Assembly (NCBI GenBank): GCA_947502975.1
Contig: CANNBV010000002.1
Location: 749,251 to 813,250 of the forward strand
Direction: 5' to 3'
Origin: an uncultured Flavobacteriaceae bacterium
GTDB taxonomy: Bacteria > Bacteroidota > Bacteroidia > Flavobacteriales > Flavobacteriaceae
DNA: 64,000 nt
The translations under genes and the position numbers were made by a program. The notes beneath the pieces were generated by a model. The model made no database searches. It was not told where the DNA came from and worked only from the letters and a program-made list of their open reading frames with translations. This document shows, in pieces, positions 1 through 64,000 of this stretch. Within the stretch, counting starts at the first letter, position 1. Each line of letters opens with the position of its first letter.

Positions 1-120
1 ATCTTCAACAGTGCTCATCGTTTTTTCAATTACTATATTTTTATCTAAGCTTAAAAGCAATTTTGTGATATGCTTTTGAGCACTAGATTCATCTTCGATA
101 AGTATTGCTTTAACTTTCAT
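1..120 (-). CDS. LytTR-family response regulator, N-terminal fragment
   Basis: The reverse strand encodes about 40 residues from an ATG at 120, beginning MKVKAILIEDE and running off the window edge. The IEDE acidic cluster is typical of the phosphoacceptor pocket of a receiver domain. The start overlaps the last 11 bases of the kinase gene at 110-1153, so the two are translationally coupled, as is usual for LytS/LytTR pairs. The DNA-binding half lies outside the window, so the LytTR assignment rests on the partner kinase type and on the analogous pair at 5246-7017. Confidence 0.75.
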   Translation of the reverse strand, partial: MKVKAILIEDESSAQKHITKLLLSLDKNIVIEKTMSTVED

Positions 121-1153
121 TAGTAATCAAAGGAATTGAAACGGTAAATAAATGATCAGTTTTTTTGACAATAACATGCTTTTCTGTTAAAAACCGATAG
201 CGCTTTTCTATATTTTTCAAGCCTGTTTTTTGAGTGGATTCTGTACGTTTTTTATTCAAATTATTTGAAACCGTAAAATAGGTTTCTGTAGAAGATAATG
301 ATATGTTTAAAGGATATGCTTCATCTATTCTGTTATGCTTTACAGCATTTTCTATAAGTTGTTGTAGTACTAAAGGAGGTGTTTTTTTATGTTCAATATC
401 TTTCAAATTAATGTCATCTTCAACGACTAAAAACTTAGAGTAGCGTTGTTGCAAAATTTCTAAATACTGTTTTGTAATGTGATATTCTTCTTGAATAGCG
501 ATGGATGCTTTATCACTATTATCTAAAATATACCTGTAAATAGTTGATATGTTTTTTAAAAACGTTTTAGCTAGTTTTTTATCATCGTCAATTAGGTAGT
601 ATAAAGTATTAAAATTATTAAACATAAAATGAGGATCGAGCTGGTGTTTTAAAATTGACAAATTAGCCTTGGCTATTTCTCTTTTAAATTGCTCATTCTG
701 TATATATGTCTTATAATACTGATGTTCCCAAATTATTATAAAGTGAATGAGTGCGAAAATGATAGACATTATAACTCCAACTATAACAGCAGACACCATG
801 TGTTGTATCATAGGTGGTTCACTATAATTAACAAAATAATCGAGCCACTTAAAACCATAAAATAATATGGTGTAACATGCAGTTCCTGCAATAATACTGA
901 CAATAAAAGAAATGGTATTATTTAAAGTATGCGACTGAAAATTTGATAAATTATAAAGTCTTAGTTGAATAAATCTTACCGTTTCCAAGCATGCATATGC
1001 TATTAAAACTAAAAGAATAGTAAATATATAGTCAACTTGGGGTGGCTCTTTAAAACTCGAGAATAGCCAAATCATTACCATCATTAACGTGGCAACTAGT
1101 ATTGCTACTAAAAAACGCCACACTCGTTTTATTTTCTTAAGCCTGGTAGTCAT
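110..1153 (-). CDS. LytS-type sensor histidine kinase
   Basis: A 347-residue membrane sensor kinase of the His_kinase (PF06580) group. Four hydrophobic segments (about residues 12-30, 40-58, 80-104, 117-140) form the membrane part. They are followed by a short coiled linker and the phosphoacceptor motif QLDPHFMFNNFNTL, with the likely phosphorylated His at 175. The ATP-binding N-box QQLIENAVKHN lies near residue 263. No periplasmic sensor domain is evident, so the signal is probably sensed in or at the membrane. The regulator gene follows with an 11-bp overlap. The upstream gene at 1377 is divergent. The ligand is unknown. Confidence 0.88.
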   Translation of the reverse strand: MTTRLKKIKRVWRFLVAILVATLMMVMIWLFSSFKEPPQVDYIFTILLVLIAYACLETVRFIQLRLYNLSNFQSHTLNNTISFIVSIIAGTACYTILFYGFKWLDYFVNYSEPPMIQHMVSAVIVGVIMSIIFALIHFIIIWEHQYYKTYIQNEQFKREIAKANLSILKHQLDPHFMFNNFNTLYYLIDDDKKLAKTFLKNISTIYRYILDNSDKASIAIQEEYHITKQYLEILQQRYSKFLVVEDDINLKDIEHKKTPPLVLQQLIENAVKHNRIDEAYPLNISLSSTETYFTVSNNLNKKRTESTQKTGLKNIEKRYRFLTEKHVIVKKTDHLFTVSIPLITNES

Positions 1154-1376
1154 TTGTATTAATAAAATTTGAATATAAATGTAGCCAATTGAAATTAATT
1201 AGTGTTTACATTCTGCCAATTCAGATAGGTCTCCTGAATTTTTATAGAACGATTATGATACTTCATGATTCAATAAAGTGTATTCATATCTTAAATATGC
1301 ATTCTGGTATATTTCACTTCAAAATACTTTTTGGTAACGCCTAATTTTGAGCATATAAATTAAAAACCTTATTATT

Positions 1377-2576
1377 ATGAAATATTACATGCTGACATTT
1401 TTATCTTTAATTTTTTTATTTCAAATTGAAGGGCAGTCTGAATTAAAAATCACCGAAAATAGTTTTCAAATTAATGATTTAAATGAGAAGATTTTTGAAG
1501 AATTTACTATTCAAAAACTAAAGCATACTCAGTTTGTTTTTATAGGAGAACAGCATGGTATTGAAGAAGTGGGTATGTTTACTAACAAGATCTATAATTT
1601 GGCTCAACCATTCAACTACCAAACGTTATGTTTAGAAACTGACGCATTAGCTGCAAATAAAATTTTTGATATAGCTAAGGGAGAAAATTCAGTGAATACA
1701 GCTAAAACCTTTAATGAAGATTTTCCTTTTTCTATTCCTTTTTATAATAACTCGAATGATTATGATCTATTTAAAAATGTTGTTTTAAAAGATGGTAAAA
1801 TATGGGGGATAGATCAAACTTTTATGGTACAGTTTCGCATGAATTTTGATTATATGATAAAAACAACATCAAGTAAAGTTTTTAGAAAGAAGTTACAAAC
1901 ATTGAAAGGTGAAGCTATAGCGGCATATAATAACTCTATTATAAATAAAGATTTTAATGCGAATTATATTTTTAAGTATGATGAGAAAACGCATAATGAA
2001 TTATTGAGTTTAAGTAGTAACTACGAAGAGCGTGAAATCTTATATCAGCTATGGAAAACTAAAGAGATTTATGCTTACAATAATATATCTAAGGAATATT
2101 ATAAAAATAATAATGTTAGAGCACAACTAATGAAGCGTAACTTTATGCGCTATTATAATAATACACATAACAACAAAGATGCTTTACCAAAAGTGATATT
2201 TAAATTAGGCGCAAATCATGCAGCCAGAGGGTTAACAAGAACGAACGTTTTTGATATTTCAAATTTTGGAAGTGAATTAGCCATAAGCAATGGACTAAAA
2301 TCTCTTAATTATATTGTTATGGGTATTTCTGGTGAAGTAGCTATTGGTAATCCGTTTGCGCCAAACCCCGTAATACCTTTTGATAATATAAAACAGTTTC
2401 CAAAAGAAATTCAAGATATTATCCCTTCAATATCAAAAAAATATTATGTTTTAGATTTAGTACCACTCAGAGATAATACTTATGATAAGCGCTATAGTGA
2501 TGCATTTAAAAAAATAATGTTTGCGTATGATGTTATTGTTTTAGTTAAAGATGCAAAAGCAAACAAAACGTTCTAA
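1377..2576 (+). CDS. secreted EreA/ChaN-like hypothetical protein
   Basis: A 399-residue protein with an N-terminal signal peptide (about residues 1-19, ending near IEGQS). The motif FIGEQHGIEEV near residue 54 resembles the Gly-Glu-x-His-Gly signature of the erythromycin-esterase/ChaN/TIKI superfamily. A later KLGANHAARG near residue 278 could supply a second active-site or metal-binding His. Family members range from macrolide esterases to haem-binding proteins, so no substrate is assigned. It is a single gene, divergent from the kinase gene at 110 and convergent with the TonB receptor gene. The ATG at 1377 is directly followed by the signal sequence, which supports this start. Confidence 0.6.
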   Translation: MKYYMLTFLSLIFLFQIEGQSELKITENSFQINDLNEKIFEEFTIQKLKHTQFVFIGEQHGIEEVGMFTNKIYNLAQPFNYQTLCLETDALAANKIFDIAKGENSVNTAKTFNEDFPFSIPFYNNSNDYDLFKNVVLKDGKIWGIDQTFMVQFRMNFDYMIKTTSSKVFRKKLQTLKGEAIAAYNNSIINKDFNANYIFKYDEKTHNELLSLSSNYEEREILYQLWKTKEIYAYNNISKEYYKNNNVRAQLMKRNFMRYYNNTHNNKDALPKVIFKLGANHAARGLTRTNVFDISNFGSELAISNGLKSLNYIVMGISGEVAIGNPFAPNPVIPFDNIKQFPKEIQDIIPSISKKYYVLDLVPLRDNTYDKRYSDAFKKIMFAYDVIVLVKDAKANKTF

Positions 2577-2638
2577 ATAAAGTGTAACAAAGATTTTCAG
2601 GAATATAAAATGAGACTTTATATGGCGTTTTGTTTGCT
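2558..2638. repeat. 13-bp perfect inverted repeat at a convergent junction
   Basis: AGCAAACAAAACG at 2558-2570 is exactly mirrored by CGTTTTGTTTGCT at 2626-2638, leaving 55 bases between the arms. The left arm is inside the last codons of the upstream gene and the stop codon is just after it. The junction separates two convergent genes, so a bidirectional terminator or a transcript-stabilising structure is possible. The loop is longer than in classical terminators. Confidence 0.5.
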
Positions 2639-2652
2639 GTTTTGAGGTAGAC

Positions 2653-5058
2653 TTAATTCGTTATTCTACTTTTCTCATTTTCTATTCCTGTTTTTCTTTT
2701 ACGAGCTTTTTTAACCTCATTACTTCCAAAATTATAGGTGAGATTAAAACGCACTTGTCTACTGTCGCTACCACCATTACCATCTATAAACAGATTCCCA
2801 AATCGTGTAGTACCTTGCCAAGGCGATGTGAATAAAATATCATTAAACCCAAGACGAGCAGTAAGTTTTTCATCGAAAAAACGTTTTTGAAATGCGAGGT
2901 TTAATGATCCTAAGCTGCGAGTTTCATATGTACCACCCCAAACAGATGGAGAGCTATACCAACCCGATACTTCAATAGTAAATTTTTTAGGCAATTTAAA
3001 TGTATTTTGAGCATAAAGACTCAACGTATTTTGTTGTGTTGAAACAAAATCTGGATTGGTAGCTTCATAGATACTTCGGTATGCATTTATACTCATGTAT
3101 ATATTCCACCAGTCGTTAAATTTTGTAGGATAAGAGATGCCAAGGTTTATTATCTTTTGGTTTGCAACGTTTCTTTGTATTATAAAGTTGGTATTATCGT
3201 CGGCTGCTTCAGTCACTTGAGCAAAAAAGTCACCAATAAAGCTATAACTTAATGAAGTTGTTAATCTATAATTATACGTATGCGATAGTTTTAAATTATC
3301 GGTGTATTGTGGCTGTAAAAATGGATTTCCTTGTCTAAAAGATAACTCATCTAATCGATATTGAAACGGATTTAAACTTCTGTAGTTTGGGCGTTGTATA
3401 CGTTTACTATAATTAAGTGCAAAACTATTTTTTCTATTTAATTGATAGGTAATACCACCACTAGGAAACCAATCTGTATAGTTTCGTTCTACACGGTTAT
3501 TTTCATTCTGTTGTAGGCTTGTTAATACACCATCAGAAATAGTGTTTTCCATTCTAAGTCCTAACTGAAGATTTATTTTCTTAAACGTTCTTTTGTAGTT
3601 GAAATAAGCTGCATTTATCTGTTCATCGTAATTAAAATCATTGGACTGTGTTTCATCTAAATCATTATTTCCATTAGTTCTATCAAAAGCATCAAAGCTA
3701 TTGTCGGTATTTACTTTAGAATATTTTACACCTAAACTTAGGATGCCTTTTAAGAAGTTTTGTTCATAATCTATTTGGCCAGATACGATAGAAATATCTA
3801 TTGGTGTATCAAAAAACACAGTGTTTTCACTTAATATTTGAGTTTCGTTTCCATTAAAATATCTATTGGGTTGTAATTGTAATCTATCACTATTGTATCT
3901 TCCATAATCTAAATTAATATCAAGAGTATGGCCTAAAGTATCTTTAAATTTATAGTTCAAATTAGTGTAAATGTTTGAGTTTTTAATATCAGAATCATTT
4001 CCAGAAATTAAAACCTCGGTTGGGTTTTGTTCAGATAAAGGCCTAATGGGTGTTCTGCCTTCTGTTTCATTATCAGCATTATAAAAGTTACCTGTAACTA
4101 TAATACCGTAAGTAGATTTTTTATTCGCATAGTAGTCAAAACCTAACCTTAAATTATTACTTTTTGTATCAAAAACACTATTAGATCTAGCATTAAAATT
4201 GATATCGTTTTGTGTTCTATCCAAATTAATAAAACTAGTACTTTTACCAAACCTGTTGCTATAGGTGCCATATAAGCTTGTTTTTTTATTTCTGTTATTA
4301 AAGGAAATAGAGTTATTATATCTAGCAAAATCACCAATAGTAATTCCAGAGGCTATACTCCCATTAGTTCCAAGGGTTTTATCTCGTTTTAATTTTATAT
4401 TAATAATGCCGGCATTTCCTTCAGCATCATAGCGCGAAGAGGGTTGCGTAATGATTTCAATACTATCAATATCACTTGCTTGAAGTGTTTTTAAGTAGTT
4501 AACTAAATCTTGACCACGCAATACAGAAGGTCTGTCATCTATATAAATAAGAACACCGCTTTTGCCTTCAACTATTATATTATCTGTGTTATCAACAATA
4601 ACTCCGGGTGCTTTTCTTAAAAGCTCGAAACCAGAATCTCCAATAGCATTTACAGTCCCTTGAACATTAAAAACAATTTTATCAGCAAGAACTTGTATGA
4701 GTGGTTTTTCTGCCACCACAGTAACTTCGTCAAGAGTTTCAGAATCCTCTTCCATTACTATGGTTTTTAAAGTTTTGTTATTATTTAATATTGTAAATGC
4801 ATCAGATTTATAATCCTTCATTCCTAAACTGGTAATTAATAATGTGTAGGAGCCATTTTCTATATTTTTGAAATTGAATGTTCCAGAATCATTAGTCAAT
4901 TCGCCTTTTATAAAGCCATTGTTTTCTGAGTTTAATAGTGATATTATTGCCGATGGAATAGGACTATTGTTAGCAGAAGTAACTTTGCCATTAATACTGT
5001 TTTGGGCACATATTATTTGTGTGAATACTAAAAGAGTAAATAGTTGAATAGTTTTCAT
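2653..5058 (-). CDS. TonB-dependent receptor, outer-membrane beta-barrel family
   Basis: An 801-residue outer-membrane protein. It has a signal peptide (about 1-18, ending ICAQN), a carboxypeptidase-regulatory-like beta-sandwich (about 20-110), a plug-like domain (about 120-225, with VIVEGKSGVLIYIDDRPSVL) and a long aromatic-rich barrel of the OMP_b-brl_3 type. The SusC signature is absent and no SusD partner is adjacent, so a glycan-uptake role is not indicated; iron, peptide or cofactor import is more likely. It is divergent from the kinase/regulator pair at 5246-7017, which may control it. A C-terminal basic tail (KKARKRKTGIENE) extends past the last barrel strand. Confidence 0.85.
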   Translation of the reverse strand: MKTIQLFTLLVFTQIICAQNSINGKVTSANNSPIPSAIISLLNSENNGFIKGELTNDSGTFNFKNIENGSYTLLITSLGMKDYKSDAFTILNNNKTLKTIVMEEDSETLDEVTVVAEKPLIQVLADKIVFNVQGTVNAIGDSGFELLRKAPGVIVDNTDNIIVEGKSGVLIYIDDRPSVLRGQDLVNYLKTLQASDIDSIEIITQPSSRYDAEGNAGIINIKLKRDKTLGTNGSIASGITIGDFARYNNSISFNNRNKKTSLYGTYSNRFGKSTSFINLDRTQNDINFNARSNSVFDTKSNNLRLGFDYYANKKSTYGIIVTGNFYNADNETEGRTPIRPLSEQNPTEVLISGNDSDIKNSNIYTNLNYKFKDTLGHTLDINLDYGRYNSDRLQLQPNRYFNGNETQILSENTVFFDTPIDISIVSGQIDYEQNFLKGILSLGVKYSKVNTDNSFDAFDRTNGNNDLDETQSNDFNYDEQINAAYFNYKRTFKKINLQLGLRMENTISDGVLTSLQQNENNRVERNYTDWFPSGGITYQLNRKNSFALNYSKRIQRPNYRSLNPFQYRLDELSFRQGNPFLQPQYTDNLKLSHTYNYRLTTSLSYSFIGDFFAQVTEAADDNTNFIIQRNVANQKIINLGISYPTKFNDWWNIYMSINAYRSIYEATNPDFVSTQQNTLSLYAQNTFKLPKKFTIEVSGWYSSPSVWGGTYETRSLGSLNLAFQKRFFDEKLTARLGFNDILFTSPWQGTTRFGNLFIDGNGGSDSRQVRFNLTYNFGSNEVKKARKRKTGIENEKSRITN

Positions 5059-5121
5059 AAGTGTATCATTTTAAATTCTTTTCAAAATTGCATGATAATA
5101 CACCGACATACAATTAGAATT

Positions 5122-5167
5122 CGATGGATGGGTATATAGGCCGATGAAACTAAATTCCCATTCATCG
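5122..5167. promoter_or_regulatory. imperfect inverted repeat between divergent receptor and kinase genes
   Basis: CGATGGATGGG at 5122-5132 pairs with CCCATTCATCG at 5157-5167 (10 of 11 positions), with 24 bases between the arms. It lies midway in the 187-bp divergent space between the TonB receptor and the kinase gene. It could be an operator, for example for the LytTR regulator encoded downstream. It does not match a known operator that I can recognise. Confidence 0.35.
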
Positions 5168-5245
5168 TTCTATGGGTCAACTCGTCGCTTTTTACTCATT
5201 TCTATTTGATGTATATAGTATATTTAGGCTTTAATTTTGATTATC

Positions 5246-6292
5246 ATGAAAACAATAACTAAAAAAGACATATTAATCGTTGTATTATTTTATCTGTTTT
5301 TTTCAATTTTATATAGTATAACGTTGTGGTATAATATTGGAGGTTATGAGAAAGATGGTCTATTCGGGTGGGCTAACCTAGAAGACTATTGGTATATGTC
5401 TGGGATGTCATATCTGTTTTATTTTTTTGCCTCCATTTTTATATGGTTTATTGGTGTCAAGCTACTAAAACATAAAAGGATTCTTATACAAATTGTAGCA
5501 GTGAGTATATTAATACCCACAGTTGCTTATGTAGTTCGCGAATTGAGGTATTTGCTTTTAGATAATTTCGGTATTTTTCATTTGCAAGGTACAGGAGCTG
5601 TGTGGGATTGGTACATACCCTCATTATTTTTGATGATTCAGTTTGGTTGCTTTTTTGCATATCGATATTTTAAGGAAAATCAAAGAAAATTAAAGGTTGA
5701 AGGCGAATTAAAAACAGCAGCATTAAAAAGTGAACTATCGGCACTTAAAGCGCAATTAAACCCCCATTTTTTATATAATATTTTTAATACCATTAGTGCT
5801 TCTGTACCCCCAGAAAATGAAAAAACAAGACATTTAATTGCTGAACTTTCAGATTTATTTAGATACCAATTGAAAGCTTCACAAGTGGAGAAAGTTCCGC
5901 TTTATGAAGAGTTAAATTTTGTAAAGAAATATTTAGATTTAGAAAAAGAGCGTTTTCAAGAGCGTTTGTTAATAGAAATAAATGTAGATGAAAAATTGAA
6001 TAACAAGTTAGTACCGCCTATGTTATTGCAGCCTTTAGTTGAAAATTCAATTAAACATGGTTTGGCCTCTTTAATTGAAGGTGGGAAGATTTCTATTTCA
6101 ATTTTTGAAATAGATGAAAAACTGCATTTTGAAATTGCAGATACTGGTGTTGGGATAAAGAATAAAGACACTGTATTTCAAAAAGGGATAGGCTTAAAGA
6201 ATACCAAATTAAGGTTAGAAAAAATGTATCAAACTACTTTAAAGCTTTCAGATAATGAACCAAAAGGCCTAAAAATAAATTTTGCAATATGA
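5246..6292 (+). CDS. LytS-type sensor histidine kinase
   Basis: A 348-residue sensor kinase of the same family as the one at 110. Four hydrophobic segments (about 10-29, 54-72, 79-97, 124-142) precede a helical linker and the phosphoacceptor motif QLNPHFLYNIFNTI, with His near 174. The ATP lid includes QPLVENSIKHG and ADTGVGI. The ATG at 5246 is chosen over an in-frame TTG at 5237, which would only add three residues. Its stop overlaps the regulator start by 4 bp (ATGA-type), so the two form one operon. It is divergent from the TonB receptor gene, a plausible target. Confidence 0.88.
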   Translation: MKTITKKDILIVVLFYLFFSILYSITLWYNIGGYEKDGLFGWANLEDYWYMSGMSYLFYFFASIFIWFIGVKLLKHKRILIQIVAVSILIPTVAYVVRELRYLLLDNFGIFHLQGTGAVWDWYIPSLFLMIQFGCFFAYRYFKENQRKLKVEGELKTAALKSELSALKAQLNPHFLYNIFNTISASVPPENEKTRHLIAELSDLFRYQLKASQVEKVPLYEELNFVKKYLDLEKERFQERLLIEINVDEKLNNKLVPPMLLQPLVENSIKHGLASLIEGGKISISIFEIDEKLHFEIADTGVGIKNKDTVFQKGIGLKNTKLRLEKMYQTTLKLSDNEPKGLKINFAI

Positions 6293-7017
6293 AAAAAGTT
6301 ATCATTGTAGATGATGAAGCTTCTGGTAGGCAATTAATTCAAGAATATCTTAAAGATTATTCAACTTTAATTGTTTTAGGTGAAGCTAATAATGGTGTAG
6401 ATGCCGTAAAGATTATTAATGAGTTTAAACCAGATTTAGTCTTTCTCGATATACAGATGCCAGGTATGACAGGATTTGATGTGTTAAAGCATCTTGAAGA
6501 GTTGCCTTATATAATTTTTTCTACGGCATATGATCAATATGCGTTGAAAGCTTTTGAGGTACATGCAGTTGATTATTTATTGAAACCTTATACGAAAGAC
6601 CGTTTTAAAGCAGCAGTAGAGCGACTTAATGATAACAAGGAAAAAAACACGGCAGGATCTTTAGCAGAAAGTCTTTTAATGGAGACCTCTAAATTTCCAG
6701 AACGTATTTTGGTACAAAGTCAAAATAAACTCATCACTATCAATGTAAATGATGTTATAAGAATTGAAGCATATGGCGATTACTCTAAATTAGTTACAAA
6801 TACCAAAACGTATGTAAGTAACTATGGTATATCTTCTCTTGAAGAAAAATTAGACGAAGCTATATTTATACGGGTACACCGCTCATCGATAATTAACTTA
6901 AATGCGGTAAAAGAATTGAATAAATATAATAAGAGTTATGACGTTACAATGAAAAATGGAGATGTAGTTAGAGTAAGTAGAGGTTATATGGAAAACATAA
7001 AAAAAATTATGTTTTAA
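6289..7017 (+). CDS. LytTR-family response regulator
   Basis: A 242-residue regulator. The receiver domain (1-120) has the acidic pair Asp8-Asp9, the phosphoacceptor Asp54 in FLDIQMPG, the conserved FSTAYDQYALKAFE switch region and the Lys in LLKPYTK. The LytTR DNA-binding domain occupies about 138-240, with IRIEAYGDYSKLVT and FIRVHRSSIINL. It pairs with the upstream overlapping kinase. LytTR proteins bind imperfect repeats in promoters; the inverted repeat at 5122-5167 is one candidate but is unproven. The 3' end overlaps the converging gene at 7007 by 11 bp. Confidence 0.9.
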   Translation: MKKVIIVDDEASGRQLIQEYLKDYSTLIVLGEANNGVDAVKIINEFKPDLVFLDIQMPGMTGFDVLKHLEELPYIIFSTAYDQYALKAFEVHAVDYLLKPYTKDRFKAAVERLNDNKEKNTAGSLAESLLMETSKFPERILVQSQNKLITINVNDVIRIEAYGDYSKLVTNTKTYVSNYGISSLEEKLDEAIFIRVHRSSIINLNAVKELNKYNKSYDVTMKNGDVVRVSRGYMENIKKIMF

Positions 7018-7492
7018 ATAATTGCATCGGATTTGTTATTCCAAGTTTCAAATTTTTGCACATAATTAATGCCTTGTCAATTTTTGTTTGACTGTTTTTA
7101 TATCTCGAAACCGCATAAATAATACTTCGTTTTTTTCCAGCAGTTAAACTTTCAAAAAGGTTAAATGCTTCAAGATCACTTTTAAAAACAGCATCTAATT
7201 CCTCTGGAACATCAACACCATATTTAGAGGTGTCTTCAAAAAGTTGAATGTTGAAATAGTCGTTTAGCAAAAGGCCTAATTCTTTTTGAAGACGTTTACC
7301 GAACATCATTTTATAATCCCCAGTATTTTTGTCTTTTTTTACTGCAGCATAAAATTTAATAGATTTATTTTGATGAAACCCCTTTACCTTAACACGATGG
7401 TGTTTAGCTTCAGCAAAAGGTTGAAATATTTTCTCAGGAATAGTGAGATGATATCTATCTATTAAACCAACTTCAAAAACGTCACTCTTCAT
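7007..7492 (-). CDS. DUF1905/YdeI-like protein
   Basis: About 161 residues from the ATG at 7492, which lies 4 bases after the stop of the upstream gene. A longer reading back to 7585 would sit inside that gene and is disfavoured. The N-terminal half (DVFEVGLIDRYHLTIPEKI, then HRVKVKGF) resembles the AbrB-like DUF1905 fold. The C-terminal half (AVFKSDLEAFNLFESLTAGKK) resembles the YdeI/OmpD-associated domain: a helical region with an aromatic-rich core. The biochemical role of this family is not established. It is the last gene of the run 11548 to 7007. Confidence 0.6.
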   Translation of the reverse strand: MKSDVFEVGLIDRYHLTIPEKIFQPFAEAKHHRVKVKGFHQNKSIKFYAAVKKDKNTGDYKMMFGKRLQKELGLLLNDYFNIQLFEDTSKYGVDVPEELDAVFKSDLEAFNLFESLTAGKKRSIIYAVSRYKNSQTKIDKALIMCKNLKLGITNPMQLFKT

Positions 7493-7496
7493 AAGT

Positions 7497-8072
7497 TTAC
7501 CAATTATCTCTTGATTTGATATTTCTTTCACAAAGCTTAATGATTTCTGCAATTCTCTTTTGCTTGGTTTCTTCTCGTTTTGCACTATTCAACCAAGATA
7601 GATAGGATTTTCGATAACCCCGTGCAAAATTTTGATAGTTCCCAAAAGCACGCACATTTTTATCAAATGCATCTTGTAAATCCTTTGGAATCACACCATT
7701 TTCTACATCATCCATGGCAGTCCATGTTCCAGTTTTTTTAGCAAGATCAATCATTTTGTAACCAGATTCATGAATTAATCCTAGTTTTTCTAATGCAGCA
7801 ATGTGCTTTTTATTTAAAGCACTCCATGTGCTTTTTGGATTTCTTGGACAGAAATATTGTCGTCTTTTCCCGTCTCCTAGACTTTTTACGGTGGAATCAA
7901 TCCAACCAAAACATAGTGCTACCCTAACAGCCTCTTCCCATCTCATAGTGGGAATATTTAGTTCTAGCTTATAGAAAATAAGATAAATACCTTTCGTAGT
8001 AGTATGATTTTGTAATAACCAGTCATACCAATCTGTATCGCGTTCAAAATGTAATTCTTCAAAATCTTGCAA
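7497..8072 (-). CDS. YdeI/OmpD-associated family protein
   Basis: A 191-residue cytoplasmic protein with the family pattern: EEAVRVALCFGWIDSTVKSL near residue 45, the FCPRNPKSTWSALNK block near 75, and the C-terminal AREGY-like helix followed by SAKREETKQKRIAEI. These features match the OmdA/YdeI family, described as bacteriocin-protection or OmpD-associated proteins, though the mechanism is unclear. It starts 2 bases after the stop of the M1 peptidase gene and is followed after 4 bases by a second related protein, so all three are co-transcribed. Confidence 0.75.
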   Translation of the reverse strand: MQDFEELHFERDTDWYDWLLQNHTTTKGIYLIFYKLELNIPTMRWEEAVRVALCFGWIDSTVKSLGDGKRRQYFCPRNPKSTWSALNKKHIAALEKLGLIHESGYKMIDLAKKTGTWTAMDDVENGVIPKDLQDAFDKNVRAFGNYQNFARGYRKSYLSWLNSAKREETKQKRIAEIIKLCERNIKSRDNW

Positions 8073-8074
8073 AA

Positions 8075-9718
8075 CTATAGTTGTTTTGAGTGGATGTAAA
8101 AGTCTTTGTCAACTTCAAATGAATCAATCTTCGATTTCTCCTTCATAGTCTGCCATTCTGCATTCGGAAATAACCAGCCTTCTCTATCATTTACTTTAAT
8201 TTGAATAGGCATATCAAACCCTTCAATTATATTAGTGTATCTATATCGTAACGTTTTTTTATCTACCATATATTCAAGAATTGGAATTTTTATAGTTCTT
8301 AAATATTGATTAAAAAATTCAGTTAAATCTTTACCAAATTCGGCACTTATATAGTCTTCAATTTGTTTAGTTGTAACCGTTTGATGATAGAATTCTCTAG
8401 TTATACCTCTTAACATATTTCGCCATTTTTCGTCATCTTCAACCAATTGACGTAAGGTATGCAGCATATTAGCACCTTTAAAATACATATCTGATGAGCC
8501 AGCTTTGTTAACATCATAATACCCGATCATTGGTCTATCATTAGCTATGTTTTTTCGAGTACCAATAACATATTCAGCGCCAGCTTCTTTTCCATAATAA
8601 TACTCCACATATAGATTTTCAGAATAAGAAGTAAACCCTTCGTGTATCCACATGTCAGCGACATCTTTATTGGTAATACTGTTAGCAAACCATTCGTGAC
8701 CTGCTTCATGAATAATTATAAAATCGAATTTTAGGCCCCAACCGCTTCTAGATAAATCGTTACCTAAATAGCCGTTTTTGTATTTATTTCCATAGGTTAC
8801 AGAGCTTTGATGTTCCATACCTAAATAGGGTACTTCCACCAATTTGAAACTATCAGCATAAAAAGGATATTGTCCAAACCAATGCTCGAAAGCTTCCATC
8901 ATTTTAGGAGCTTGTTTAAACTGTTCTTTGGCCTTTTCTAGATTGTCTCTTAAAACATAATAATCCATATCAAGATTTCCCGCCATACCATCATACACTT
9001 CAGAAAAATTAACGTAATCGCCAATATTGATATTGACGCCATAGTTATTTATTGGATTTTTTACAAACCAATGAAACGTTTTAGTATCGCCTATGCGCTC
9101 AACCAATCGTAAGCGTCCATTAGATACATTAGTCAATTTAGAAGGCACATTTACGCTAATTTTCATACTGTCAACTTCATCATACATATGATCTTTACAA
9201 GGCCACCAAGCACTCGCGCCTAAGCCTTGACAGGATGATGCAATGAAATGATTTCCATTATTATCTTTTTTCCAAGAAATACCGCCATCCCAAGGTGCTC
9301 TAACAGCTTCTTTTGGATGTCCTTCATAATATATTTCTATGGATTTAACATCTCCAATATTTTGGTTTTTGGGCAGCGAAATAAAATGTGCATTTCCATC
9401 ATATTGAACTTCAAGTTCTTCACCATTTTGAGTAGCTTTTAAAAGCTGCATTGGTGACTGTAAATCAATCTGCATTATAGAGTCAGACTTCAACACTTTG
9501 TATAGAATTGTATTTTTTCCTGAGATAAATTTTCTATCAGGATCAACCTTAATATCCAAATGATAATATGTTAAGTCCCACCATTCTCGTTGAGGTGTTA
9601 TACTACCTCTTAAGCTGTCTTGTCTTGTGAAATTTGTTTTTTCTTCTAAAAGTCCTTGAGAGAAACTTAAAAGTGAAACAAGAATTAATATTCCAGATAG
9701 AAGACTTTTAATATTCAT
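8075..9718 (-). CDS. M1-family zinc aminopeptidase, secreted
   Basis: A 547-residue peptidase with a signal peptide (about 1-20, ending LLSFSQG). The gluzincin zinc site is complete: HEAGH at 337-341 and Glu360 in WIHEGF, the H-E-x-x-H-18-E spacing. The substrate-binding GxMEN motif is replaced by LGMEHQSS near residue 297, as in some bacterial M1 subgroups. A catalytic Tyr is probable in the DMYFKGANML region. The protein is shorter than PepN because it lacks the C-terminal helical domain. It follows the M28 gene by 10 bases, suggesting a periplasmic peptide-degradation operon. Confidence 0.9.
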   Translation of the reverse strand: MNIKSLLSGILILVSLLSFSQGLLEEKTNFTRQDSLRGSITPQREWWDLTYYHLDIKVDPDRKFISGKNTILYKVLKSDSIMQIDLQSPMQLLKATQNGEELEVQYDGNAHFISLPKNQNIGDVKSIEIYYEGHPKEAVRAPWDGGISWKKDNNGNHFIASSCQGLGASAWWPCKDHMYDEVDSMKISVNVPSKLTNVSNGRLRLVERIGDTKTFHWFVKNPINNYGVNINIGDYVNFSEVYDGMAGNLDMDYYVLRDNLEKAKEQFKQAPKMMEAFEHWFGQYPFYADSFKLVEVPYLGMEHQSSVTYGNKYKNGYLGNDLSRSGWGLKFDFIIIHEAGHEWFANSITNKDVADMWIHEGFTSYSENLYVEYYYGKEAGAEYVIGTRKNIANDRPMIGYYDVNKAGSSDMYFKGANMLHTLRQLVEDDEKWRNMLRGITREFYHQTVTTKQIEDYISAEFGKDLTEFFNQYLRTIKIPILEYMVDKKTLRYRYTNIIEGFDMPIQIKVNDREGWLFPNAEWQTMKEKSKIDSFEVDKDFYIHSKQL

Positions 9719-9728
9719 TTTAAAAAAT

Positions 9729-11063
9729 TTATCGCATTATTTGATTAGGAAAAACTACAGTGCTTTCAAATCCATTTTCACCAACAGCAGCAATTCCAAA
9801 AAAATAATTATCAATTACAATACCATCAAGCGTGAATTCTGAAACATCGTCTACATATCTGCTGAAGTCCCAAGTAGGAGAGGTGGTATCACGCCAGTAA
9901 ATTTTATAGCCTTTAGCGCTTTCAACTTTATCCCATTTAAATTTAGCAGAAGGTTCAACAACGCCACCGATAGATACTTCTTTAGGTGCTGGTGGTGCCC
10001 AAGCCAAACTAGCTAAATTAATCGCATTTACTGCGGTAAGTTTTTTTGCATACTCGAAATTAACATGCTCAATAACATCTCCATAAGCAATACCATTTTC
10101 AACCCTTATATCTTGATGTTGTTGTGTGTAATTTTCATGAGCTTCCATAATACGGATGCCAGGAAACCCTAAATCATTAAACGGGCGGTGATGTCCTCCA
10201 CGACCAAAACGATCTAATCTGTAAACCATCATAGGATTCATTTCTGGCATATAAGTTTTTGTAGTGTTATGGATGTAGCGTGCTAATTGTCTAGAGATAC
10301 CATCAACTTCTCCACCATAAAAACGTCTCAACTTTCTTTGTCGTTCGGTTTCATTGGCTGGAACTGGTTCAGAGAAAATCCTAAATGTACGATTATCGAT
10401 AACACCATCAACACCTTTAATGTTTCCAATCATATCATTATTTAAAACCCCAATAATATCCCAATTCTTATCTTTTGCATATTTTGCTAAACCAGCCCCA
10501 CCGAATAAACCTTGTTCTTCGCCTGATAAACCAACGTATACAATACTGCTTTCAAATTTATATTTTGATAACACTCTTGCTGCTTCAATAGTTCCGGCCA
10601 TACCAGATGCGTTGTCATTTGCTCCAGGTGCATCAATTGTAAAATTCATAGTATTGCTTGCCCGAGAATCAATATCTCCACTCATAATAACATATCTGTT
10701 TGGATATTTAGTACCTTTTTGAATGGCTACTACATTGACAACCCATGCATCATGCGGTACACGATTATTGCCCTCTTTAGTTACAAAGTCTTTTTGATAA
10801 AAAACATCAATACAATTATCACAGTTTTTTGAAATCGTTTCAAATTCTTGTTTTATCCATCGTCGTGCAGCACCAATACCTCGAGTTTCAGAAATCGTAT
10901 CGCTAAATGTATTGCGAGTACCAAAGTTTACTAATGTTTGAATATCATTTTGAATCCGTTCTGCTGAAACTGCGTCAATGATATCGTAAATGGCCTGTTT
11001 AGATTGACCATAGGTGGTAAGGTTAAGTAATACTAGGAATATTAAGGTAAGTTTTAATTTCAT
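9729..11063 (-). CDS. M28-family zinc peptidase with fibronectin-like C-terminus
   Basis: A 444-residue secreted metallopeptidase with a signal peptide (about 1-19, ending TTYGQ). Metal ligands are visible in order: GDIDSR near 129, DAPGANDNASG near 147, VGLSGEEQGLFG near 181 (catalytic and bridging Glu), NNDMIGN near 208, and a late His in MEAHENYTQQH. Residues about 355-444 form a fibronectin type III-like module (KFKWDKVESAKGYKIYWRD). The start overlaps the stop of the DUF6265 gene by 4 bp. It is probably an aminopeptidase acting with the M1 enzyme. Confidence 0.88.
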   Translation of the reverse strand: MKLKLTLIFLVLLNLTTYGQSKQAIYDIIDAVSAERIQNDIQTLVNFGTRNTFSDTISETRGIGAARRWIKQEFETISKNCDNCIDVFYQKDFVTKEGNNRVPHDAWVVNVVAIQKGTKYPNRYVIMSGDIDSRASNTMNFTIDAPGANDNASGMAGTIEAARVLSKYKFESSIVYVGLSGEEQGLFGGAGLAKYAKDKNWDIIGVLNNDMIGNIKGVDGVIDNRTFRIFSEPVPANETERQRKLRRFYGGEVDGISRQLARYIHNTTKTYMPEMNPMMVYRLDRFGRGGHHRPFNDLGFPGIRIMEAHENYTQQHQDIRVENGIAYGDVIEHVNFEYAKKLTAVNAINLASLAWAPPAPKEVSIGGVVEPSAKFKWDKVESAKGYKIYWRDTTSPTWDFSRYVDDVSEFTLDGIVIDNYFFGIAAVGENGFESTVVFPNQIMR

Positions 11064-11548
11064 ATATCTTTTTTATAATTAAATTTAATTGTTTCTATAG
11101 ATCCATCTTTTTCTTTTACATCTACATAAACATTCATTTCGTAAGCACTTACTTTTTCAAAGGCCATACCTTCAAAGGCAACTCTATTATGGGTGATATA
11201 CTTCAAAGGGAAATCAACTGTTTCGTCTTTAGCTTCCCATCCTTTTAGATCTTTACCAAAATGTTTTAGTTGAAGCACAAGGGTACTATCAATTTCTCTG
11301 ATTATTTCTATCTCATAAAATGAAACTTTGTCGTCATTAATTAATTTGAAAGTAGCCATCATAGAGCCACCTGATGGTTTACTCCAATTTTCTTCAGTTT
11401 GTCCTCCAAAAGCCTCACCTTTCCAATTACCAGAAATCCAAGCGATATTTTTTAATTTGGGTTCTAGTTGTTTTTCAGATTGTGAATATACATTTGTAGT
11501 TGATAAAAATATCTTTAACATAAACGCTATTACTATAAATTTACTCAT
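11060..11548 (-). CDS. DUF6265 family secreted protein
   Basis: A 162-residue protein with a signal peptide (about 1-22). The mature part starts with IAWISGNWKGEAFGG and contains EENWSKPSGGSMMATFK, a pattern of the DUF6265 family, which is lipocalin-like and of unknown function. It heads a minus-strand operon with M28, M1 and two YdeI-type genes and is coupled to the M28 gene by a 4-bp overlap. No catalytic residues can be proposed. Confidence 0.7.
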   Translation of the reverse strand: MSKFIVIAFMLKIFLSTTNVYSQSEKQLEPKLKNIAWISGNWKGEAFGGQTEENWSKPSGGSMMATFKLINDDKVSFYEIEIIREIDSTLVLQLKHFGKDLKGWEAKDETVDFPLKYITHNRVAFEGMAFEKVSAYEMNVYVDVKEKDGSIETIKFNYKKDI

Positions 11549-11651
11549 GACTTTAAGTTTTTAAATTTATATATAAGACGTTTTAGACTTAACAATTGTG
11601 GACATTATTAGGTGGTAATTTAATAGACTACAAGATAAAGAAATAAAAAAA

Positions 11652-11675
11652 CGTCTCAAAACTGAATTTGAGACG
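11652..11675 (-). terminator. intrinsic terminator after the fatty-acid operon
   Basis: CGTCTCAAA at 11652-11660 and TTTGAGACG at 11667-11675 form a perfect 9-bp stem with a 6-base loop. On the minus strand it is followed by a T-rich run (the A-run at 11641-11651). It is placed 47 bases after the acyl-CoA dehydrogenase stop codon. Confidence 0.85.
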
Positions 11676-11721
11676 CCTTTTACATTCGAATTAGTCACAC
11701 GAAATTGTTGAGTTTTTAGAC

Positions 11722-13533
11722 TCAAAAACAATATTTATTTTCCTTAATTACTTTTTCAGCAATTACATGTCTCAGTTCTATAATATTTGGCATGTTTACA
11801 TACTTAATGTAACGCTTTAAACCAACTAACATCATTTTTTGTTCATCGCCTTCAGAGAATGAAATGATAGAATGCTTTCCAGCAGTTTCAATAACATCAA
11901 TAGCGTGGAATAGATTTAATTTAGCCATAGCTATTTGTTCTTTTACGTTATCTTCCCCTTCCTTTTTAGCCATTTTTTCAGCACGTAAAATTGCAGACTC
12001 AGCTAGATATATTTGAATTAAAATATCAGAAGATGCCAACATTAATTGTTGTTGTTGCTCAATTTTTTCTCCATATTTTTGAAGAGCAGCTCCAGCTACC
12101 ATTAAAAATAGTTTCTTAAGGTTTTTTATGATATTTTTTTCTTCTGAAAACAACTCTGAATAGTCAGGAACATCAAAAGAAGGAATACCCATCAATTCTT
12201 CCTTTACGGCCATGGCAGGCTCTAAAACATTTACATGACCTTTCATCGCTTTTTTGATTAACATACCAATACTCAACATTCTATTGATTTCATTGGTGCC
12301 TTCATATATTCTTGCAATACGAGCATCTCTCCAAGCAGATTCAATAGGTGTTTCTTCAGAAAAGCCCATGCCTCCAAATATCTGAATACCTTCATCTGTA
12401 CATTTTTGTACAAACTCTGAAACTGCAACTTTAAGAATAGAACATTCGATGGCGTATTCTTCAACACCTTTAAGTTCAGCTTCTTGGTGCGTATCTTTAC
12501 CATTGTTTCTTCTTAGTTCGATACGATCTTCAATATTATCGGCAGCACGATAAGTCGCAGCTTCACCAACCCAGCAATTTGTTGCCATTTCAGCTATTTT
12601 CTGACGAATAGCACCAAAGCTAGAAATTGGTGTTTTAAATTGAATACGTTCGTTAGCATACTTTACAGATTCTGTAATTGTGCGTCGTTGTGCATCTAAA
12701 CAAGCTGCAGCTAATTTAATTCGACCTACGTTAAGCGCATTCATTGCAATTTTAAATCCGTTTCCTCTAGTAGATAACATATTTTCCACAGGGACAACGG
12801 TATCACTAAAGAACACCTGTCTAGTAGAAGAAGCCCGAATACCTAATTTGTGCTCTTCTTCTCCCATGGTAATGCCATTAGGATTTTCAGAATCGTACTC
12901 AACAATAAACCCAGTAATATTTTTATCATCTTCGATTCGAGCAAAAACAATCATTACACTACAGAAGCCTGCATTAGAAATCCACATTTTCTGTCCAGTA
13001 ATCTTGTAGGTTTTTCCATCATCAGAAAGTACAGCTTTTGTTCTTCCAGAGTTAGCATCGCTTCCTGCAGTTGGTTCTGTTAAACAATATGAACCAAACC
13101 ATTCGCCAGAGGCTAATTTTGGTACATATTTTTGCTTTTGTTCTTCATTCCCATATAAAGTAATTGGCATAGTTCCTATTCCAGTATGCGCGCCAAAAGC
13201 AGTACTGAAAGATCCAGTTGCTCCTGATATATAATCACATACTAGACAAGTGTCGACAAAGCCCATACCCATTCCTCCATATTCGTCAGGGACTGCAACA
13301 CTTAAAAAACCAAGTTCTCCAGCTTGACGCATACAAGACTCTGTTAAAGCATAATCTTTTTGCTCAAACTGTGGTTTTTTAGCCCATATTTCTCGATCGA
13401 CAAATTCGGTCACAGCTTCTTTCATCATTAGCTGATCTTCATTGAAATCTTCAGGTGTAAAAATATCTTCACAGTTGCTTTCTTTTACTAAAAACTGCCC
13501 ACCTCTTAGAATGTTATCTTCTGTAGCTTTCAT
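11722..13533 (-). CDS. acyl-CoA dehydrogenase
   Basis: A 603-residue FAD-dependent acyl-CoA dehydrogenase, first step of beta-oxidation. The N-terminal helical domain, the middle beta-domain with YCLTEPTAGSDANSGRT and KMWISNAGF, and the C-terminal helical domain with QIFGGMGFSEETPIESAWRD and RIYEGTNEINR are all present. The catalytic Glu is probably in that YEGTNE region. It is longer than short-chain enzymes (about 380 residues) because of a roughly 180-residue C-terminal extension, as in very-long-chain/ACAD9-like members. It is the last gene of the marR-fadN-thiolase-dehydrogenase operon. Confidence 0.92.
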   Translation of the reverse strand: MKATEDNILRGGQFLVKESNCEDIFTPEDFNEDQLMMKEAVTEFVDREIWAKKPQFEQKDYALTESCMRQAGELGFLSVAVPDEYGGMGMGFVDTCLVCDYISGATGSFSTAFGAHTGIGTMPITLYGNEEQKQKYVPKLASGEWFGSYCLTEPTAGSDANSGRTKAVLSDDGKTYKITGQKMWISNAGFCSVMIVFARIEDDKNITGFIVEYDSENPNGITMGEEEHKLGIRASSTRQVFFSDTVVPVENMLSTRGNGFKIAMNALNVGRIKLAAACLDAQRRTITESVKYANERIQFKTPISSFGAIRQKIAEMATNCWVGEAATYRAADNIEDRIELRRNNGKDTHQEAELKGVEEYAIECSILKVAVSEFVQKCTDEGIQIFGGMGFSEETPIESAWRDARIARIYEGTNEINRMLSIGMLIKKAMKGHVNVLEPAMAVKEELMGIPSFDVPDYSELFSEEKNIIKNLKKLFLMVAGAALQKYGEKIEQQQQLMLASSDILIQIYLAESAILRAEKMAKKEGEDNVKEQIAMAKLNLFHAIDVIETAGKHSIISFSEGDEQKMMLVGLKRYIKYVNMPNIIELRHVIAEKVIKENKYCF

Positions 13534-13548
13534 AGCTTTATATATCTA

Positions 13549-14739
13549 TTAATTTAAAAATTCAAAAATTCCACAAGCACCTTGTCCAGTACCAACGCAC
13601 ATAGTAACTGCGCCATATTTGCCTTTCATATCGCGTTTACGCATTTCATCAAATAACTGTACTGAAAGTTTTGCTCCAGTACATCCAAGAGGATGCCCAA
13701 GTGCTATGGCACCACCATTTACATTTATAATATCTGGATTTAAATCTAATTCTCTAATTACCGCTAGAGATTGAGACGCAAATGCCTCATTAAGTTCTAT
13801 TAGTTCTAGATCACTTTGTTTTAGACCAGCTTGTTTTAGTGCTTTAGGAATCGCCTTTACAGGGCCAATTCCCATTATTCTTGGTTCAACTCCAGCTGCT
13901 GCATAGTTTACTAATCGTGCAATGGGTTCTAGGTTTAATTCTTTAACCATATCTTCACTCATTACCATAACAAATGCAGCCCCATCACTCATTTGAGAGG
14001 AATTACCAGCAGTAACACTGCCACCCTGTGCAAAAACAGCACGTAATTTCGCTAAGGCTTCTTTGTTTGTTCCTTTTCTAGGTCCTTCATCTTTAGTTAC
14101 AGTGTAACTTTTAGTTGCTTTTTTTCCATTAGCATCTACATAAATCTGCTCAACTTCAATAGGTACAATTTGATCTTGAAACCTATCTTCAGCTTGAGCC
14201 TTCAATGCTTTCATGTGTGAATTATAAGCAAATTCATCCTGATCTTCGCGAGATACTTTAAATTCATTTGCTACAGCTTCAGCTGTATTTCCCATACCCC
14301 AATAATATTCTTCTCTACCAGATTTTGCAAGATCGTAATTAAGGTCGGTTTTATAGCCTGTCATAGGAACTGCACTCATACTTTCTGCACCACCAGCTAT
14401 GATACAATCTGCCATACCTGCTTGAATTTTTGCAGTAGCGATTCCAATAGTTTCAATTCCTGAAGAGCAAAAGCGATTTACAGTTACTCCAGGGACATCA
14501 ATGATATTTAATCCCATCAATGAAATTAAGCGAGCCATATTTAGTCCTTGAGAACCCTCTGGCATTGCGTTACCAACAATAACATCATCAATTCTTGTCT
14601 TATCCAATTCGGGCAGCTCTTTCATCATATACTGAATGGTTTCTGCTGCTAATTCATCGGTTCTTTTAAATCTAAAAACACCTTTTGGAGCTTTCCCAAC
14701 TGCTGTTCTGTATGCTTTTACTATATATGCTTGTTTCAT
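13549..14739 (-). CDS. fadA: acetyl-CoA C-acyltransferase (3-ketoacyl-CoA thiolase)
   Basis: A 396-residue thiolase with all catalytic elements: nucleophile Cys91 in [10 protein letters not shown], His349 in GHPLGCTG, and Cys381 in [11 protein letters not shown]. It cleaves 3-ketoacyl-CoA to acetyl-CoA and a shortened acyl-CoA. It sits between the multifunctional FadN-type protein upstream and the acyl-CoA dehydrogenase 15 bases downstream, so the degradative role is favoured over biosynthetic acetoacetyl-CoA thiolase. The 80-base spacer before it holds repeated AGATTTTTAGA-like units. Confidence 0.92.
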
Positions 14740-14819
14740 TTTTTTTTAGATTTTTAGATAATTAGATTTTTAGACCATTTAGATTTCTGATAATCTAAAA
14801 GTCTGTTCATCTAAGATGT

Positions 14820-17228
14820 CTAGTTGCGTAATGGTTTACCTGTTTTTAGCATGTGTTGGATACGTTCTAACGTTTTACGTTCGGTACATAAACTAAGGAA
14901 TGCCTCACGCTCCAAATCCAATAAATATTGTTCGGTTACTAAAGTAGGCTCAGATAAATCACCACCAGCCATCACATATGCTAATTTGTTTGCAATTTTA
15001 TGGTCGTGTTCGCTGATGTAATTACTAGCTTCCATAGCATCGGTTCCTACTAAAAACATTCCAAGAGCTTGTTTTCCTAGAACTTTTACATCTTTTCGTT
15101 TTACGGGTTGTGTGTATCCAGCATCAGCCATAAGTCTAGCGTGTGCCTTAGCTGTTGCAATTTGTCTGTCCTTATTCACTACAACAATGTCTTTTCCTTT
15201 TTGAAGAATACCTAAATCATAAGCTTCATAAGCAGAGGTAGATACTTTTGCCATGCCTATAGTTAAAAAATATTCCTGCAGTACATTCAATTCTACATCA
15301 CCTTTTCTAAATGTGTCAGACGCGCGCAGTGCCATTTCTTTTGATCCTGCACCACCAGGAATGACGCCAACTCCAAATTCTACTAAACCAATATAAGTTT
15401 CTGCAGCAGCAACTACTTTGTCGGCGTGCATTGATAACTCACAAGCGCCACCAAGTGACATGCCATGAGGCGCAGAAACTGTTGGAATTGCAGAGTAGCG
15501 CATGCGCATCATAGTATCTTGAAAATACTTGATAGCACCATTTAACTCTTCATATTCTTGCTCTACTGCCATCATAAAAATCATACCAATATTGGCACCA
15601 ACTGAGAAGTTGGCACCTTGGTTACCGATTACTAATCCCTCGAAATCGTTTTCGGCAATATCTACAGCTTTATTTAATCCAGCTAAAACGTCACCACCAA
15701 TGGTATTCATTTTAGATTGAAATTCGCAATTCAAAATACCATCACCTAAATCTTCAATAACAACACCTGAGTTTTTAAACACTTCATTAGACTTTCGAAT
15801 ATTATCTAGAATAATAAATGCATCTTGTCCAGGAACTTTGGTTTGTGTTTTAGAAGGTATATCATAATAATATGTTGCTCCATTTTGAATGGTGTAGAAG
15901 GATTTACTACCTGAGTCTAACATGTCGTTAACCCATGCAGCAGGTTCTAAACCTTCAGCTTTTATCAATGCAATACCTTTGTCAATACCAATGGCATCCC
16001 ATATTTGGAAAGGTCCATGTTCCCAACCAAATCCTGCTTTCATAGCATCGTCTATCTTGTATAATTCATCTGAAACTTCAGGAATTCTATAAGTTACATA
16101 AGCAAAGAGCTGTGCAAAAGACTTTCTGTAGAACTCTCCAGCTTTGTCTTTACCAGAAACTAAAATCTTAAATCTATCTATAACTTTATCAACAGATTTA
16201 GTCAATTCTAATGTTGCAAATTTTGCTCTTTTTTTACTTCTATATTCTAAAGTGCCTAGATCTAATGATAAAATCTCACTTTTACCATTTTCACCTTTTA
16301 CTTTTTTGTAAAATCCTTGTCTTGTCTTACTACCTAACCATTTGTTCTCTACCATGGTATTGATAAAACTTGGCAGTTTGAATAATTCTAAGCGTTCGTC
16401 TTCCTTACAATTATCAGCAATACCATTGGCAACATGTACCAAAGTATCTAAGCCAACAACATCAACTGTTCTGAATGTTGCTGATTTTGGTCTTCCAATA
16501 ACGGGTCCAGTAAGCTTATCAACTTCTTCAATGGTTAAGTCCATTTCTTTTACGGTATGAAATAAACTCATGATACTAAATATACCAATACGGTTTCCTA
16601 TAAATGCAGGAGTGTCCTTTGCAACTACAGAGGTTTTACCTAAAAACTGTTCACCATATCCGTTCAAAAATTCTAAAACAGAAGCGTCTGTTTTAGGCCC
16701 TGGAATAATTTCAAAAAGCTTTAGATATCTAGGTGGGTTGAAGAAATGAGTACCGCAGAAATGTTTTTGAAAATCTTCACTGCGCCCTTCACTCATAAAT
16801 TGAATGGGAATACCAGATGTATTACTCGTAATAAGTGTACCCGGTGTTCTGTGCTTTTCTAAATTTTCAAAAACTTGTTTTTTTATATCAAGTCTTTCAA
16901 CTACAACTTCAATAATCCAATCCACATCTTTTACTTTGGATATATCATCATCTAAGTTTCCAGTAGTAATTCTATTTGCAAATTTTTGATGATAAATAGG
17001 GGAGGGCTTAGATTTTAAAGACGCTTTAAGTGCATCATTTACTAAGCGATTTCTAACACTCTTGTCTTCTAAAGACAGTCCTTTTGCTTTTTCAGCATCA
17101 GTAAGTTCTCTAGGAACGATGTCTAAAAGCAACACTTCTACACCTATATTTGCAAAATGACAAGCAATACCGCTTCCCATTATACCAGACCCCACTACTG
17201 CAACTTTTTTTATAATGCGTTTACCCAT
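14820..17228 (-). CDS. fadN: 3-hydroxyacyl-CoA dehydrogenase/enoyl-CoA hydratase
   Basis: An 802-residue bifunctional beta-oxidation enzyme. The NAD-binding Rossmann motif GSGIMGSG is at 13-20, with the dehydrogenase domains to about 420 and the HFFNPPRYLKLFE block near 155. The C-terminal half is a crotonase domain with NFSVGANIGM and SLGGACELSMHAD, plus the catalytic-Glu region EFGVGVIPGGAGSKE. The dehydrogenase precedes the hydratase, as in Bacillus FadN and opposite to E. coli FadB. It lies 17 bases after marR, so the MarR operator probably controls it. Confidence 0.9.
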   Translation of the reverse strand: MGKRIIKKVAVVGSGIMGSGIACHFANIGVEVLLLDIVPRELTDAEKAKGLSLEDKSVRNRLVNDALKASLKSKPSPIYHQKFANRITTGNLDDDISKVKDVDWIIEVVVERLDIKKQVFENLEKHRTPGTLITSNTSGIPIQFMSEGRSEDFQKHFCGTHFFNPPRYLKLFEIIPGPKTDASVLEFLNGYGEQFLGKTSVVAKDTPAFIGNRIGIFSIMSLFHTVKEMDLTIEEVDKLTGPVIGRPKSATFRTVDVVGLDTLVHVANGIADNCKEDERLELFKLPSFINTMVENKWLGSKTRQGFYKKVKGENGKSEILSLDLGTLEYRSKKRAKFATLELTKSVDKVIDRFKILVSGKDKAGEFYRKSFAQLFAYVTYRIPEVSDELYKIDDAMKAGFGWEHGPFQIWDAIGIDKGIALIKAEGLEPAAWVNDMLDSGSKSFYTIQNGATYYYDIPSKTQTKVPGQDAFIILDNIRKSNEVFKNSGVVIEDLGDGILNCEFQSKMNTIGGDVLAGLNKAVDIAENDFEGLVIGNQGANFSVGANIGMIFMMAVEQEYEELNGAIKYFQDTMMRMRYSAIPTVSAPHGMSLGGACELSMHADKVVAAAETYIGLVEFGVGVIPGGAGSKEMALRASDTFRKGDVELNVLQEYFLTIGMAKVSTSAYEAYDLGILQKGKDIVVVNKDRQIATAKAHARLMADAGYTQPVKRKDVKVLGKQALGMFLVGTDAMEASNYISEHDHKIANKLAYVMAGGDLSEPTLVTEQYLLDLEREAFLSLCTERKTLERIQHMLKTGKPLRN

Positions 17229-17245
17229 GTTTGTTTAAACTATAT

Positions 17246-17686
17246 TTATTTGTTGTTATAAATTTTTTTATTACAAACCAATTCATTGATCGTTTCTGCA
17301 ACTTCGTAAAAATGGTTCATTTTTTCTTCAGGAATATGCTCTCTAATGGTTTCATTAAATGTTAAAACCTTTTCTCTAGATAGATCTCTTTTTTCCTTTC
17401 CAAACTCTGTTAAATGAATTAAAACACCTCTACCATCTTCAGGGTTGGGGTGGCGTTCTATAAGTCCACGCTGTTCCATAGTTTTTAGAATACGTGATAA
17501 ACTTGTAGCTTCCATGCCCATCTTAGGCCCTAATGCGGTTGACGGGGTTCCTTTTTCTGGATCAATGCTTAATAAAGTGAAGCCTGTAGCCATAGTGGTC
17601 TCAAATTTGGCGGCTTCTTCATTATACATTTTATTCACTGTTAACCAGGTTGTTCGGAGTACGTAATCTATAGTTTTATCTTTCAT
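17246..17686 (-). CDS. MarR-family regulator of the beta-oxidation operon
   Basis: A 146-residue winged-helix protein. The recognition region (GMEATSLSRILKTMEQRGLIE) and the wing (NPEDGRGVLIHLTEFG) are typical of MarR. It is the first gene of the operon with fadN, the thiolase and the acyl-CoA dehydrogenase. A perfect 18-bp palindrome lies between its -7 box and the -33 region. By position it is inferred to be an autoregulatory repressor that senses acyl-CoA or fatty acid, doing the job of FadR/FabT in other bacteria. The ligand is not shown by the sequence. Confidence 0.85.
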   Translation of the reverse strand: MKDKTIDYVLRTTWLTVNKMYNEEAAKFETTMATGFTLLSIDPEKGTPSTALGPKMGMEATSLSRILKTMEQRGLIERHPNPEDGRGVLIHLTEFGKEKRDLSREKVLTFNETIREHIPEEKMNHFYEVAETINELVCNKKIYNNK

Positions 17687-17705
17687 TCTTGAGAGTTAGA
17701 ATTCC

Positions 17706-17740
17706 CAAATATAATAAAAATATATTATGCATGCATAATA
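17706..17740 (-). promoter_or_regulatory. marR-fad promoter with an 18-bp palindromic operator
   Basis: Read on the minus strand, TATATTTG (complement of 17706-17713) matches the Bacteroidota -7 consensus TAnnTTTG. Nine bases further upstream, TATTATGCATGCATAATA at 17723-17740 is a perfect palindrome covering roughly the -16 to -33 region. A dimeric MarR protein bound there would block RNA polymerase. The gene start is 37 bases downstream of the palindrome. Confidence 0.7.
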
Positions 17741-17773
17741 AAAATAAGAAAAAAGATTTATGGCATAAATAAA

Positions 17774-17801
17774 AAAATCACCTTGATATTAAGGTGATTT
17801 T
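17774..17801 (-). terminator. intrinsic terminator after the membrane-protein gene
   Basis: AAAATCACCTT at 17774-17784 pairs with AAGGTGATTTT at 17791-17801 across a 6-base loop. A-rich and T-rich flanks make it potentially bidirectional. It lies 25 bases after the stop codon at 17826. Confidence 0.85.
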
Positions 17802-17825
17802 TGAGTAGAATATAATATGTATAAA

Positions 17826-18218
17826 TTATCCTAATTTTCCATTTATAGCTCCAATTACTGCACCAATAATAGCAGTCATTACTACAGATATACCAACATC
17901 TAGAGCTGCAAGTTCCATAGTTGTACCAGGCTGCATGGCTAAATTGAAGAAATTATAAAATAGTCCAATAAATAGACCAATAATAGCTCCTGCTTTTGCT
18001 CCTGTTGCCAATGTGGATATTTGTGCCCACTGTGTATAAATGTAAGATACAAATAGCCCGAAGGTTAAGCAACCCAAAAAGATAAATAGCATTGTTGAGG
18101 AACTTTCTTCTGGTTGAGGAAAGGTGTCTACGAAAATAATTCCATAAAATAGCCACCCTAAAAGGAAGTCTACAATACCTCCTACAATTCCAGCAATTAA
18201 GAAATTTTTTGTTTTCAT
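17826..18218 (-). CDS. small four-helix membrane protein of unknown function
   Basis: A 130-residue protein with four hydrophobic helices (about 5-27, 42-62, 72-92 and 105-126) and glycine-rich packing motifs (AGIVGGIVDFLLGW, AKAGAIIGLFIGL). I do not recognise a named family with confidence; DUF1761-type membrane proteins are a possible match. It has its own terminator and lies between the acyl-CoA ligase and marR genes on the same strand, but 140 bases from marR, so it is probably a separate transcript. Confidence 0.6.
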   Translation of the reverse strand: MKTKNFLIAGIVGGIVDFLLGWLFYGIIFVDTFPQPEESSSTMLFIFLGCLTFGLFVSYIYTQWAQISTLATGAKAGAIIGLFIGLFYNFFNLAMQPGTTMELAALDVGISVVMTAIIGAVIGAINGKLG

Positions 18219-18333
18219 TTTTTTAGTTTTTAATTGGTTATGTTTAAATAAATATACTAAAAAAAGAATAACTCATTTATTACCATGTAGTTATATGTGT
18301 AATGGTAAAGAAATTTTGGTGTGATAATAGTTT

Positions 18334-20109
18334 TTAAGAAGGGCGATAAATATTTTCGATGAGCGCATTATACATTTTTTTAATGACGTCTCGTTTCATC
18401 TTCATAGTTGGCGTGAGGTGACCGTCATCAATAGACCAAACTTGAGGTGTAATTTCAAACTTTTTAATTTGTTCCCATTTACCAAACTTCTTATTACATT
18501 TATCTACTTCTTTCTGAATACGCTTCTGCACTATTTCAGATTGTGCCATAGCTTCCATAGAATTTTCTATAGGGTGATTTTTACGTTCAATCCATTCGTG
18601 CAAAAATTCAAAGTTAGGTTGAATTAATGCAGCTGGCATTTTTTCACCTTCACCAATAACCATTATCTGTTCTATAAATCGTGATTGTTTTAATTCATTT
18701 TCAAGAAGCGTAGGAATAACATATTTACCTCCAGATGTTTTGAACATTTCCTTTTTTCGTCCAGTAATTTTTAAGAAGCCATCAGGGTCAATTTCTCCTT
18801 TATCACCTGTGTGGAAATAATCATTGGTCATTACACTAGCTGTTTTTTCAGGATCTTTATAATAACCCAGCATTACATTTGGGCCTTTTATAAGAATTTC
18901 ACCATCTTCTGCAATTTTAACTTCAACATTATCTATAGGAATGCCAACTGTACCTACTTTATACATGTTGTCTGCATATTTTCCAACAGATACTACGGGC
19001 GAGGTCTCTGTTAATCCATAACCTTCCATAACCTGCATACCTGCAGCTCCAAAAATACGTGCTAATCTGGGTTGAAGCGCAGCGCTACCAGATACCATAG
19101 TATTCAAATCTCCGCCTAATGCAGCGCGCCATTTACTAAAAATAAGCTTATTGGCAATTTTTAATTTAAATTCATACCACCCTCCATTTTTACCATAGGG
19201 TTTCCACTGCTCGCCTAGACTAACTGCCCAAAAGAAAAGTGCTTTTTTTATACCTGTTAAGTCTTCGGCCTTATCCATGATTTTATCGTATACCTTTTCT
19301 AAAAGGCGAGGTACAACACTCATCATATTAGGCTTAATTTCTTTGGCATTGTCACCGATTTTGTCTAAACCTTCAGCATAATAGATTGAAGTACCTGCGT
19401 GTTGATAAACATATATAAGTACACGTTCAAAAATATGACAAATGGGTAAAAAACTTAAGACTCTATTTTCACCTTGTCTAAGCGGAACTCTTGGAGAACT
19501 ATCTAAAACATTACTAGTAATATTCCAATGCGAAAGCATAACACCTTTAGGTTTTCCAGTTGTTCCTGAAGTATATATAATTGTTGCTAAATCATCAGAT
19601 TTAACGGCTTCTTTTCTGGCTTCAACTTCATCTTGATTTGAAGTGTCTTCTCCTAATTTAAATAGCTCAGAATAATGTTTGCAACCTTCAATATGGTCAA
19701 AAGAATACACTTCTTTAATATTGGTATTCTTTTTTACTTTATTTACTTTTTCAAGTACTTCTTCATCTGAAACAAAACAATATATCGATTCGCTATGGTT
19801 GATAACATACTCATAGTCTTCGGCACAAATTGTGGGATAAACAGGGATATTCTGTGCTCCAACTTGTAGTACTCCAATATCAACTATATTCCATTCTGTT
19901 CTATTGGTAGAGGATATTACAGCGATTTTATCATTCTTTTTAACTCCTAGTTTTAATAAAGCTCTACTCAATGCATTTGCCTTATCTAGATATTCTTGGG
20001 TAGAAGTTTTTACCCATTTACCATCGTATTTGGTCACCAATGCGGCATCATTTGGTTTGTGCTTTAATTGGTAATACGGAAAATCAAAAAGTCTACTAAT
20101 CTCTGTCAT
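18334..20109 (-). CDS. fadD: long-chain fatty acid-CoA ligase
   Basis: About 591 residues from the ATG at 20109; an upstream in-frame TTG at 20130 would add seven poorly conserved residues. It is a member of the ANL (AMP-binding) superfamily, with the P-loop IIYTSGTTGKPKGVMLS near residue 180, the A5 motif EGYGLTETSP, the A7 region YFHTGDKGEID and the A8 hinge ITGRKKEMFKTSGGKYV. A C-terminal catalytic Lys (TPTMKMKRD) is likely. It activates fatty acids for the adjacent beta-oxidation operon. It is probably transcribed separately, since the gene at 17826 and a terminator lie between. Confidence 0.9.
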   Translation of the reverse strand: MTEISRLFDFPYYQLKHKPNDAALVTKYDGKWVKTSTQEYLDKANALSRALLKLGVKKNDKIAVISSTNRTEWNIVDIGVLQVGAQNIPVYPTICAEDYEYVINHSESIYCFVSDEEVLEKVNKVKKNTNIKEVYSFDHIEGCKHYSELFKLGEDTSNQDEVEARKEAVKSDDLATIIYTSGTTGKPKGVMLSHWNITSNVLDSSPRVPLRQGENRVLSFLPICHIFERVLIYVYQHAGTSIYYAEGLDKIGDNAKEIKPNMMSVVPRLLEKVYDKIMDKAEDLTGIKKALFFWAVSLGEQWKPYGKNGGWYEFKLKIANKLIFSKWRAALGGDLNTMVSGSAALQPRLARIFGAAGMQVMEGYGLTETSPVVSVGKYADNMYKVGTVGIPIDNVEVKIAEDGEILIKGPNVMLGYYKDPEKTASVMTNDYFHTGDKGEIDPDGFLKITGRKKEMFKTSGGKYVIPTLLENELKQSRFIEQIMVIGEGEKMPAALIQPNFEFLHEWIERKNHPIENSMEAMAQSEIVQKRIQKEVDKCNKKFGKWEQIKKFEITPQVWSIDDGHLTPTMKMKRDVIKKMYNALIENIYRPS

Positions 20110-20480
20110 AGTTGGTATAGAATATATCAATGCAAATTATGAAAATAAATAGGATTTACAAATAGATATAACGTTTCTAAATATTAAGTTGCAGATATTG
20201 TCTGCTTAAATATTCAAATAAATGTTTAATAAACATAGAAAAAATACGTCATATCTCATTTTGTAATTAGCACTTTTTTAACGACAAAATTATCAATAAA
20301 TAAAATAGTAATATTCTTTTTTACGAAATCTTTAAGATTTGAGTGCGTTTGAATAGTAGTTGAAAAAATAGTCGTTCACAATGGTTTACTGACAATTGTC
20401 ATACTTTATAATCTATTCAGTATCTACCTTTGAATAGTTAAATAGAGAGATATTTTATAGAATACAAAATAGATATAGAG
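20110..20480. other. 371-bp divergent intergenic region, fadD/pflB
   Basis: No gene is visible. The right half holds the pflB promoter elements (separate entry). The left half, which should carry the fadD promoter, is AT-rich. It holds a bulged hairpin, TTAAG with GCAGA against TCTGCTTAA at about 20184-20210, that I cannot interpret. No clear TAnnTTTG box for fadD was found. Confidence 0.6.
20390..20432 (+). promoter_or_regulatory. pflB promoter with CRP/FNR-like site
   Basis: TGACAATTGTCA at 20390-20401 is a perfect 12-bp palindrome of the TGA-N6-TCA form bound by CRP/FNR-family regulators. TACCTTTG at 20425-20432 matches the Bacteroidota -7 consensus TAnnTTTG exactly. The two centres are 33 bases apart, which puts the regulator near -41, the class II activator position. 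An upstream -33 TTTG at proper spacing is absent, fitting an activator-dependent promoter. Confidence 0.6.
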
Positions 20481-22706
20481 ATGGAAGTAAAAGACTTTAA
20501 ACCCGGAATTTGGATTGATGAGATTAACGTTAGAGACTTTGTGCTTAACAACGTAACACCTTATCATGGTACAGATGAATTTTTAGTAGGACCAAGTGCT
20601 AAAACTCAGCGCTTATGGGACATCTGTAAAGAAGCGACCAAAGAAGAACGCCAAAATAACGGTGTTCGTGCTTTAGATACTGAAACTATTTCAACAGTTA
20701 GTGCATTTAATGCTGGATATATTGACAAGGAAAATGAGGTAATTGTTGGATTACAAACTGATGAGTTGCTTAAACGTACTATGAAACCTTTTGGTGGTTT
20801 TAAAGTGGTACAAAAAGCTTTAGCAGAACAAGGCGTTAAGCCCAATGATAATTTAACTGAGTTGTTTTCTAAATATGTGAAAACACATAACGATGGCGTG
20901 TTTTCGGCTTATAATGCTGAGATTAAAAAATTCCGTTCGTTAGGATTTTTAACTGGTTTACCTGATAACTACGCTAGAGGTAGAGTTATTGGAGATTACC
21001 GTCGTATTGCGTTATATGGTATTGACGTGTTGATTGAAGCTAAGAAAAAAGATTTGGCTAATATCACTGGTCCTATGACAGATGCTGTCATTCGTCTTCG
21101 TGAAGAAGTATCTGATCAAATTAAGGCACTTAAAGAAATGATTATTTTAGGTTCTAAGTATGATTTAGACCTAAGTCGTCCTGCAGAAACAGCAAGAGAA
21201 GCAGTACAATGGACGTATATGGCATATTTAGCTGCTGTTAAGGAGCAAGATGGAGCTGCAATGTCCCTTGGTAATGTGTCTACATTCCTTGATATTTATA
21301 TTGAAAACGATTTACAAGAAGGTTTAATTACTGAAGAAGAAGCTCAAGAATATATAGACCAATTTGTGATGAAATTACGAATGGTGCGTCATTTAAGAAT
21401 GAGCGCTTATGATGAAATTTTCGCTGGAGACCCAACTTGGGTAACCGAAGCTATTGGTGGTATGTTTGATGATGGAAGAACAAAGGTGACTAAAACATCT
21501 TTCCGTTTCTTAAATACACTTTATAATTTAGGACCTTCACCAGAGCCTAATATGACCATTCTTTGGTCTAAGGATTTACCTCAAAACTTCAAGGAATTTT
21601 GTGCTAAAGTTGCGATAGATAGTTCTTCAATTCAGTTTGAAAATGATGAAATGATGAGAACTAATCGTGGTTCTGATGACTACGGTATTGCTTGTTGTGT
21701 GTCTTACCAAGCTCTAGGAAAGTCAATTCAATTCTTCGGCGCACGCACCAATTTAGCAAAAACCTTATTGTTAGCTATTAATGGCGGTCGTTGTGAGATT
21801 ACTGGAACTAAAATGGTGGAAGGTATTGAACCGTGTAACTGCAAAGTTTTAGATTTTGATAAAGTAATGGCTAACTTTAAAATTGCTATGAAAGAAGTAG
21901 CACGTGTATATAATGATTCCATGAACATTATTCACTACATGCATGATAAGTATTACTACGAAAAAGCACAAATGGCTTTAATTGATACTAATCCTGAAAT
22001 TAATATTGCTTACGGTATTGCTGGATTATCTATTGTTGCAGATTCGTTATCAGCTATAAAATATGCCAAAGTAAAACCTATTAGAAATAAAGAAGGTTTA
22101 ACGGTTGATTTCGAAATTAAAGGCGATTTCCCATGCTATGGTAATGATGATGACAGAGTTGATGTTTTAGCTGCAAAAGCTGTTGCCGATTTTAATGATG
22201 AATTGAAAAAGCTACCTGTTTATAAAAATGCAGAACCAACCATGTCTGTATTAACCATTACATCAAATGTGGTTTACGGCAAGAAAACTGGAGCTACACC
22301 TGATGGAAGAGCAAATGGTATTCCTTTTGCACCTGGAGCAAACCCAATGCATGGTAGAGATTCTCATGGTGCTATAGCGTCATTAAACTCTGTAGCAAAA
22401 ATAGATTATAAGGATTCTCAGGATGGTATTTCTAATACATTCTCAATTGTTCCAAAATCATTAGGAACAGATGCTGAAGAACGAATTGAAAATCTATCGT
22501 GTATTTTAGATGGCTATTTTTCTAAAAAGGCACAACACGTTAATGTGAATGTTTTGGATAAAGAAACATTACTTGACGCTATGGAGCATCCAGAAGAATA
22601 TCCGCAATTAACCATCAGGGTTTCAGGATACGCAGTAAACTTCGTAAGATTAACTAGAGAACAACAAATGGAAGTGATTACCAGATCATTCCACGAGTCT
22701 ATCTAA
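20481..22706 (+). CDS. pflB: pyruvate formate-lyase (formate C-acetyltransferase)
   Basis: A 741-residue glycyl-radical enzyme converting pyruvate and CoA to acetyl-CoA and formate without oxygen. The adjacent catalytic cysteines are Cys405-Cys406 ([11 protein letters not shown]), and the radical-bearing Gly716 lies in RVSGYAVNF near the C-terminus. The length matches PflB (about 760) rather than the glycerol dehydratase or choline lyase relatives, and the paired Cys is diagnostic of PFL. The activase, an OFA transporter and PPDK follow. It marks the organism as facultatively fermentative, which is not universal among Flavobacteriaceae. Confidence 0.95.
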
Positions 22707-22731
22707 ACTAAACTCTATTTATATTTTGTAG

Positions 22732-22772
22732 GCATCTGAAAAATGAAGTGTAACAGCTTCTTTTTCAGATGC
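22732..22772 (+). terminator. strong hairpin between pflB and pflA
   Basis: GCATCTGAAAAATGAAG (22732-22748) pairs with CTTCTTTTTCAGATGC (22757-22772) with a single bulged base and an 8-base loop. It begins 26 bases after the pflB stop codon. The 3' flank is TAATTTTAAAA, a weak U-run, so partial termination or mRNA 3'-end stabilisation fits better than full termination. The right arm contains the first ATG of the pflA reading frame. Confidence 0.7.
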
Positions 22773-23542
22773 TAATTTTAAAACATCAAGCCATCGAACA
22801 TAAAGATAACATATTGAGAGTGCATTCTATTGAATCATTTGGCACACATGACGGACCGGGAGTGCGACTGGTGATATTTTTACAAGGTTGCAAACTAAAA
22901 TGTTTGTATTGCCATAACCCAGATACTATAGATACTCATGGCGGCAAGGAATACCAAATTGAAGAATTGGTACAGATGGCAATTAAAGAGAAACCTTATT
23001 TCGGAAAAAAAGGAGGCGTTACCGTTTCAGGTGGTGAGCCTTTATTACAATCCAAAGAGTTGGTGCCATTTTTCAAAAGATTAAAAGAAGAAGGTATTCA
23101 TACTAATATTGATACAAACGGCAGACTTCTTAATCATTTCACAGAAGAATTATTGGATAAATATGCAGATTTAGTAATGCTTGATATTAAGCATATGACT
23201 GAAGAAGGGTATCATTACATTACAGGCCAGAAAAATAAAGAAACCACCTTCAATTTTGCGAAGTATAGAGAAGCTTCAGGAAAGAAGATGTGGTTACGTT
23301 ATGTGTTGATTCCAGAAATAACCAATAAACCAGAGTTATTACATCAAATGGGTGCGTATTTTAAAGATTACAAAACCATTGAAAAAATTGAAATTCAGCC
23401 TTATCACAAATTAGGCGTTCATAAATGGGATGCTTTAGGTTGGGATTATCCTTTAAAGGATGCAAGAGAAAATACCCCAAAAGAAATTGATGCTGCAGTA
23501 GAGATATTGCAACAGTATTTTAAAGACGTTAGGATAAATTAA
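22769..23542 (+). CDS. pflA: pyruvate formate-lyase activating enzyme
   Basis: A 257-residue radical-SAM activase that installs the glycyl radical on PflB. The cluster-binding cysteines are Cys41, Cys45 and Cys48 in GCKLKCLYCHNPD, and the SAM motif VSGGEPLLQ follows near residue 88. The start is doubtful: the ATG at 22769 lies in the right arm of a strong hairpin with no visible ribosome site. TTG 22814 or GTG 22820, directly before the conserved HSIESFGTHDGPG, are alternatives. It is probably cotranscribed with pflB at a lower level because of the hairpin. Confidence 0.92.
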   Translation: MLILKHQAIEHKDNILRVHSIESFGTHDGPGVRLVIFLQGCKLKCLYCHNPDTIDTHGGKEYQIEELVQMAIKEKPYFGKKGGVTVSGGEPLLQSKELVPFFKRLKEEGIHTNIDTNGRLLNHFTEELLDKYADLVMLDIKHMTEEGYHYITGQKNKETTFNFAKYREASGKKMWLRYVLIPEITNKPELLHQMGAYFKDYKTIEKIEIQPYHKLGVHKWDALGWDYPLKDARENTPKEIDAAVEILQQYFKDVRIN

Positions 23543-23579
23543 TGAGTAAGCGAAACGTAAAACTCTAACGATTATTATT

Positions 23580-24851
23580 ATGAAAACACAAAAACTAAAA
23601 AACCGTTGGCTAATAGCTGCTTCAGCGGTAGGAATACACATTTCAATAGGATCAGTATATGCATATTCAGTAATGACCAACCCTGTAAAAGATATATTTG
23701 ATGTAGATGGTAGCGTTATTAAATGGGCATTTAAAATTGCCATTTTATTATTAGGGCTTTCAGCTGCATTCTTAGGAAGATGGGTAGAAAAAGTGGGGCC
23801 AAAAGTTAGTGGAACAACCGCAGGTATATTTTATGGTATAGGTATTTTAGGTTCTGGATTAGCGGTACAACTAGAAGCACTATGGTTATTCTATTTGTGC
23901 TACGGTGTTATTGGTGGTATTGGTTTAGGGTTAGGTTATATCACGCCAGTAAGTACACTAGTAAAATGGTTTCCAGACAGAAGAGGGTTAGCTACAGGAA
24001 TGGCGATTATGGGCTTTGGTTTTGCGGCTTTAATTTTCGGACCTGTAATGCAATCACTTTTTGATGCTGTAGGAGTTTCTAATGCATTTTACATTTTAGG
24101 ATTGATTTATATGGTATTGATTTTATCTTCTGCTAGATATATTGAAAGACCAGCAGAAGGGTATTTACCAGATGGGTTCAAACCAGGTGAAGGTAAAACT
24201 ATCAAAAAGGATATGGCAAATATTACGGCTAATGAAGCGCTAAAAACGCCGCGTTTTTACTATATCTGGATTATGATGTTTATCAACATAGCCTGTGGTA
24301 TTGCTATTATTTCTGCAGCAAGCCCAATGATGCAAGAAAAGCTAAACTACACACCAATGGAAGCAGCAGCAATAGTTGGTTTAATTGGCGTATTTAATGG
24401 TTTGGGTAGAATCATGTGGTCTACCTTGTCGGATTATCTTGGACGTGCAAATACGTATATAGTGTTTTTTGGGTTCCAGATTTTAGCCTTTTATTTCTTA
24501 CCACAAATAGGTATGGAAATGATGTTCTTAATAGTGTTGTTTACAGTAATCACTATGTATGGCGGAGGTTTTGCAACATTACCAGCATTTTTAGGAGATC
24601 TTTTTGGAACCAAACAACTAGGTGCTATTCACGGTATGGTATTAGCAGCTTGGGGATTAGCAGGTGTTGTAGGGCCAACTATTTACGATATGGTGAAAAA
24701 CGCCACAGGTTCCTTAGATACTACATTAAAAGTATTTGCGGGACTATTTGTAATTGCATTATTAGTTTCACTTATGATGAAACGCACAGTTGTTTTGGCA
24801 TATAGAAAAGAGGAAAAAGAAGTTGATAAAAAACTAAAGTTTGCTTCATAA
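23580..24851 (+). CDS. OFA-family (oxalate/formate antiporter-like) MFS transporter
   Basis: A 423-residue transporter with 12 predicted membrane helices. The start (WLIAASAVGIHISIGSVYAYS) and the GIGLGLGYITPVSTLVKWFPDRRG segment after helix 4 are the typical OFA signature. The family exchanges monocarboxylates or oxalate and formate. Its position 37 bases after pflA suggests export of formate produced by PflB, or pyruvate/formate exchange. No promoter is evident in the gap, so it is probably part of the pfl operon. A terminator follows at 24880. Confidence 0.85.
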   Translation: MKTQKLKNRWLIAASAVGIHISIGSVYAYSVMTNPVKDIFDVDGSVIKWAFKIAILLLGLSAAFLGRWVEKVGPKVSGTTAGIFYGIGILGSGLAVQLEALWLFYLCYGVIGGIGLGLGYITPVSTLVKWFPDRRGLATGMAIMGFGFAALIFGPVMQSLFDAVGVSNAFYILGLIYMVLILSSARYIERPAEGYLPDGFKPGEGKTIKKDMANITANEALKTPRFYYIWIMMFINIACGIAIISAASPMMQEKLNYTPMEAAAIVGLIGVFNGLGRIMWSTLSDYLGRANTYIVFFGFQILAFYFLPQIGMEMMFLIVLFTVITMYGGGFATLPAFLGDLFGTKQLGAIHGMVLAAWGLAGVVGPTIYDMVKNATGSLDTTLKVFAGLFVIALLVSLMMKRTVVLAYRKEEKEVDKKLKFAS

Positions 24852-24879
24852 GTAAACTTTAATATTTGAGTTAGTTAGG

Positions 24880-24913
24880 AAAGCACTTTTGTGAAAATGA
24901 GGGTGCTTTTTTT
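24880..24913 (+). terminator. intrinsic terminator after the pfl operon
   Basis: AAAGCAC (24880-24886) and GTGCTTT (24903-24909) form the stem, extended inward by CTTTT/AAAATG pairing, and a run of T follows to 24913. It lies 28 bases after the transporter stop codon. Confidence 0.75.
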
Positions 24914-25036
24914 ATGTTTCAACTTTAGTTTTTTTCTTTCTGATGTGTCAGGCTAATAGTTTCCTATTTCTAGAATGTGGTAATTTCAGAAGAGATTAAA
25001 TAATTTGTTAATTCATTGAAAATCTTTGGGTTTACA

Positions 25037-25079
25037 TGATTTTTGTCATGATAATTTATCTCTTTAAACTCTACTTTTA
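25037..25079 (+). promoter_or_regulatory. ppdK promoter with CRP/FNR-like site
   Basis: CATGATTTTTGTCATG contains TGA-N6-TCA at 25037-25048 with perfect 5-bp outer arms (CATGA/TCATG). TACTTTTA at 25072-25079 resembles the -7 box TAnnTTTG (last base differs). The spacing between centres is 33 bases, identical to the pflB promoter, which suggests the same regulator acting at about -41. Confidence 0.55.
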
Positions 25080-25115
25080 TAAGAGTGTTTAATAAGAAAA
25101 TTAATCAATACTATT

Positions 25116-27845
25116 ATGGAAATACTTGAAAATGTAAAAGCAAGAGTTTTCAAATTTGGAAACAAAACAGCCGATGGAAACAGTGCAATGAAAAACCTCT
25201 TAGGTGGTAAAGGGGCGAATTTAGCAGAAATGAGCGCCATAGGAATTCCTGTTCCTCCTGGATTCACTATTACTACTGAAGTTTGTACCGAATATAATGC
25301 ATTAGGAGAAGCGGCAGTTATAAACCTCATAAGAGAAGAAGTAGAGGCATCAATTGCAAATATTGAGACTCAAATGGGAACTACTTTTGGAGATAAAGAC
25401 AATCCGCTATTAATATCTGTGCGCTCTGGAGCTAGAGTGTCTATGCCGGGAATGATGGATACCGTTCTAAATCTAGGTATGAATGATGAAGTAGTTTTAG
25501 GGTTGGCCAAAAAAACTAAGAATGAAAAATTCGCTTGGGATTCCTATCGCCGTTTTATACAAATGTATGGTGGTGTGGTTTTAGGGATGAAGCCAGCTTC
25601 AAAAGAAGATATAGATCCTTTCGAAGAAATCATGGAGCATCTTAAGGAAAAAAGAGGTATTGCTTTAGATACTGAATTTTCAATTCAGGACTTACAAGAT
25701 TTGGTTTACGATTTTAAAGATGCCGTTAAGAAGCGAACAGGAATGGATTTTCCAACCAATCCATGGGATCAACTTTGGGGGGCTATTATAGCCGTTTTTA
25801 ACAGTTGGAATGGTGATCGTGCTGTATATTATAGGAATATGAATGGTTATCCAGCAGACTGGGGAACAGCCGTTAACGTGCAAGCCATGGTATATGGTAA
25901 TATGGGAGATAATTCTGGAACTGGTGTTTGCTTTACGCGTGATGCAGGAACTGGCGAAAACGTATTTAATGGTGAATATTTAATTAATGCGCAAGGTGAA
26001 GACGTTGTTGCGGGTGTAAGAACGCCACAACAAATCACTAAACTCGGTTCTATGCGTTGGGCAGAATTAGCAAAAATTGAAGAAGAAGATAGAGTAGAAA
26101 ATTACCCATCTTTAGAAGAATTAATGCCTTTAATTTTTGAAGAACTCAATGGTTATCAAGATACTTTAGAGAAGCATTATCGTGACATGCAAGATATGGA
26201 GTTCACTATTCAAGATGGGAAACTTTGGATATTACAAACCAGAAATGGTAAGCGTACTGGTGCCGCTATGGTTAAGATCGCTATGGACTTGCAAAAAGAA
26301 GGCATGATTAATGAAAAAGAAGCCGTTATGTTAGTTGAACCTAATAAACTAGATGAGTTGCTTCACCCAGTATTCGATCCAAATGCCTTAAAACGTGCAA
26401 ATATCATTGCACAAGGTTTACCAGCATCACCAGGTGCAGCAACTGGTAAAATTGTGTTTTTTGCAGATGAAGCTGATAAGTATAAAAGCAGCATTTTGGT
26501 GAGAATTGAAACATCTCCTGAAGACTTAGAAGGTATGAATATTGCCAAAGGCATCTTAACAGCTCGCGGTGGTATGACATCGCATGCCGCAGTCGTTGCA
26601 CGTGGTATGGGTAAATGCTGTATTTCTGGTGCAGGTGCTTTAAAGATTAATTATAAGAATAGAACGCTTACCATTGGTGACCATGAATATCATGAAGGCG
26701 ATTGGATTTCTCTAAATGGATCTACTGGAAATATTATAGAAGGTAAAGTCGCTACTAAAGAACCTCAGTTAAGTGGCGAATTTGCTGAAATTATGGCGTT
26801 GGCTGAAAAGTATGGTGAAATTAAAGTAAGAACAAATGCTGATAGTCCTAAGGATGCAAAAATTGCACGTAGTTTCGGTGCGCAAGGCATAGGTTTAACG
26901 AGAACAGAACACATGTTTTTTGAATTAGACCGAATCAAAGCCATGCGTGAGATGATTTTAGCAGATACTCTAAAAGGAAGAAAACAGGCGTTAGAAGATT
27001 TACTGCCAATGCAGCGCTCAGATTTTGAAGGTATTTTTGAAGCAATGGAAGGGCATTCAGTTACCATTCGATTATTGGATCCACCGTTGCATGAATTTGT
27101 ACCGCATCAATTGGCTACTCAAAAGGAGTTAGCAGAAGATATGCATATTTCACTTCAGGCTGTGAAAAATAAAGTGGCTGAATTGGAAGAATTTAATCCC
27201 ATGCTAGGGCACAGAGGCTGTCGTTTAGGGAATACATATCCAGAAATTACCGAAATGCAGACTCGAGCAATAATTGAAGCAGCTTTAAACCTTAAAGAAA
27301 GAGGTATTATTTGTAAGCCAGAGATTATGGTGCCTTTAATAGGTACTGTTAAAGAATTTGAAGCTCAAGAACAAATTATCCGTTCTACTGCCGAAGTAAT
27401 TTTTGAAGAACGCAATGATGCTGTGGAATACTTGGTTGGAACCATGATTGAAATCCCTAGAGCAGCGCTTATGGCAGATCTCATTGCTAAAAAAGCAGAT
27501 TTCTTCTCATTTGGTACAAACGACTTAACTCAGATGACTTTTGGGTATTCAAGAGATGATGCTGGTAAGTTCTTACCACAATATATAGAAAAAGGGATTT
27601 TAAAAGTTGACCCGTTTGAAGTGATAGACCAAGAAGGTGTTGGGCAACTTGTTAAAATAGGAACAGAACGTGGACGAAGCACCAAACCAAATTTAAAAGT
27701 TGGTATTTGTGGCGAACATGGTGGTGAACCGAGTTCCGTAGAGTTTTTCTATAACACAGGAATGGATTATGTAAGTTGTTCACCATATCGCGTGCCTATC
27801 GCAAGATTAGTGTCAGCACAGGCTGCTATAAAAGCTACTTTATGA
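25116..27845 (+). CDS. ppdK: pyruvate, phosphate dikinase
   Basis: A 909-residue enzyme interconverting pyruvate, ATP and phosphate with phosphoenolpyruvate, AMP and pyrophosphate. The N-terminal nucleotide-binding domain starts with LGGKGANLAEMS. The swivelling phosphohistidine domain has the catalytic His490 in GGMTSHAAVVARG. The C-terminal TIM barrel has FGTNDLTQM and the catalytic Cys865 in GICGEHGGEPSS. Proximity to pfl and a matching promoter site suggest use in anaerobic pyruvate metabolism; either direction is possible. The length and motifs separate it from PEP synthase. Confidence 0.95.
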   Translation: MEILENVKARVFKFGNKTADGNSAMKNLLGGKGANLAEMSAIGIPVPPGFTITTEVCTEYNALGEAAVINLIREEVEASIANIETQMGTTFGDKDNPLLISVRSGARVSMPGMMDTVLNLGMNDEVVLGLAKKTKNEKFAWDSYRRFIQMYGGVVLGMKPASKEDIDPFEEIMEHLKEKRGIALDTEFSIQDLQDLVYDFKDAVKKRTGMDFPTNPWDQLWGAIIAVFNSWNGDRAVYYRNMNGYPADWGTAVNVQAMVYGNMGDNSGTGVCFTRDAGTGENVFNGEYLINAQGEDVVAGVRTPQQITKLGSMRWAELAKIEEEDRVENYPSLEELMPLIFEELNGYQDTLEKHYRDMQDMEFTIQDGKLWILQTRNGKRTGAAMVKIAMDLQKEGMINEKEAVMLVEPNKLDELLHPVFDPNALKRANIIAQGLPASPGAATGKIVFFADEADKYKSSILVRIETSPEDLEGMNIAKGILTARGGMTSHAAVVARGMGKCCISGAGALKINYKNRTLTIGDHEYHEGDWISLNGSTGNIIEGKVATKEPQLSGEFAEIMALAEKYGEIKVRTNADSPKDAKIARSFGAQGIGLTRTEHMFFELDRIKAMREMILADTLKGRKQALEDLLPMQRSDFEGIFEAMEGHSVTIRLLDPPLHEFVPHQLATQKELAEDMHISLQAVKNKVAELEEFNPMLGHRGCRLGNTYPEITEMQTRAIIEAALNLKERGIICKPEIMVPLIGTVKEFEAQEQIIRSTAEVIFEERNDAVEYLVGTMIEIPRAALMADLIAKKADFFSFGTNDLTQMTFGYSRDDAGKFLPQYIEKGILKVDPFEVIDQEGVGQLVKIGTERGRSTKPNLKVGICGEHGGEPSSVEFFYNTGMDYVSCSPYRVPIARLVSAQAAIKATL

Positions 27846-27871
27846 TGTTTTTACGTTTTTTGATTTGAACA

Positions 27872-27903
27872 AAAAACCTCGAAGTTGCAGCTTCGAGGTT
27901 TTT
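27872..27903. terminator. bidirectional terminator between ppdK and the DinB gene
   Basis: AAAAACCTCGAAG (27872-27884) and CTTCGAGGTTTTT (27891-27903) are perfectly complementary across a 6-base loop. A/T tracts on both sides serve both converging transcripts. Confidence 0.92.
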
Positions 27904-27923
27904 AAATTTATAAGCTTTAAGTA

Positions 27924-28580
27924 TTATTTAATTCTTGACTTAATGAATTTAAACTGACCATTATGATTAGACTCATGTTCACAAACATGAAACCATTTAC
28001 AGTAATTATTGGTTGGCCCCCAAGGGAAATCTTTATCTACAGACATCAACCATTCGTCATCCCGGTTTTTAAATTCTTTTAGAGTGTTTTCTCTTACTTC
28101 AGAAAGATGATCTATATAATAATCTAGAGTATTGCCTTTAATTTGTTCTCTTGCCTTATCACCCAAACCGGAAGCCACATTCCATTTATCAGCATCTTCT
28201 TTAGACCAATCTCCCCATTTTTTATTTTCAAACGTGTGTATTTGATAAAAGCGCTCAGTGGCAGCCAAATGCATAAGCATAGCACCAATAGTATTAGCTT
28301 TATCATCAACTAAATAATCCAAATCTGATACGCTCATATCTTTCACAGGATAAAGAATTACCATGCGCATCCAGTTCATCATGGAAACTAGAGTCCCAAT
28401 TTGTGGAGAATAACCTTCTTTAGGACCAACAATGTTAATGTCACTATCTTGAGAAAAATTTCCAGTTGGCATTGTTTCTTGAGAAGCAAACAAACTGCTT
28501 GTTCCTAAAGCTCCAATTGTAAATAATGAAGATGTCTTGATAAAATGTCTTCTATCAACTGATTTTGGTTGCTGTTTCAT
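27924..28580 (-). CDS. exported DinB-family protein
   Basis: A 218-residue protein with a twin-arginine-like export signal: RRHFIKTSS at 10-18, then a hydrophobic stretch to about residue 33. The mature part is a DinB four-helix bundle with His residues typical of a metal site (MLMHLAATERFYQIH near residue 103 and HVCEHESNHNGQ near 196). DinB-family proteins are putative metal-dependent hydrolases or thiol transferases; the substrate is unknown here. It starts 33 bases after purL, with which it may be cotranscribed. Confidence 0.75.
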   Translation of the reverse strand: MKQQPKSVDRRHFIKTSSLFTIGALGTSSLFASQETMPTGNFSQDSDINIVGPKEGYSPQIGTLVSMMNWMRMVILYPVKDMSVSDLDYLVDDKANTIGAMLMHLAATERFYQIHTFENKKWGDWSKEDADKWNVASGLGDKAREQIKGNTLDYYIDHLSEVRENTLKEFKNRDDEWLMSVDKDFPWGPTNNYCKWFHVCEHESNHNGQFKFIKSRIK

Positions 28581-28612
28581 ACTTAGGTGTTTTTTGATTC
28601 ACCTAAATATAA

Positions 28613-31600
28613 TTATTTCTTTTCTAACCAAAGTCTAGCATTCACAAAAGCCTCCAGCCAAGGTGACACTTCATCTTTTCTACCATTAGGATAATTTGCC
28701 CAATTCCATTGGAATGTAGAACGTTCAATATGTGGCATAGTCACCAAATGGCGCCCGGTTTTATCACTCATCATGGCTGTATTAAAGTCAGAACCATTCG
28801 GATTATGTGGATAACCTTCATAACCATATTTGGCAACAATATGATATTTATCTTCAGTATACGGTAAGTTAAATTTACCTTCACCATGAGAAATCCAAAC
28901 CCCTAAAGTAGCACCTGCAAGTGTTGAAAGCATTACCGAATTATTCTCTTGAATTTTCACTGAAGTAAACGAACTTTCGTGCTTATGCGATTCATTATGG
29001 TGCATTTTTCCATGAAGATCGTGGTCTGGATTGATGAGGTCTAACTCCATCCAAAGCTGACAACCATTACAAATCCCTACAGATAACGTGTCTTCTCTAG
29101 CGAAGAAATTATCAATAACCTTTTTAGCTTTTTCGTTATACTTGATAGCGCCAGCCCAGCCTTTAGCTGAACCTAAAACATCGGAGTTACTAAAACCACC
29201 AACAGCACCCAAAAACTGAATGTCTTCTAGAGTTTCACGACCAGAGATTAAATCGGTCATGTGTACATCTTTTACATCAAAACCAGCTAAATACATGGCA
29301 TTTGCCATTTCGCGTTCTGAGTTACTTCCTTTTTCACGAAGTATGGCTGCTTTCGGCTTCTCGATACGATTCGCTTTTGGCGAATCACTCGAAGTGACAT
29401 CGGCTAACTTACCAGTAAAATGTTCAGGAAATTTATATCGTAAAGGTTGCTTTTTATAATTATCAAAACGGTCTTGTGCTAAGCCATTTGCTGTTTGTTT
29501 TTGGTCTAATAAGAAAGACGTTTTATACCAAACATCACGTAATCTAGAAACAGTTAATGTGAATACGTCAGTGTTATTAATGATGCTTAAGGTGTCACTT
29601 TCAGTAACATTTCCTATGTTGAAGAATTCAATATTAGCATCTGCTAATATCTTCTCTATTGAAGCATCTTTCGCCTGAATGACGATACCAACATTTTCAG
29701 AAAACAATAACTTCAACGAATCGTTTTCAGCTAAGGCAGAAAGGTCTAATGCTGCACCCAAATTCGTATCAGCAAAACACAATTCTAAAAGCGTCGTGAT
29801 TAAACCACCAGAAGCCACATCATGTCCAGCAACAATTTGCTCGTTTCTAATTAAATTTTGAATGGTATTGAATACGTTTTTAACGTACCTAGCATCTTTT
29901 ACATTTGGTGCATCGTTTCCAATTTTATTTAAAACCTGAGCAAAAGAACTACCGCCTAATTTAAAATCATCCTGAGATATATTAATGTAATAAATGGCAC
30001 CACCATTCTTCTTAAAAACAGGCTCAACTACTTTAGAAATAGCGTTACAATTAGCAGCAGCCGATATAATAACAGTACCTGGAGAAATCACATCCTCATT
30101 AGGATACTTTTGTTTCATGGAAAGCGAATCTTTCCCAGTAGGTACGTTAATACCTAAATCAATAGCAAACTCCGAAATGGCCTCAACAGCTTCATACAAA
30201 CGTGCATCTTCACCTTCATTTTTACAAGGCCACATCCAGTTGGCAGAGAGTGACACATTTTTAAGCCCATCTTTTAAAGGTGCCCAAACAATATTAGTCA
30301 ACGCTTCGGTAATCGAATTTCTACTTCCAGCCACAGGATTAATCAATCCAGAAATAGGCGAGTGCCCAATCGATGTAGCAATACCTTCTTTGCCTTTATA
30401 ATCCAGAGCCATCACGCCAACATTATTAAGCGGAATTTGCAACGGACCAACACATTGTTGTTTCGCTACTTTACCACCAACGCAGCGGTCTACTTTATTT
30501 GTTAACCAATCTTTACAGGCAACAGCTTCAAGTTGCAGCACTTGCTCTAGATAGTCATGAAAATTATCAGAATTATAAGTGACGTCACTATAGTTACGAG
30601 TAACAGTGGTATCCGTCATCACCGTTTTTGGTGAACTCCCAAACATGTCTTCCATAGCCAAATCCATAGGTGTGTTGCCTTTGGTTTTGGATTGAAACGT
30701 AAAACGGTCATCACCAGTAACATCACCAACAGTATAGATTGGCGAACGCTCACGGTCTGCAATTTTGTTAAGTGTTTCTATATGTTCCTCACCAATCACC
30801 AATCCCATACGTTCTTGAGATTCGTTACCGATAATTTCTTTGTCCGATAGGGTAGGATCCCCAACTGGTAAGGCATCCAAATCTATTTTTCCGCCAGTAT
30901 CTTCAACGAGTTCAGATAGACAATTAAGATGTCCACCAGCGCCATGATCGTGAATAGACACGATAAAATTCTCATCACTTTCTACCATACCACGCACCGC
31001 ATTAGCAGCACGTTTTTGCATTTCTGGGTTAGAACGTTGTACAGCATTCAATTCAATTCCAGAGGCAAATTCACCAGTATCAGCCGATGATACTGCGGCG
31101 CCACCCATACCAATACGGTAATTTTCACCACCAAGAATTACAATTTTATCGCCAGCCTTAGGCGTATCTTTTAAGGCTTGATCTTGTTTGCCATAACCAA
31201 TACCACCCGCTTGCATAATTACTTTGTCGTAGCCTAATTTTCTAGCTTCTTCTTCATGCTCAAACGTCAATACCGAACCACAAATTAAAGGCTGACCAAA
31301 TTTATTACCAAATTCAGAAGCGCCATTAGACGCTTTTATCAAAATATCCATTGGCGTTTGGTATAACCAATCGCGTTCTGCAACACCGTTTTCCCAAGGT
31401 CTGTTTGCTTCCAAACGAGAATACGAGGTCATATATACCGCGGTTCCCGCCAATGGCAAAGAGCCTTTTCCACCAGCCAATCGATCTCTAATCTCACCAC
31501 CAGAACCCGTAGCAGCACCATTAAAAGGCTCCACAGTAGTTGGAAAGTTATGCGTTTCAGCTTTCAATGAAATTACAGATTCAAAATCCTCAGTCGTGTA

Positions 31601-32296
31601 ATAATCAGGAACATCAGCACGTTTAGGCGCAAACTGTTCCACTTTTGGCCCTTTAATAAAGGCCACATTATCTTTATAGGCCGAAACAATATCATTAGGA
31701 TGTTGCTTCGACGTTTCTTTAATTAGTTTAAATAACGACGTCGGTTTTTCTTCACCATCAATCACAAATGTGCCGTTAAAAATTTTATGGCGACAATGCT
31801 CAGAATTCACCTGTGAAAATCCAAACACCTCAGAATCCGTCAAAGGGCGACCAATTTTCTTCGCCACGCCTTCTAAATAAGCTACTTCTTCATCGCTTAA
31901 TGATAAGCCTTCCTGCACATTGTACGCCGCAATATCCTCAATATCAAGAATAGGTTCGGGTGTAATGTCTATCGTAAAACTCTCCTGATGCAAACCCTCA
32001 AACTTTTCCGAAATCATGGGATCAAAATCTGAAAAACCTGAAGCCACCGCTTCAAACTCCTCAATTCTAATAATGCCTTCAATCCCCATGTTTTGGGTGA
32101 TTTCTACGGCATTGGTACTCCAAGGCGTAATCATCGCAGCACGCGGACCAACAAAAAAAGCATCCAAAGATGCTTGTTCAATTTTAGGCTGGTTTCCAAA
32201 AAGCCACGTTAATCTCGAAATGGTTTCAGTTGATAATTCTTTTGTTGTTTGAACAGCAAACACCTTGCTATTTACGTTTCCAAAGAAATGAATCAT
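28613..32296 (-). CDS. purL: phosphoribosylformylglycinamidine synthase
   Basis: A 1227-residue large-type FGAM synthase (purine biosynthesis, ATP- and glutamine-dependent). The N-terminal PurS-like part, the two synthetase halves (SVISLKAETHNFPTTVEPF, GSVLTFEHEEE) and the C-terminal glutaminase domain are in one chain. The glutaminase has the nucleophile Cys in VGICNGCQLW and a late MPHIERS. Just before the glutaminase domain the linker carries about 14 residues (DVTSSDSPKANRIEKP) encoded by a palindromic repeat also seen in intergenic DNA at 39919. The gene stands alone with a DinB gene downstream. Confidence 0.95.
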   Translation of the reverse strand: MIHFFGNVNSKVFAVQTTKELSTETISRLTWLFGNQPKIEQASLDAFFVGPRAAMITPWSTNAVEITQNMGIEGIIRIEEFEAVASGFSDFDPMISEKFEGLHQESFTIDITPEPILDIEDIAAYNVQEGLSLSDEEVAYLEGVAKKIGRPLTDSEVFGFSQVNSEHCRHKIFNGTFVIDGEEKPTSLFKLIKETSKQHPNDIVSAYKDNVAFIKGPKVEQFAPKRADVPDYYTTEDFESVISLKAETHNFPTTVEPFNGAATGSGGEIRDRLAGGKGSLPLAGTAVYMTSYSRLEANRPWENGVAERDWLYQTPMDILIKASNGASEFGNKFGQPLICGSVLTFEHEEEARKLGYDKVIMQAGGIGYGKQDQALKDTPKAGDKIVILGGENYRIGMGGAAVSSADTGEFASGIELNAVQRSNPEMQKRAANAVRGMVESDENFIVSIHDHGAGGHLNCLSELVEDTGGKIDLDALPVGDPTLSDKEIIGNESQERMGLVIGEEHIETLNKIADRERSPIYTVGDVTGDDRFTFQSKTKGNTPMDLAMEDMFGSSPKTVMTDTTVTRNYSDVTYNSDNFHDYLEQVLQLEAVACKDWLTNKVDRCVGGKVAKQQCVGPLQIPLNNVGVMALDYKGKEGIATSIGHSPISGLINPVAGSRNSITEALTNIVWAPLKDGLKNVSLSANWMWPCKNEGEDARLYEAVEAISEFAIDLGINVPTGKDSLSMKQKYPNEDVISPGTVIISAAANCNAISKVVEPVFKKNGGAIYYINISQDDFKLGGSSFAQVLNKIGNDAPNVKDARYVKNVFNTIQNLIRNEQIVAGHDVASGGLITTLLELCFADTNLGAALDLSALAENDSLKLLFSENVGIVIQAKDASIEKILADANIEFFNIGNVTESDTLSIINNTDVFTLTVSRLRDVWYKTSFLLDQKQTANGLAQDRFDNYKKQPLRYKFPEHFTGKLADVTSSDSPKANRIEKPKAAILREKGSNSEREMANAMYLAGFDVKDVHMTDLISGRETLEDIQFLGAVGGFSNSDVLGSAKGWAGAIKYNEKAKKVIDNFFAREDTLSVGICNGCQLWMELDLINPDHDLHGKMHHNESHKHESSFTSVKIQENNSVMLSTLAGATLGVWISHGEGKFNLPYTEDKYHIVAKYGYEGYPHNPNGSDFNTAMMSDKTGRHLVTMPHIERSTFQWNWANYPNGRKDEVSPWLEAFVNARLWLEKK
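29357..29398. repeat. palindromic repeat inserted in frame in purL
   Basis: GATTCGC (29368-29374) and GCGAATC (29380-29386) form a hairpin core with a TTTTG loop, flanked by TCGATAC and CACTCGAAG. Read on the minus strand it contains TCGAGTGATT and AATCGTATCGAGAA, which also occur in the same order at 39919-39966. It keeps the purL frame open. Confidence 0.7.
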
Positions 32297-32458
32297 TATG
32301 TTCAGTTTGTGTGTTTAAAGAAAGTGCAAATTTACACTTTTTTCACGATTCAATGTCCCTTTTTTTACCAAAGCGCAGGCGGTTATCAACAGTATTTTCA
32401 ACAAGAGGTTTTATCGAAAAAAGATTTTCGAGGTTTACCTAGAATTCTCGTTGAAGTT

Positions 32459-32482
32459 GTCATTCCCGCGAAGGCGAGAATC
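32459..32482. repeat. GTCATTC-type palindromic unit
   Basis: GTCATTCCCGCGAAGGCGAG followed by AATC has the TTCCCGCG/CGAGAA mirrored layout of short dispersed palindromes. Related units start with the same GTCATTC at 32744, 40011 and 53285. Confidence 0.6.
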
Positions 32483-32552
32483 TAAATAAAATAATTTCGA
32501 CTTTGATTACTAATTGATGTAATGATCGTTAGTTTTTAGAAATTTTTTATTC

Positions 32553-32710
32553 TTTGGGCGTTACCCACAAAGGGTCGGGCTTTCCGTTATATCTTTTTTA
32601 AGTGTCATAGCGAGGACGAAGGACGTGGCTATCTGCTTAATGCAAGTTCTTAATAACATTTGATGCATACCAGTTTTAAAAAAGGATGCACTGCAATCCC
32701 TAACGCAACT
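32553..32710. repeat. dispersed repeat, copy A
   Basis: Three blocks occur in the same order as in copy B at 39773-39880: TTTGGGCGTT (32553-32562), GGTCGGGCTTTC (32573-32584) and CAATCCCTAACGCAACT (32694-32710). The 17-base last block is identical in both copies. The sequence between the blocks has diverged. Confidence 0.6.
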
Positions 32711-32743
32711 GTCTGCCGTAGTCATTGCTTAACCAGTGTTTTT

Positions 32744-32768
32744 GTCATTCCTGCGAAGGGAGTAACCT
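32744..32768. repeat. GTCATTC-type palindromic unit, degenerate
   Basis: GTCATTCCTGCGAAGGGAGT keeps the left arm of the unit at 32459. The right arm (GAGTAACC) has drifted. Confidence 0.4.
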
Positions 32769-32883
32769 GTTTTTTATTGAATTGTTTTTGTATTTACTGA
32801 AATGATAGGAGTGGCTATTTAAGAAAGTTTTATTTGTTATATATGTGTATTAGCTGTAGTTATTTCTTAATAAGAGCTTTAAT

Positions 32884-33321
32884 TTATTTTACAAACAGAA
32901 TCCCTACCCAAATCAAAATTATTAATAATAGTAGAATTAATCTAAGATTTCTAACTCTAATGAGAAAATATTTTTCTATGATTTTTGAACCAAAATAATG
33001 AGTTTTTTGAACTTGAACTATTTCTTGAAAATTTGTTTTTTTATTCAACATTCTAATAGTCTCATCTTGATAAGCTGTAAATCGAAATATAAAAAGTAGG
33101 TTTATCAAATAAAAAAAAACTGAAGATATTCCAATTATTAATACTCCAATCCAACTCAAATCTTGCCAAGAAATCACAACAGCTGGAATTGCAGCAAAAG
33201 ATAATGGTATAAAAAAATTATCTCTTTTTCTTATATCTTCTGTCATATGTTGATATAATGTAATTAATTGGTCAACGGTTAATTCTTGTTTTTCGCTTTT
33301 AGTAATGTTTTCTTCACTCAT
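32884..33321 (-). CDS. small two-helix membrane protein
   Basis: A 145-residue protein with a charged N-terminal cytoplasmic part (about 1-38), two hydrophobic segments close together (about 41-60 and 64-87) and a third near the C-terminus (about 126-144). The segment QLITLYQHMTEDIRKRDNFF may form a coiled coil or amphipathic helix. I do not recognise the family. The start overlaps the end of the radical-SAM gene by 4 bp, so the two are translationally coupled and probably work together. Confidence 0.6.
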   Translation of the reverse strand: MSEENITKSEKQELTVDQLITLYQHMTEDIRKRDNFFIPLSFAAIPAVVISWQDLSWIGVLIIGISSVFFYLINLLFIFRFTAYQDETIRMLNKKTNFQEIVQVQKTHYFGSKIIEKYFLIRVRNLRLILLLLIILIWVGILFVK

Positions 33322-34262
33322 AACTTTTTTGTTATTTGAATTTTTGGTTCCCCTTCTAGGAATTTACATCCTTTACAGTGAGAAACATTTTGTCTCCCTT
33401 TGGATTCAATCATATCTCTAAAGTTTTCAGCATTATCAATTAATTTAGTTAGTCTATTATCGTTAATATTTCCGAGAAACCCATCAGATGTTTTGTTCAT
33501 TAAGCATATTTTTGTACTTCCATCAGTTTCAAAAAAGAGTGCGTTTCCGGCCCAAAAACAGGATTTATTGGGTAAATAACTTTTATCAGGTACATTTAAT
33601 AACCACCATCTATTTGCTGGTGTGTAAATTTTATTATTTTTCGTTTTAGATTTAGTTTTAATGGCATTAACATCAATTTGTGCACCATTAATTGGATGAA
33701 ATGGTTGGACCCTGACCCAATCATCCACTTGTTTTGTGAGTCTTATAAAATTTTTGTCATATTCATTATCTGGAACCCCCAAATCAATTTGGAATACACC
33801 TATTTTGGCAGATGACTTAATTTTATCTTTTGCATTTATAAGATATTCTAATCCTGATATCGTTTTGTCAAAACTATTTGGTCCTCTATTAAATTCATGT
33901 GATACCTTGTTACCACCATCAATTGAAACATATATACTACCAGTTTTGATAGTTTTCATTAGCTTGAGAGCATATTCTTCATCGATAGAAGTTCCATTTG
34001 TATGAAACTCCCAAGGAAAATAGAGATTGTAGCTTTCTAATAATTCTATTATTTCTATTAAATTGGGATTCAGTAAAGGTTCTCCCTTCCAATTTAAGTG
34101 AAATTTTTGAACAATAACTTGAGAACTAAAAATGGAATCAATTATTTTTTTGAAAGTTGAAACTTCTAAATGCTCTTCTCGATGAAACTGTTTTGTGTAG
34201 CAAAGTTTGCATTTTAAGTCACATTGTTTTGTTGGGTCAATCCATATCCATAATGGTTTCAT
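33318..34262 (-). CDS. radical-SAM/SPASM-type protein
   Basis: A 314-residue protein. The 4Fe-4S motif is Cys14-x3-Cys18-x2-Cys21 in PTKQCDLKCKLCYTKQ, followed by the GEPLLNP SAM region near residue 61. The C-terminal third has SPASM-like cysteines: SCFWAGNALFF, KICLMNKTSDGFLGN and VSHCKGCKF. SPASM enzymes mature peptides or proteins, but no precursor peptide gene is visible nearby. It is too short and too far from the sulfatase at 48698 to be assumed its maturase. The partner is the overlapping membrane-protein gene downstream. Confidence 0.8.
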   Translation of the reverse strand: MKPLWIWIDPTKQCDLKCKLCYTKQFHREEHLEVSTFKKIIDSIFSSQVIVQKFHLNWKGEPLLNPNLIEIIELLESYNLYFPWEFHTNGTSIDEEYALKLMKTIKTGSIYVSIDGGNKVSHEFNRGPNSFDKTISGLEYLINAKDKIKSSAKIGVFQIDLGVPDNEYDKNFIRLTKQVDDWVRVQPFHPINGAQIDVNAIKTKSKTKNNKIYTPANRWWLLNVPDKSYLPNKSCFWAGNALFFETDGSTKICLMNKTSDGFLGNINDNRLTKLIDNAENFRDMIESKGRQNVSHCKGCKFLEGEPKIQITKKL

Positions 34263-34300
34263 TTATTTAATAGCTTTTTTCTTTTTTACTAATTACAGCT

Positions 34301-34432
34301 AACGTGTTTGTGTATGATTTCGTTGCGTGTTTCAGCAACTAAATTAGCAAATACAAACCAAATAGAAAATCTGAGAGGGTTTTCGTAAGTAGGTAAGAAC
34401 AAGTAATTACTTATAACCATTCTTATATTAGT
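34301..34432. repeat. attC-like intergenic element 1 (tentative)
   Basis: AACGTGTTTGTGTATGATTT (34301-34320) continues with CGTTGC. It matches element 2 at 35800-35825 at 21 of 26 positions by eye. The far end (TAATTACTTATAACC, then ATTAG at 34427-34431) adjoins the stop codon of the 121-residue gene. The two ends are weakly complementary. Confidence 0.35.
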
Positions 34433-34433
34433 T

Positions 34434-34799
34434 TTATTTCTTTTTTGGTCGTTCATATGTCCAAAAGTCTTCTTTGTTCAATGCTCCTAACAACTTTCCA
34501 ATTTGTCCAATTGCTATTTTTTCTTCGGGAATATTTGTTTCATACCCTTTAGCTTCTGGTCTGGCAATAAGGTAAAAACCTCCGTCTTTAAAAATATCAA
34601 TCCTGTCTTCTGCGACAGAATCACCATAGTAATAGGCATCGCTCAAAACAACTATTACATCTGATAGTCCAAAATTTCGCTTAATTCTATAAGCGTAAAA
34701 TTCATCAGTTGTTATGTCTTCTATTTCCTTTACAGCACTATGGTTTGTTAATGCTCTTTCTATAAAAGGTCTAATAGAATAATGTAAGTCTTTACCCAT
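34434..34799 (-). CDS. 121-residue protein of unknown function
   Basis: A small soluble protein (GKDLHYSIRPFIERAL at the N-terminus, IVVLSDAYYYGD in the middle, ALNKEDFWTYERPKKK at the C-terminus). I do not recognise a family. Its start overlaps the end of the nucleotidyltransferase-like gene by 8 bp, so the two are coupled. The mixed alpha/beta character and lack of signal peptide suggest a cytoplasmic partner of that protein. Confidence 0.55.
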   Translation of the reverse strand: MGKDLHYSIRPFIERALTNHSAVKEIEDITTDEFYAYRIKRNFGLSDVIVVLSDAYYYGDSVAEDRIDIFKDGGFYLIARPEAKGYETNIPEEKIAIGQIGKLLGALNKEDFWTYERPKKK

Positions 34800-35769
34800 T
34801 AGCTTTGATTTTATACTTGTTATATACTAAAAACTCATCATATTGTGATTTCTCATTTGTGAGAAATATTGTTATATGCAAGTTGCAAGAGAATTTTAAT
34901 TTAAAATCCATTTTTAAATTCTTTAATTTATTTTGAATTTCAGCTTTACTCTCTTTGTTGTAATAAATTACTATATCAACATCTTTAGATTTTTCTGGAA
35001 TTAGAATTGAAGAACCAATTAAATACCATTCTTTAGCATTTAATTTGGGAATTCTTTTATTTAACCATTTTAATCGAGATTTAAATGTTCTTGAATTTTT
35101 AGCTTTTTCAAAGCATTTATTTTCTACTAATTCTTTAAAATCTTGAGGGAACTGATAGGGTGTATAGTCAAAATTTTCGTTTTGAACGTGTTCTTCGAAA
35201 GCATCAATATGTACAATCATTTTATTTGCTAGCTCTGATGTATCTCGGTCAAATAAATCAGAATTACTATTTAAAACTTCCTTTATTTTTCGATTGTTAG
35301 GCAATATTGATTCACTTCTGTATTTGTACCACATTGTTAAATCCGTTCTTAATTCTCCTTCAAAATTAGCTCCAGAATTTGGTCCTACTGTAAAAAAGAT
35401 ATATTCATTATCCTTTAAAATAGGATACAATGTTTCGCAAATTTCTTCAAACGTTTTATGCTTTAATTGTAGAACATTTTTATACTCAGGTTGAGATTTT
35501 GGTTCAGATTTTAGGTCAATCAGTCTGTTTCTGGTATTGTAGATTAACCCTATAATGATTACAATTAAACCTAATGACCAATCCCATTTTCCAATTATTG
35601 AAATTTGAAAATCTTTATTATTGTTATTATTTGTTTCTAAAAATGCATTTAATAAATCAAGCCAAATTGGTTTTGTCAATAATGAAGTCCCGCAAAAGAC
35701 AATAACATATGTAATTCTGTTATAGTACTTTGGTTTTAGTAACCTTATTATTTTTTCGATTTTTTCCAA
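34792..35769 (-). CDS. membrane protein with nucleotidyltransferase-like domain
   Basis: About 325 residues. An N-terminal hydrophobic hairpin (about 19-33 and 61-78) is followed by a soluble region of unknown type. A C-terminal domain has YLIGSSILIPEKSKDVDIVI, the Gly-Ser then Asp-x-Asp pattern of the polymerase-beta nucleotidyltransferase fold. A third acidic residue is not obvious in the later LHITIFLT strand, so activity is doubtful. The start is a TTG at 35769 because no ATG is available before the first helix. It is coupled to the 121-residue gene. A toxin or defence role would be speculation. Confidence 0.55.
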   Translation of the reverse strand: MEKIEKIIRLLKPKYYNRITYVIVFCGTSLLTKPIWLDLLNAFLETNNNNNKDFQISIIGKWDWSLGLIVIIIGLIYNTRNRLIDLKSEPKSQPEYKNVLQLKHKTFEEICETLYPILKDNEYIFFTVGPNSGANFEGELRTDLTMWYKYRSESILPNNRKIKEVLNSNSDLFDRDTSELANKMIVHIDAFEEHVQNENFDYTPYQFPQDFKELVENKCFEKAKNSRTFKSRLKWLNKRIPKLNAKEWYLIGSSILIPEKSKDVDIVIYYNKESKAEIQNKLKNLKMDFKLKFSCNLHITIFLTNEKSQYDEFLVYNKYKIKANG

Positions 35770-35799
35770 TAATTATGTTTGATTCTATAAATTAATAGC

Positions 35800-35928
35800 A
35801 ACGTTTTTGGCTATGGTTTCGTTACTGAATGTAACGCTAGTATCATTCCGTCTTAAACATAAATCTAGTAAAAAGGCTTGAAATTCCATTTAGGAATTTC
35901 AGGCGTAATGAACTACAGTCATTGTTAG
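35800..35928. repeat. attC-like intergenic element 2 (tentative)
   Basis: The left end AACGTTTTTGGCTATGGTTT at 35800 and the right end GTAATGAACTACAGTCATTG then TTAG (35905-35928) are imperfectly complementary (CTATGGTTTCGTTAC against CTGTAGTTCATTAC in reverse). An internal perfect hairpin, TGAAATTCC/GGAATTTCA, spans 35879-35901. The right end overlaps the stop codon of the RNase H-like gene, as recombination sites of gene cassettes do. Confidence 0.4.
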
Positions 35929-36758
35929 AGCCAGTTTTTTTTATTTTTAATTATTCTATAAATTTCTATATGGTGGTTATAAACATTCTTAATTCGGATT
36001 TCATACTGATTTCCACGTTGCAATTTTTCTTGAAGTTTATAGTCAGTATAAATTTTAAGCCTATGGTGTTGTTTTTTTTCAGAACAGATTTCTGCGTTTA
36101 TTTCCCATGAGTCTTTGATTAGTCTTTTCCTGAATATGTTAACTATTAAAGTTTCTTTGGGCGAAAATTGTTTGTATTTGATTTCTGGTCCATCAAATTT
36201 TCTCCTACCAATTTTATGTCCTTCTATTGCAATTTTTCTGTTTTCAATTCCCTCATTCCTTCCCTTCTTTGATAGTTTGTCTGCTTCTTTATTTAGTTTT
36301 CTCTTTCGGTACTCTATTCGAACAGATTTTCTGACTTCATTACCAAGTTTAGTTCTGGTTTTGTCCAATTTGTTCAGCAAATCCCAATTCTTTATTTCTT
36401 TGCCTTCGTAATTTTTCCCCCCATTACTTCTCCATTCCTTTATTTTAAAAACACTTGTTCTATCAGTATCTTGAAGTGCAAACCTATCGGTTATCACAAT
36501 GATTTTTGATGTTTGAGATAAATCCAGCTGGTTTATTTTGATAAAGTCTCTCAATCCTTGAATTCCAAAAATCAAACCTGCCAATTCAAGTCTTTCAATA
36601 TTTGAGTCTACATAAATTCCGTCGTGTTCAGAGACATCTTCGAGTTCTAAGTATTCTGGAAATTTGATCACATAACCAATTCCTCCACTTGATTGAGAAT
36701 CGTACATCATTGAACCGTCGCAATGAATATAAATGGCACGATAATCAAATTTTTGCAT
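35925..36758 (-). CDS. RNase H-like protein with a C-terminal extension
   Basis: 277 residues from the ATG at 36758; a longer reading to 36818 would need a TTG start. Residues 1-170 fit the RNase HI fold, with all four acidic catalytic residues: Asp14 (IHCDGSM), Glu58 (ERLELAG), Asp91 (VITDRFA) and Asp160 (NKEADKLSKKG). NWDLL near 124 corresponds to the NxDLW helix. The last 105 or so residues (KQFSPKETLIVNIFRKRL, then HHRLKIYTDYKLQEKL) form an extra domain that I cannot name. It lies in the accessory stretch, apart from replication genes. Confidence 0.7.
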   Translation of the reverse strand: MQKFDYRAIYIHCDGSMMYDSQSSGGIGYVIKFPEYLELEDVSEHDGIYVDSNIERLELAGLIFGIQGLRDFIKINQLDLSQTSKIIVITDRFALQDTDRTSVFKIKEWRSNGGKNYEGKEIKNWDLLNKLDKTRTKLGNEVRKSVRIEYRKRKLNKEADKLSKKGRNEGIENRKIAIEGHKIGRRKFDGPEIKYKQFSPKETLIVNIFRKRLIKDSWEINAEICSEKKQHHRLKIYTDYKLQEKLQRGNQYEIRIKNVYNHHIEIYRIIKNKKNWL

Positions 36759-36897
36759 GATGTTTTCAAATTGGCTATAGCGCCTTATATAGTATCTGTT
36801 ATTCAGTAAATATAACAAATTTTTCCTACAAATAAAACCAAAAAATCCTGATAGTTTTCTATCAGGATTTTAATATTGTTATTACGAAATGTTACAA

Positions 36898-39519
36898 CTA
36901 AGCTTCGTCCATATCCATAATCAAATTCGCAATTAAAGCCGTCCAACCTGTTTGATGAGATGCGCCTAAACCTTTACCAGTATCACCATCAAAAAACTCA
37001 TAAAATAGATGTAGATTCTTAAAATGTTCGTCTTTAGTAAAATGTTTGTCTGCATTATCCGCATGGTATTGAAATTTACCATGTTCATCCGCTTCAAACA
37101 ATTTCACTAAGCGTTTGGTGAGCTCATTAGCTATCTGTTTCAGATTTAATTTGTTACCAGAACCTGTTGGGAATTCATATAGGTATTTGTTACCATAAAA
37201 GGTATAATATTTTCGCAACGACTGGATAATCATATAGTTGATAGGAATCCAAATAGGCCCGCGCCAGTTAGAGTTACCACCAAACATATTCGACTGGCTT
37301 TCACCAGATTCATATTGTATTTGGTGATACCCATGATGTTGAAACACAAAAGGATGCTTTTCATGATATTTAGACAACGACCGAATGCCATAATCTGATA
37401 AAAATTCATCTTCATCCAACAAGCGTTTCAATAGGTGTTCTAACCTAAAACCACGCATAATAGCAAATAAATAATTGCCGTCATCATTGGGCGCATTTAA
37501 ATTGGTAATCAATGACGCCAAATCTGGGCGCGTCTCTATAATTTTATTGGCTCTATGTCTAAAATCTTTGAGTTCTGTAAATAAATCTTCATGCATAATC
37601 TCCACCGCAAACATCGGAATTACACCTACCAAAGAGCGCACTTTTAAACGGTCTGTTGTACCAGAATCCATTTCAACAACATCATAATAAAAGTTGTCCT
37701 CATCATCCCAAAGCGAAATGTCTTTTTTACCAATATGGTGCATCGCCCAAGCAATATTTAAGAAATGCCTAAAGAATTTAGCAGCCGATTCTTCATAACT
37801 TTTATTGGTTTTTGCAAGTTCAAACGACATGCGTAACATGTTTAGCGTAAACATTGCCATCCAACTTGTGGCATCGGCCTGTTGCATTCTAGTAATGCCA
37901 GGAGGCATGTGGTTTCTATCGAAAACCCCAATATTATCCAAGCCTAAAAAGCCACCTTCAAACAAATCGGTGCCACTTTTATCTTTCTGATTGACCCACC
38001 ATGTAAAATTGATCAATAATTTCTGGAAGGCCTTTTCTAAAAATTCAGTATCGCCTGTGCCTGTGTTGTTTTTATCTTTTTCATACACATTCCAAACCGC
38101 ATAGGAATGTACCGGAGGATTCACATCACTAAAATTCCACTCGTACGCCGGAATCTGTCCGTTAGGATGCATGTAACTTTCCTTTAACACCAAAAGCAAT
38201 TGCTCCTTCGCAAAAAACGGATCTATCTCTACAAAAGACGCCATATGAAATGCTAAATCCCAAGCTGCATACCACGGATATTCCCATTTGTCTGGCATGG
38301 AAATAATATCTCTATTGGTAAGATGTTGCCAGCTAAAGTTTCTCATGTTAGAACGATGAGGTTTGCTTTCGCCTGGGCCACCAAACAGCCATTTAAACAC
38401 GTCATAATAATAAAACTGCTTGGTCCACAATAAACCAGAAAAAGCACTCTTTGCAATAGCCTGATGAGTTTCTGGAACTTTAGACGCTATGGTTTCATTA
38501 TAAAACGCTTCACATTCCGTAATCCTATCATGAAAAATAGCATCAAAATCTGCCCAAGGCCTGTCAAGTTTTGTCTTGCTAAGACGTACTCTTATTGTTT
38601 TTTCTTCACCAGCTTTCAGATTAAATGTATGCCAAACCGCCATTTTAGAGCCGTTCTTTTTCGGATTTACCGTGGGCTTACCATCCACCACATGATCGTT
38701 AATGCCATCTTTTACAAAAGGCACATCATTGTCAAAATTGTAGATGCGTTTGTTATTGGTTTCATTATCACAAAATAACTGTTCTCCGTCCTCATTATAA
38801 AAATAATAGTTACCGTTTCTCTTGCTTTTCGTTCTAGAAGCAGCACCCGAAAGCGATGTTATACTTGGTCTGTTATGACGTTTATTGTGTTTCCAGAAAT
38901 TACGAAACCAAAGGTGCGGTAACACGTGAATTTCGGCAGGTTTGTTACCTCTGTTCACTACAGTAACCTTCATTAAAATATCATCAACATCAGCTTTAGC
39001 ATATTCAATATAACAATCAAAATAGGCATTGTTTTTAAAGGCTGGCGTATCTAATAATTCGTACTCAAATTGATCTCGCCCCGTTTGATTTTCCCTCACC
39101 AAATCACCATACGGAAATGCATTATGCGGATATTTATAAAGGTATTTGTTATACGAATGCGTAGGCGAAGACACCAGATGAAAATACAATTCCTTAACAT
39201 CCTCACCATGGTTCCCTTGGTTATTAGTAAGCCCAAACAAACGCTCCTTTAAAATGGCATCCTTACCATTCCAAAACGCAGGCGCCAAACACAAAATTTC
39301 TCTAGAATCTGTAAACCCGCCAATACCTTCTTCACCCCAGCGGTAAGCATTACTTCGCGCTTTTTCATGGTCAATAAACTCCCAAGATTCTCCATGTTCA
39401 CTGTAATCCTCACGTACAGTTCCCCATTGTCTTTCTGCCAAATACGGCCCCCATTTTTTCCAGTTTTTGTAAGTGTCAGCAACGGCCAACCGTTGTGCTT
39501 CTATCCCTTTTTGAATCAT
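36898..39519 (-). CDS. GH63-like glucosidase
   Basis: About 873 residues from the ATG at 39519; the longer frame to 39570 adds 17 unlikely residues. It has no signal peptide, so it is probably cytoplasmic. The family is the MGH1/GH63 (alpha/alpha)6-barrel group: an N-terminal beta-domain with WGEEGIGGFTDSREI and FGLTNNQGNHGEDVKE, and a barrel with FSWQHLTNRD, EYPWYAAWDLAFHM, GQIPAYEWNFSDVNPP and NWRGPIWIPINY. Acidic catalytic residues are probably the Asp of AWDLAFH and the Glu of PAYEWNF. The sugar substrate cannot be read from the sequence. It stands alone. Confidence 0.85.
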   Translation of the reverse strand: MIQKGIEAQRLAVADTYKNWKKWGPYLAERQWGTVREDYSEHGESWEFIDHEKARSNAYRWGEEGIGGFTDSREILCLAPAFWNGKDAILKERLFGLTNNQGNHGEDVKELYFHLVSSPTHSYNKYLYKYPHNAFPYGDLVRENQTGRDQFEYELLDTPAFKNNAYFDCYIEYAKADVDDILMKVTVVNRGNKPAEIHVLPHLWFRNFWKHNKRHNRPSITSLSGAASRTKSKRNGNYYFYNEDGEQLFCDNETNNKRIYNFDNDVPFVKDGINDHVVDGKPTVNPKKNGSKMAVWHTFNLKAGEEKTIRVRLSKTKLDRPWADFDAIFHDRITECEAFYNETIASKVPETHQAIAKSAFSGLLWTKQFYYYDVFKWLFGGPGESKPHRSNMRNFSWQHLTNRDIISMPDKWEYPWYAAWDLAFHMASFVEIDPFFAKEQLLLVLKESYMHPNGQIPAYEWNFSDVNPPVHSYAVWNVYEKDKNNTGTGDTEFLEKAFQKLLINFTWWVNQKDKSGTDLFEGGFLGLDNIGVFDRNHMPPGITRMQQADATSWMAMFTLNMLRMSFELAKTNKSYEESAAKFFRHFLNIAWAMHHIGKKDISLWDDEDNFYYDVVEMDSGTTDRLKVRSLVGVIPMFAVEIMHEDLFTELKDFRHRANKIIETRPDLASLITNLNAPNDDGNYLFAIMRGFRLEHLLKRLLDEDEFLSDYGIRSLSKYHEKHPFVFQHHGYHQIQYESGESQSNMFGGNSNWRGPIWIPINYMIIQSLRKYYTFYGNKYLYEFPTGSGNKLNLKQIANELTKRLVKLFEADEHGKFQYHADNADKHFTKDEHFKNLHLFYEFFDGDTGKGLGASHQTGWTALIANLIMDMDEA

Positions 39520-39772
39520 ATACCTTCTATAAAATGTGCAATTTACAATTGAAACCACAATACATCGCACTTGTGTAAGTGCTTGTGATTATTGCGTTTA
39601 TGAGCAAAAATAATGTTAATTGTTAAGAAACGGTTAAGCCCTCTTGAAGTATTAACTATTTCATGTTTTTGATGCCTTTCTTTATCAATTCTCTCAAAAA
39701 AACAGCAAAAAAAATATGAAACACACAGTCGTAAAAACGGTTTTATATAGAAGTTGTTTATGATTTTTATGT

Positions 39773-39880
39773 TTTGGGCGTTCCCCCGCTTGTTCGCTGA
39801 GGCTCTCGAAGCGCGGTCGGGCTTTCGGCAGTCGCTCTCTGCGAGGAGCTTCAACAAATGCCTCAATCCCTAACGCAACT
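39773..39880. repeat. dispersed repeat, copy B
   Basis: TTTGGGCGTT (39773-39782), GGTCGGGCTTTC (39815-39826) and CAATCCCTAACGCAACT (39864-39880) repeat the three blocks of copy A in the same order and orientation, with shorter spacing. The two copies bracket the 32.9-39.5 kb stretch as direct repeats. Confidence 0.6.
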
Positions 39881-39918
39881 ACCTGCTTAGGCAAGGTGCA
39901 ACCCTAAACACTCTGCAT

Positions 39919-39966
39919 GTCAGTTCGAGTGATTTCGATGTTTCTTCGAAATCGTATCGAGAACAC
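39919..39966. repeat. palindromic unit related to the purL insert
   Basis: GTCAGTTCGAGTGATTTCG and CGAAATCGTATCGAGAAC form long mirrored arms around ATGTTTCTT. TCGAGTGATT and AATCGTATCGAGAA are the same blocks as in the purL insertion at 29357-29398 (opposite strand). Confidence 0.7.
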
Positions 39967-40010
39967 TTAGCGAGCAAAGAGAATACATTCACTTGAATAG
40001 GTTAGCGTTT

Positions 40011-40040
40011 GTCATTCCGCACTTGATGCGGAATCGATCC
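40011..40040. repeat. GTCATTC-type hairpin unit
   Basis: ATTCCGCA-CTTGA-TGCGGAAT is a perfect hairpin starting right after GTC. It lies just downstream of the cupin gene stop on the minus strand and might act as its terminator. Confidence 0.6.
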
Positions 40041-40043
40041 TAC

Positions 40044-40616
40044 CTAAACGAACCTTAGTTTATAGCGTCCACAAATTTCACTAACTTTTTCCATGTCTGG
40101 CGGTCCAGCAGGTAATTCAGATAATTCTTTAAACATACCTTCTAATCCAGCTGGAAAAATACTCAACATAGCTCTAGCATTTTCTTCTCCAACAACTTTC
40201 CAAGAATGCGGTACACCTTTCGGACAAAAAATAAGATCGCCAGCATTTAGCGTTGTCATTTTATCTCCAATGTTCATTTCAACTTGGCCTTCTAATACTT
40301 GAAACACTTCATCTTCATTTTCATGTACATGTGGCGGAATGGCAACTCCTGGTGTGTTGTTTTGTTCAATTAAGGTGTATTGTCCATTGGTGTCTTGTCC
40401 GGTCAATTTTATGTTTTGGTTATCCCCCAAAACATTCAGCAAATGTCCTTCGTTATTTTTTACAATTTTTGGTTGTAATACTTCTTGAATTTCAGCTTCC
40501 GTAGTTACTGCTATAGTATCATTTTTAGTTTCAGTTTTACAAGCGTTTACCATCGGCATTATGGATATAGTGCCAATGCCAAGAGCCGTAGACTTAAGAA
40601 AATCTTTGCGTTCCAT
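40044..40616 (-). CDS. exported cupin-domain protein
   Basis: A 190-residue protein with an N-terminal export signal (MERKDFLKSTALGIGTISIM) and a possible lipobox Cys at about 26 (VNACKTE). The cupin core has IPPHVHENEDEVFQVLEG (two His and one Glu as metal ligands), then DLIFCPKGVPHSWK with a third His. The substrate cannot be told: the cupin fold covers isomerases, dioxygenases and binding proteins. The downstream repeat at 40011 may terminate transcription. Confidence 0.75.
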   Translation of the reverse strand: MERKDFLKSTALGIGTISIMPMVNACKTETKNDTIAVTTEAEIQEVLQPKIVKNNEGHLLNVLGDNQNIKLTGQDTNGQYTLIEQNNTPGVAIPPHVHENEDEVFQVLEGQVEMNIGDKMTTLNAGDLIFCPKGVPHSWKVVGEENARAMLSIFPAGLEGMFKELSELPAGPPDMEKVSEICGRYKLRFV

Positions 40617-40749
40617 GGTATTGATAAATGGTTGGTTAGTAATATGTTTTGCTAACAGTTTAATGTATAGAACATTGTGTTAGCAAGGTAGTAAGTTAAT
40701 AAAAGAAAACGAAATTGTTATAAATCTGCTTCATGTTACAGGAGAAATG

Positions 40750-41610
40750 TTAAAAATAGGTCTTCAAAATAGAAACGACCGAACCATAATACGACCGCCC
40801 GAACATATTTAAGTGTACCAGCAAATAATACAGTTGATAGATCTCTATCCGAGCTGAAGTATGTGCTTCAACCGGAAAATAATTATAGTATGCTTCGTAA
40901 AACGAATCGCCAAAACCGCCAAACAACTTGCTCATAGCAATATCAACTTCGTGGTGTCCATAATACACAGCTGGATCGATTAAATAAGGCATGCCATCTT
41001 TTGCAATTAAATAATTACCACTCCACAAATCACCATGAAGTAAGGATGGTTTTACATCAGAAAATAGTGACTGCAATTGTGTTTTAATACGACTTGAAGT
41101 GGGGCATTCATTATCCTGAAGCAATCCTTTTTGTTTTGCTAAATCAAGTTGAAACTTTAAACGTTCATGAGTGTAAAAATCAATCCAAGTATCATGTTGA
41201 GTATTGTGTTGCTCTAAACTACCGATAAAGTTATCTAGATCTAAACCAAAAGTATTAGAAGCGCATTGATGTAGTTTTGCGAGTTGCTTGCCTAAGGTTT
41301 TAAAATCTTCAGACGTTGGCAGTTTAGATTCAATAAATTCAAGTAATAAAAACGAAGAATCTCCAAAATTGCCGTAATTGATGATTTTAGGCGTCTTTAT
41401 GGTTTTGCTTTTGGCAATCAGTTCTAATCCGTAAGCCTCTGTTTGAAACATCCTAAACGCGTGGGGCGCGTTGTTCAATTTTAAAAAGTAACTATTGGTT
41501 GGGGTATTAATGCGATAGGCTTTTGAGATATCACCACCGCTGACTGGACTTATATTGGTAATGGATTCGTTTAGTAAATCTGATACGTGTATTTTAAAAT
41601 CAGTATTCAT
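40750..41610 (-). CDS. fructosamine kinase family protein
   Basis: A 286-residue kinase of the aminoglycoside-phosphotransferase-like fold. ISPVSGGDISKAYRINT is the nucleotide-binding strand-loop, YFLKLN carries the ATP-binding Lys near residue 44, LLHGDLWSGNYL is the catalytic loop with the catalytic Asp, and YLIDPAVYYGHHEVDIAM is the DPA metal site. Such proteins phosphorylate ketoamines so that glycation adducts on proteins can be removed. It is monocistronic, with a long inverted repeat upstream at 41633. Confidence 0.88.
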   Translation of the reverse strand: MNTDFKIHVSDLLNESITNISPVSGGDISKAYRINTPTNSYFLKLNNAPHAFRMFQTEAYGLELIAKSKTIKTPKIINYGNFGDSSFLLLEFIESKLPTSEDFKTLGKQLAKLHQCASNTFGLDLDNFIGSLEQHNTQHDTWIDFYTHERLKFQLDLAKQKGLLQDNECPTSSRIKTQLQSLFSDVKPSLLHGDLWSGNYLIAKDGMPYLIDPAVYYGHHEVDIAMSKLFGGFGDSFYEAYYNYFPVEAHTSARIEIYQLYYLLVHLNMFGRSYYGSVVSILKTYF

Positions 41611-41632
41611 GATTTAAAAATAGCCATATTTT

Positions 41633-41707
41633 TGTCAACCTGAACTTGTTTCAGGTTCTCATTTTATTTGTATGATTAAGAGATTCTGAAACAAGTTCAG
41701 AATGACA
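41633..41707. repeat. long inverted repeat (28-bp arms)
   Basis: The arms at 41633-41660 and 41680-41707 match at 24 of 28 positions in reverse complement, sharing CTGAACTTGTTTCAG. The loop is 19 bases. The outer ends read TGTCA and TGACA, so it belongs to the GTCA-type palindromic family. It separates the fructosamine-kinase gene from the reductase-like gene. Confidence 0.8.
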
Positions 41708-41721
41708 AATATGAGAATATT

Positions 41722-42261
41722 TTATCTTTTTCGTTTATAGCAACTCTGAACAATCTGATTATAGAACACTTCCGTTTTTACATGTTCAAATTTTAAAGAT
41801 TTTGGTAATACATCAAATAATGGAATCCCATCTCCTAAAACAATAGGAATCGTTGTTAGCCTTAATTCGTCAATTAAATCTTGCTTCAAAAAGTTTTGAA
41901 CCACATTTCCACCATCAATATACAGGGTATTATAACCTTTGCTGTGAATGGTTTCTAAAATGGCAGTTTCGGTTCCGCTAAGCAACATCACTTTGTTTTT
42001 AAGATTTTCAGGAATTTCTTTTATAGAGTGACTTAAAACAAAAACAGGCTTTAGGTATGGCCAATCAATATCAAAACTAAGTACGGTTTTAAATGAGGTG
42101 CTTCCCATCACGATGGCATCAATCTCATCCATTAAGGCATTGTAGCCCATATCTAATTGGTCAGGATTGGGAATCATGTCTAACCAATCTAACTCGCCAT
42201 TTTTTCCAGCAATATAATTGTCTATACTTTTACCAAGAAAGACTATGTTTTTTGGTTTCAT
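41722..42261 (-). CDS. dihydrofolate reductase/RibD C-terminal family protein
   Basis: A 179-residue protein with IVFLGKSIDNYIAGKNGELD at the N-terminus, AIVMGSTSFKTVL in the middle and LYIDGGNVVQNFLKQDLIDE, the NADPH-binding block near residue 130. DELRLTTIPIVLGDGIPLF completes the RibD-C pattern. It is probably an NADPH-dependent reductase, but true DHFR or riboflavin activity is unlikely to be its role: genuine DHFR motifs are missing and no rib genes are near. It follows the lipoprotein gene by 23 bases. Confidence 0.8.
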   Translation of the reverse strand: MKPKNIVFLGKSIDNYIAGKNGELDWLDMIPNPDQLDMGYNALMDEIDAIVMGSTSFKTVLSFDIDWPYLKPVFVLSHSIKEIPENLKNKVMLLSGTETAILETIHSKGYNTLYIDGGNVVQNFLKQDLIDELRLTTIPIVLGDGIPLFDVLPKSLKFEHVKTEVFYNQIVQSCYKRKR

Positions 42262-42284
42262 AGAACCAAGATAATAAACAAGTG

Positions 42285-42815
42285 TTATTTAAGTACGTAT
42301 TTTACTGATGCCAGTTCAAATTTACTTGGTGGAGGACCAAGGTTGGGGTCATGAGGTGTTTCTTTATCATAAATAAGATTACAACTTGAATTAGCTTGTA
42401 TTTCATTACAGGGTGAGCTAGCATCGTTTGAATAACTTGTTGAAAATTGTATGTTATCTGAATCGATAGTCAATATCGGATTCCCTCTAACTATAAAGTT
42501 ATTTTCGTTATTCAATTTTATTTCAAATTGAAGCTTACTTGTATTATTTCCTGTATCAGCAGTAAAAACAAAATTTATAACTTCATAAGAAAAGTTCTTT
42601 AGAGCATTTCCTTCATCAATTGGTGTGACCGCTGTTGGCTCTGGAAAATCACAAGGAACTTCTTGTGTTTGTTCAGGGATAAAGGTTATACCCGATGGAC
42701 CACTGATAGTTTGTTCAAATTGTACGATGATGGTTTTTGTACAATTATCATCAGAAGGACAGGAAAATAAAAAAAGTAAATTCAACAAAAAACATAGCTT
42801 AAAGAACTGTTTCAT
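42285..42815 (-). CDS. hypothetical lipoprotein
   Basis: A 176-residue protein with a lipoprotein signal: hydrophobic residues 5-18, then LFSCPSDDNC with the lipid-anchoring Cys at about 19. The mature part is rich in Asn, Asp and Thr with a beta-sandwich look (KLQFEIKLNNENNFIVRGNP). I do not recognise the family. It lies between the methyltransferase gene and the reductase-like gene on the same strand. Confidence 0.6.
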   Translation of the reverse strand: MKQFFKLCFLLNLLFLFSCPSDDNCTKTIIVQFEQTISGPSGITFIPEQTQEVPCDFPEPTAVTPIDEGNALKNFSYEVINFVFTADTGNNTSKLQFEIKLNNENNFIVRGNPILTIDSDNIQFSTSYSNDASSPCNEIQANSSCNLIYDKETPHDPNLGPPPSKFELASVKYVLK

Positions 42816-42849
42816 AATAGATGTTTAAGGGTGAAACTATGTTATAAAA

Positions 42850-44064
42850 TTAAGATTTCTTTTCCAATAACGCCATATAAAACCCATCAAACCCATTTTC
42901 ATGAGCTAGAATCTTCTTGTCTTTTACCAATTCGAAATTTGCTCCAGCTTCAGTCTTTAAAAAGGCTTTTACTTGATTTTGATTTTCAGATGGTAATACA
43001 GAACACGTAGCATATACCATTTTGCCATTTGGTTTTACCATTTTTGAATATTGCTGTAAAACATCGTGTTGCACACCTCTAATTCTATCTAAAAACTCAG
43101 GTTCTAGTTTCCATTTAGCATCTGGATTACGGCGTAACACACCCAAACCAGAACATGGTGCATCAATCAACACACGGTCGGCTTTATTGTATAATTTTTT
43201 AATTGGTTTTGTAGAATCAATTACTTTTAAATCCACATTATGTACACCGTTTCTACGCGCTCTTATTTTTAATTTTTTGAGTTTACTTTCATAAATGTCC
43301 ATCGCTACAATTTGTCCTTTATTTTCCATTAAAGAAGCAATATGCAACGTTTTACCACCAGCTCCAGCACAGGCATCTACTACTTTCATACCTGGTTTTA
43401 CATCTAAGAACTCTGCCACCAATTGCGATGATGCATCTTGTACTTCAAACAACCCATTTTTAAAAGCATCGGTTACAAATACATTAGCGCGTTCAGTAAG
43501 TTTTAATGCTGATGGATAACCTTTTATGAATTCGGCTTCTATACCAAAATCAAACAGTATATTTTGTAACTTTTCTTTTGTGGTTTTTAAGGTGTTTGTT
43601 CTTAAAATAACATCTGCTTTTTCGTTTTGCATTGCTATTTCTTTGTCCCATTTAGCTTCTCCTAATTCGGCTACGCCAACTTCATCCATCCAATCTGGAA
43701 TAGATTCTCTTAGTTTTCTAACTTTTGAGAGTTCATCAAAACGGCCTTTTATTTTTCGAGTAGGTGTGCCTTCAAAATATTTCCAATCTGGTAACTTGAT
43801 ACCTTTTAGTGTAGCCCAAACCGCAAACATACGCCATAGATTATCACGATCAAACGGTTCTTTTACTTCGGCGATTTCAGCGTATAGACGTTTCCAACGT
43901 ACAATGTCATAAACAGTTTCGGCTACAAATCCTCTGTCACGTGAGCCCCAACGTTTATCACGTTTTAGTAATTGTTGGATGACCTTATCAGCATATTGAT
44001 CTTCATTGAAGATTTGTGTCAATCCGTCTATAACTGCAAAGCAAAGGTTTCTGTGTAATCGCAT
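42850..44064 (-). CDS. RsmB-like RNA (cytosine-C5) methyltransferase
   Basis: A 404-residue enzyme. The N-terminal NusB-like RNA-binding helices (about 1-130) are followed by the SAM-dependent methyltransferase domain: KVVDACAGAGGKTLH (SAM-binding loop near 233), VLIDAPCSGLGVLRRNPD with the catalytic Cys, and MVYATCSVLPSENQNQV with the second catalytic Cys. The closest described family is RsmB/NOP2, which methylates 16S rRNA C967. The target is inferred from the family. It is a single gene. Confidence 0.88.
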   Translation of the reverse strand: MRLHRNLCFAVIDGLTQIFNEDQYADKVIQQLLKRDKRWGSRDRGFVAETVYDIVRWKRLYAEIAEVKEPFDRDNLWRMFAVWATLKGIKLPDWKYFEGTPTRKIKGRFDELSKVRKLRESIPDWMDEVGVAELGEAKWDKEIAMQNEKADVILRTNTLKTTKEKLQNILFDFGIEAEFIKGYPSALKLTERANVFVTDAFKNGLFEVQDASSQLVAEFLDVKPGMKVVDACAGAGGKTLHIASLMENKGQIVAMDIYESKLKKLKIRARRNGVHNVDLKVIDSTKPIKKLYNKADRVLIDAPCSGLGVLRRNPDAKWKLEPEFLDRIRGVQHDVLQQYSKMVKPNGKMVYATCSVLPSENQNQVKAFLKTEAGANFELVKDKKILAHENGFDGFYMALLEKKS

Positions 44065-44613
44065 AATGTTTTATTGAGGGTGCAAATCTACATCATAATA
44101 CTGATTTATAGTCATAATTCAGCTATAATAGATAAAACTTATTTAGCTATTGGAAAAATAATAAAAATGAAGTAAGATTTTGAGTGAAATAACGTCAAAA
44201 TGTTAAAAAAAGACGATGAAAAACTTAGATCTAAATAAAATAAAACTTCTACTATACTTCATTAGCACTGCTCTAATAGTATTAAATGTTTTGGTTATTT
44301 ATGTTATAAATTTTTAACCTTCTTTAGTTAGTAAATATCAAGCATAGGTAGGCTATAAATACTAGTATTATAAACTAGCATAAATCACTATGTTTTCTTT
44401 CTTTTTATTTAAGTAAATTGTTGTGTTTTTAAATTTTATTTTAAAACGCAAGTTTTTATTTTTTTAGGCATCTAAACTGAAAAAGCTTTCATCAAAGCTT
44501 AGCTTTGATGTTTCTTTTGAAATTGTTATTCTCGCGAAATCGAAGGTTTATGAATACATTAATATAATGTCTGAACGAATCAATAATGTGGGAATCTAAT
44601 TCAAAATACGTAT
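44065..44613. other. 549-bp intergenic region
   Basis: It contains a possible small membrane-protein gene (44216-44317, separate entry) and a degenerate palindrome, GTTATTCTCGCG at 44525 against GGGAATC near 44590. It should also contain the promoter of the ECF sigma gene at 44614. No confident promoter consensus was found. Confidence 0.5.
44216..44317 (+). CDS. possible 33-residue single-pass membrane peptide
   Basis: An ATG at 44216 opens a frame encoding MKNLDLNKIKLLLYFISTAL followed by a hydrophobic run to VINF and a TAA. A charged start followed by one hydrophobic helix is typical of small membrane proteins, but so short a frame could be chance. A purine-rich AAAAAAAGACG precedes the ATG. 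It stands alone, 297 bases before the sigma-factor gene. Confidence 0.3.
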   Translation: MKNLDLNKIKLLLYFISTALIVLNVLVIYVINF

Positions 44614-45192
44614 TTGACGGAAAACGAATTTATAGCGGGATTACGAAACCATAACGCCAATGCGTATGGGAAGCTGTTGGATGATTTTCAGCAAAAAGTA
44701 TTTGCAACGTGTATTTCGTTTGTACCGAATAAAGAGGACGCTGAGGATATTGCGCAGGAGGTGTTTGTAGAGGTGTTTAATTCGATAGGGAAGTTTAAAA
44801 GCAACTCTAAACTATCAACTTGGATTTATAGGATTACGACTAATAAATGTTTGGAGTTTATTAGAAAGCGGAACACGAAAAAGCGATTTGGGTTTATGCA
44901 ATCTATTTTGGGAAATGAGATTCCGGTAGACAAGACAAATTATTTTACGGAGCTGAATCATCCTGGAATTATTTTGGAGAATAAGGAGAAGAGTGAGACG
45001 CTGTTTTATGCGATAAACCAGTTGCCTGATGCGCAAAAAGTAGTGTTTACTTTGCATAAAGTGGATGGGAAAAGTTACCAAGAGATTAGTGATATTACTG
45101 AGAAAAGTGTGAGCTCTGTGGAGTCTTTAATGTTTCGTGCAAAAAAGAATTTACAGAAGCTTTTAGAGAATTTTTATAAAAATAATAATTAG
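44614..45192 (+). CDS. ECF-type RNA polymerase sigma factor
   Basis: A 192-residue sigma factor with regions 2 (EDAEDIAQEVFVEVFNSIG near residue 48, STWIYRITTNKCLEF near 68) and 4 (SYQEISDITEKSVSSVESLM near 152). The start is a TTG at 44614: a TAA lies in frame at 44584 and no ATG or GTG comes before the conserved N-terminus. The next gene encodes a short membrane protein, the likely anti-sigma factor. The operon ends at the terminator after 46096. Confidence 0.88.
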   Translation: MTENEFIAGLRNHNANAYGKLLDDFQQKVFATCISFVPNKEDAEDIAQEVFVEVFNSIGKFKSNSKLSTWIYRITTNKCLEFIRKRNTKKRFGFMQSILGNEIPVDKTNYFTELNHPGIILENKEKSETLFYAINQLPDAQKVVFTLHKVDGKSYQEISDITEKSVSSVESLMFRAKKNLQKLLENFYKNNN

Positions 45193-45230
45193 CGCAAGTT
45201 TTTAGAACTTACGACATCTAAATCTTTGAT

Positions 45231-45551
45231 ATGGATACAGGTAGAAACTTACAGAACCAAATTGACGAGACTTTACATGTTTTGGATAACATAGAGTCGG
45301 TTAACGTATCTCCTTTTTTTAAGGACAAAACAATGAATGTGTTGTTTGCTGAAAAAGAAGAGGTGCAAACGGGATGGTCTTGGTTTACTCCAAAATTACA
45401 ACTGGCTACGCTGGCTTGTGTTGTGATTTTAAATGTTATGGCGTTTACTAAACTAGAAGAAACATCGACTTACGAGGAAAATGTAAGCGAGTTTGCAGAG
45501 ACTTATGGGTTGTTGATTAGTGATGAGGACACTTCAATTTTAAACAACTAA
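45231..45551 (+). CDS. putative anti-sigma factor, single-pass
   Basis: A 106-residue protein with a cytoplasmic N-terminus of about 58 residues, one membrane helix (LATLACVVILNVMAFTKL, about 63-80) and a short acidic periplasmic tail. It follows the sigma gene by 38 bases and precedes the Spy-like gene by 2 bases. A zinc-binding ZAS motif is not seen, so the role as anti-sigma factor is inferred from gene order and topology. Confidence 0.65.
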   Translation: MDTGRNLQNQIDETLHVLDNIESVNVSPFFKDKTMNVLFAEKEEVQTGWSWFTPKLQLATLACVVILNVMAFTKLEETSTYEENVSEFAETYGLLISDEDTSILNN

Positions 45552-45553
45552 TC

Positions 45554-46096
45554 ATGCGAAAAAATTTACCCTTATATATTTTATTATGCTTCTTAATTGT
45601 GGTGAATGCATTTTTTCTCTATAATTATTTAGGTAGTGGAGAAAAGGGACAAGAGCCTCTAGATAGGAAACCTCCTGATGCTTTTTTGGCAGACGAACTT
45701 GGATTTGAGGATGCACAAAAGCAGCAGTTTAGAGCTTTGAGTAGAGAACACAGACAGCATATTAGAGGTATCTCTGATGATATTCGTGCTTTAAAAGATG
45801 CGTTGTTCAGTGGTTTGTCTGATGCGTCGTTAGAATCTATTAATACGGATTCTATAACTACATTAATTGGTAAAAAAGAGAAACAAAGAGAGTTATTAAC
45901 CTTTAATTATTTTAATGAAGTTCAAGAATTATGTACTGCTGAACAAAAAGAAAAATTTAGAAAAATAATTAAAGATGCACTTAGACGAGGTATGAGAGGG
46001 CAAGGACCACCTCCTGGAGGAAGACCTGATGGTAATAGACCACCACCACCTAGAGATAGGGATGGTGATAGGCGACCACCTGAGCATCAAAATTAA
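45554..46096 (+). CDS. Spy/CpxP-like periplasmic heavy-metal-resistance/chaperone protein
   Basis: A 180-residue protein with an N-terminal membrane anchor (about 6-25) and a long helical region containing LGFEDAQKQQFRALSREHRQ and LCTAEQKEKFRKIIKDALRR. These resemble the LTxxQ repeats of the Spy/CpxP/CnrX group. A Pro/Gly/Arg-rich tail (GQGPPPGGRPDGNRPPPPRD) ends the protein. Family members sense metal or envelope stress, or act as periplasmic chaperones. It is third in the sigma-factor operon and may signal to the anti-sigma factor. Confidence 0.75.
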   Translation: MRKNLPLYILLCFLIVVNAFFLYNYLGSGEKGQEPLDRKPPDAFLADELGFEDAQKQQFRALSREHRQHIRGISDDIRALKDALFSGLSDASLESINTDSITTLIGKKEKQRELLTFNYFNEVQELCTAEQKEKFRKIIKDALRRGMRGQGPPPGGRPDGNRPPPPRDRDGDRRPPEHQN

Positions 46097-46105
46097 AAGT
46101 CTTTT

Positions 46106-46138
46106 AGACCTTCAACATAATGAAGGTCTTTTTTTTTG
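46106..46138 (+). terminator. intrinsic terminator after the sigma/anti-sigma/Spy operon
   Basis: AGACCTTCA (46106-46114) and TGAAGGTCT (46121-46129) form a perfect 9-bp stem with a 6-base loop, followed by a run of T. It separates the sigma operon from the EF-hand gene at 46217. Confidence 0.92.
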
Positions 46139-46216
46139 TGATTTTTTTAACAAGGAGCCCCACAAGTTTAAAATAATGAATGCATCTAAAACATCATAAC
46201 GATAAATTTTAAACAA

Positions 46217-46516
46217 ATGAAACTACACAAATTGAAATCAGCAATATTAGCTTTTGGAACAGTATTACTTATGACTAATACTTCTTTTGGACAATCTGAT
46301 GATAAGAGAGAAAGAAGAGAGCCACCAACATTTAAAGAGTTATTAGAAAAGATGGATGCCAATGAAGATGGAAAACTATCAAAGAAAGAGATTAAAGGCC
46401 CTCTTAAAGAACATTTTGATAAAGTTGACGCAGATGAAGACGGATTTATTACCGAAGAGGAATTAGCAAAAGCACCAAAGCCAAAACGAAGAAAAGCGGG
46501 ACAAGGAAGAAACTAA
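46217..46516 (+). CDS. secreted EF-hand protein
   Basis: A 99-residue protein with a signal peptide (about 1-25, ending TSFGQ). It has two canonical calcium loops: Asp47 to Glu58 (DANEDGKLSKKE) and Asp71 to Glu82 (DADEDGFITEEE), with acidic residues at positions 1, 3, 5 and 12 of each. The tail is Lys/Arg-rich (KPKRRKAGQGRN). Calcium binding is likely. It leads the YHYH/MORN/SCO cassette, 31 bases upstream of the first YHYH gene. Confidence 0.85.
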   Translation: MKLHKLKSAILAFGTVLLMTNTSFGQSDDKRERREPPTFKELLEKMDANEDGKLSKKEIKGPLKEHFDKVDADEDGFITEEELAKAPKPKRRKAGQGRN

Positions 46517-46547
46517 AAAAAGGACTTTAACTATAAAACTTAAAGAT

Positions 46548-47333
46548 ATGTCTAAGAAAAATTTATTTAGGGTATTTGGAAATACCACGATAATATTACT
46601 ATGTTTTTCTATTTTGATGACTTGTAGTAATAGCGATGATAGCTCAAGTGAGGAAATGGGAGAAGAAGGAATAACAGAATTACATCCTGCATTTGCGGAG
46701 TTTTCAGATGCAGTTACCGCTATATTATCTGATGATGGTACCGAAATATATATTGAAACAACCGGATTTCCAAACCATACTTCAATTTATTGGAACCCTA
46801 CTAATGCACTCTATATAGATGAATCAACAGTTAGAAAAACAACTGAGAATACTTATATTGGAGGAGGACGTGGTGAAGCTAGTTCGTTTACAGTTGATGC
46901 AACTCCAAATTTAACAGGTGCTAGTGTTGCTACACAATTAGGAACTATGGGTATTGCTGTAAGTGGGTCAGCTATTTTTAATGACCAAGAAGGTAATGGA
47001 GATTTAGATGGAGCTGCAGGAAGTTTAGATTGGGCTGGTGCTCACAAAGGACCTGGTGTGTACCATTATCACTTAGAACCTAGACCAATTACTAATGATG
47101 ATGGCAGTTTAGTTGGTATATTAATGGATGGTGTGTTTATATATGGAAGAAGAGACTATCCTTCTAATGAATATCCCACAGATTTAGACGAATCTGGAGG
47201 ACATTTTGGACCAACACCTCACAATTCAGAGGGTGAATATCATTATCATATTATTAATGAAGTGTATCCTGCCGCAACATATGGATATGATGATCCTATT
47301 GTTCTTTTCGCTGGTCCATTTCAAGGGTACTAA
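46548..47333 (+). CDS. YHYH-domain lipoprotein, copy A
   Basis: A 261-residue lipoprotein (lipobox SILMTCSNSDD, Cys26). Two YHYH motifs, at residues 172-175 (GVYHYHLEP) and 231-234 (GEYHYHII), define the YHYH family, which is of unknown function; the His clusters suggest metal binding. GILMDGVFIYGR and FGPTPHNSEGEY are further conserved segments. Copy B at 50040 has the motifs at nearly identical positions. It is followed after 9 bases by a MORN-repeat lipoprotein and then by SCO1. Confidence 0.82.
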   Translation: MSKKNLFRVFGNTTIILLCFSILMTCSNSDDSSSEEMGEEGITELHPAFAEFSDAVTAILSDDGTEIYIETTGFPNHTSIYWNPTNALYIDESTVRKTTENTYIGGGRGEASSFTVDATPNLTGASVATQLGTMGIAVSGSAIFNDQEGNGDLDGAAGSLDWAGAHKGPGVYHYHLEPRPITNDDGSLVGILMDGVFIYGRRDYPSNEYPTDLDESGGHFGPTPHNSEGEYHYHIINEVYPAATYGYDDPIVLFAGPFQGY

Positions 47334-47342
47334 TATAGAAGT

Positions 47343-47966
47343 ATGAAATCTATTCTTTTTTTTATACTTATCGCATTTTCTATAGTAGGTTGTAAACAAA
47401 AAAGGCCTATCAAATCTGATAATACTTTTATTTCAGATAATAAGCCTATTTTTATTGATAGCATTGAAGTGTTAAAAGAAGAATTAGTACTTAATGGAAA
47501 TAAAGGTAAATGGTATTATAAAGAAAAACCTTTTAATGGATATTCTTTAAAGTATTACCCAAATGGAACTCTAGAAGAAAAATGGGGTTTTTATAATGGC
47601 AAAAGAGAAGGTATTGCTAAACGATGGACTAAAAGCGGAAAACTTCAAGTAGAATCTTATTATAGAAACAACCGTTTAACAGGTGTTTATAAAACCTGGT
47701 GGGAGAATGACACTTTAGCAAGTCTGTCTTATTATGAAGATGGTACTAAGCAAGGTGTGGATAAAAATTGGTATCCAACAGGTCAAATTGCTAAATTACG
47801 AAACCTCGTTGATGGAAAAGAAAATGGTTTACAACAAGCTTGGTTAGCTAACGGTAAATTGTATGTTAATTATGAAGCTAAAAATGGTCGTGTTTTTGGA
47901 ATGCGTCGCGCAAATTCATGTGTTAGATTAGAAAATGAAGTTATTATTAGGAAGAAAAAATCGTAA
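47343..47966 (+). CDS. YwqK/MORN-repeat lipoprotein, copy A
   Basis: A 207-residue lipoprotein (FSIVGCKQK, Cys17). The body is a run of MORN-like repeats: LKYYPNGTLEEKWGFYNGKR, WTKSGKLQVESYYRNNRLTG, then WYPTGQIAKLR and WLANGKLYVNYE. The family is often labelled a YwqK toxin-antitoxin protein, but no toxin is nearby. Repeats of this kind form surface-exposed beta-scaffolds. It overlaps the SCO1 gene by 32 bp, so the two are coupled. Copy B is at 50814. Confidence 0.8.
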   Translation: MKSILFFILIAFSIVGCKQKRPIKSDNTFISDNKPIFIDSIEVLKEELVLNGNKGKWYYKEKPFNGYSLKYYPNGTLEEKWGFYNGKREGIAKRWTKSGKLQVESYYRNNRLTGVYKTWWENDTLASLSYYEDGTKQGVDKNWYPTGQIAKLRNLVDGKENGLQQAWLANGKLYVNYEAKNGRVFGMRRANSCVRLENEVIIRKKKS

Positions 47967-48630
47967 AGCCTTATTGCTTTTTTTATTTGTAATTACAATA
48001 AGTTGTAAAAAAGAAATTAAAAAGGAAAACATTAAAGTTGTTGAAACCAGTAGAGTCGATTATTTACCTTTTTATGATGAAGAATCGTTTACTCCAAATT
48101 GGTTAGTACCTGGAAGTGATGAAGAAAAAAAGTTTCATAAAATTCCAGATTTCAAATTAATTAATCAACTAGGAGATACCATATCTCAAAACACATTTGA
48201 TGGAAAAATATATATTACAGATTTTTTCTTTACAACCTGCCCAGGTATATGTCCGAAAATGACAGGCAATATGTTTAAAATTCAGGAAGAATTTAAGAAT
48301 GATAACGATGTGTTGTTGTTGTCACATTCTGTAATGCCTTCAACAGATTCGGTTTCGGTCCTAAAAGCATATGCAAAAACATATGGTGTTATTGATAATA
48401 AGTGGCACTTAGTTACTGGAGATAAAACTGAAATTTACAACTTAGGAAGAGATTATTATTTTGTTGAAAATGATTTAGGAGAGCCAAAAGCTATAGATGA
48501 TTTTTTACATACTGAAAACTTTTTATTGATAGATAAAAACAAACATATTCGCGGAATTTATAACGGGTTGAATAGAGCTTCAATGGCTCAATTAATTATA
48601 GATATTAAATCTTTATTATTAGAGAGTTAG
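47935..48630 (+). CDS. SCO1/SenC-like protein, copy A
   Basis: A 231-residue lipoprotein (VITISCKKE, Cys24) with a thioredoxin fold. The redox or copper motif CPGIC is at 102-106, followed by a conserved His in FLHTENFLLID near 192. KIYITDFFFTTC and KWHLVTGDK are family blocks. SCO1 proteins deliver copper to cytochrome oxidase or act as thiol reductases. It is third in the first cassette. No cytochrome oxidase gene lies in the window, so a different target is possible. Confidence 0.88.
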   Translation: MKLLLGRKNRKALLLFLFVITISCKKEIKKENIKVVETSRVDYLPFYDEESFTPNWLVPGSDEEKKFHKIPDFKLINQLGDTISQNTFDGKIYITDFFFTTCPGICPKMTGNMFKIQEEFKNDNDVLLLSHSVMPSTDSVSVLKAYAKTYGVIDNKWHLVTGDKTEIYNLGRDYYFVENDLGEPKAIDDFLHTENFLLIDKNKHIRGIYNGLNRASMAQLIIDIKSLLLES

Positions 48631-48697
48631 TCTAACAAGAGTTTCTTGTATTAAACCTTTTTTAACTTTTAAGGTCTAAGAATAAATTGTTATAAGA

Positions 48698-50020
48698 ATG
48701 AAACCTACATATCTAAAATTATTAGTTTTTCTGATTATTTTTTATTCATGCAGTAATACCGATGAGGTTATTATTAACGAAAATGAAGAGGAACAGACCG
48801 TATCTTCTAAACCAAATATATTACTAATTATAGCAGATGATATGGGGCTAGATGCTACTCCTGGTTATAACATTGGAGCTGTTAAACCGAGTATGCCTAA
48901 TTTGGAAGCATTAATGACTAACGGTATAAAATTTACTAACGTATGGTCTTCTCCATTATGCACACCTACTAGAGCTGGTATCATCACAGGTAAATATGGC
49001 TTTAGAACAGGAGTAACCAATGTTACTCAAACTTTACCGACTAGTGAACAATCTATACATAGTTATTTAGATGCTATGAATTCTGAATATAACCATAGTG
49101 TAATTGGTAAATGGCATCTAGCTAATAGAGATGTAAATCATCCAAATACTATTGGTGTTGATGAATACGCAGGGATATTGGGCGGAGGTGTACAGTCTTA
49201 TTTTAATTGGGATTTGATAGAGAATATGCAAAGCACAAATTCAACGGCATATACAACCACTAAACTTACTGATTTAGCTATAGATTGGATTGGAAGTCAA
49301 AATCAACCTTGGTTTTTATGGTTGGCGTATAATGCACCTCATACACCTTTTCATTTACCGCCAAATGAATTGCACAGTCAAGGTGCGTTGCCTTCTGATG
49401 AAGCAAGTGTAGATGCAAATCCTTTACCTTATTATTTGGCCATGTTAGAAGCCATGGATACAGAAATGGGAAGGTTATTTAATTCTATGAGTCAAGAAGA
49501 AAGAGATAATACTGTAATTATTTTTATTGGTGACAATGGTACTCCAAATCAGGTTGTACAAACCTATTCAAGTCGTCGAGCAAAAAATAGTCTTTATCAG
49601 GGTGGTGTAAATGTTCCTATGGTAATTTCTGGAAAAAACGTAACCCGAAAAGGTGCTGAAGAACCTGCATTACTTGGCACAATAGATCTATTTGCTTCAA
49701 TCGCTGGAATTGCAGGAGCAGATGTAACTGAGATAAATGATAGCAAAAATTTTACATCAATGTTTAATACATCTGGGATTTCTGTTAGAGATTATGTGTA
49801 TTCTGAAATTGGTGATGATAGTAATTCTATTGATTATACGATACGAGAAGCAGATTATAAACTTATAAGATTCTCAAATGGAGATGAAGCACTTTACAAT
49901 TTAACACAAGACCCTTTAGAATCTATCAATTTATTAAATGTAAGTCAATTGCCATTATCTAGCGAAGCGTCTACTGCGAAAGATCTCATGGAAGCAGAGC
50001 TCATCAGGCTAAAACAATAA
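48698..50020 (+). CDS. sulfatase lipoprotein
   Basis: A 440-residue lipoprotein (IFYSCSNTDE, Cys18) of the arylsulfatase family. The metal-binding ILLIIADDMG has Asp47-Asp48. The active-site Cys88 is in SSPLCTPTRAG, the C-x-P-x-R motif that becomes formylglycine. GKWHLA, HTPFHLP and FIGDNGTP supply further metal ligands. Cys-type sulfatases need a maturase, and none is seen in the window. It lies between the two YHYH/MORN/SCO cassettes on the same strand. The substrate is unknown. Confidence 0.9.
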   Translation: MKPTYLKLLVFLIIFYSCSNTDEVIINENEEEQTVSSKPNILLIIADDMGLDATPGYNIGAVKPSMPNLEALMTNGIKFTNVWSSPLCTPTRAGIITGKYGFRTGVTNVTQTLPTSEQSIHSYLDAMNSEYNHSVIGKWHLANRDVNHPNTIGVDEYAGILGGGVQSYFNWDLIENMQSTNSTAYTTTKLTDLAIDWIGSQNQPWFLWLAYNAPHTPFHLPPNELHSQGALPSDEASVDANPLPYYLAMLEAMDTEMGRLFNSMSQEERDNTVIIFIGDNGTPNQVVQTYSSRRAKNSLYQGGVNVPMVISGKNVTRKGAEEPALLGTIDLFASIAGIAGADVTEINDSKNFTSMFNTSGISVRDYVYSEIGDDSNSIDYTIREADYKLIRFSNGDEALYNLTQDPLESINLLNVSQLPLSSEASTAKDLMEAELIRLKQ

Positions 50021-50039
50021 AAATTAAAACCCAAATACT

Positions 50040-50813
50040 ATGAAATCAATTAAATTTTTACTTCCATTATTATTGTTAGTTTTTATAGCTCTCATTGCAT
50101 GTTCCAATAGTGATGATGCTGTGCAAGAGCAGGAGCAAGATGAAGTAAACAATAACACAGATTATGATATTACTGGTATACTTTCAAAGTTTAGCGGTAC
50201 TGGTTTGTCGTATGCAGTTAACGGAAATACAGTAACATTTACTACGCAAGATTTGCCTAACCATACAAGTCCGTATTGGCCAACAGATAATCCATTGTAT
50301 GAAGCTTATAATGGCACAAATGCTGATTTCCGCATAAACCCTAATAGAATTTCAGCTCAAAATATAGTATTCACTATAACGCTAAACCCCGAAGAAGCTT
50401 CGAATAAAGAAGTTACTCCAATGGGACCAATAGGAATATCGAGAAATGGTGTCGTATTTTTTAATCAGTATGCAGCTGGAGGTTCACCATTAACTAATGA
50501 AATTAATTCTTTCGATCAGTATTTAGGGCATCCTGCTGGACAGGGAAATTACCATTACCATATAGAACCAACGTATCTCACAGAACAATTTGGTGACGAT
50601 ACCTTTCTAGGATTATTATCAGATGGTTTTCCTGTGTATGGGCCACTTGAGAATGGAGAAATTATTACCAATGCAGATTTAGATGTTTATCATGGCCATA
50701 CATCAGAAACGGCAGATTTTCCAGATGGTATCTATCATTATCACATAACTAGTGATGATCCGTATTTAAATGGTAATGGCTTTTTTGGAACACCTGGAAA
50801 TGTTTCTCTATAA
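50040..50813 (+). CDS. YHYH-domain lipoprotein, copy B
   Basis: A 257-residue lipoprotein (ALIACSNSDD, Cys21). It is a paralogue of the protein at 46548, with YHYH at 171-174 (GNYHYHIEP) and 232-235 (GIYHYHIT), and the middle segment LGLLSDGFPVYGP. The spacing of the two motifs (61 residues here, 59 in copy A) is nearly the same. It starts 19 bases after the sulfatase stop. The next gene starts directly at its stop codon, so the second cassette is tightly coupled. Confidence 0.82.
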   Translation: MKSIKFLLPLLLLVFIALIACSNSDDAVQEQEQDEVNNNTDYDITGILSKFSGTGLSYAVNGNTVTFTTQDLPNHTSPYWPTDNPLYEAYNGTNADFRINPNRISAQNIVFTITLNPEEASNKEVTPMGPIGISRNGVVFFNQYAAGGSPLTNEINSFDQYLGHPAGQGNYHYHIEPTYLTEQFGDDTFLGLLSDGFPVYGPLENGEIITNADLDVYHGHTSETADFPDGIYHYHITSDDPYLNGNGFFGTPGNVSL

Positions 50814-51380
50814 TTGAAGTTTTCAATATTACATATCTCTTTTATTATTTTGGCTTTTGTATCCTGCCAAAAACAAGACAATTTGGTTATTGATGCATCT
50901 CATGAGCATCTAAAATTGAATAATGGTGTTTTAGTATTAGAAGATCAACCTTTTACAGGCAAGTTGGTAAACAAATTCCCTAATGGAAATCTACAGTCTG
51001 AAGTGTTTTACAAAAAAGGTTTAAAGGAAGGTAAGGAAAGGCAGTGGTATGCTGATGGCAAATTGAATGTTGAGCGATTTTATGATAGAGGTATTAAAAC
51101 AGGAATTCATAAATCATGGTGGGAAAATGGGAGTTTAAAATTTGAATATCATTTTAATGATAGAGGAGAATTTGATGGTATCGTTAAGGAGTGGTATGAA
51201 AGTGGACTGCAATTTAAAGATTTTAATTACAAGAAAGGCAAAGAAGTTGGGTCTCAAAAACTTTGGAAACCAGATGGAAGAATTAAAGCAAATTATGAAG
51301 TAGTTAATGGAGAACGATTTGGCTTAATAGGCTTAAAAAAATGTTATAAGGTAACAGTGGATGAAGATGAAATTGAATAG
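50814..51380 (+). CDS. YwqK/MORN-repeat lipoprotein, copy B
   Basis: A 188-residue lipoprotein with start codon TTG at 50814, immediately after the TAA of the upstream gene. No ATG lies before the signal peptide, and the lipobox LAFVSCQKQ (Cys19) fixes the frame. MORN-type repeats follow (KFPNGNLQSEVFYKKG, WYADGKLNVERFYDRG, WYESGLQFKDFNYKKG). The C-terminal NGERFGLIGLKKCYK matches the FGMRRANSC end of copy A. It is coupled to YHYH copy B and precedes SCO copy B by 35 bases. Confidence 0.8.
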   Translation: MKFSILHISFIILAFVSCQKQDNLVIDASHEHLKLNNGVLVLEDQPFTGKLVNKFPNGNLQSEVFYKKGLKEGKERQWYADGKLNVERFYDRGIKTGIHKSWWENGSLKFEYHFNDRGEFDGIVKEWYESGLQFKDFNYKKGKEVGSQKLWKPDGRIKANYEVVNGERFGLIGLKKCYKVTVDEDEIE

Positions 51381-51415
51381 CTAAAGGCTGTCTAAAAAGA
51401 TTAATAATTGTAAAA

Positions 51416-52060
51416 ATGAATTTTTATTTGAAATATATATGTTTCTTGATGTTGATTGTTTTTGTCTCATGCAAACTCAAATCAACAGAAACGAGCTCTA
51501 GTGAAATTACTAAGCTTCCCTATTTTAATTCTGCAGACTTTACTCCAGAATGGGATACACCCAAGCACAAGGTTCCTAAGTTTTCATTTGTGAATCAAAT
51601 GGGAAGCGAGGTAAACAACCAAACATTTAAAGGTAAAATTTATATAGCAGATTTCTTTTTTGCTTCTTGTTCAGGTATATGTCCCAAGCTTACAAAAAAT
51701 ATGAAAGCAATTCAAGAAGCTTATAGTAATGATGATGAGATTAAGTTGTTATCTCATACTGTAATGCCATGGCGGGATTCCATTCCAATTTTACAAGAGT
51801 ATGCTAAAACATATGATGTAAATCCTCAAAAATGGCATTTGGTTACTGGTGATAAAGATGAATTATATGATATAGCCAGAACAGGTTATTTTGCAGATGA
51901 AGATTTTACTAAAACCCAAGATGAGAGTAACTTTATCCATACCGAGAATTTTATTTTGGTAGATCATCTAGGCCATATAAGAGGTGTTTACAACGGTACA
52001 TTACCAATTGATGTAGAACGTTTAAAGCGGCATATAGAAATTTTAAAAAAGGAGATATGA
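51416..52060 (+). CDS. SCO1/SenC-like protein, copy B
   Basis: A 214-residue lipoprotein (VFVSCKLK, Cys19), paralogue of the protein at 47935. The redox motif is CSGIC at 85-89, followed by the conserved His of FIHTENFILVD near 178. The blocks KIYIADFFFASC and KWHLVTGDKDE are nearly identical to copy A. The change from CPGIC to CSGIC and the different N-terminus suggest that the copies may have separate partners. A terminator follows at 52119. Confidence 0.88.
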   Translation: MNFYLKYICFLMLIVFVSCKLKSTETSSSEITKLPYFNSADFTPEWDTPKHKVPKFSFVNQMGSEVNNQTFKGKIYIADFFFASCSGICPKLTKNMKAIQEAYSNDDEIKLLSHTVMPWRDSIPILQEYAKTYDVNPQKWHLVTGDKDELYDIARTGYFADEDFTKTQDESNFIHTENFILVDHLGHIRGVYNGTLPIDVERLKRHIEILKKEI

Positions 52061-52118
52061 TTTGATTGATGGTTCGATGTTTTTCTGAGTAGGAAACACA
52101 TTGTTAACTTTTTTGATG

Positions 52119-52158
52119 AAAAGCTTCGTGATTGTTTACGGAGCTTTTCTATTTTTAT
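52119..52158 (+). terminator. intrinsic terminator after the second SCO gene
   Basis: AAAAGCTTCGT (52119-52129) pairs with ACGGAGCTTTT (52138-52148), with one mismatch and an 8-base loop, then a T-rich run. It argues against the TTG at 52132 as a start for the next gene. Confidence 0.8.
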
Positions 52159-52173
52159 GGAAATTTGAAAATT

Positions 52174-53274
52174 ATGATGCGTTTTTTTCTACTAATGCTT
52201 ACTATTTGTTTTTTCTTTTCCTGTGGAAAAAAGGAAACATTTAAGCCAAGAGATTTTTCTAAAGTTGAAATTGAATATTTAATGGAAGATTCTTTGTTGA
52301 ATGTTAGGGCTTTGGAAATAGATGGAAAAGATTCTTTTGGATTTGCAACTTCAAATGGAGAAATAGGAGGAAAAGATTATGATTGGAGTGGAGGAACTAT
52401 TTATCGTATTGATTCTATAATAAGAGATGTCAGAGAAAGTGCTAGTTTAAGTTTTCGATTAATACATGATTCTATAGTTCCCAATTTTAGGTCGTTAGCA
52501 TCAACTATAAAAGGAGGATTTGTTCTTTCAATTGAGTCTCCTTCTTTGTTATACAAAATTAGTAAAGACTCTATTAAGCTAGTATATAAAGAAACCCATC
52601 CAAAAACATTCTACGATTCCATGGACTTTTGGAATGATGAAGAAGGCATCGCTATCGGAGATCCAACTGATGATTGTATGAGTATTATTATCACAAGAGA
52701 TGGTGGCGAAACCTGGACGAAATTATCATGTGACGAGTTACCAAAAACCAAAGATGGAGAAGCAGCTTTTGCGGCCAGTGATACAAATATTGCCATAGTT
52801 GGCAATCATACTTGGGTAGCAACAGGGGGAAAGGCGAGTAGAATCTTGTATTCACCGGATAAAAGTAAAACTTGGGAAGTGTTTGATACACCAATTATTC
52901 AAGGGAAAGAGACAACTGGTATGTACTCTATTGATTTTTATGATGAACTCCATGGTTTTGCTATTGGAGGTGATTATACCAAGCCTGATGAAAATGCTGC
53001 AAACAAAATAAGAACAAGTGATGGTGGTAGGACTTGGGAATTGGTTGCAGAAAGCCAAAACCCAGGATACAGAAGTTGTGTACAATACATCCCTAATAGC
53101 AAGGGTAAAGAATTAGTTGCTATTGGTTTTAAAGGTATTGATTATAGCAATGATTCGGGCTATTCATGGAAACATTTAAGTGATGAAGGGTTTTATACGA
53201 TTCGTTTTTTAAACGATTCGATTGCTTATGCAGCAGGAAAGGGTAGAATTTCTAAGCTTACTTTTAGAGAATAA
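52174..53274 (+). CDS. Ycf48/BNR-repeat beta-propeller lipoprotein
   Basis: About 366 residues from the ATG at 52174 (a second ATG follows at 52177). The lipobox ICFFFSCGKK gives a lipid anchor. Propeller blades carry BNR/Asp-box-like motifs: IIITRDGGETWTKL near residue 170, LYSPDKSKTWEV, IRTSDGGRTWELVA and YSNDSGYSWKHL. In plants and cyanobacteria the Ycf48 family aids photosystem II assembly; in Bacteroidota the role is unknown. It follows the terminator at 52119, so it probably has its own promoter. Confidence 0.8.
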   Translation: MMRFFLLMLTICFFFSCGKKETFKPRDFSKVEIEYLMEDSLLNVRALEIDGKDSFGFATSNGEIGGKDYDWSGGTIYRIDSIIRDVRESASLSFRLIHDSIVPNFRSLASTIKGGFVLSIESPSLLYKISKDSIKLVYKETHPKTFYDSMDFWNDEEGIAIGDPTDDCMSIIITRDGGETWTKLSCDELPKTKDGEAAFAASDTNIAIVGNHTWVATGGKASRILYSPDKSKTWEVFDTPIIQGKETTGMYSIDFYDELHGFAIGGDYTKPDENAANKIRTSDGGRTWELVAESQNPGYRSCVQYIPNSKGKELVAIGFKGIDYSNDSGYSWKHLSDEGFYTIRFLNDSIAYAAGKGRISKLTFRE

Positions 53275-53283
53275 TTCAACTGT

Positions 53284-53357
53284 TTGTCATTCAGAATGAG
53301 GAACGACTGAAGAATCTTATCTTATTTAAAGATGCTTCGTTGCGCTCTGAATGACAA
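53284..53357. repeat. GTCATTC-type inverted repeat between convergent genes
   Basis: TTGTCATTCAGAATGAGG at the left is mirrored by CTCTGAATGACAA at the right, with further partial pairing (AACGACTGAAGAATC against GATGCTTCGTTG). It sits between convergent genes and could terminate both transcripts. Confidence 0.65.
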
Positions 53358-53365
53358 TAAAAAAA

Positions 53366-53812
53366 TTACTTCTCTCCTTGATGCCTTCTTTTTTTAAATT
53401 CTTCTAGCATTTTCTTTTTAAAATCCTCCTCCGCGAGTTTTAATCGAATCATTTTCTTAGGAGAAATAATTTTAGAGAGTTTACCAGAAAAATCAGTTTT
53501 AAGATCGTGTATTTGGTTCTCTGCTTTTTTAAAGCGTTCAATAAGTGCCAAAGCTTGACTGTCTGACATGGTATCCAAATTGCTTCTTATTTCTTTTCTA
53601 ATACTTCTGATTTCTTTAAATCGTATCTGATTCATTTTTTGCTCAAACGCATTATAAACTGGCCAAAACTCTTGAGCTTCTTTTTCTGTTAAACTTAATT
53701 TTTCTGTAAGAAATGAAATTTTTAAAGCTTTAATACGCTCATGTCGTTTACCTTTTTGGGCAGATACGCCAAACGAAACACATAGTAAAAGTATAACAAG
53801 TATTTTTTTCAT
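53366..53812 (-). CDS. periplasmic helical protein of an ECF module
   Basis: 148 residues from the ATG at 53812 (an earlier in-frame TTG at 53821 is not needed). It has a signal peptide (ending GVSAQKG) and long charged helices. LSLTEKEAQEFWPVYNAFE near residue 40 and IISPKKMIRLKLAEEDFKKK resemble the Spy/LTxxQ and 'sensor of ECF-type sigma factor' proteins of Flavobacteria. It is third in the minus-strand sigma operon and is the counterpart of the Spy-like gene at 45554. Confidence 0.75.
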   Translation of the reverse strand: MKKILVILLLCVSFGVSAQKGKRHERIKALKISFLTEKLSLTEKEAQEFWPVYNAFEQKMNQIRFKEIRSIRKEIRSNLDTMSDSQALALIERFKKAENQIHDLKTDFSGKLSKIISPKKMIRLKLAEEDFKKKMLEEFKKRRHQGEK

Positions 53813-53826
53813 AGTAATCAATATTT

Positions 53827-54330
53827 TTATTCTATCATCAAATTTTCTATATCTGCATTATTTAGCAAATATTCCTCCAGACGTTCTTCGTCTAAATCAA
53901 AATCAACTAAACCTTCTTCATTGGGCAATTCTTCTGTAAACAAAGAAGCAATGTCATAAGAGCTTATATCCTCTTCTAAAATATAATTTTCAACGGTAGC
54001 TGTTTCTAAGTCTCCAACGGTCACTGTACTGTTAAAAATAGAGAGATTAAATAGTAAAAGTACAGCTGCAGCTATACTAGAAATATATACGACTGTCTTT
54101 CTATTAAAAAGTGAAATTACTTTTGTTTCCTCTTTATCTTTAACGTTATCAAGAATACGATCTTCTATGTTTTCAAAATAATCTTTAGGAACTTCAAAAC
54201 CAGTTTGAGATACACCAATAGTTTTTTGGGTATTCATTTTTTCAAATAAACTATCTTCAAAATTCTCGAAATAATCTTTCGGAACTTTAAACCCAGTAGA
54301 TTTTACAGTATTTAATTTTTTGTCTTTCAT
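53827..54330 (-). CDS. putative anti-sigma factor with duplicated N-terminal motif
   Basis: A 167-residue protein with two near-identical N-terminal units, STGFKVPKDYFENFED (about 11-26) and QTGFEVPKDYFENIED (about 42-57). One membrane helix follows (about 79-99, VVYISSIAAAVLLLFNL). The C-terminal tail is acidic (EELPNEEGLVDFDLDEERLE). It lies 43 bases after the sigma gene and is taken as its membrane-bound anti-sigma factor on gene order. The repeats may be sigma-binding segments. Confidence 0.68.
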   Translation of the reverse strand: MKDKKLNTVKSTGFKVPKDYFENFEDSLFEKMNTQKTIGVSQTGFEVPKDYFENIEDRILDNVKDKEETKVISLFNRKTVVYISSIAAAVLLLFNLSIFNSTVTVGDLETATVENYILEEDISSYDIASLFTEELPNEEGLVDFDLDEERLEEYLLNNADIENLMIE

Positions 54331-54373
54331 TTTATTAATGCATAATAGTATGACTTATATAATGCGAAAAGGT

Positions 54374-54919
54374 TTAATTATCAGTTAAATATGATTCAAT
54401 TTTCTTTACAGCTATATGATATGATGCTTTAAGAGCACCTTCACTCGTTTCTAAAATTTTTGCCATATCTTTATACTTTACATCTTCAAAATACTTCATA
54501 TTAAACACCAATTGTTGTTTTTCAGGAAGTGTAGCTATGGCTTTTTGTAATTTTAATTGAATAGCATCCCCTTCAAAATACACATCAGAGGTTAGATTTT
54601 TTATGGCAAGTTGCTGAACTTTTTCATTTGTAATTTGTAAACGCTTCGCATTTTTATTTATTAATGTGATAGACTCGTTTGTGGCAATACGATACATCCA
54701 AGAGAACAGTTTACTATCTCCTTTAAAGTTATGGATATTTTTATAAATCTTTATAAATGTATTTTGAAGCACATCATCAGCGTCGTCATGAACTTTTACG
54801 ATATTTCGGATATGCCAATACAAGCGTTCCTTGTAAAGCGACATAAGTGCTCTAAAGGCTTTTTCTTTGTATTGGTCTGATTTTAATTGTTCTACTAATT
54901 GTGCTTCGTCAATCACCAA
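54374..54919 (-). CDS. ECF-type RNA polymerase sigma factor
   Basis: A 181-residue sigma factor. Region 2 has DDADDVLQNTFIKIYKNIHN and SWMYRIATNESITLI. Region 4 has LPEKQQLVFNMKYFEDVKY and ILETSEGALKASYHIAVKKI. The start is TTG 54919 or GTG 54916, since no ATG is available. It is followed by an anti-sigma-like gene and a periplasmic protein gene on the same strand. The module faces the module at 44614 across the YHYH/MORN/SCO cassettes. Confidence 0.88.
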   Translation of the reverse strand: MVIDEAQLVEQLKSDQYKEKAFRALMSLYKERLYWHIRNIVKVHDDADDVLQNTFIKIYKNIHNFKGDSKLFSWMYRIATNESITLINKNAKRLQITNEKVQQLAIKNLTSDVYFEGDAIQLKLQKAIATLPEKQQLVFNMKYFEDVKYKDMAKILETSEGALKASYHIAVKKIESYLTDN

Positions 54920-55220
54920 AGTTATTTAGAGTTTAGACAGATAAAAATAGGGAAAGTTTAATTTGATTTTCATACAATAAATTTACTGTATGTGTAATTA
55001 TTTAATAACCATGTAGTTATAAAATAAAACATCGATTAAGTGTAAAAAAATACGATAAAATACATTTTTTTCTTGTGAGATTCAAAGTAATGTTATAGAT
55101 TTGGATTCAGAAACCTACTTATATATGTTAGTCGTCCCCAAGTCTAGCATGAACAAAAAAAGGATAGTTGCCCAAATCACTATCCTTTTTTATTTTTTAG
55201 TTATAAGCCTCTATTAAAAA
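54920..55220. other. 301-bp intergenic region before the sigma operon
   Basis: It holds the terminator at 55155. ATAAC-CATGTA-GTTAT at about 55006-55021 is an inverted repeat; a related ATTAC-CATGTA-GTTAT lies near 18280, upstream of the gene at 18218. No gene and no confident promoter box were identified. Confidence 0.5.
55155..55191. terminator. intrinsic terminator after the ABC-transporter gene
   Basis: AAGGATAGT (55160-55168) pairs with ACTATCCTT (55179-55187) across 10 bases, flanked by A and T runs, so it can work on both strands. It lies 30 bases after the stop codon at 55221 on the minus strand. Confidence 0.88.
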
Positions 55221-57056
55221 CTACTCAAAACTTTGCATTTCAACGAGTTTATGATAAGCTCCTTTTTTAGCTATAAGGTCTTTATGTTTTCCTTGTTCTA
55301 CAATTTCTCCTTTACTGAAAACTACAATTTCATCAGCATTTTGAATTGTAGAAAGTCTATGTGCTATGACAATAGAAGTTCTGTTTTTCATCATATTGTC
55401 TAAAGCTTTTTGTACAATACGCTCACTTTCGGTATCAAGAGCTGAGGTAGCTTCATCTAAAATCATAATTGGTGGACTTTTTAAAACGGCTCTGGCAATG
55501 CTCAAACGCTGTTTTTGCCCACCAGATAGTTTTGTTCCACCATCACCAATGTTATAATCTAAAACACTATCCAAATCTTTTACAAATTCCCAAGCATTTG
55601 CCACTTTAAGTGCTTCAATTACTTGCTCATCAGTAGCATTTTCATTACCCAATTTTAGATTATTTCTAATACTATCGTTAAACAGTATGGCATCTTGAGT
55701 TACAATACCTAACTGCTTACGTAGAGAACTTGTGGTTAAATCTTTTATGTTAGTGCCGTCGATTAATATTTGGCCTTCATTAACATCATAAAAACGGGTG
55801 ATAAGATTAGCGACAGTAGATTTTCCACTTCCAGATTGTCCAACCAAAGCCACGGTTTTTCCTTTTGGAATGGTTAAACTGAAATTTTTAAGCACATATT
55901 CATCTTGATACTTAAATGAGATATTATCAAATATGATTTCTGTATTAAAACCATCCTTTTCTATAGCTTCTGGTTTGTCTTTTAACGGATTTGGCGTATC
56001 TATAATTTCTTGAATACGTTCTGCAGCTGCCCCTCCTTTTTTAATGTTATATAGGCCGCGAGAAATAGCTTTTGCAGGAGTGAGGATGTTATAAGCAAGT
56101 CCCATATAGATTAAAAATGTTCCACCATCCAAAGCTAAACTAGGGTCGTTGCTTAACACTAGGTTTCCGCCATACCATAGAATAATTGATATCATACAAA
56201 TACCTAGAAACTCACTGGCTGGCGATGCTAGATTTTGCCTATTCATCAACTTATTTGAAAATCTGTAAAAGCGGGAGGTAGATTCTTGAAATTTCTCATA
56301 AAACTTTCCTTCAGCACTAAAACCTTTGATAATTCTTAATCCAGTAAGCGTTTCTTCTAAGGTTGATAAAAACATACCTTGTTCTTTTTGAACACGATCT
56401 GATTTTCGCTTTAAACTTTTACCTATTCTCGAGATAACGAATCCCATTACAGGAATAAAAATAAACACGAATAAGGTGAGTTGTGGACTGAAATACACCA
56501 TAGCTATTATGGTAAATAAAATGGTAAGCGGTTCTCTAACAATAAGTTCTAAAACCGATAAAAACGAATATTGTAGATCTTGAACATCTCCAGTTACTCT
56601 AGCTAGAATATCGCCTTTACGCTGGTCTGAGAGGAATGATAGCGGTAATTCCATGGTCTTTTTATAGACCTTGTTTCGTATATCACGAATTACTCCATTT
56701 CTTAAGAATACTAGAAAATAATTGGCCAAATAGCCAAAGAGATTTTTTAATAAAAACATTACCACTATTAATCCAATGGTGAACATTAGGGCTTTACCTT
56801 TGTCGCCTCCAGTAAACTGATGCATTTCATAATTTAGATAGTCTCCTGCAAAATCACCTAGTTTTTCTATGCCTGCATAAACTGGTTTTTCGGTTGGAAC
56901 ACTTTTTTCCTTATCGAAAATTACATCTAACATTGGTTTTAAGGCAATGAAGGATAGCGTGCCAAATAACGCAAAAAACACATTAGAGATAATGTGTCCT
57001 ACGGCATAACTTCTATAAGGTTTTGCATACCTTAAAATATTTGTAAAATGACTCAT
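55221..57056 (-). CDS. MsbA-like ABC transporter, fused permease/ATPase
   Basis: A 611-residue half-transporter that would work as a dimer. Six membrane helices cover about residues 15-320, then the ATPase: Walker A ALVGQSGSGKST near 393, the signature LSGGQKQRLSIARA near 495, Walker B PPIMILDEATSALD and the switch His in IVIAHRLSTI. The closest described members are MsbA-type lipid A or multidrug exporters; lipid or drug export cannot be told apart. The start shares one base with the stop of the phosphoglucomutase gene, so the two are cotranscribed. Confidence 0.85.
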   Translation of the reverse strand: MSHFTNILRYAKPYRSYAVGHIISNVFFALFGTLSFIALKPMLDVIFDKEKSVPTEKPVYAGIEKLGDFAGDYLNYEMHQFTGGDKGKALMFTIGLIVVMFLLKNLFGYLANYFLVFLRNGVIRDIRNKVYKKTMELPLSFLSDQRKGDILARVTGDVQDLQYSFLSVLELIVREPLTILFTIIAMVYFSPQLTLFVFIFIPVMGFVISRIGKSLKRKSDRVQKEQGMFLSTLEETLTGLRIIKGFSAEGKFYEKFQESTSRFYRFSNKLMNRQNLASPASEFLGICMISIILWYGGNLVLSNDPSLALDGGTFLIYMGLAYNILTPAKAISRGLYNIKKGGAAAERIQEIIDTPNPLKDKPEAIEKDGFNTEIIFDNISFKYQDEYVLKNFSLTIPKGKTVALVGQSGSGKSTVANLITRFYDVNEGQILIDGTNIKDLTTSSLRKQLGIVTQDAILFNDSIRNNLKLGNENATDEQVIEALKVANAWEFVKDLDSVLDYNIGDGGTKLSGGQKQRLSIARAVLKSPPIMILDEATSALDTESERIVQKALDNMMKNRTSIVIAHRLSTIQNADEIVVFSKGEIVEQGKHKDLIAKKGAYHKLVEMQSFE

Positions 57057-58786
57057 TAAATCAAATTCATATCCTTTAGGATTGTTTCTGCTTTAGTATC
57101 CAATTCAGCTTCAAGGGATTTGAAGTTTTCAGTAGTATCCAACTCTGCATTTACACTTACATAAAACTTTATTTTTGGCTCAGTTCCGCTAGGTCTTAAC
57201 GCTACCTGACTTCCATCTTCAGTATAGTAAATAATAACATTAGATTTTGGAATATTAATAGAAGTAGTTTCTCCTGTTACTAAATTTTTAGAGGTCGCAG
57301 ATTCATAATCTTCAATCTTAATGACCTTTGAACCATTTACAATTGTCAATGGGTTCTCACGAGCATCTACCATCATCTGTTTAATTTCTTCTGCACCTTC
57401 AATTCCTTTTTTAGTTAGAGAAATTAGTTTTTCTTTAAAACATCCGTGTTCTACATAAAGCTTCACTAACTCTTCGAAAAATGAACTTCCATTAGACTTT
57501 GTTATTGCAGCAATTTCACAAGCTAAAAGCGTAGAAGTAACCGCGTCTTTATCACGAACAAAATCACCTACCATGAATCCAAAGCTTTCTTCTCCACCAC
57601 CAATAAAATCTAATTCTGGATGGTCTTTAATTAATTTAGCTATCCACTTGAATCCAGTGAGTACTATTTTATTATCAACGCCATATGCGTCAGCTAATTT
57701 ATTAAGCATAGGTGTAGAAACTATGGTAGTTGCGATGAACTCTTTGCCTTTTATATTACCTTCAGCTTTCCATTTTTTCAAAAGAAAATCTACCATCATG
57801 ACCATGGTTTGGTTACCGTTGAGTAATTGCAGTTCGTTTTCAGAATTACGAACAGCAACGCCTAATCTATCACAATCAGGATCGGTTCCAATCACTATAT
57901 CTGCACCAACTTCATTCGCCAATTCTAAAGCCATTTTTAAAGCTGCTGGTTCTTCTGGATTTGGTGATTTTACGGTAGGAAATCCTCCGTCTGGTTTGCG
58001 TTGCTCTTCTACGATATGCACATTTTTATAACCAGCACGTTTTAATGTTTCTGGAACTGCTGTAATTGACGTGCCATGAAGTGATGTAAATACAATTTTC
58101 AAATCATCTTTTGCAGATTGAGATGCACCTACTTTACCATTTTCAACTGAAGCATCAATAAAAACGTTATCTAGTTCTTCTCCTACATATGTAATTAAAC
58201 GCTCATTAGCTTCAAACTTAATATTACTGTATTTTACTTCGTTGATTACACTTATTAACGCTGAATCATGTGGTGGAACCAATTGCCCACCATCTTGCCA
58301 ATACACTTTGTAACCGTTGTATTCAGGTGGATTATGGGATGCAGTCAAAACAATACCACAATGGCAATTTAAATGCTTTACTGCAAACGATAATTCTGGC
58401 GTAGCTCTTAAATCTTCAAATAGAAAAACTTCTATGCCGTTGGCTGAAAACACATCTGCGACTACTTTTGCCAAGGTTTGGCTATTATACCTACAGTCAT
58501 AAGCAATGACTGCCTTGGGTGTTTCATTAGGAAATTGTTGATGTAAATAATCGCTTAAACCTTGAGTGCTTTTTCCTAAAGTATATTTATTGATTCTATT
58601 GGTGCCAACTCCCATAACGCCTCGCATACCTCCTGTTCCAAATTCTAAATCTTTGTAAAAACTTTCTTGAATATCTTTTGGATTGTTAGCAATGCTATCT
58701 TTAATGATTTGTTGCGTTTCAGCATCAAATGTAGGCGTTAACCAAGTGTTTATTCTATCTAAAATTTTTGGCTCTATGTGAATCAT
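57056..58786 (-). CDS. phosphoglucomutase/phosphomannomutase
   Basis: About 576 residues from the ATG at 58786; the longer frame back to 58813 needs a TTG start. It has the four alpha-phosphohexomutase domains: active-site Ser in [16 protein letters not shown], metal loop [11 protein letters not shown], sugar-binding GGEESFGFM and phosphate-binding [12 protein letters not shown]. The length and sequence suit the PGM2/PMM-like group that converts glucose- or mannose-1-phosphate to the 6-phosphate. It is translationally linked to the ABC-transporter gene. Confidence 0.9.
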
Positions 58787-58892
58787 AATTAACTTATTTA
58801 TAGGAATAGACAAAAGTAAACATTTGATTAAAAAGTTGTCTTTAAAAACAAAGCCTTTTTCAACAACTATTCACAAAAACTTGATACTAGAA

Positions 58893-59840
58893 TTAGAAAT
58901 TTAGTTCGCTTTTAATTAAATAGCGACGTTTATCAGGTCTGTTTCTTAAGATAAGTTCACCTAAAAATCCAGCAACAAAAAATTGCGTACCAATAATCAT
59001 AGTAACTAAGGCTAGATAAAATGCAGGTCGTTCAGTAATTAGTCTTCCAGCTCGATTTATATATAATTTATCAATGCCCAAATAAAAGGCGAATCCAAAA
59101 CCGATAATAAGCATGATGACTCCCAAAGCACCAAATAGGTGCATAGGACGTTTGCCAAAGCGAGACAAAAACCAAATAGTAATTAAATCTAGAAAACCAT
59201 GTATAAATCTATCTATACCAAATTTAGTCTCACCATATTTTCTTGCCTGATGTTTTACTACTTTTTCACCAATGTTACTAAATCCAGCATTTTTTGCTAA
59301 AACTGGAATATAACGGTGCATTTCACCATTAACATCAATGTGTTTTACCACATTTTTACTATATGATTTAAGCCCACAATTAAAGTCGTGTAACTTTACA
59401 CCAGATGTTTTACGTGCCGCCCAATTAAATAATTTAGAAGGCAAGTTTTTTGTAATTACTGAATCGTAACGCTTTTTTTTCCAACCAGAAACCAAATCAT
59501 ATCCTTCAGTTGTTATCATATTGTACAATTCAGGTATTTCGTCTGGGCTATCTTGTAAATCGGCATCCATAGTAATTACAACATCTCCATTAGCCTTTTC
59601 AAAACCTGCATGTAGTGCTTGAGATTTTCCGAAGTTTCGTAAAAATCGAATACCTTTTACATTTGAATTGTCTTGTGAAATACTAGAGATAACATTCCAA
59701 GAATTATCTGTACTACCGTCATCAATAAAAATGATTTCATAAGAAAAATGATTGGATTGCATAACACGTGCAATCCAATCATATAATTCTGTTAAAGATT
59801 CTTCTTCGTTGAGTAGTGGTATAACTACGGATATATTCAT
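58893..59840 (-). CDS. GT2 family glycosyltransferase, DPM1/GtrB-like
   Basis: A 315-residue membrane glycosyltransferase. The GT-A fold has VVIPLLNEEESLTELYDW at the start, FIDDGSTDNSW, MDADLQDSPDEIPE (the Asp-x-Asp-type metal site) and the GWKKKRYDS loop. Two C-terminal membrane helices (about 232-255 and 270-292) resemble the GtrB/ArnC group that transfers sugars to polyprenyl phosphate. It lies 3 bases after the DUF4199 gene and is in the same operon. The exact sugar is unknown. Confidence 0.88.
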   Translation of the reverse strand: MNISVVIPLLNEEESLTELYDWIARVMQSNHFSYEIIFIDDGSTDNSWNVISSISQDNSNVKGIRFLRNFGKSQALHAGFEKANGDVVITMDADLQDSPDEIPELYNMITTEGYDLVSGWKKKRYDSVITKNLPSKLFNWAARKTSGVKLHDFNCGLKSYSKNVVKHIDVNGEMHRYIPVLAKNAGFSNIGEKVVKHQARKYGETKFGIDRFIHGFLDLITIWFLSRFGKRPMHLFGALGVIMLIIGFGFAFYLGIDKLYINRAGRLITERPAFYLALVTMIIGTQFFVAGFLGELILRNRPDKRRYLIKSELNF

Positions 59841-59843
59841 AAG

Positions 59844-60359
59844 CTAAGCTTCTTTTTTCATAACTAAACCTCCAATTAAGGAATAAATTAGTCCAAAGAT
59901 TGCACTCATACCAATCCAAAATGCTGAGCCAATTAGAGGATTAGAAAATTTTTCCATCACCTCTATACTTTTGTCAATCATCTCTTCGGTCATTTTTGGA
60001 TTCTCGTATAGTTTCTCTCTAGCTGCTTCCATCGCTTTACCCATTAGATCTGGATCAATAACATAATTTAATAGTATACTATATAGCGAAGCGACAATAG
60101 CGCTTATAACGGCAGTAGCCACACCAACTTTTAAAGCATCTGAGAGTGTAAGCATACTTGCGTTGTACTTTTTGTATTGACTAATGGTATAAATAATAAA
60201 TACAGGGAAAATAATGTAATACATAAATATTGGCCATTGTTTTCCTTCAATTATCATTCCTGTAGCATACATTGCTACATTAATTAAAATCATTATCAAT
60301 CCAAGTACAAGACCATAATTGAGTGCAAATTTACCTGGGGATAAAGGTTTGGTTTCCAT
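59844..60359 (-). CDS. DUF4199 membrane protein
   Basis: A 171-residue protein with four predicted membrane helices (about 10-32, 42-60, 77-98 and 142-164) and a charged loop in between (KAMEAAREKLYENPKMTEEM). The organisation matches DUF4199, a family common in Bacteroidota and often encoded next to a glycosyltransferase like the one here. It has no known activity, but partnership with the glycosyltransferase is suggested by their 3-base spacing. Confidence 0.8.
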   Translation of the reverse strand: METKPLSPGKFALNYGLVLGLIMILINVAMYATGMIIEGKQWPIFMYYIIFPVFIIYTISQYKKYNASMLTLSDALKVGVATAVISAIVASLYSILLNYVIDPDLMGKAMEAAREKLYENPKMTEEMIDKSIEVMEKFSNPLIGSAFWIGMSAIFGLIYSLIGGLVMKKEA

Positions 60360-60452
60360 AATTTTTTGTTATTATTGGTTATATGGATAGTTAGTAAACA
60401 AAGATAACAAAACGTTACATTTCTAAACGAAAATAAAAAATATTAAAAAGTA

Positions 60453-60482
60453 TTGTTCATTTGTAAAAAATACTTAAATTTG
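60453..60482 (+). promoter_or_regulatory. promoter of the L31 gene
   Basis: TTG at 60453-60455, a 19-base spacer and TAAATTTG at 60475-60482 match the Bacteroidota consensus TTTG-N19-TAnnTTTG. The ATG of the ribosomal-protein gene is 28 bases downstream of the -7 box. Confidence 0.75.
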
Positions 60483-60510
60483 CACCTCTAAAAAATTAAG
60501 ATTTAAAGCG

Positions 60511-60762
60511 ATGAGAAAAGGTATACATCCAGAAAATTATAGAATAGTAGCATTCAAAGATATGTCTAATGATGATGTGTTTTTAACAAAATCTACCGCT
60601 ACAACAAATGAAACGATTGAAGTTGATGGTGTTGAATACCCACTTGTAAAAATGGAAATTTCAAGAACATCGCACCCATACTATACTGGTAAGTCTAAAT
60701 TGGTAGATACAGCTGGTCGTATCGATAAATTCAAAAACAAATACGCTAAGTTTAAGAAATAA
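60511..60762 (+). CDS. rpmE2: 50S ribosomal protein L31 type B
   Basis: An 83-residue ribosomal protein starting [19 protein letters not shown], with [20 protein letters not shown] in the middle and a lysine-rich end. There is no cysteine, so it is the zinc-free C-minus form (type B, YkgM-like). In Flavobacteria this is often the only L31. Its own promoter and terminator mark it as a single-gene transcript. Confidence 0.95.
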
Positions 60763-60785
60763 ACTGGTGTTAAGATATATTTTGC

Positions 60786-60816
60786 AAAAGCCTTTCTACT
60801 GTTGAAAGGCTTTTTT
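60786..60816 (+). terminator. intrinsic terminator after rpmE2
   Basis: AAAAGCCTTTC (60786-60796) pairs perfectly with GAAAGGCTTTT (60804-60814) across a 7-base loop, and a T run follows. Confidence 0.9.
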
Positions 60817-60905
60817 ATTTTTACACTTCAAGAACTTATAAGTAAATCATTAGTTTTGGGTTTGAATGCTTAAGTCAAACTTCAAACTTCAAACTTTAAC
60901 TCTAT

Positions 60906-62081
60906 ATGAACTACATACTTTTTGATGGGCCTTCAAGGAATAATTTACTCCCATTTACTTTTACCAGACCAGTTGCTGATATAAGAGTTGGAATTTTGAC
61001 GATTAGAGAAAAATGGGAATCGTATTTAGATACTACAACTACGACGGTTACTGAAGATTATTTATCTGAAAAATTTCCGATGGTGGAGATGGAAGAGAAT
61101 ATTATGATAAATGCGTCATACCTTCCTAATCTTCAATTGGTTGAAATGATTAAAGGGTTAAAAGATAATCAAGCTATTTTTAAGGGTGAAGATGTTATTG
61201 CTTTTTATGCTATTGAGGGACAAGAAAATATTGATTTTGATACTTACGATGGTACTGACTTTAATGGAGATAGCATTAAAATAGAAAATACTTGGGATAT
61301 TTTTTCGAAAAACGGAGATGCTATTCAAGAAGATTTTTCACTTTTAACAAAAGGTAAGATCTCTCAACCAATCCCAGCGAGTAATAATGTAATTGCTGCC
61401 GAAAATATTTTTATAGAAGAAGGTGCCAAACTTGAATTTACTACGCTTAATGCTAGTAGTGGACCAATTTATATTGGTAAAAATGCTGAAATAATGGAAG
61501 GTTCAGTAGTTAGAGGACCTTTAGCGTTATGTGAAAATGCGACTATTAAATTAAGTGCAAAGATATATGGACCGACAACTGTAGGACCACACAGTAAAGT
61601 AGGAGGAGAGGTGAATAATTCTGTAATTTTCGGATATTCCAATAAAGGGCATGATGGGTTTTTAGGCAATTCTGTTTTAGGAGAATGGTGTAATCTTGGA
61701 GCTGATACCAATAATTCAAATTTAAAAAATAACTATGCAGAGGTGCGTTTGTGGGATTATCAAACTGAAGGCTTTGCAAAGACAGGCTTACAGTTTTGTG
61801 GTTTAATGATGGGAGATCACAGTAAATGTGGTATTAATACAATGTTTAATACTGGAACTGTAGTTGGTGTTAGTGCTAATATATTTGGTAGCGGTTTTCC
61901 CCGAAATTTTGTACCAAGTTTCAGCTGGGGAGGTAATAGCGGTTTTACTACTTATTTAACTAAAAAAGCTTTTGAAGTTGCAAAGGTCGTAATGGACAGG
62001 CGTGGCATAGTGTTCTCAGAAAAAGATCAAGCCATTTTAGAACACGTTTTTGAGGAAACCAAAAAATACAGACGAGAATAG
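60906..62081 (+). CDS. GlmU-family putative sugar nucleotidyltransferase
   Basis: A 391-residue protein. The N-terminus (MNYILFDGPSRNNLLPFTFT) is a degenerate nucleotidyltransferase domain lacking the GxGTRM pyrophosphorylase motif. The C-terminal half is a left-handed beta-helix of hexapeptides (AKLEFTTLNASSGPIYIG, IKLSAKIYGPTTVGPHSKVG), with GEWCNLGADTNNSNLK matching the acetyltransferase part of GlmU. It is the form common in Bacteroidota. Acyl or nucleotidyl transfer to a sugar phosphate is inferred from the fold. Confidence 0.8.
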   Translation: MNYILFDGPSRNNLLPFTFTRPVADIRVGILTIREKWESYLDTTTTTVTEDYLSEKFPMVEMEENIMINASYLPNLQLVEMIKGLKDNQAIFKGEDVIAFYAIEGQENIDFDTYDGTDFNGDSIKIENTWDIFSKNGDAIQEDFSLLTKGKISQPIPASNNVIAAENIFIEEGAKLEFTTLNASSGPIYIGKNAEIMEGSVVRGPLALCENATIKLSAKIYGPTTVGPHSKVGGEVNNSVIFGYSNKGHDGFLGNSVLGEWCNLGADTNNSNLKNNYAEVRLWDYQTEGFAKTGLQFCGLMMGDHSKCGINTMFNTGTVVGVSANIFGSGFPRNFVPSFSWGGNSGFTTYLTKKAFEVAKVVMDRRGIVFSEKDQAILEHVFEETKKYRRE

Positions 62082-62141
62082 CTGTATCAATATCTTAAAA
62101 ATGAAACATTTGTATATTTGTGAATAGACAAATGTTTTAAA

Positions 62142-63062
62142 ATGATAAAAAAATCACTTTTTGTTTTTCTTATTTTATTTGGCGTTTTAGGCTTCAGTCA
62201 GGCTAAGATATACAAAGTCAAAAATTTAGAACTTAACACAAAATATCCACATTTTGGAGTGAGTTTGTTTGGTGATAGCCAAGTTGTATTCACTTCATAT
62301 CAGCTTACAAAAAAAGGTAAAGTAAAACAGAGCTTTGATGGACAAGGGATCTTAACCATTTTCAAGGGCACTATTACTAATGACGGCAATATTCAAAATA
62401 TTGAAGAGATAACGATTGACCCTAAGTCAAATATTGAAAATATTACTAGTGCTGCAGTATCATCAGACGGAAAGCAAATTTATATTACCACCACTTATAC
62501 CAATAAGAATCGACCAAAAGGAACATTTAATAAAACAAATTTTCATATAGAGGTTGGGGAGTTTAAAGCAGGAATTGGTTTTACCAACTTTAAGGTTTTA
62601 CCGTTTTGTATACCTAGATATTCTTATGCACATCCTGCGTTAAGTTCAGATGGTAAGACATTATATTTTACTGCTAATGTTAGAGGAGGTAGAGAAACTA
62701 CAAAAGGCGCTTCAGATATTTTTAAAGTTGATATTTTAGAGAATAGCACCTTCGGAAAAATTAAAAATTTGGGAGTGAAAGTGAACTCTTATAGTAGAGA
62801 AATGTTTCCTTTTGTAAGTGCAGATGGTACGCTTTATTTTGCTTCAAATAAATCGAACGGTTATGGCGGATATGATTTATATAAAAGTAAATTGAATGAA
62901 GACGGTACTTATGCTAAGGCAGAAAAATTACCAAAACCTATAAATAGTAAAGAAGACGATTTATCTTTGATTATGCTACCAAATAATGCCGCTGGCTTTA
63001 TTGTATCAAAGCGTAAAGGCGGAGAAGGAGATGATGATATTTATTATTTTACGGTAAAATAA
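62142..63062 (+). CDS. PD40/WD40-like propeller protein, secreted
   Basis: A 306-residue protein with a signal peptide (about 1-20, ending GFSQAK). TolB-like PD40 blades are visible: AAVSSDGKQIYITTTYT, ALSSDGKTLYFTANVRGGRE and FVSADGTLYFASNKSNGYGG, followed by the GGYDLYKS segment. Such proteins often come with OmpA-like peptidoglycan anchors, which are missing here. Upstream, TATATTTG at 62113-62120 is a candidate -7 box and lies within the inverted repeat ACATTTG...CAAATGT (62107-62135). The final position converges with the binding-protein gene at 63071. Confidence 0.8.
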   Translation: MIKKSLFVFLILFGVLGFSQAKIYKVKNLELNTKYPHFGVSLFGDSQVVFTSYQLTKKGKVKQSFDGQGILTIFKGTITNDGNIQNIEEITIDPKSNIENITSAAVSSDGKQIYITTTYTNKNRPKGTFNKTNFHIEVGEFKAGIGFTNFKVLPFCIPRYSYAHPALSSDGKTLYFTANVRGGRETTKGASDIFKVDILENSTFGKIKNLGVKVNSYSREMFPFVSADGTLYFASNKSNGYGGYDLYKSKLNEDGTYAKAEKLPKPINSKEDDLSLIMLPNNAAGFIVSKRKGGEGDDDIYYFTVK

Positions 63063-63070
63063 TAATAATA

Positions 63071-64000
63071 TTACTCCAAAGATTTATTAACATATCTCAA
63101 ATCCAACATATTTATAGGGTTAATCCCTAATCCATTTACATTTTTTCTTGTAAATCGAACTACTTCATCATAGAATAGAGGCACCATAATCGCATTATCC
63201 ATAGCTATGGAATCAATAGTAGTATAAAGTTGTTTTCTTTCTTCAATATCTGAAATCATGAAGGCTTTATTATATAGACTATCTACAGTTTTATTTTTAA
63301 AATGAAAATAATTTGAACCTTTTGGGGTGAAATTTTTACTATAAAAAATGGATAGGTAATTTTCAGCATCCATATAATCTGCTACCCAAGAACTTCTAAA
63401 CATATCTACTTTTCCTTCACTACGCGATGATCTTAGTGTGGCTTCGGGCATTACATCAACATTTATTTTTAAACCTGCTTTTTCTAATTCTCGTTGTATG
63501 AATTCGCAAAAACTCAAATAATTACTAGATGTTACCAAGGTAATTTCTGGATTGGTGATACCACTTTCTTTTTTAAATTGAGAAATGAGTTGTTTTGCTT
63601 TTTCAGGTTGATAGGTAAAGCCAATAGATTTATTATATCCAGGAAGCCCTATGGGTATAAAACCACCATTTGCAGGATTTCCAATACCGTTTCTTAAATA
63701 CATCATCATCTTCTTTCTATCAAAACCATAGTTTATAGCCTTTCTAATTAATTTTGATTGTATTTCGGGCGTTTCAGAATCTAAATAAAAGCCCAGATAT
63801 TCAGAGTTTAGAAATGGGCCAGTGGTCATATTAACAGAAGGTTTGTAGGTGGCTCTAAGTTTACCATCAGCTGTGAGTAATTCATCTTTATATGAAGCAT
63901 CTAAGCCTTGTAAATAATCAATATTTCCTTGAGCAAACTGTAAAAATTCACTTTGCTTATCAGGTAAAAAAGTTAATGAAACGGCTTCTAAATAGGGCAG
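63071..64000 (-). CDS. ABC-transporter oligopeptide-binding protein, C-terminal part
   Basis: The reading frame runs from a stop at 63071 to the right edge, so the 5' end is missing. An internal ATG at 63829 is not the true start: the frame continues upstream with recognisable sequence (SEFLQFAQGNIDYLQG). The segments IRKAINYGFDRKKMMMYL, GNPANGGFIPIGLPGYN, KAGLKINVDVMPEATL and MVPLFYDEVVRFTRKNVNGL fit SBP_bac_5 peptide-binding proteins. It would capture peptides in the periplasm for an ABC importer encoded elsewhere. Confidence 0.85.
   Translation of the reverse strand: MPYLEAVSLTFLPDKQSEFLQFAQGNIDYLQGLDASYKDELLTADGKLRATYKPSVNMTTGPFLNSEYLGFYLDSETPEIQSKLIRKAINYGFDRKKMMMYLRNGIGNPANGGFIPIGLPGYNKSIGFTYQPEKAKQLISQFKKESGITNPEITLVTSSNYLSFCEFIQRELEKAGLKINVDVMPEATLRSSRSEGKVDMFRSSWVADYMDAENYLSIFYSKNFTPKGSNYFHFKNKTVDSLYNKAFMISDIEERKQLYTTIDSIAMDNAIMVPLFYDEVVRFTRKNVNGLGINPINMLDLRYVNKSLE

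Follow-up and report, generated by a model that had tools for sequence, protein, structure and literature searches.

Organization of the Locus

The window, a 64,000-nucleotide stretch of a contig from an uncultured Flavobacteriaceae bacterium, contains three lipoprotein genes that occur twice, in the same order and entirely on the forward strand. Each triad encodes a YHYH protein (Y), a MORN_2 protein (M) and an SCO protein (S), an arrangement first described in the original prediction and confirmed here. In cassette 1, Y1 (46548..47333) is followed by M1 (47343..47966) and S1 (47935..48630), the last two genes overlapping by 32 bases; cassette 2 consists of Y2 (50040..50813), M2 (50814..51380) and S2 (51416..52060). 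The gene between the cassettes (48698..50020, + strand) had been read as a Cys-type sulfatase, an assignment borne out by a PF00884 score of 149.3 bits (cut-off 25) and the signature CTPTR. A lipobox Cys is present, as claimed, in all six cassette proteins, and also in the sulfatase. Cassette 2 is followed by a gene for a Ycf48/BNR-like lipoprotein (52132..53274, + strand; PSII_BNR), an accessory gene often found 3′ of the triad.

Several flanking genes were absent from that prediction, yet are part of the story. Those upstream encode an EF-hand protein, an ECF sigma factor, its anti-sigma and a Spy-like protein; another ECF sigma gene lies downstream. The upstream group, all on the + strand, begins with the ECF sigma factor gene sigma1 (44614..45192; Sigma70_r2 and r4_2 by Pfam). 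It continues with the gene for a protein with a single hydrophobic stretch (45231..45551), called anti-sigma-like from its position and topology and its retention in relatives, and with that for a putative Spy/CnrX-like sensor with an N-terminal hydrophobic stretch (45554..46096). A putative intrinsic terminator (46106..46137, + strand), recognized by eye as a hairpin and T run, lies in the gap before the gene for a small protein with two EF hands by Pfam (46217..46516), the first of the EF-hand/Y1/M1/S1 operon. Downstream, sigma2 (54374..54919, − strand; Sigma70_r2 and r4_2) is convergent to cassette 2 and is accompanied by two genes (53366..54330, − strand) whose position suggests a small secreted protein (53366-53821) and an anti-sigma-like protein (53827-54330).

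Families and Signature Residues of the Three Lipoproteins

All six cassette proteins exceeded the Pfam gathering cut-offs of their families: Y1 and Y2 scored 42.5 and 68.6 bits with YHYH (PF14240; cut-off 25), M1 and M2 40.1 and 50.4 bits with MORN_2 (PF07661; 29.6), and S1 and S2 90.8 and 87.5 bits with SCO1-SenC (PF02630; 22.8). The proposal that the cassettes are paralogous was upheld by blastp, which gave 32% identity for Y1/Y2 (235 columns, E 3e-22), 33% for M1/M2 (E 3e-29) and 46% for S1/S2 (E 5e-68).

Each family keeps its own invariant residues, namely His and Asp in Y, Cys-x3-Cys plus His in S and a C-terminal Cys in M. The two YHYH motifs that had been noted about 60 residues apart are spaced by 59 residues in Y1 (172-175 and 231-234) and 61 in Y2 (171-174 and 232-235), and both are kept in all 43 aligned triads. 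So are the residues of a putative His/Asp cluster in Y (His 77, 166, 173, 175, 219, 232, 234; Asp 161, 194); Y has no invariant Cys except that of the lipobox. The Cys-x3-Cys motif and His previously seen in both SCO proteins correspond to CPGIC with His192 in S1 (C102/C106/H192) and CSGIC with His175 in S2 (C85/C89/H175). These ligand residues are invariant in 43/43 aligned triads, and Cys-x3-Cys is present in 124/124 SCO sequences. M carries one invariant C-terminal Cys (43/43; Cys193 in M1, Cys177 in M2). The genome encodes three further MORN_2 proteins, of which one carries a Cys 40 residues short of its end and another is represented by part of its sequence.

Among the solved proteins closest to S are Bacillus subtilis Sco/YpmQ (1on4, 1xzo) and also 4hde. 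M2 is predicted to be an all-beta repeat protein (pLDDT 92). The Y2 model (pLDDT 89.6) had no similar fold among solved structures in a Foldseek search (best PDB E 0.18), and a PDB sequence search with Y gave no meaningful match; the model did match predicted structures of cyanophage and giant-virus YHYH proteins (best E 1e-12). MORN proteins also carry the label YwqK, a name that admits a toxin-antitoxin reading. Pfam revealed no toxin families among the cassette genes, and NCBIfam matches were weak and far under cut-off (e.g., the CptIN toxin model, 13.9 bits vs. 90) and were set aside.

Conservation and Co-inheritance of the Triad

Adjacency in distant genomes had been set as the test of the prediction, and the triad passed it: Y, M and S occur together in 77 of 80 named relatives’ loci and in 17 of 19 Y-bearing loci taken from a phylum sample of 395 evenly drawn Bacteroidota genomes, which supports a conserved module. 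The three remaining named loci end at a contig edge after Y-M, and the two remaining sample loci are Y-M. Among the 77 intact triads, 76 are headed by a strong YHYH protein and one by a divergent one. Same-family loci picked for short YHYH matches contained the triad in 39 of 40 cases. Y-M pairs with no adjacent SCO gene do exist (loci L168 and L180). The Y-M-S adjacency spans Flavobacteriales, Cytophagales and Chitinophagales. The order is Y-S-M instead of Y-M-S at three of the 80 loci (L146, L159, L160), so the genes stay linked despite rearrangement.

Strong YHYH genes (A1 profile, at least 220 bits) are patchily distributed, occurring in 19 of the 395 genomes at 23 places, 22 of which lie no more than 2 kb from an SCO gene; any SCO match at E 1e-20 is found in 182 of the 395. 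Chance adjacency was ruled out by this 22/23 and by the change of order without separation. The only other species of the source genus in a 199-genome draw contained no YHYH match. The triad YHYH proteins form a short lipoprotein subfamily of ~250 amino acids. Among the 30 best-scoring loci of long, full-length YHYH proteins, each 2.9-3.7 kb with short flanks, an adjacent M gene is missing in 23, and the triad therefore belongs to the short subfamily.

A split between cassette 1 and cassette 2 recurs in the phylogenetic trees for Y, M and S (support 100, 99 and 99, respectively) and divides 25 from 69 triads in all three. The three genes are a conserved unit, and their copies were inherited as units. 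In a 69-row SCO tree, a branch with support 98 separated all 47 triad-type SCOs from 22 others; the one SCO sitting on a different contig from its Y-M pair still grouped on the triad side. Another SCO of the genome (L074), which adjoins genes of cytochrome-oxidase type (neighbors named by sequence reading), fell outside the triad clade.

Lipoprotein Tails and Accessory Genes

The residues after the lipobox Cys differ among the families, with at least two acidic residues in 77% of Y proteins, in 57% of sulfatases, in 26% of M and in 22% of S. Judged against the published export signal of Bacteroidetes lipoproteins (PMC5080379), the tails of Y and the sulfatase are mostly acidic and export-signal-like, whereas those of M and S are not. 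The surface complex that had been proposed is thus half supported: acidic tails in YHYH and sulfatase, not MORN or SCO, suggest that Y is probably on the surface, with S and M facing the periplasm.

A search for a constant fourth partner scanned 104 of 120 co-directional triad neighbors against Pfam. Recurring plausible partners, among the 25 listed of 126 families, were CotH (10), CCP_MauG (4), MIP (3) and arylsulfotransferase (2). The Ycf48/BNR-like gene is present in 18 of 80 loci and the sulfatase in 23 of 80; the latter is, in the model favored here, an accessory regulon member and not a constant part, tied in by promoter-like motifs.

ECF Sigma Factors and Candidate Promoters

Cassette 1 lies behind motif A, CAAGTTT-N13-CATCTAA, an ECF-type promoter-like site (46163..46189, + strand) that also precedes sigma1 (44449..44475, + strand) and its anti-sigma gene (45195..45221, + strand). 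The sulfatase and cassette 2 lie behind motif B, TAAACCTT-N14-GTCTAA (48652..48679, + strand), 18 bases 5′ of the sulfatase start; a site of the same class, TAAACTTT-N14-GTCTAA (54933..54960, − strand), precedes sigma2.

These motifs were first spotted by eye in the same sets of relatives’ upstream sequences in which they were later counted, except the anti-sigma set, where motif A was found in 25 of 31; it also precedes sigma1 in 15/48, the EF-hand gene in 13/30, Y1 in 10/37, Y2 in 10/103 and ycf in 1/26. It was found upstream of none of 26 sigma2, 25 sulfatase, 129 M, 131 S and 42 spy genes. The occurrences before Y2 suggest that the regulator follows position and not cassette type. In its strict form, motif B precedes sigma2 in 19/26, the sulfatase in 9/25, Y2 in 1/103 and Y1 in 1/37; a relaxed form, widened after looking at the data, was found in 23/26, 15/25, 12/103 and 1/37, respectively, and in no other set. 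Genome-wide, motif B has 4 sites vs. 4 for a backwards control in the source genome, and 32 vs. 18 in 12 relatives; these raw counts support it weakly, and placement and conservation carry the argument. Eight unlinked motif-A sites inspected in relatives include one before a YHYH gene, two before sulfatase genes and one before a CotH-like gene. In one case, motif A stands 147 bases upstream of a PAP2 (Pfam) gene, which was read as haloperoxidase-like.

The adjacency of sigma, anti-sigma and sensor genes, with motif A before sigma1 and the anti-sigma gene, gives a CnrYXH-like layout and suggests autoregulation. The anti-sigma-like gene is conserved beside sigma1 in relatives, and its product has no Pfam or NCBIfam match; the two genes conserved beside sigma2 have no Pfam family above cut-off. 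The sensor scored 22.2 bits with LTXXQ (PF07813; cut-off 24.3) and 17.2 with Metal_resist (PF13801; cut-off 29.2), so that Pfam, by either family, did not identify it as a CnrX-type sensor. H66 and C127 are each kept in 31 of 32 sensor sequences, and His119 in 24 of 32, the window’s copy having Tyr.

A Model for the Module and Its Alternatives

The cassettes probably make a metal- or thiol-dependent cell-surface protein. With about even prospects of being correct, we propose an ECF-linked envelope module in two paralogous copies, in which a surface YHYH metalloprotein is matured by SCO and MORN proteins. A periplasmic signal would act through the Spy/CnrX-like sensor to free sigma1 from its anti-sigma, and sigma1 would transcribe itself, the anti-sigma gene and EF-Y1-M1-S1; sigma2 would likewise transcribe itself and sulfatase-Y2-M2-S2. 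S and M would remain in the periplasm and mature Y prior to export, S via its Cys-x3-Cys/His site and M as a MORN scaffold presenting its invariant C-terminal Cys, which would either relay metal or act as partner to a thiol. At the cell surface, the His/Asp cluster of Y would hold a metal and do the work, which would be to bind or cleave a substrate on the surface or outside the cell; sulfatase and CotH would often be its partners. The copper (or redox) role originally suggested for the triad is inferred from family membership and conserved residues. A bolder version, tentative and rather unlikely, holds that in Bacteroidota the triad works as a self-contained factory producing cell-surface metalloproteins of a new class, in which a dedicated Sco-type carrier passes copper to the C-terminal Cys of MORN and on to the YHYH His/Asp cluster before export; whole factories would have been duplicated and rewired to separate ECF sigmas, bringing different sets of sulfatase, CotH and surface proteins.

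The main rival to copper is a thiol-redox role for SCO. Here S would be a thiol-disulfide or peroxide-handling protein and no copper carrier, and would maintain the lone Cys of M (or other thiols) in reduced form; the module would respond to stress from oxidants or halogens on the surfaces of algae. This reading, possible if somewhat doubtful, is favored by the invariant Cys in M beside a Y protein with none past its lipobox, by the conserved Cys of the sensor and by the motif-A site before the haloperoxidase-like gene. In a few loci the triad also stands next to diheme peroxidase genes (CCP_MauG), but such neighbors are rare (4/104 scanned), and a pure thiol role needs no His, whereas the copper-site His is kept with the Cys pair in 43/43 triad SCOs.

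In a second alternative, which seems unlikely, YHYH is a zinc-dependent enzyme that hydrolyzes glycans or peptides of the surface, in a module serving sulfated-polysaccharide use, with SCO and MORN as unrelated operon passengers. It draws on the work of Iyer and colleagues, who predict for the phage YHYH domain a Zn2+-type site of a His triad plus Asp and a hydrolase role (PMC7824862). The recurrence of the sulfatase, which has sulfatases of carrageenan and other glycans among its closest solved relatives, agrees with this alternative, but SCO and MORN accompany Y far more regularly than the sulfatase does and co-diverge with Y. Moreover, no SusC/SusD or glycoside hydrolase was found in the cassette genes or among the 25 listed of 126 neighbor families, nor did Pfam reveal the SusC/SusD pair of a polysaccharide utilization locus among 19 genes of 40044-54919 (the span excepting 42850-44064). 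That S is an ordinary cytochrome-oxidase copper chaperone beside lipoprotein genes by chance is highly improbable and was rejected, despite its clear SCO family membership and a nearest-relative list that includes B. subtilis Sco, on the presence of another genomic SCO beside cytochrome-oxidase-type genes, the separate triad clade and the Y/M adjacency across three orders; the genomic context speaks against CuA service.

Should the maturation model be true, SCO proteins would gain a client other than cytochrome oxidase. It also points to ECF regulons in which a duplicated lipoprotein cassette is joined by sulfatases, CotH, DUF1800-DUF1501 and a large surface protein. YHYH proteins are found in marine bacteria, phages, giant viruses and diatoms (for diatoms, PMC11992049), and a literature search found no tested function for them; fixed SCO and MORN partners, invariant residues and candidate promoters make it testable which metal, partner and inducer are involved.

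Comparison With Known Systems

The original prediction knew of no described system composed of YHYH, MORN and SCO, and the literature search found none; nor did it find work joining YHYH with SCO, YwqK with an SCO family protein, or sensor, ECF and SCO1. Individual parts have closer counterparts. CnrH-CnrY-CnrX is a metal-sensing ECF system, and here, too, an ECF sigma, a short membrane anti-sigma-like protein and a Spy-like sensor are adjacent, although the sensor falls under the Metal_resist cut-off and the linked genes are YHYH, MORN, SCO, sulfatase and CotH. Marine polysaccharide-degradation sulfatases share PF00884, CTPTR and kinship to carrageenan sulfatases with the enzyme at this locus, which differs in its ECF-type motif and YHYH cassette and in having no SusC/SusD among scanned neighbors. 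Other PF14240 proteins, including cyanophage YHYH, resemble Y in family and modeled fold, whereas those of the triad are short lipoproteins partnered by SCO and MORN, not by tail proteins. Finally, the triad SCOs have their family, Cys-x3-Cys and His in common with SCO1/SenC proteins such as B. subtilis Sco/YpmQ, but they form a clade of their own, have YHYH and MORN as fixed partners and lie away from the cytochrome oxidase locus.

The locus and its two cassettes

Re-reading of the sequence agrees with the original prediction in the open reading frames, strands and coordinates of both YHYH/MORN/SCO triads and of the sulfatase gene between them. Cassette 1 consists of Y1 (46548-47333), M1 (47343-47966) and S1 (47935-48630) and cassette 2 of Y2 (50040-50813), M2 (50814-51380) and S2 (51416-52060), with the sulfatase at 48698-50020, all on the forward strand. 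The YHYH, MORN, SCO and sulfatase assignments lie above Pfam cut-offs. The triads are paralogous, as had been proposed, with identities between copies of 32% (Y), 33% (M) and 46% (S). The predicted motifs are likewise present: two YHYH motifs in each Y protein, spaced 59 and 61 residues apart, Cys-x3-Cys and a His in S1 and S2, a sulfatase signature reading CTPTR, and a lipobox in each cassette lipoprotein and in the sulfatase.

The window is part of contig C2, one of 36 that make up a 4.5-Mb genome. Upstream of cassette 1, on the same strand, lie genes for an ECF sigma factor (sigma1), an anti-sigma-like protein of 106 amino acids that has a single hydrophobic stretch, a Spy/CnrX-like protein (spy, 45554-46096) and a small EF-hand protein. 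Read by eye, the region between spy and the EF-hand gene looks like a terminator hairpin with a fresh promoter-like site after it. Downstream of cassette 2 is a Ycf48/BNR-like lipoprotein gene, beyond which come, convergent to the cassettes, two small genes and then a second ECF sigma factor gene (sigma2). In the Spy-like protein of the window and its relatives, Cys127 is the first position of an LTxxQ-type motif and is conserved in 31 of 32 sequences (Q131 in all 32), which makes it a candidate sensor of metal or redox state.

Conservation of the triad across Bacteroidota

The original prediction looked to other Bacteroidota genomes for adjacency of the three genes, and they form a conserved unit there. 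PF14240 matches occur in 57 of 199 same-family genomes; one locus was taken from each of 40 of these, picked for short YHYH matches, with 17 genomes excluded. Y, M and S are adjacent, on one strand and in constant order at 39 of the 40 loci, the sole exception being L053, where Y adjoins a sulfatase. A wider scan of a Y alignment against contigs of 84,980 species confirmed at least 555 relatives. The best 80 loci were retained, ranked by similarity to Y2 and hence biased toward close relatives; 77 of them contain Y, M and S together. By record titles they represent Flavobacteriales, Cytophagales (Hymenobacter, Spirosoma, Emticicia) and Chitinophagales (Sediminibacterium, Chitinophagaceae). This set holds 88 strong Y genes (>150 bits, forward strand), of which 81, spread over 76 loci, lead a complete triad, ordered Y-M-S in 78, Y-S-M in one, and Y-S-M with an intervening antisense ORF call in two. 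For three others the contig ends after M (L110, L115, L133), and four are extra copies: one in L082, preceding a sulfatase and then a triad, one in L147, preceding a triad, and two in L145, where an M-S pair follows a divergent Y scoring 84 bits.

Among 395 Bacteroidota genomes sampled evenly, strong Y genes (here at least 220 bits) occur at 23 places in 19 genomes, and at 22 of these places an SCO gene lies within 2 kb; in the exception, G368, a triad-type SCO is on a different contig. Weaker, longer YHYH matches (<85 bits) had no SCO neighbor among the SCO matches listed, except in G001, where such a gene is located upstream of a triad. Twenty loci were fetched from this sample, 19 containing Y and one (L181) containing the unlinked SCO of G368. 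With antisense ORFs discounted, M is next to Y in all 19, and S is next to Y-M in 17; L168 and L180 have a Y-M pair without an adjacent SCO. In L180 an arylsulfotransferase-family protein (5780-7036) occupies the place of the SCO, which, together with the sulfatases, hints at sulfate-ester chemistry. In this sample 18 genomes have an SCO that scores 259 bits or more with the triad profile, and every one of them also has a strong Y; the threshold was chosen after seeing that the next match (258 bits) lacked triad linkage.

Co-evolution of the three genes

Trees of Y, M and S, each from 94 sets (124 triads minus those with near-identical Y proteins), were built by a quick method without a mixture model and left unrooted. 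One split is common to all three, parting 25 cassette-1-type triads, the first triad of the window among them, from 69 others that include the second, with SH-aLRT supports of 100 (Y), 99 (M) and 99 (S). The three genes have thus co-evolved, the cassettes having been copied and inherited whole rather than gene by gene. Beyond this split many branches disagree, about 21 of 91 non-trivial splits being common to each pair of trees.

In an SCO tree of 69 rows, a branch of support 98 parts all 47 triad-type proteins (36 belonging to the 124 triads, 10 found in the phylum sample, and the G368 SCO that lies apart from its Y) from all 22 background SCOs. The window's genome has three additional SCO-family matches. 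From neighbors named by reading the sequence, one adjoins cytochrome-oxidase-type genes and another feoB-like and rseP-like genes; the third is weak and reads as a thioredoxin-like protein.

Conserved residues, predicted structures and topology

Among 43 aligned same-family triads (Y1 numbering), His 77, 166, 173, 175, 219, 232 and 234 and Asp 161 and 194 of Y are invariant, as are both Cys residues and the His of S and one Cys near the C-terminus of M. A wider Y alignment of 56 rows (Y2 numbering) leaves His 164, 172, 174 and 233 and Asp 159 and 195 invariant, with His 75, 220 and 235 kept in at least 90%. The M cysteine shows no variation in a 43-row alignment reaching Cytophagales either, and a Cys lies within the last 45 residues of M in 140 of 141 proteins. 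The predicted structure of Y2 is confident (pLDDT 89.6); Foldseek matched it to none of the solved structures (best E 0.18), and it matches models of YHYH proteins from cyanophages and giant viruses (best E 1e-12). A Zn site and a hydrolase role have been predicted for the phage YHYH domain (PMC7824862). The M2 model is all-beta (pLDDT 92).

As a proxy for topology, proteins with at least two acidic residues between positions +2 and +7 relative to the lipobox Cys were counted: 77% of Y (n = 145), 57% of sulfatases (n = 30), 26% of M (n = 125), 22% of S (n = 140) and 17% of Ycf48-like proteins (n = 23). Those with no rule-detected lipobox were excluded (5/150, 0/30, 15/140, 1/141 and 8/31, respectively). 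For surface lipoproteins of Bacteroides and Flavobacterium, the proposed export signal is a polar residue with acidic residues after it (PMC5080379). From these residues and that signal, Y and the sulfatase are predicted to lie probably outside the cell, and S and M inside.

Accessory genes

The best 80 loci include a same-strand ECF sigma factor gene in 32, a Spy-like gene in 32, a sulfatase in 23, a Ycf48-like gene in 18 and an EF-hand gene, often preceding Y, in 11. Counted by neighbors, all 22 strong sulfatases in this set adjoin Y or S. A LytTR/histidine-kinase-type gene pair is near the triad in 8 of 40 same-family loci (L035, L038, L039, L043, L049, L050, L057, L058; one pair Pfam-confirmed), mostly loci without ECF genes. 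In L040, L041 and L052 (the last Pfam-confirmed), triads adjoin genes for full-length YHYH proteins that carry EF-hand sequences at the C-terminus. The commonest recurring neighbor is CotH, 10 among 104 co-directional neighbors scanned (of 120 listed); gene runs with CotH and the triad also contain a VTC-domain protein (L089) or DUF4956 and DUF2490 proteins (L048).

Promoter-like motifs and the two sigma factors

Two ECF-type promoter-like motifs were recognized by reading upstream regions. Motif A (AAGTTT-N13..15-ATCTAA) occurs in the window only ahead of sigma1, the anti-sigma gene and the EF-hand gene, as three exact sites; the next best has three mismatches. Genome-wide, CAAGTTT-N13..17-CATCTAA has four sites vs one for a backwards control, namely the three window sites (spacer 13) and one elsewhere (spacer 16). 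In distinct upstream sequences of relatives, motif A precedes the anti-sigma gene in 25/31, a set that played no part in its discovery, sigma1 in 15/48, the EF-hand gene in 13/30, Y1-type genes in 10/37, Y2-type in 10/103 and Ycf48-like genes in 1/26; it was found ahead of none of the sigma2 (26), sulfatase (25), M (129), S (131) or spy (42) genes. Markov-resampled sequences give a chance expectation of at most 0.03 per upstream set.

Across 12 relatives' genomes selected for carrying the locus, CAAGTT-N14..15-CATCTAA has 49 sites vs 10 for the backwards control; 39 fall, by coordinate, in cassette regions and 10 outside. Eight of the latter were inspected, with YHYH, CotH and sulfatase named by sequence resemblance. 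They lie 31 bases before a YHYH gene, 26 bases before a sulfatase gene (open frame only 274 amino acids), 100 bases before a second sulfatase gene, 25 bases before a CotH-like gene, 147 bases before a PAP2-family gene, 104 bases before a membrane protein gene (spacer 15), within a receptor-like frame (spacer 15) and, at L257 (G019:C2), 25 bases before a gene for a small Cys (CHGKC) protein, after which comes one for a Met/His-rich Phenol_MetA_deg-family protein of outer-membrane type. An HbpS-like gene lies close by. The L257 set is possibly metal-related.

Motif B (TAAAC[CT]TT-N13..15-GTCTAA) has four sites in the window's genome vs four for its backwards control. The motif B sites lie 13 bases before sigma2, 18 bases before sulfatase-Y2-M2-S2, 44 bases before a DUF1800-DUF1501 pair (G000:C1:338365; L186, L189:6438-9120) and 57 bases ahead of the gene for a large IgGFc-binding-family protein (G000:C7:4236; L188). 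Twelve relatives' genomes, overlapping the motif A set, have 32 sites vs 18 for the control. The downstream gene was sought for 34 sites (30 of these 32 plus the four): it is sigma2 in 12, DUF1800 in six (one a distant match, 86 bits), IgGFc-type in five, sulfatase in two and nothing recognized in nine. A relaxed motif B precedes sigma2 in 23/26, the sulfatase in 15/25, Y2 in 12/103 and Y1 in 1/37 of relatives' upstream sequences, and none in the remaining sets; strict counts are 19/26, 9/25, 1/103 and 1/37. The site 44 bases upstream and a link recurring in relatives suggest that the DUF1800-DUF1501 pair is part of the sigma2 regulon. From the autoregulatory placement of the motifs, we infer that sigma1 reads motif A and sigma2 motif B.

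Proposed function and relation to known systems

The triad is very probably one functional module. In the favored model the ECF sigma factors would switch it on, and S and M, on the periplasmic side, would mature a surface YHYH metalloprotein. An action of S and M on Y is a reading toward which we lean slightly; that the metal is copper is put forward tentatively, a thiol-redox role for SCO instead of copper carrying being a close alternative. The data show the gene unit, its co-evolution and where the motifs lie; which metal is involved, in which direction it passes, and what the signal and the substrate would be are inferred. A literature search, with most subscription papers outside its scope, found no paper describing a YHYH/MORN/SCO composition. 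A copper relay from S and M to Y, if true, would be categorically new. The component families are known, and the sensor/anti-sigma/sigma layout is of a known kind.
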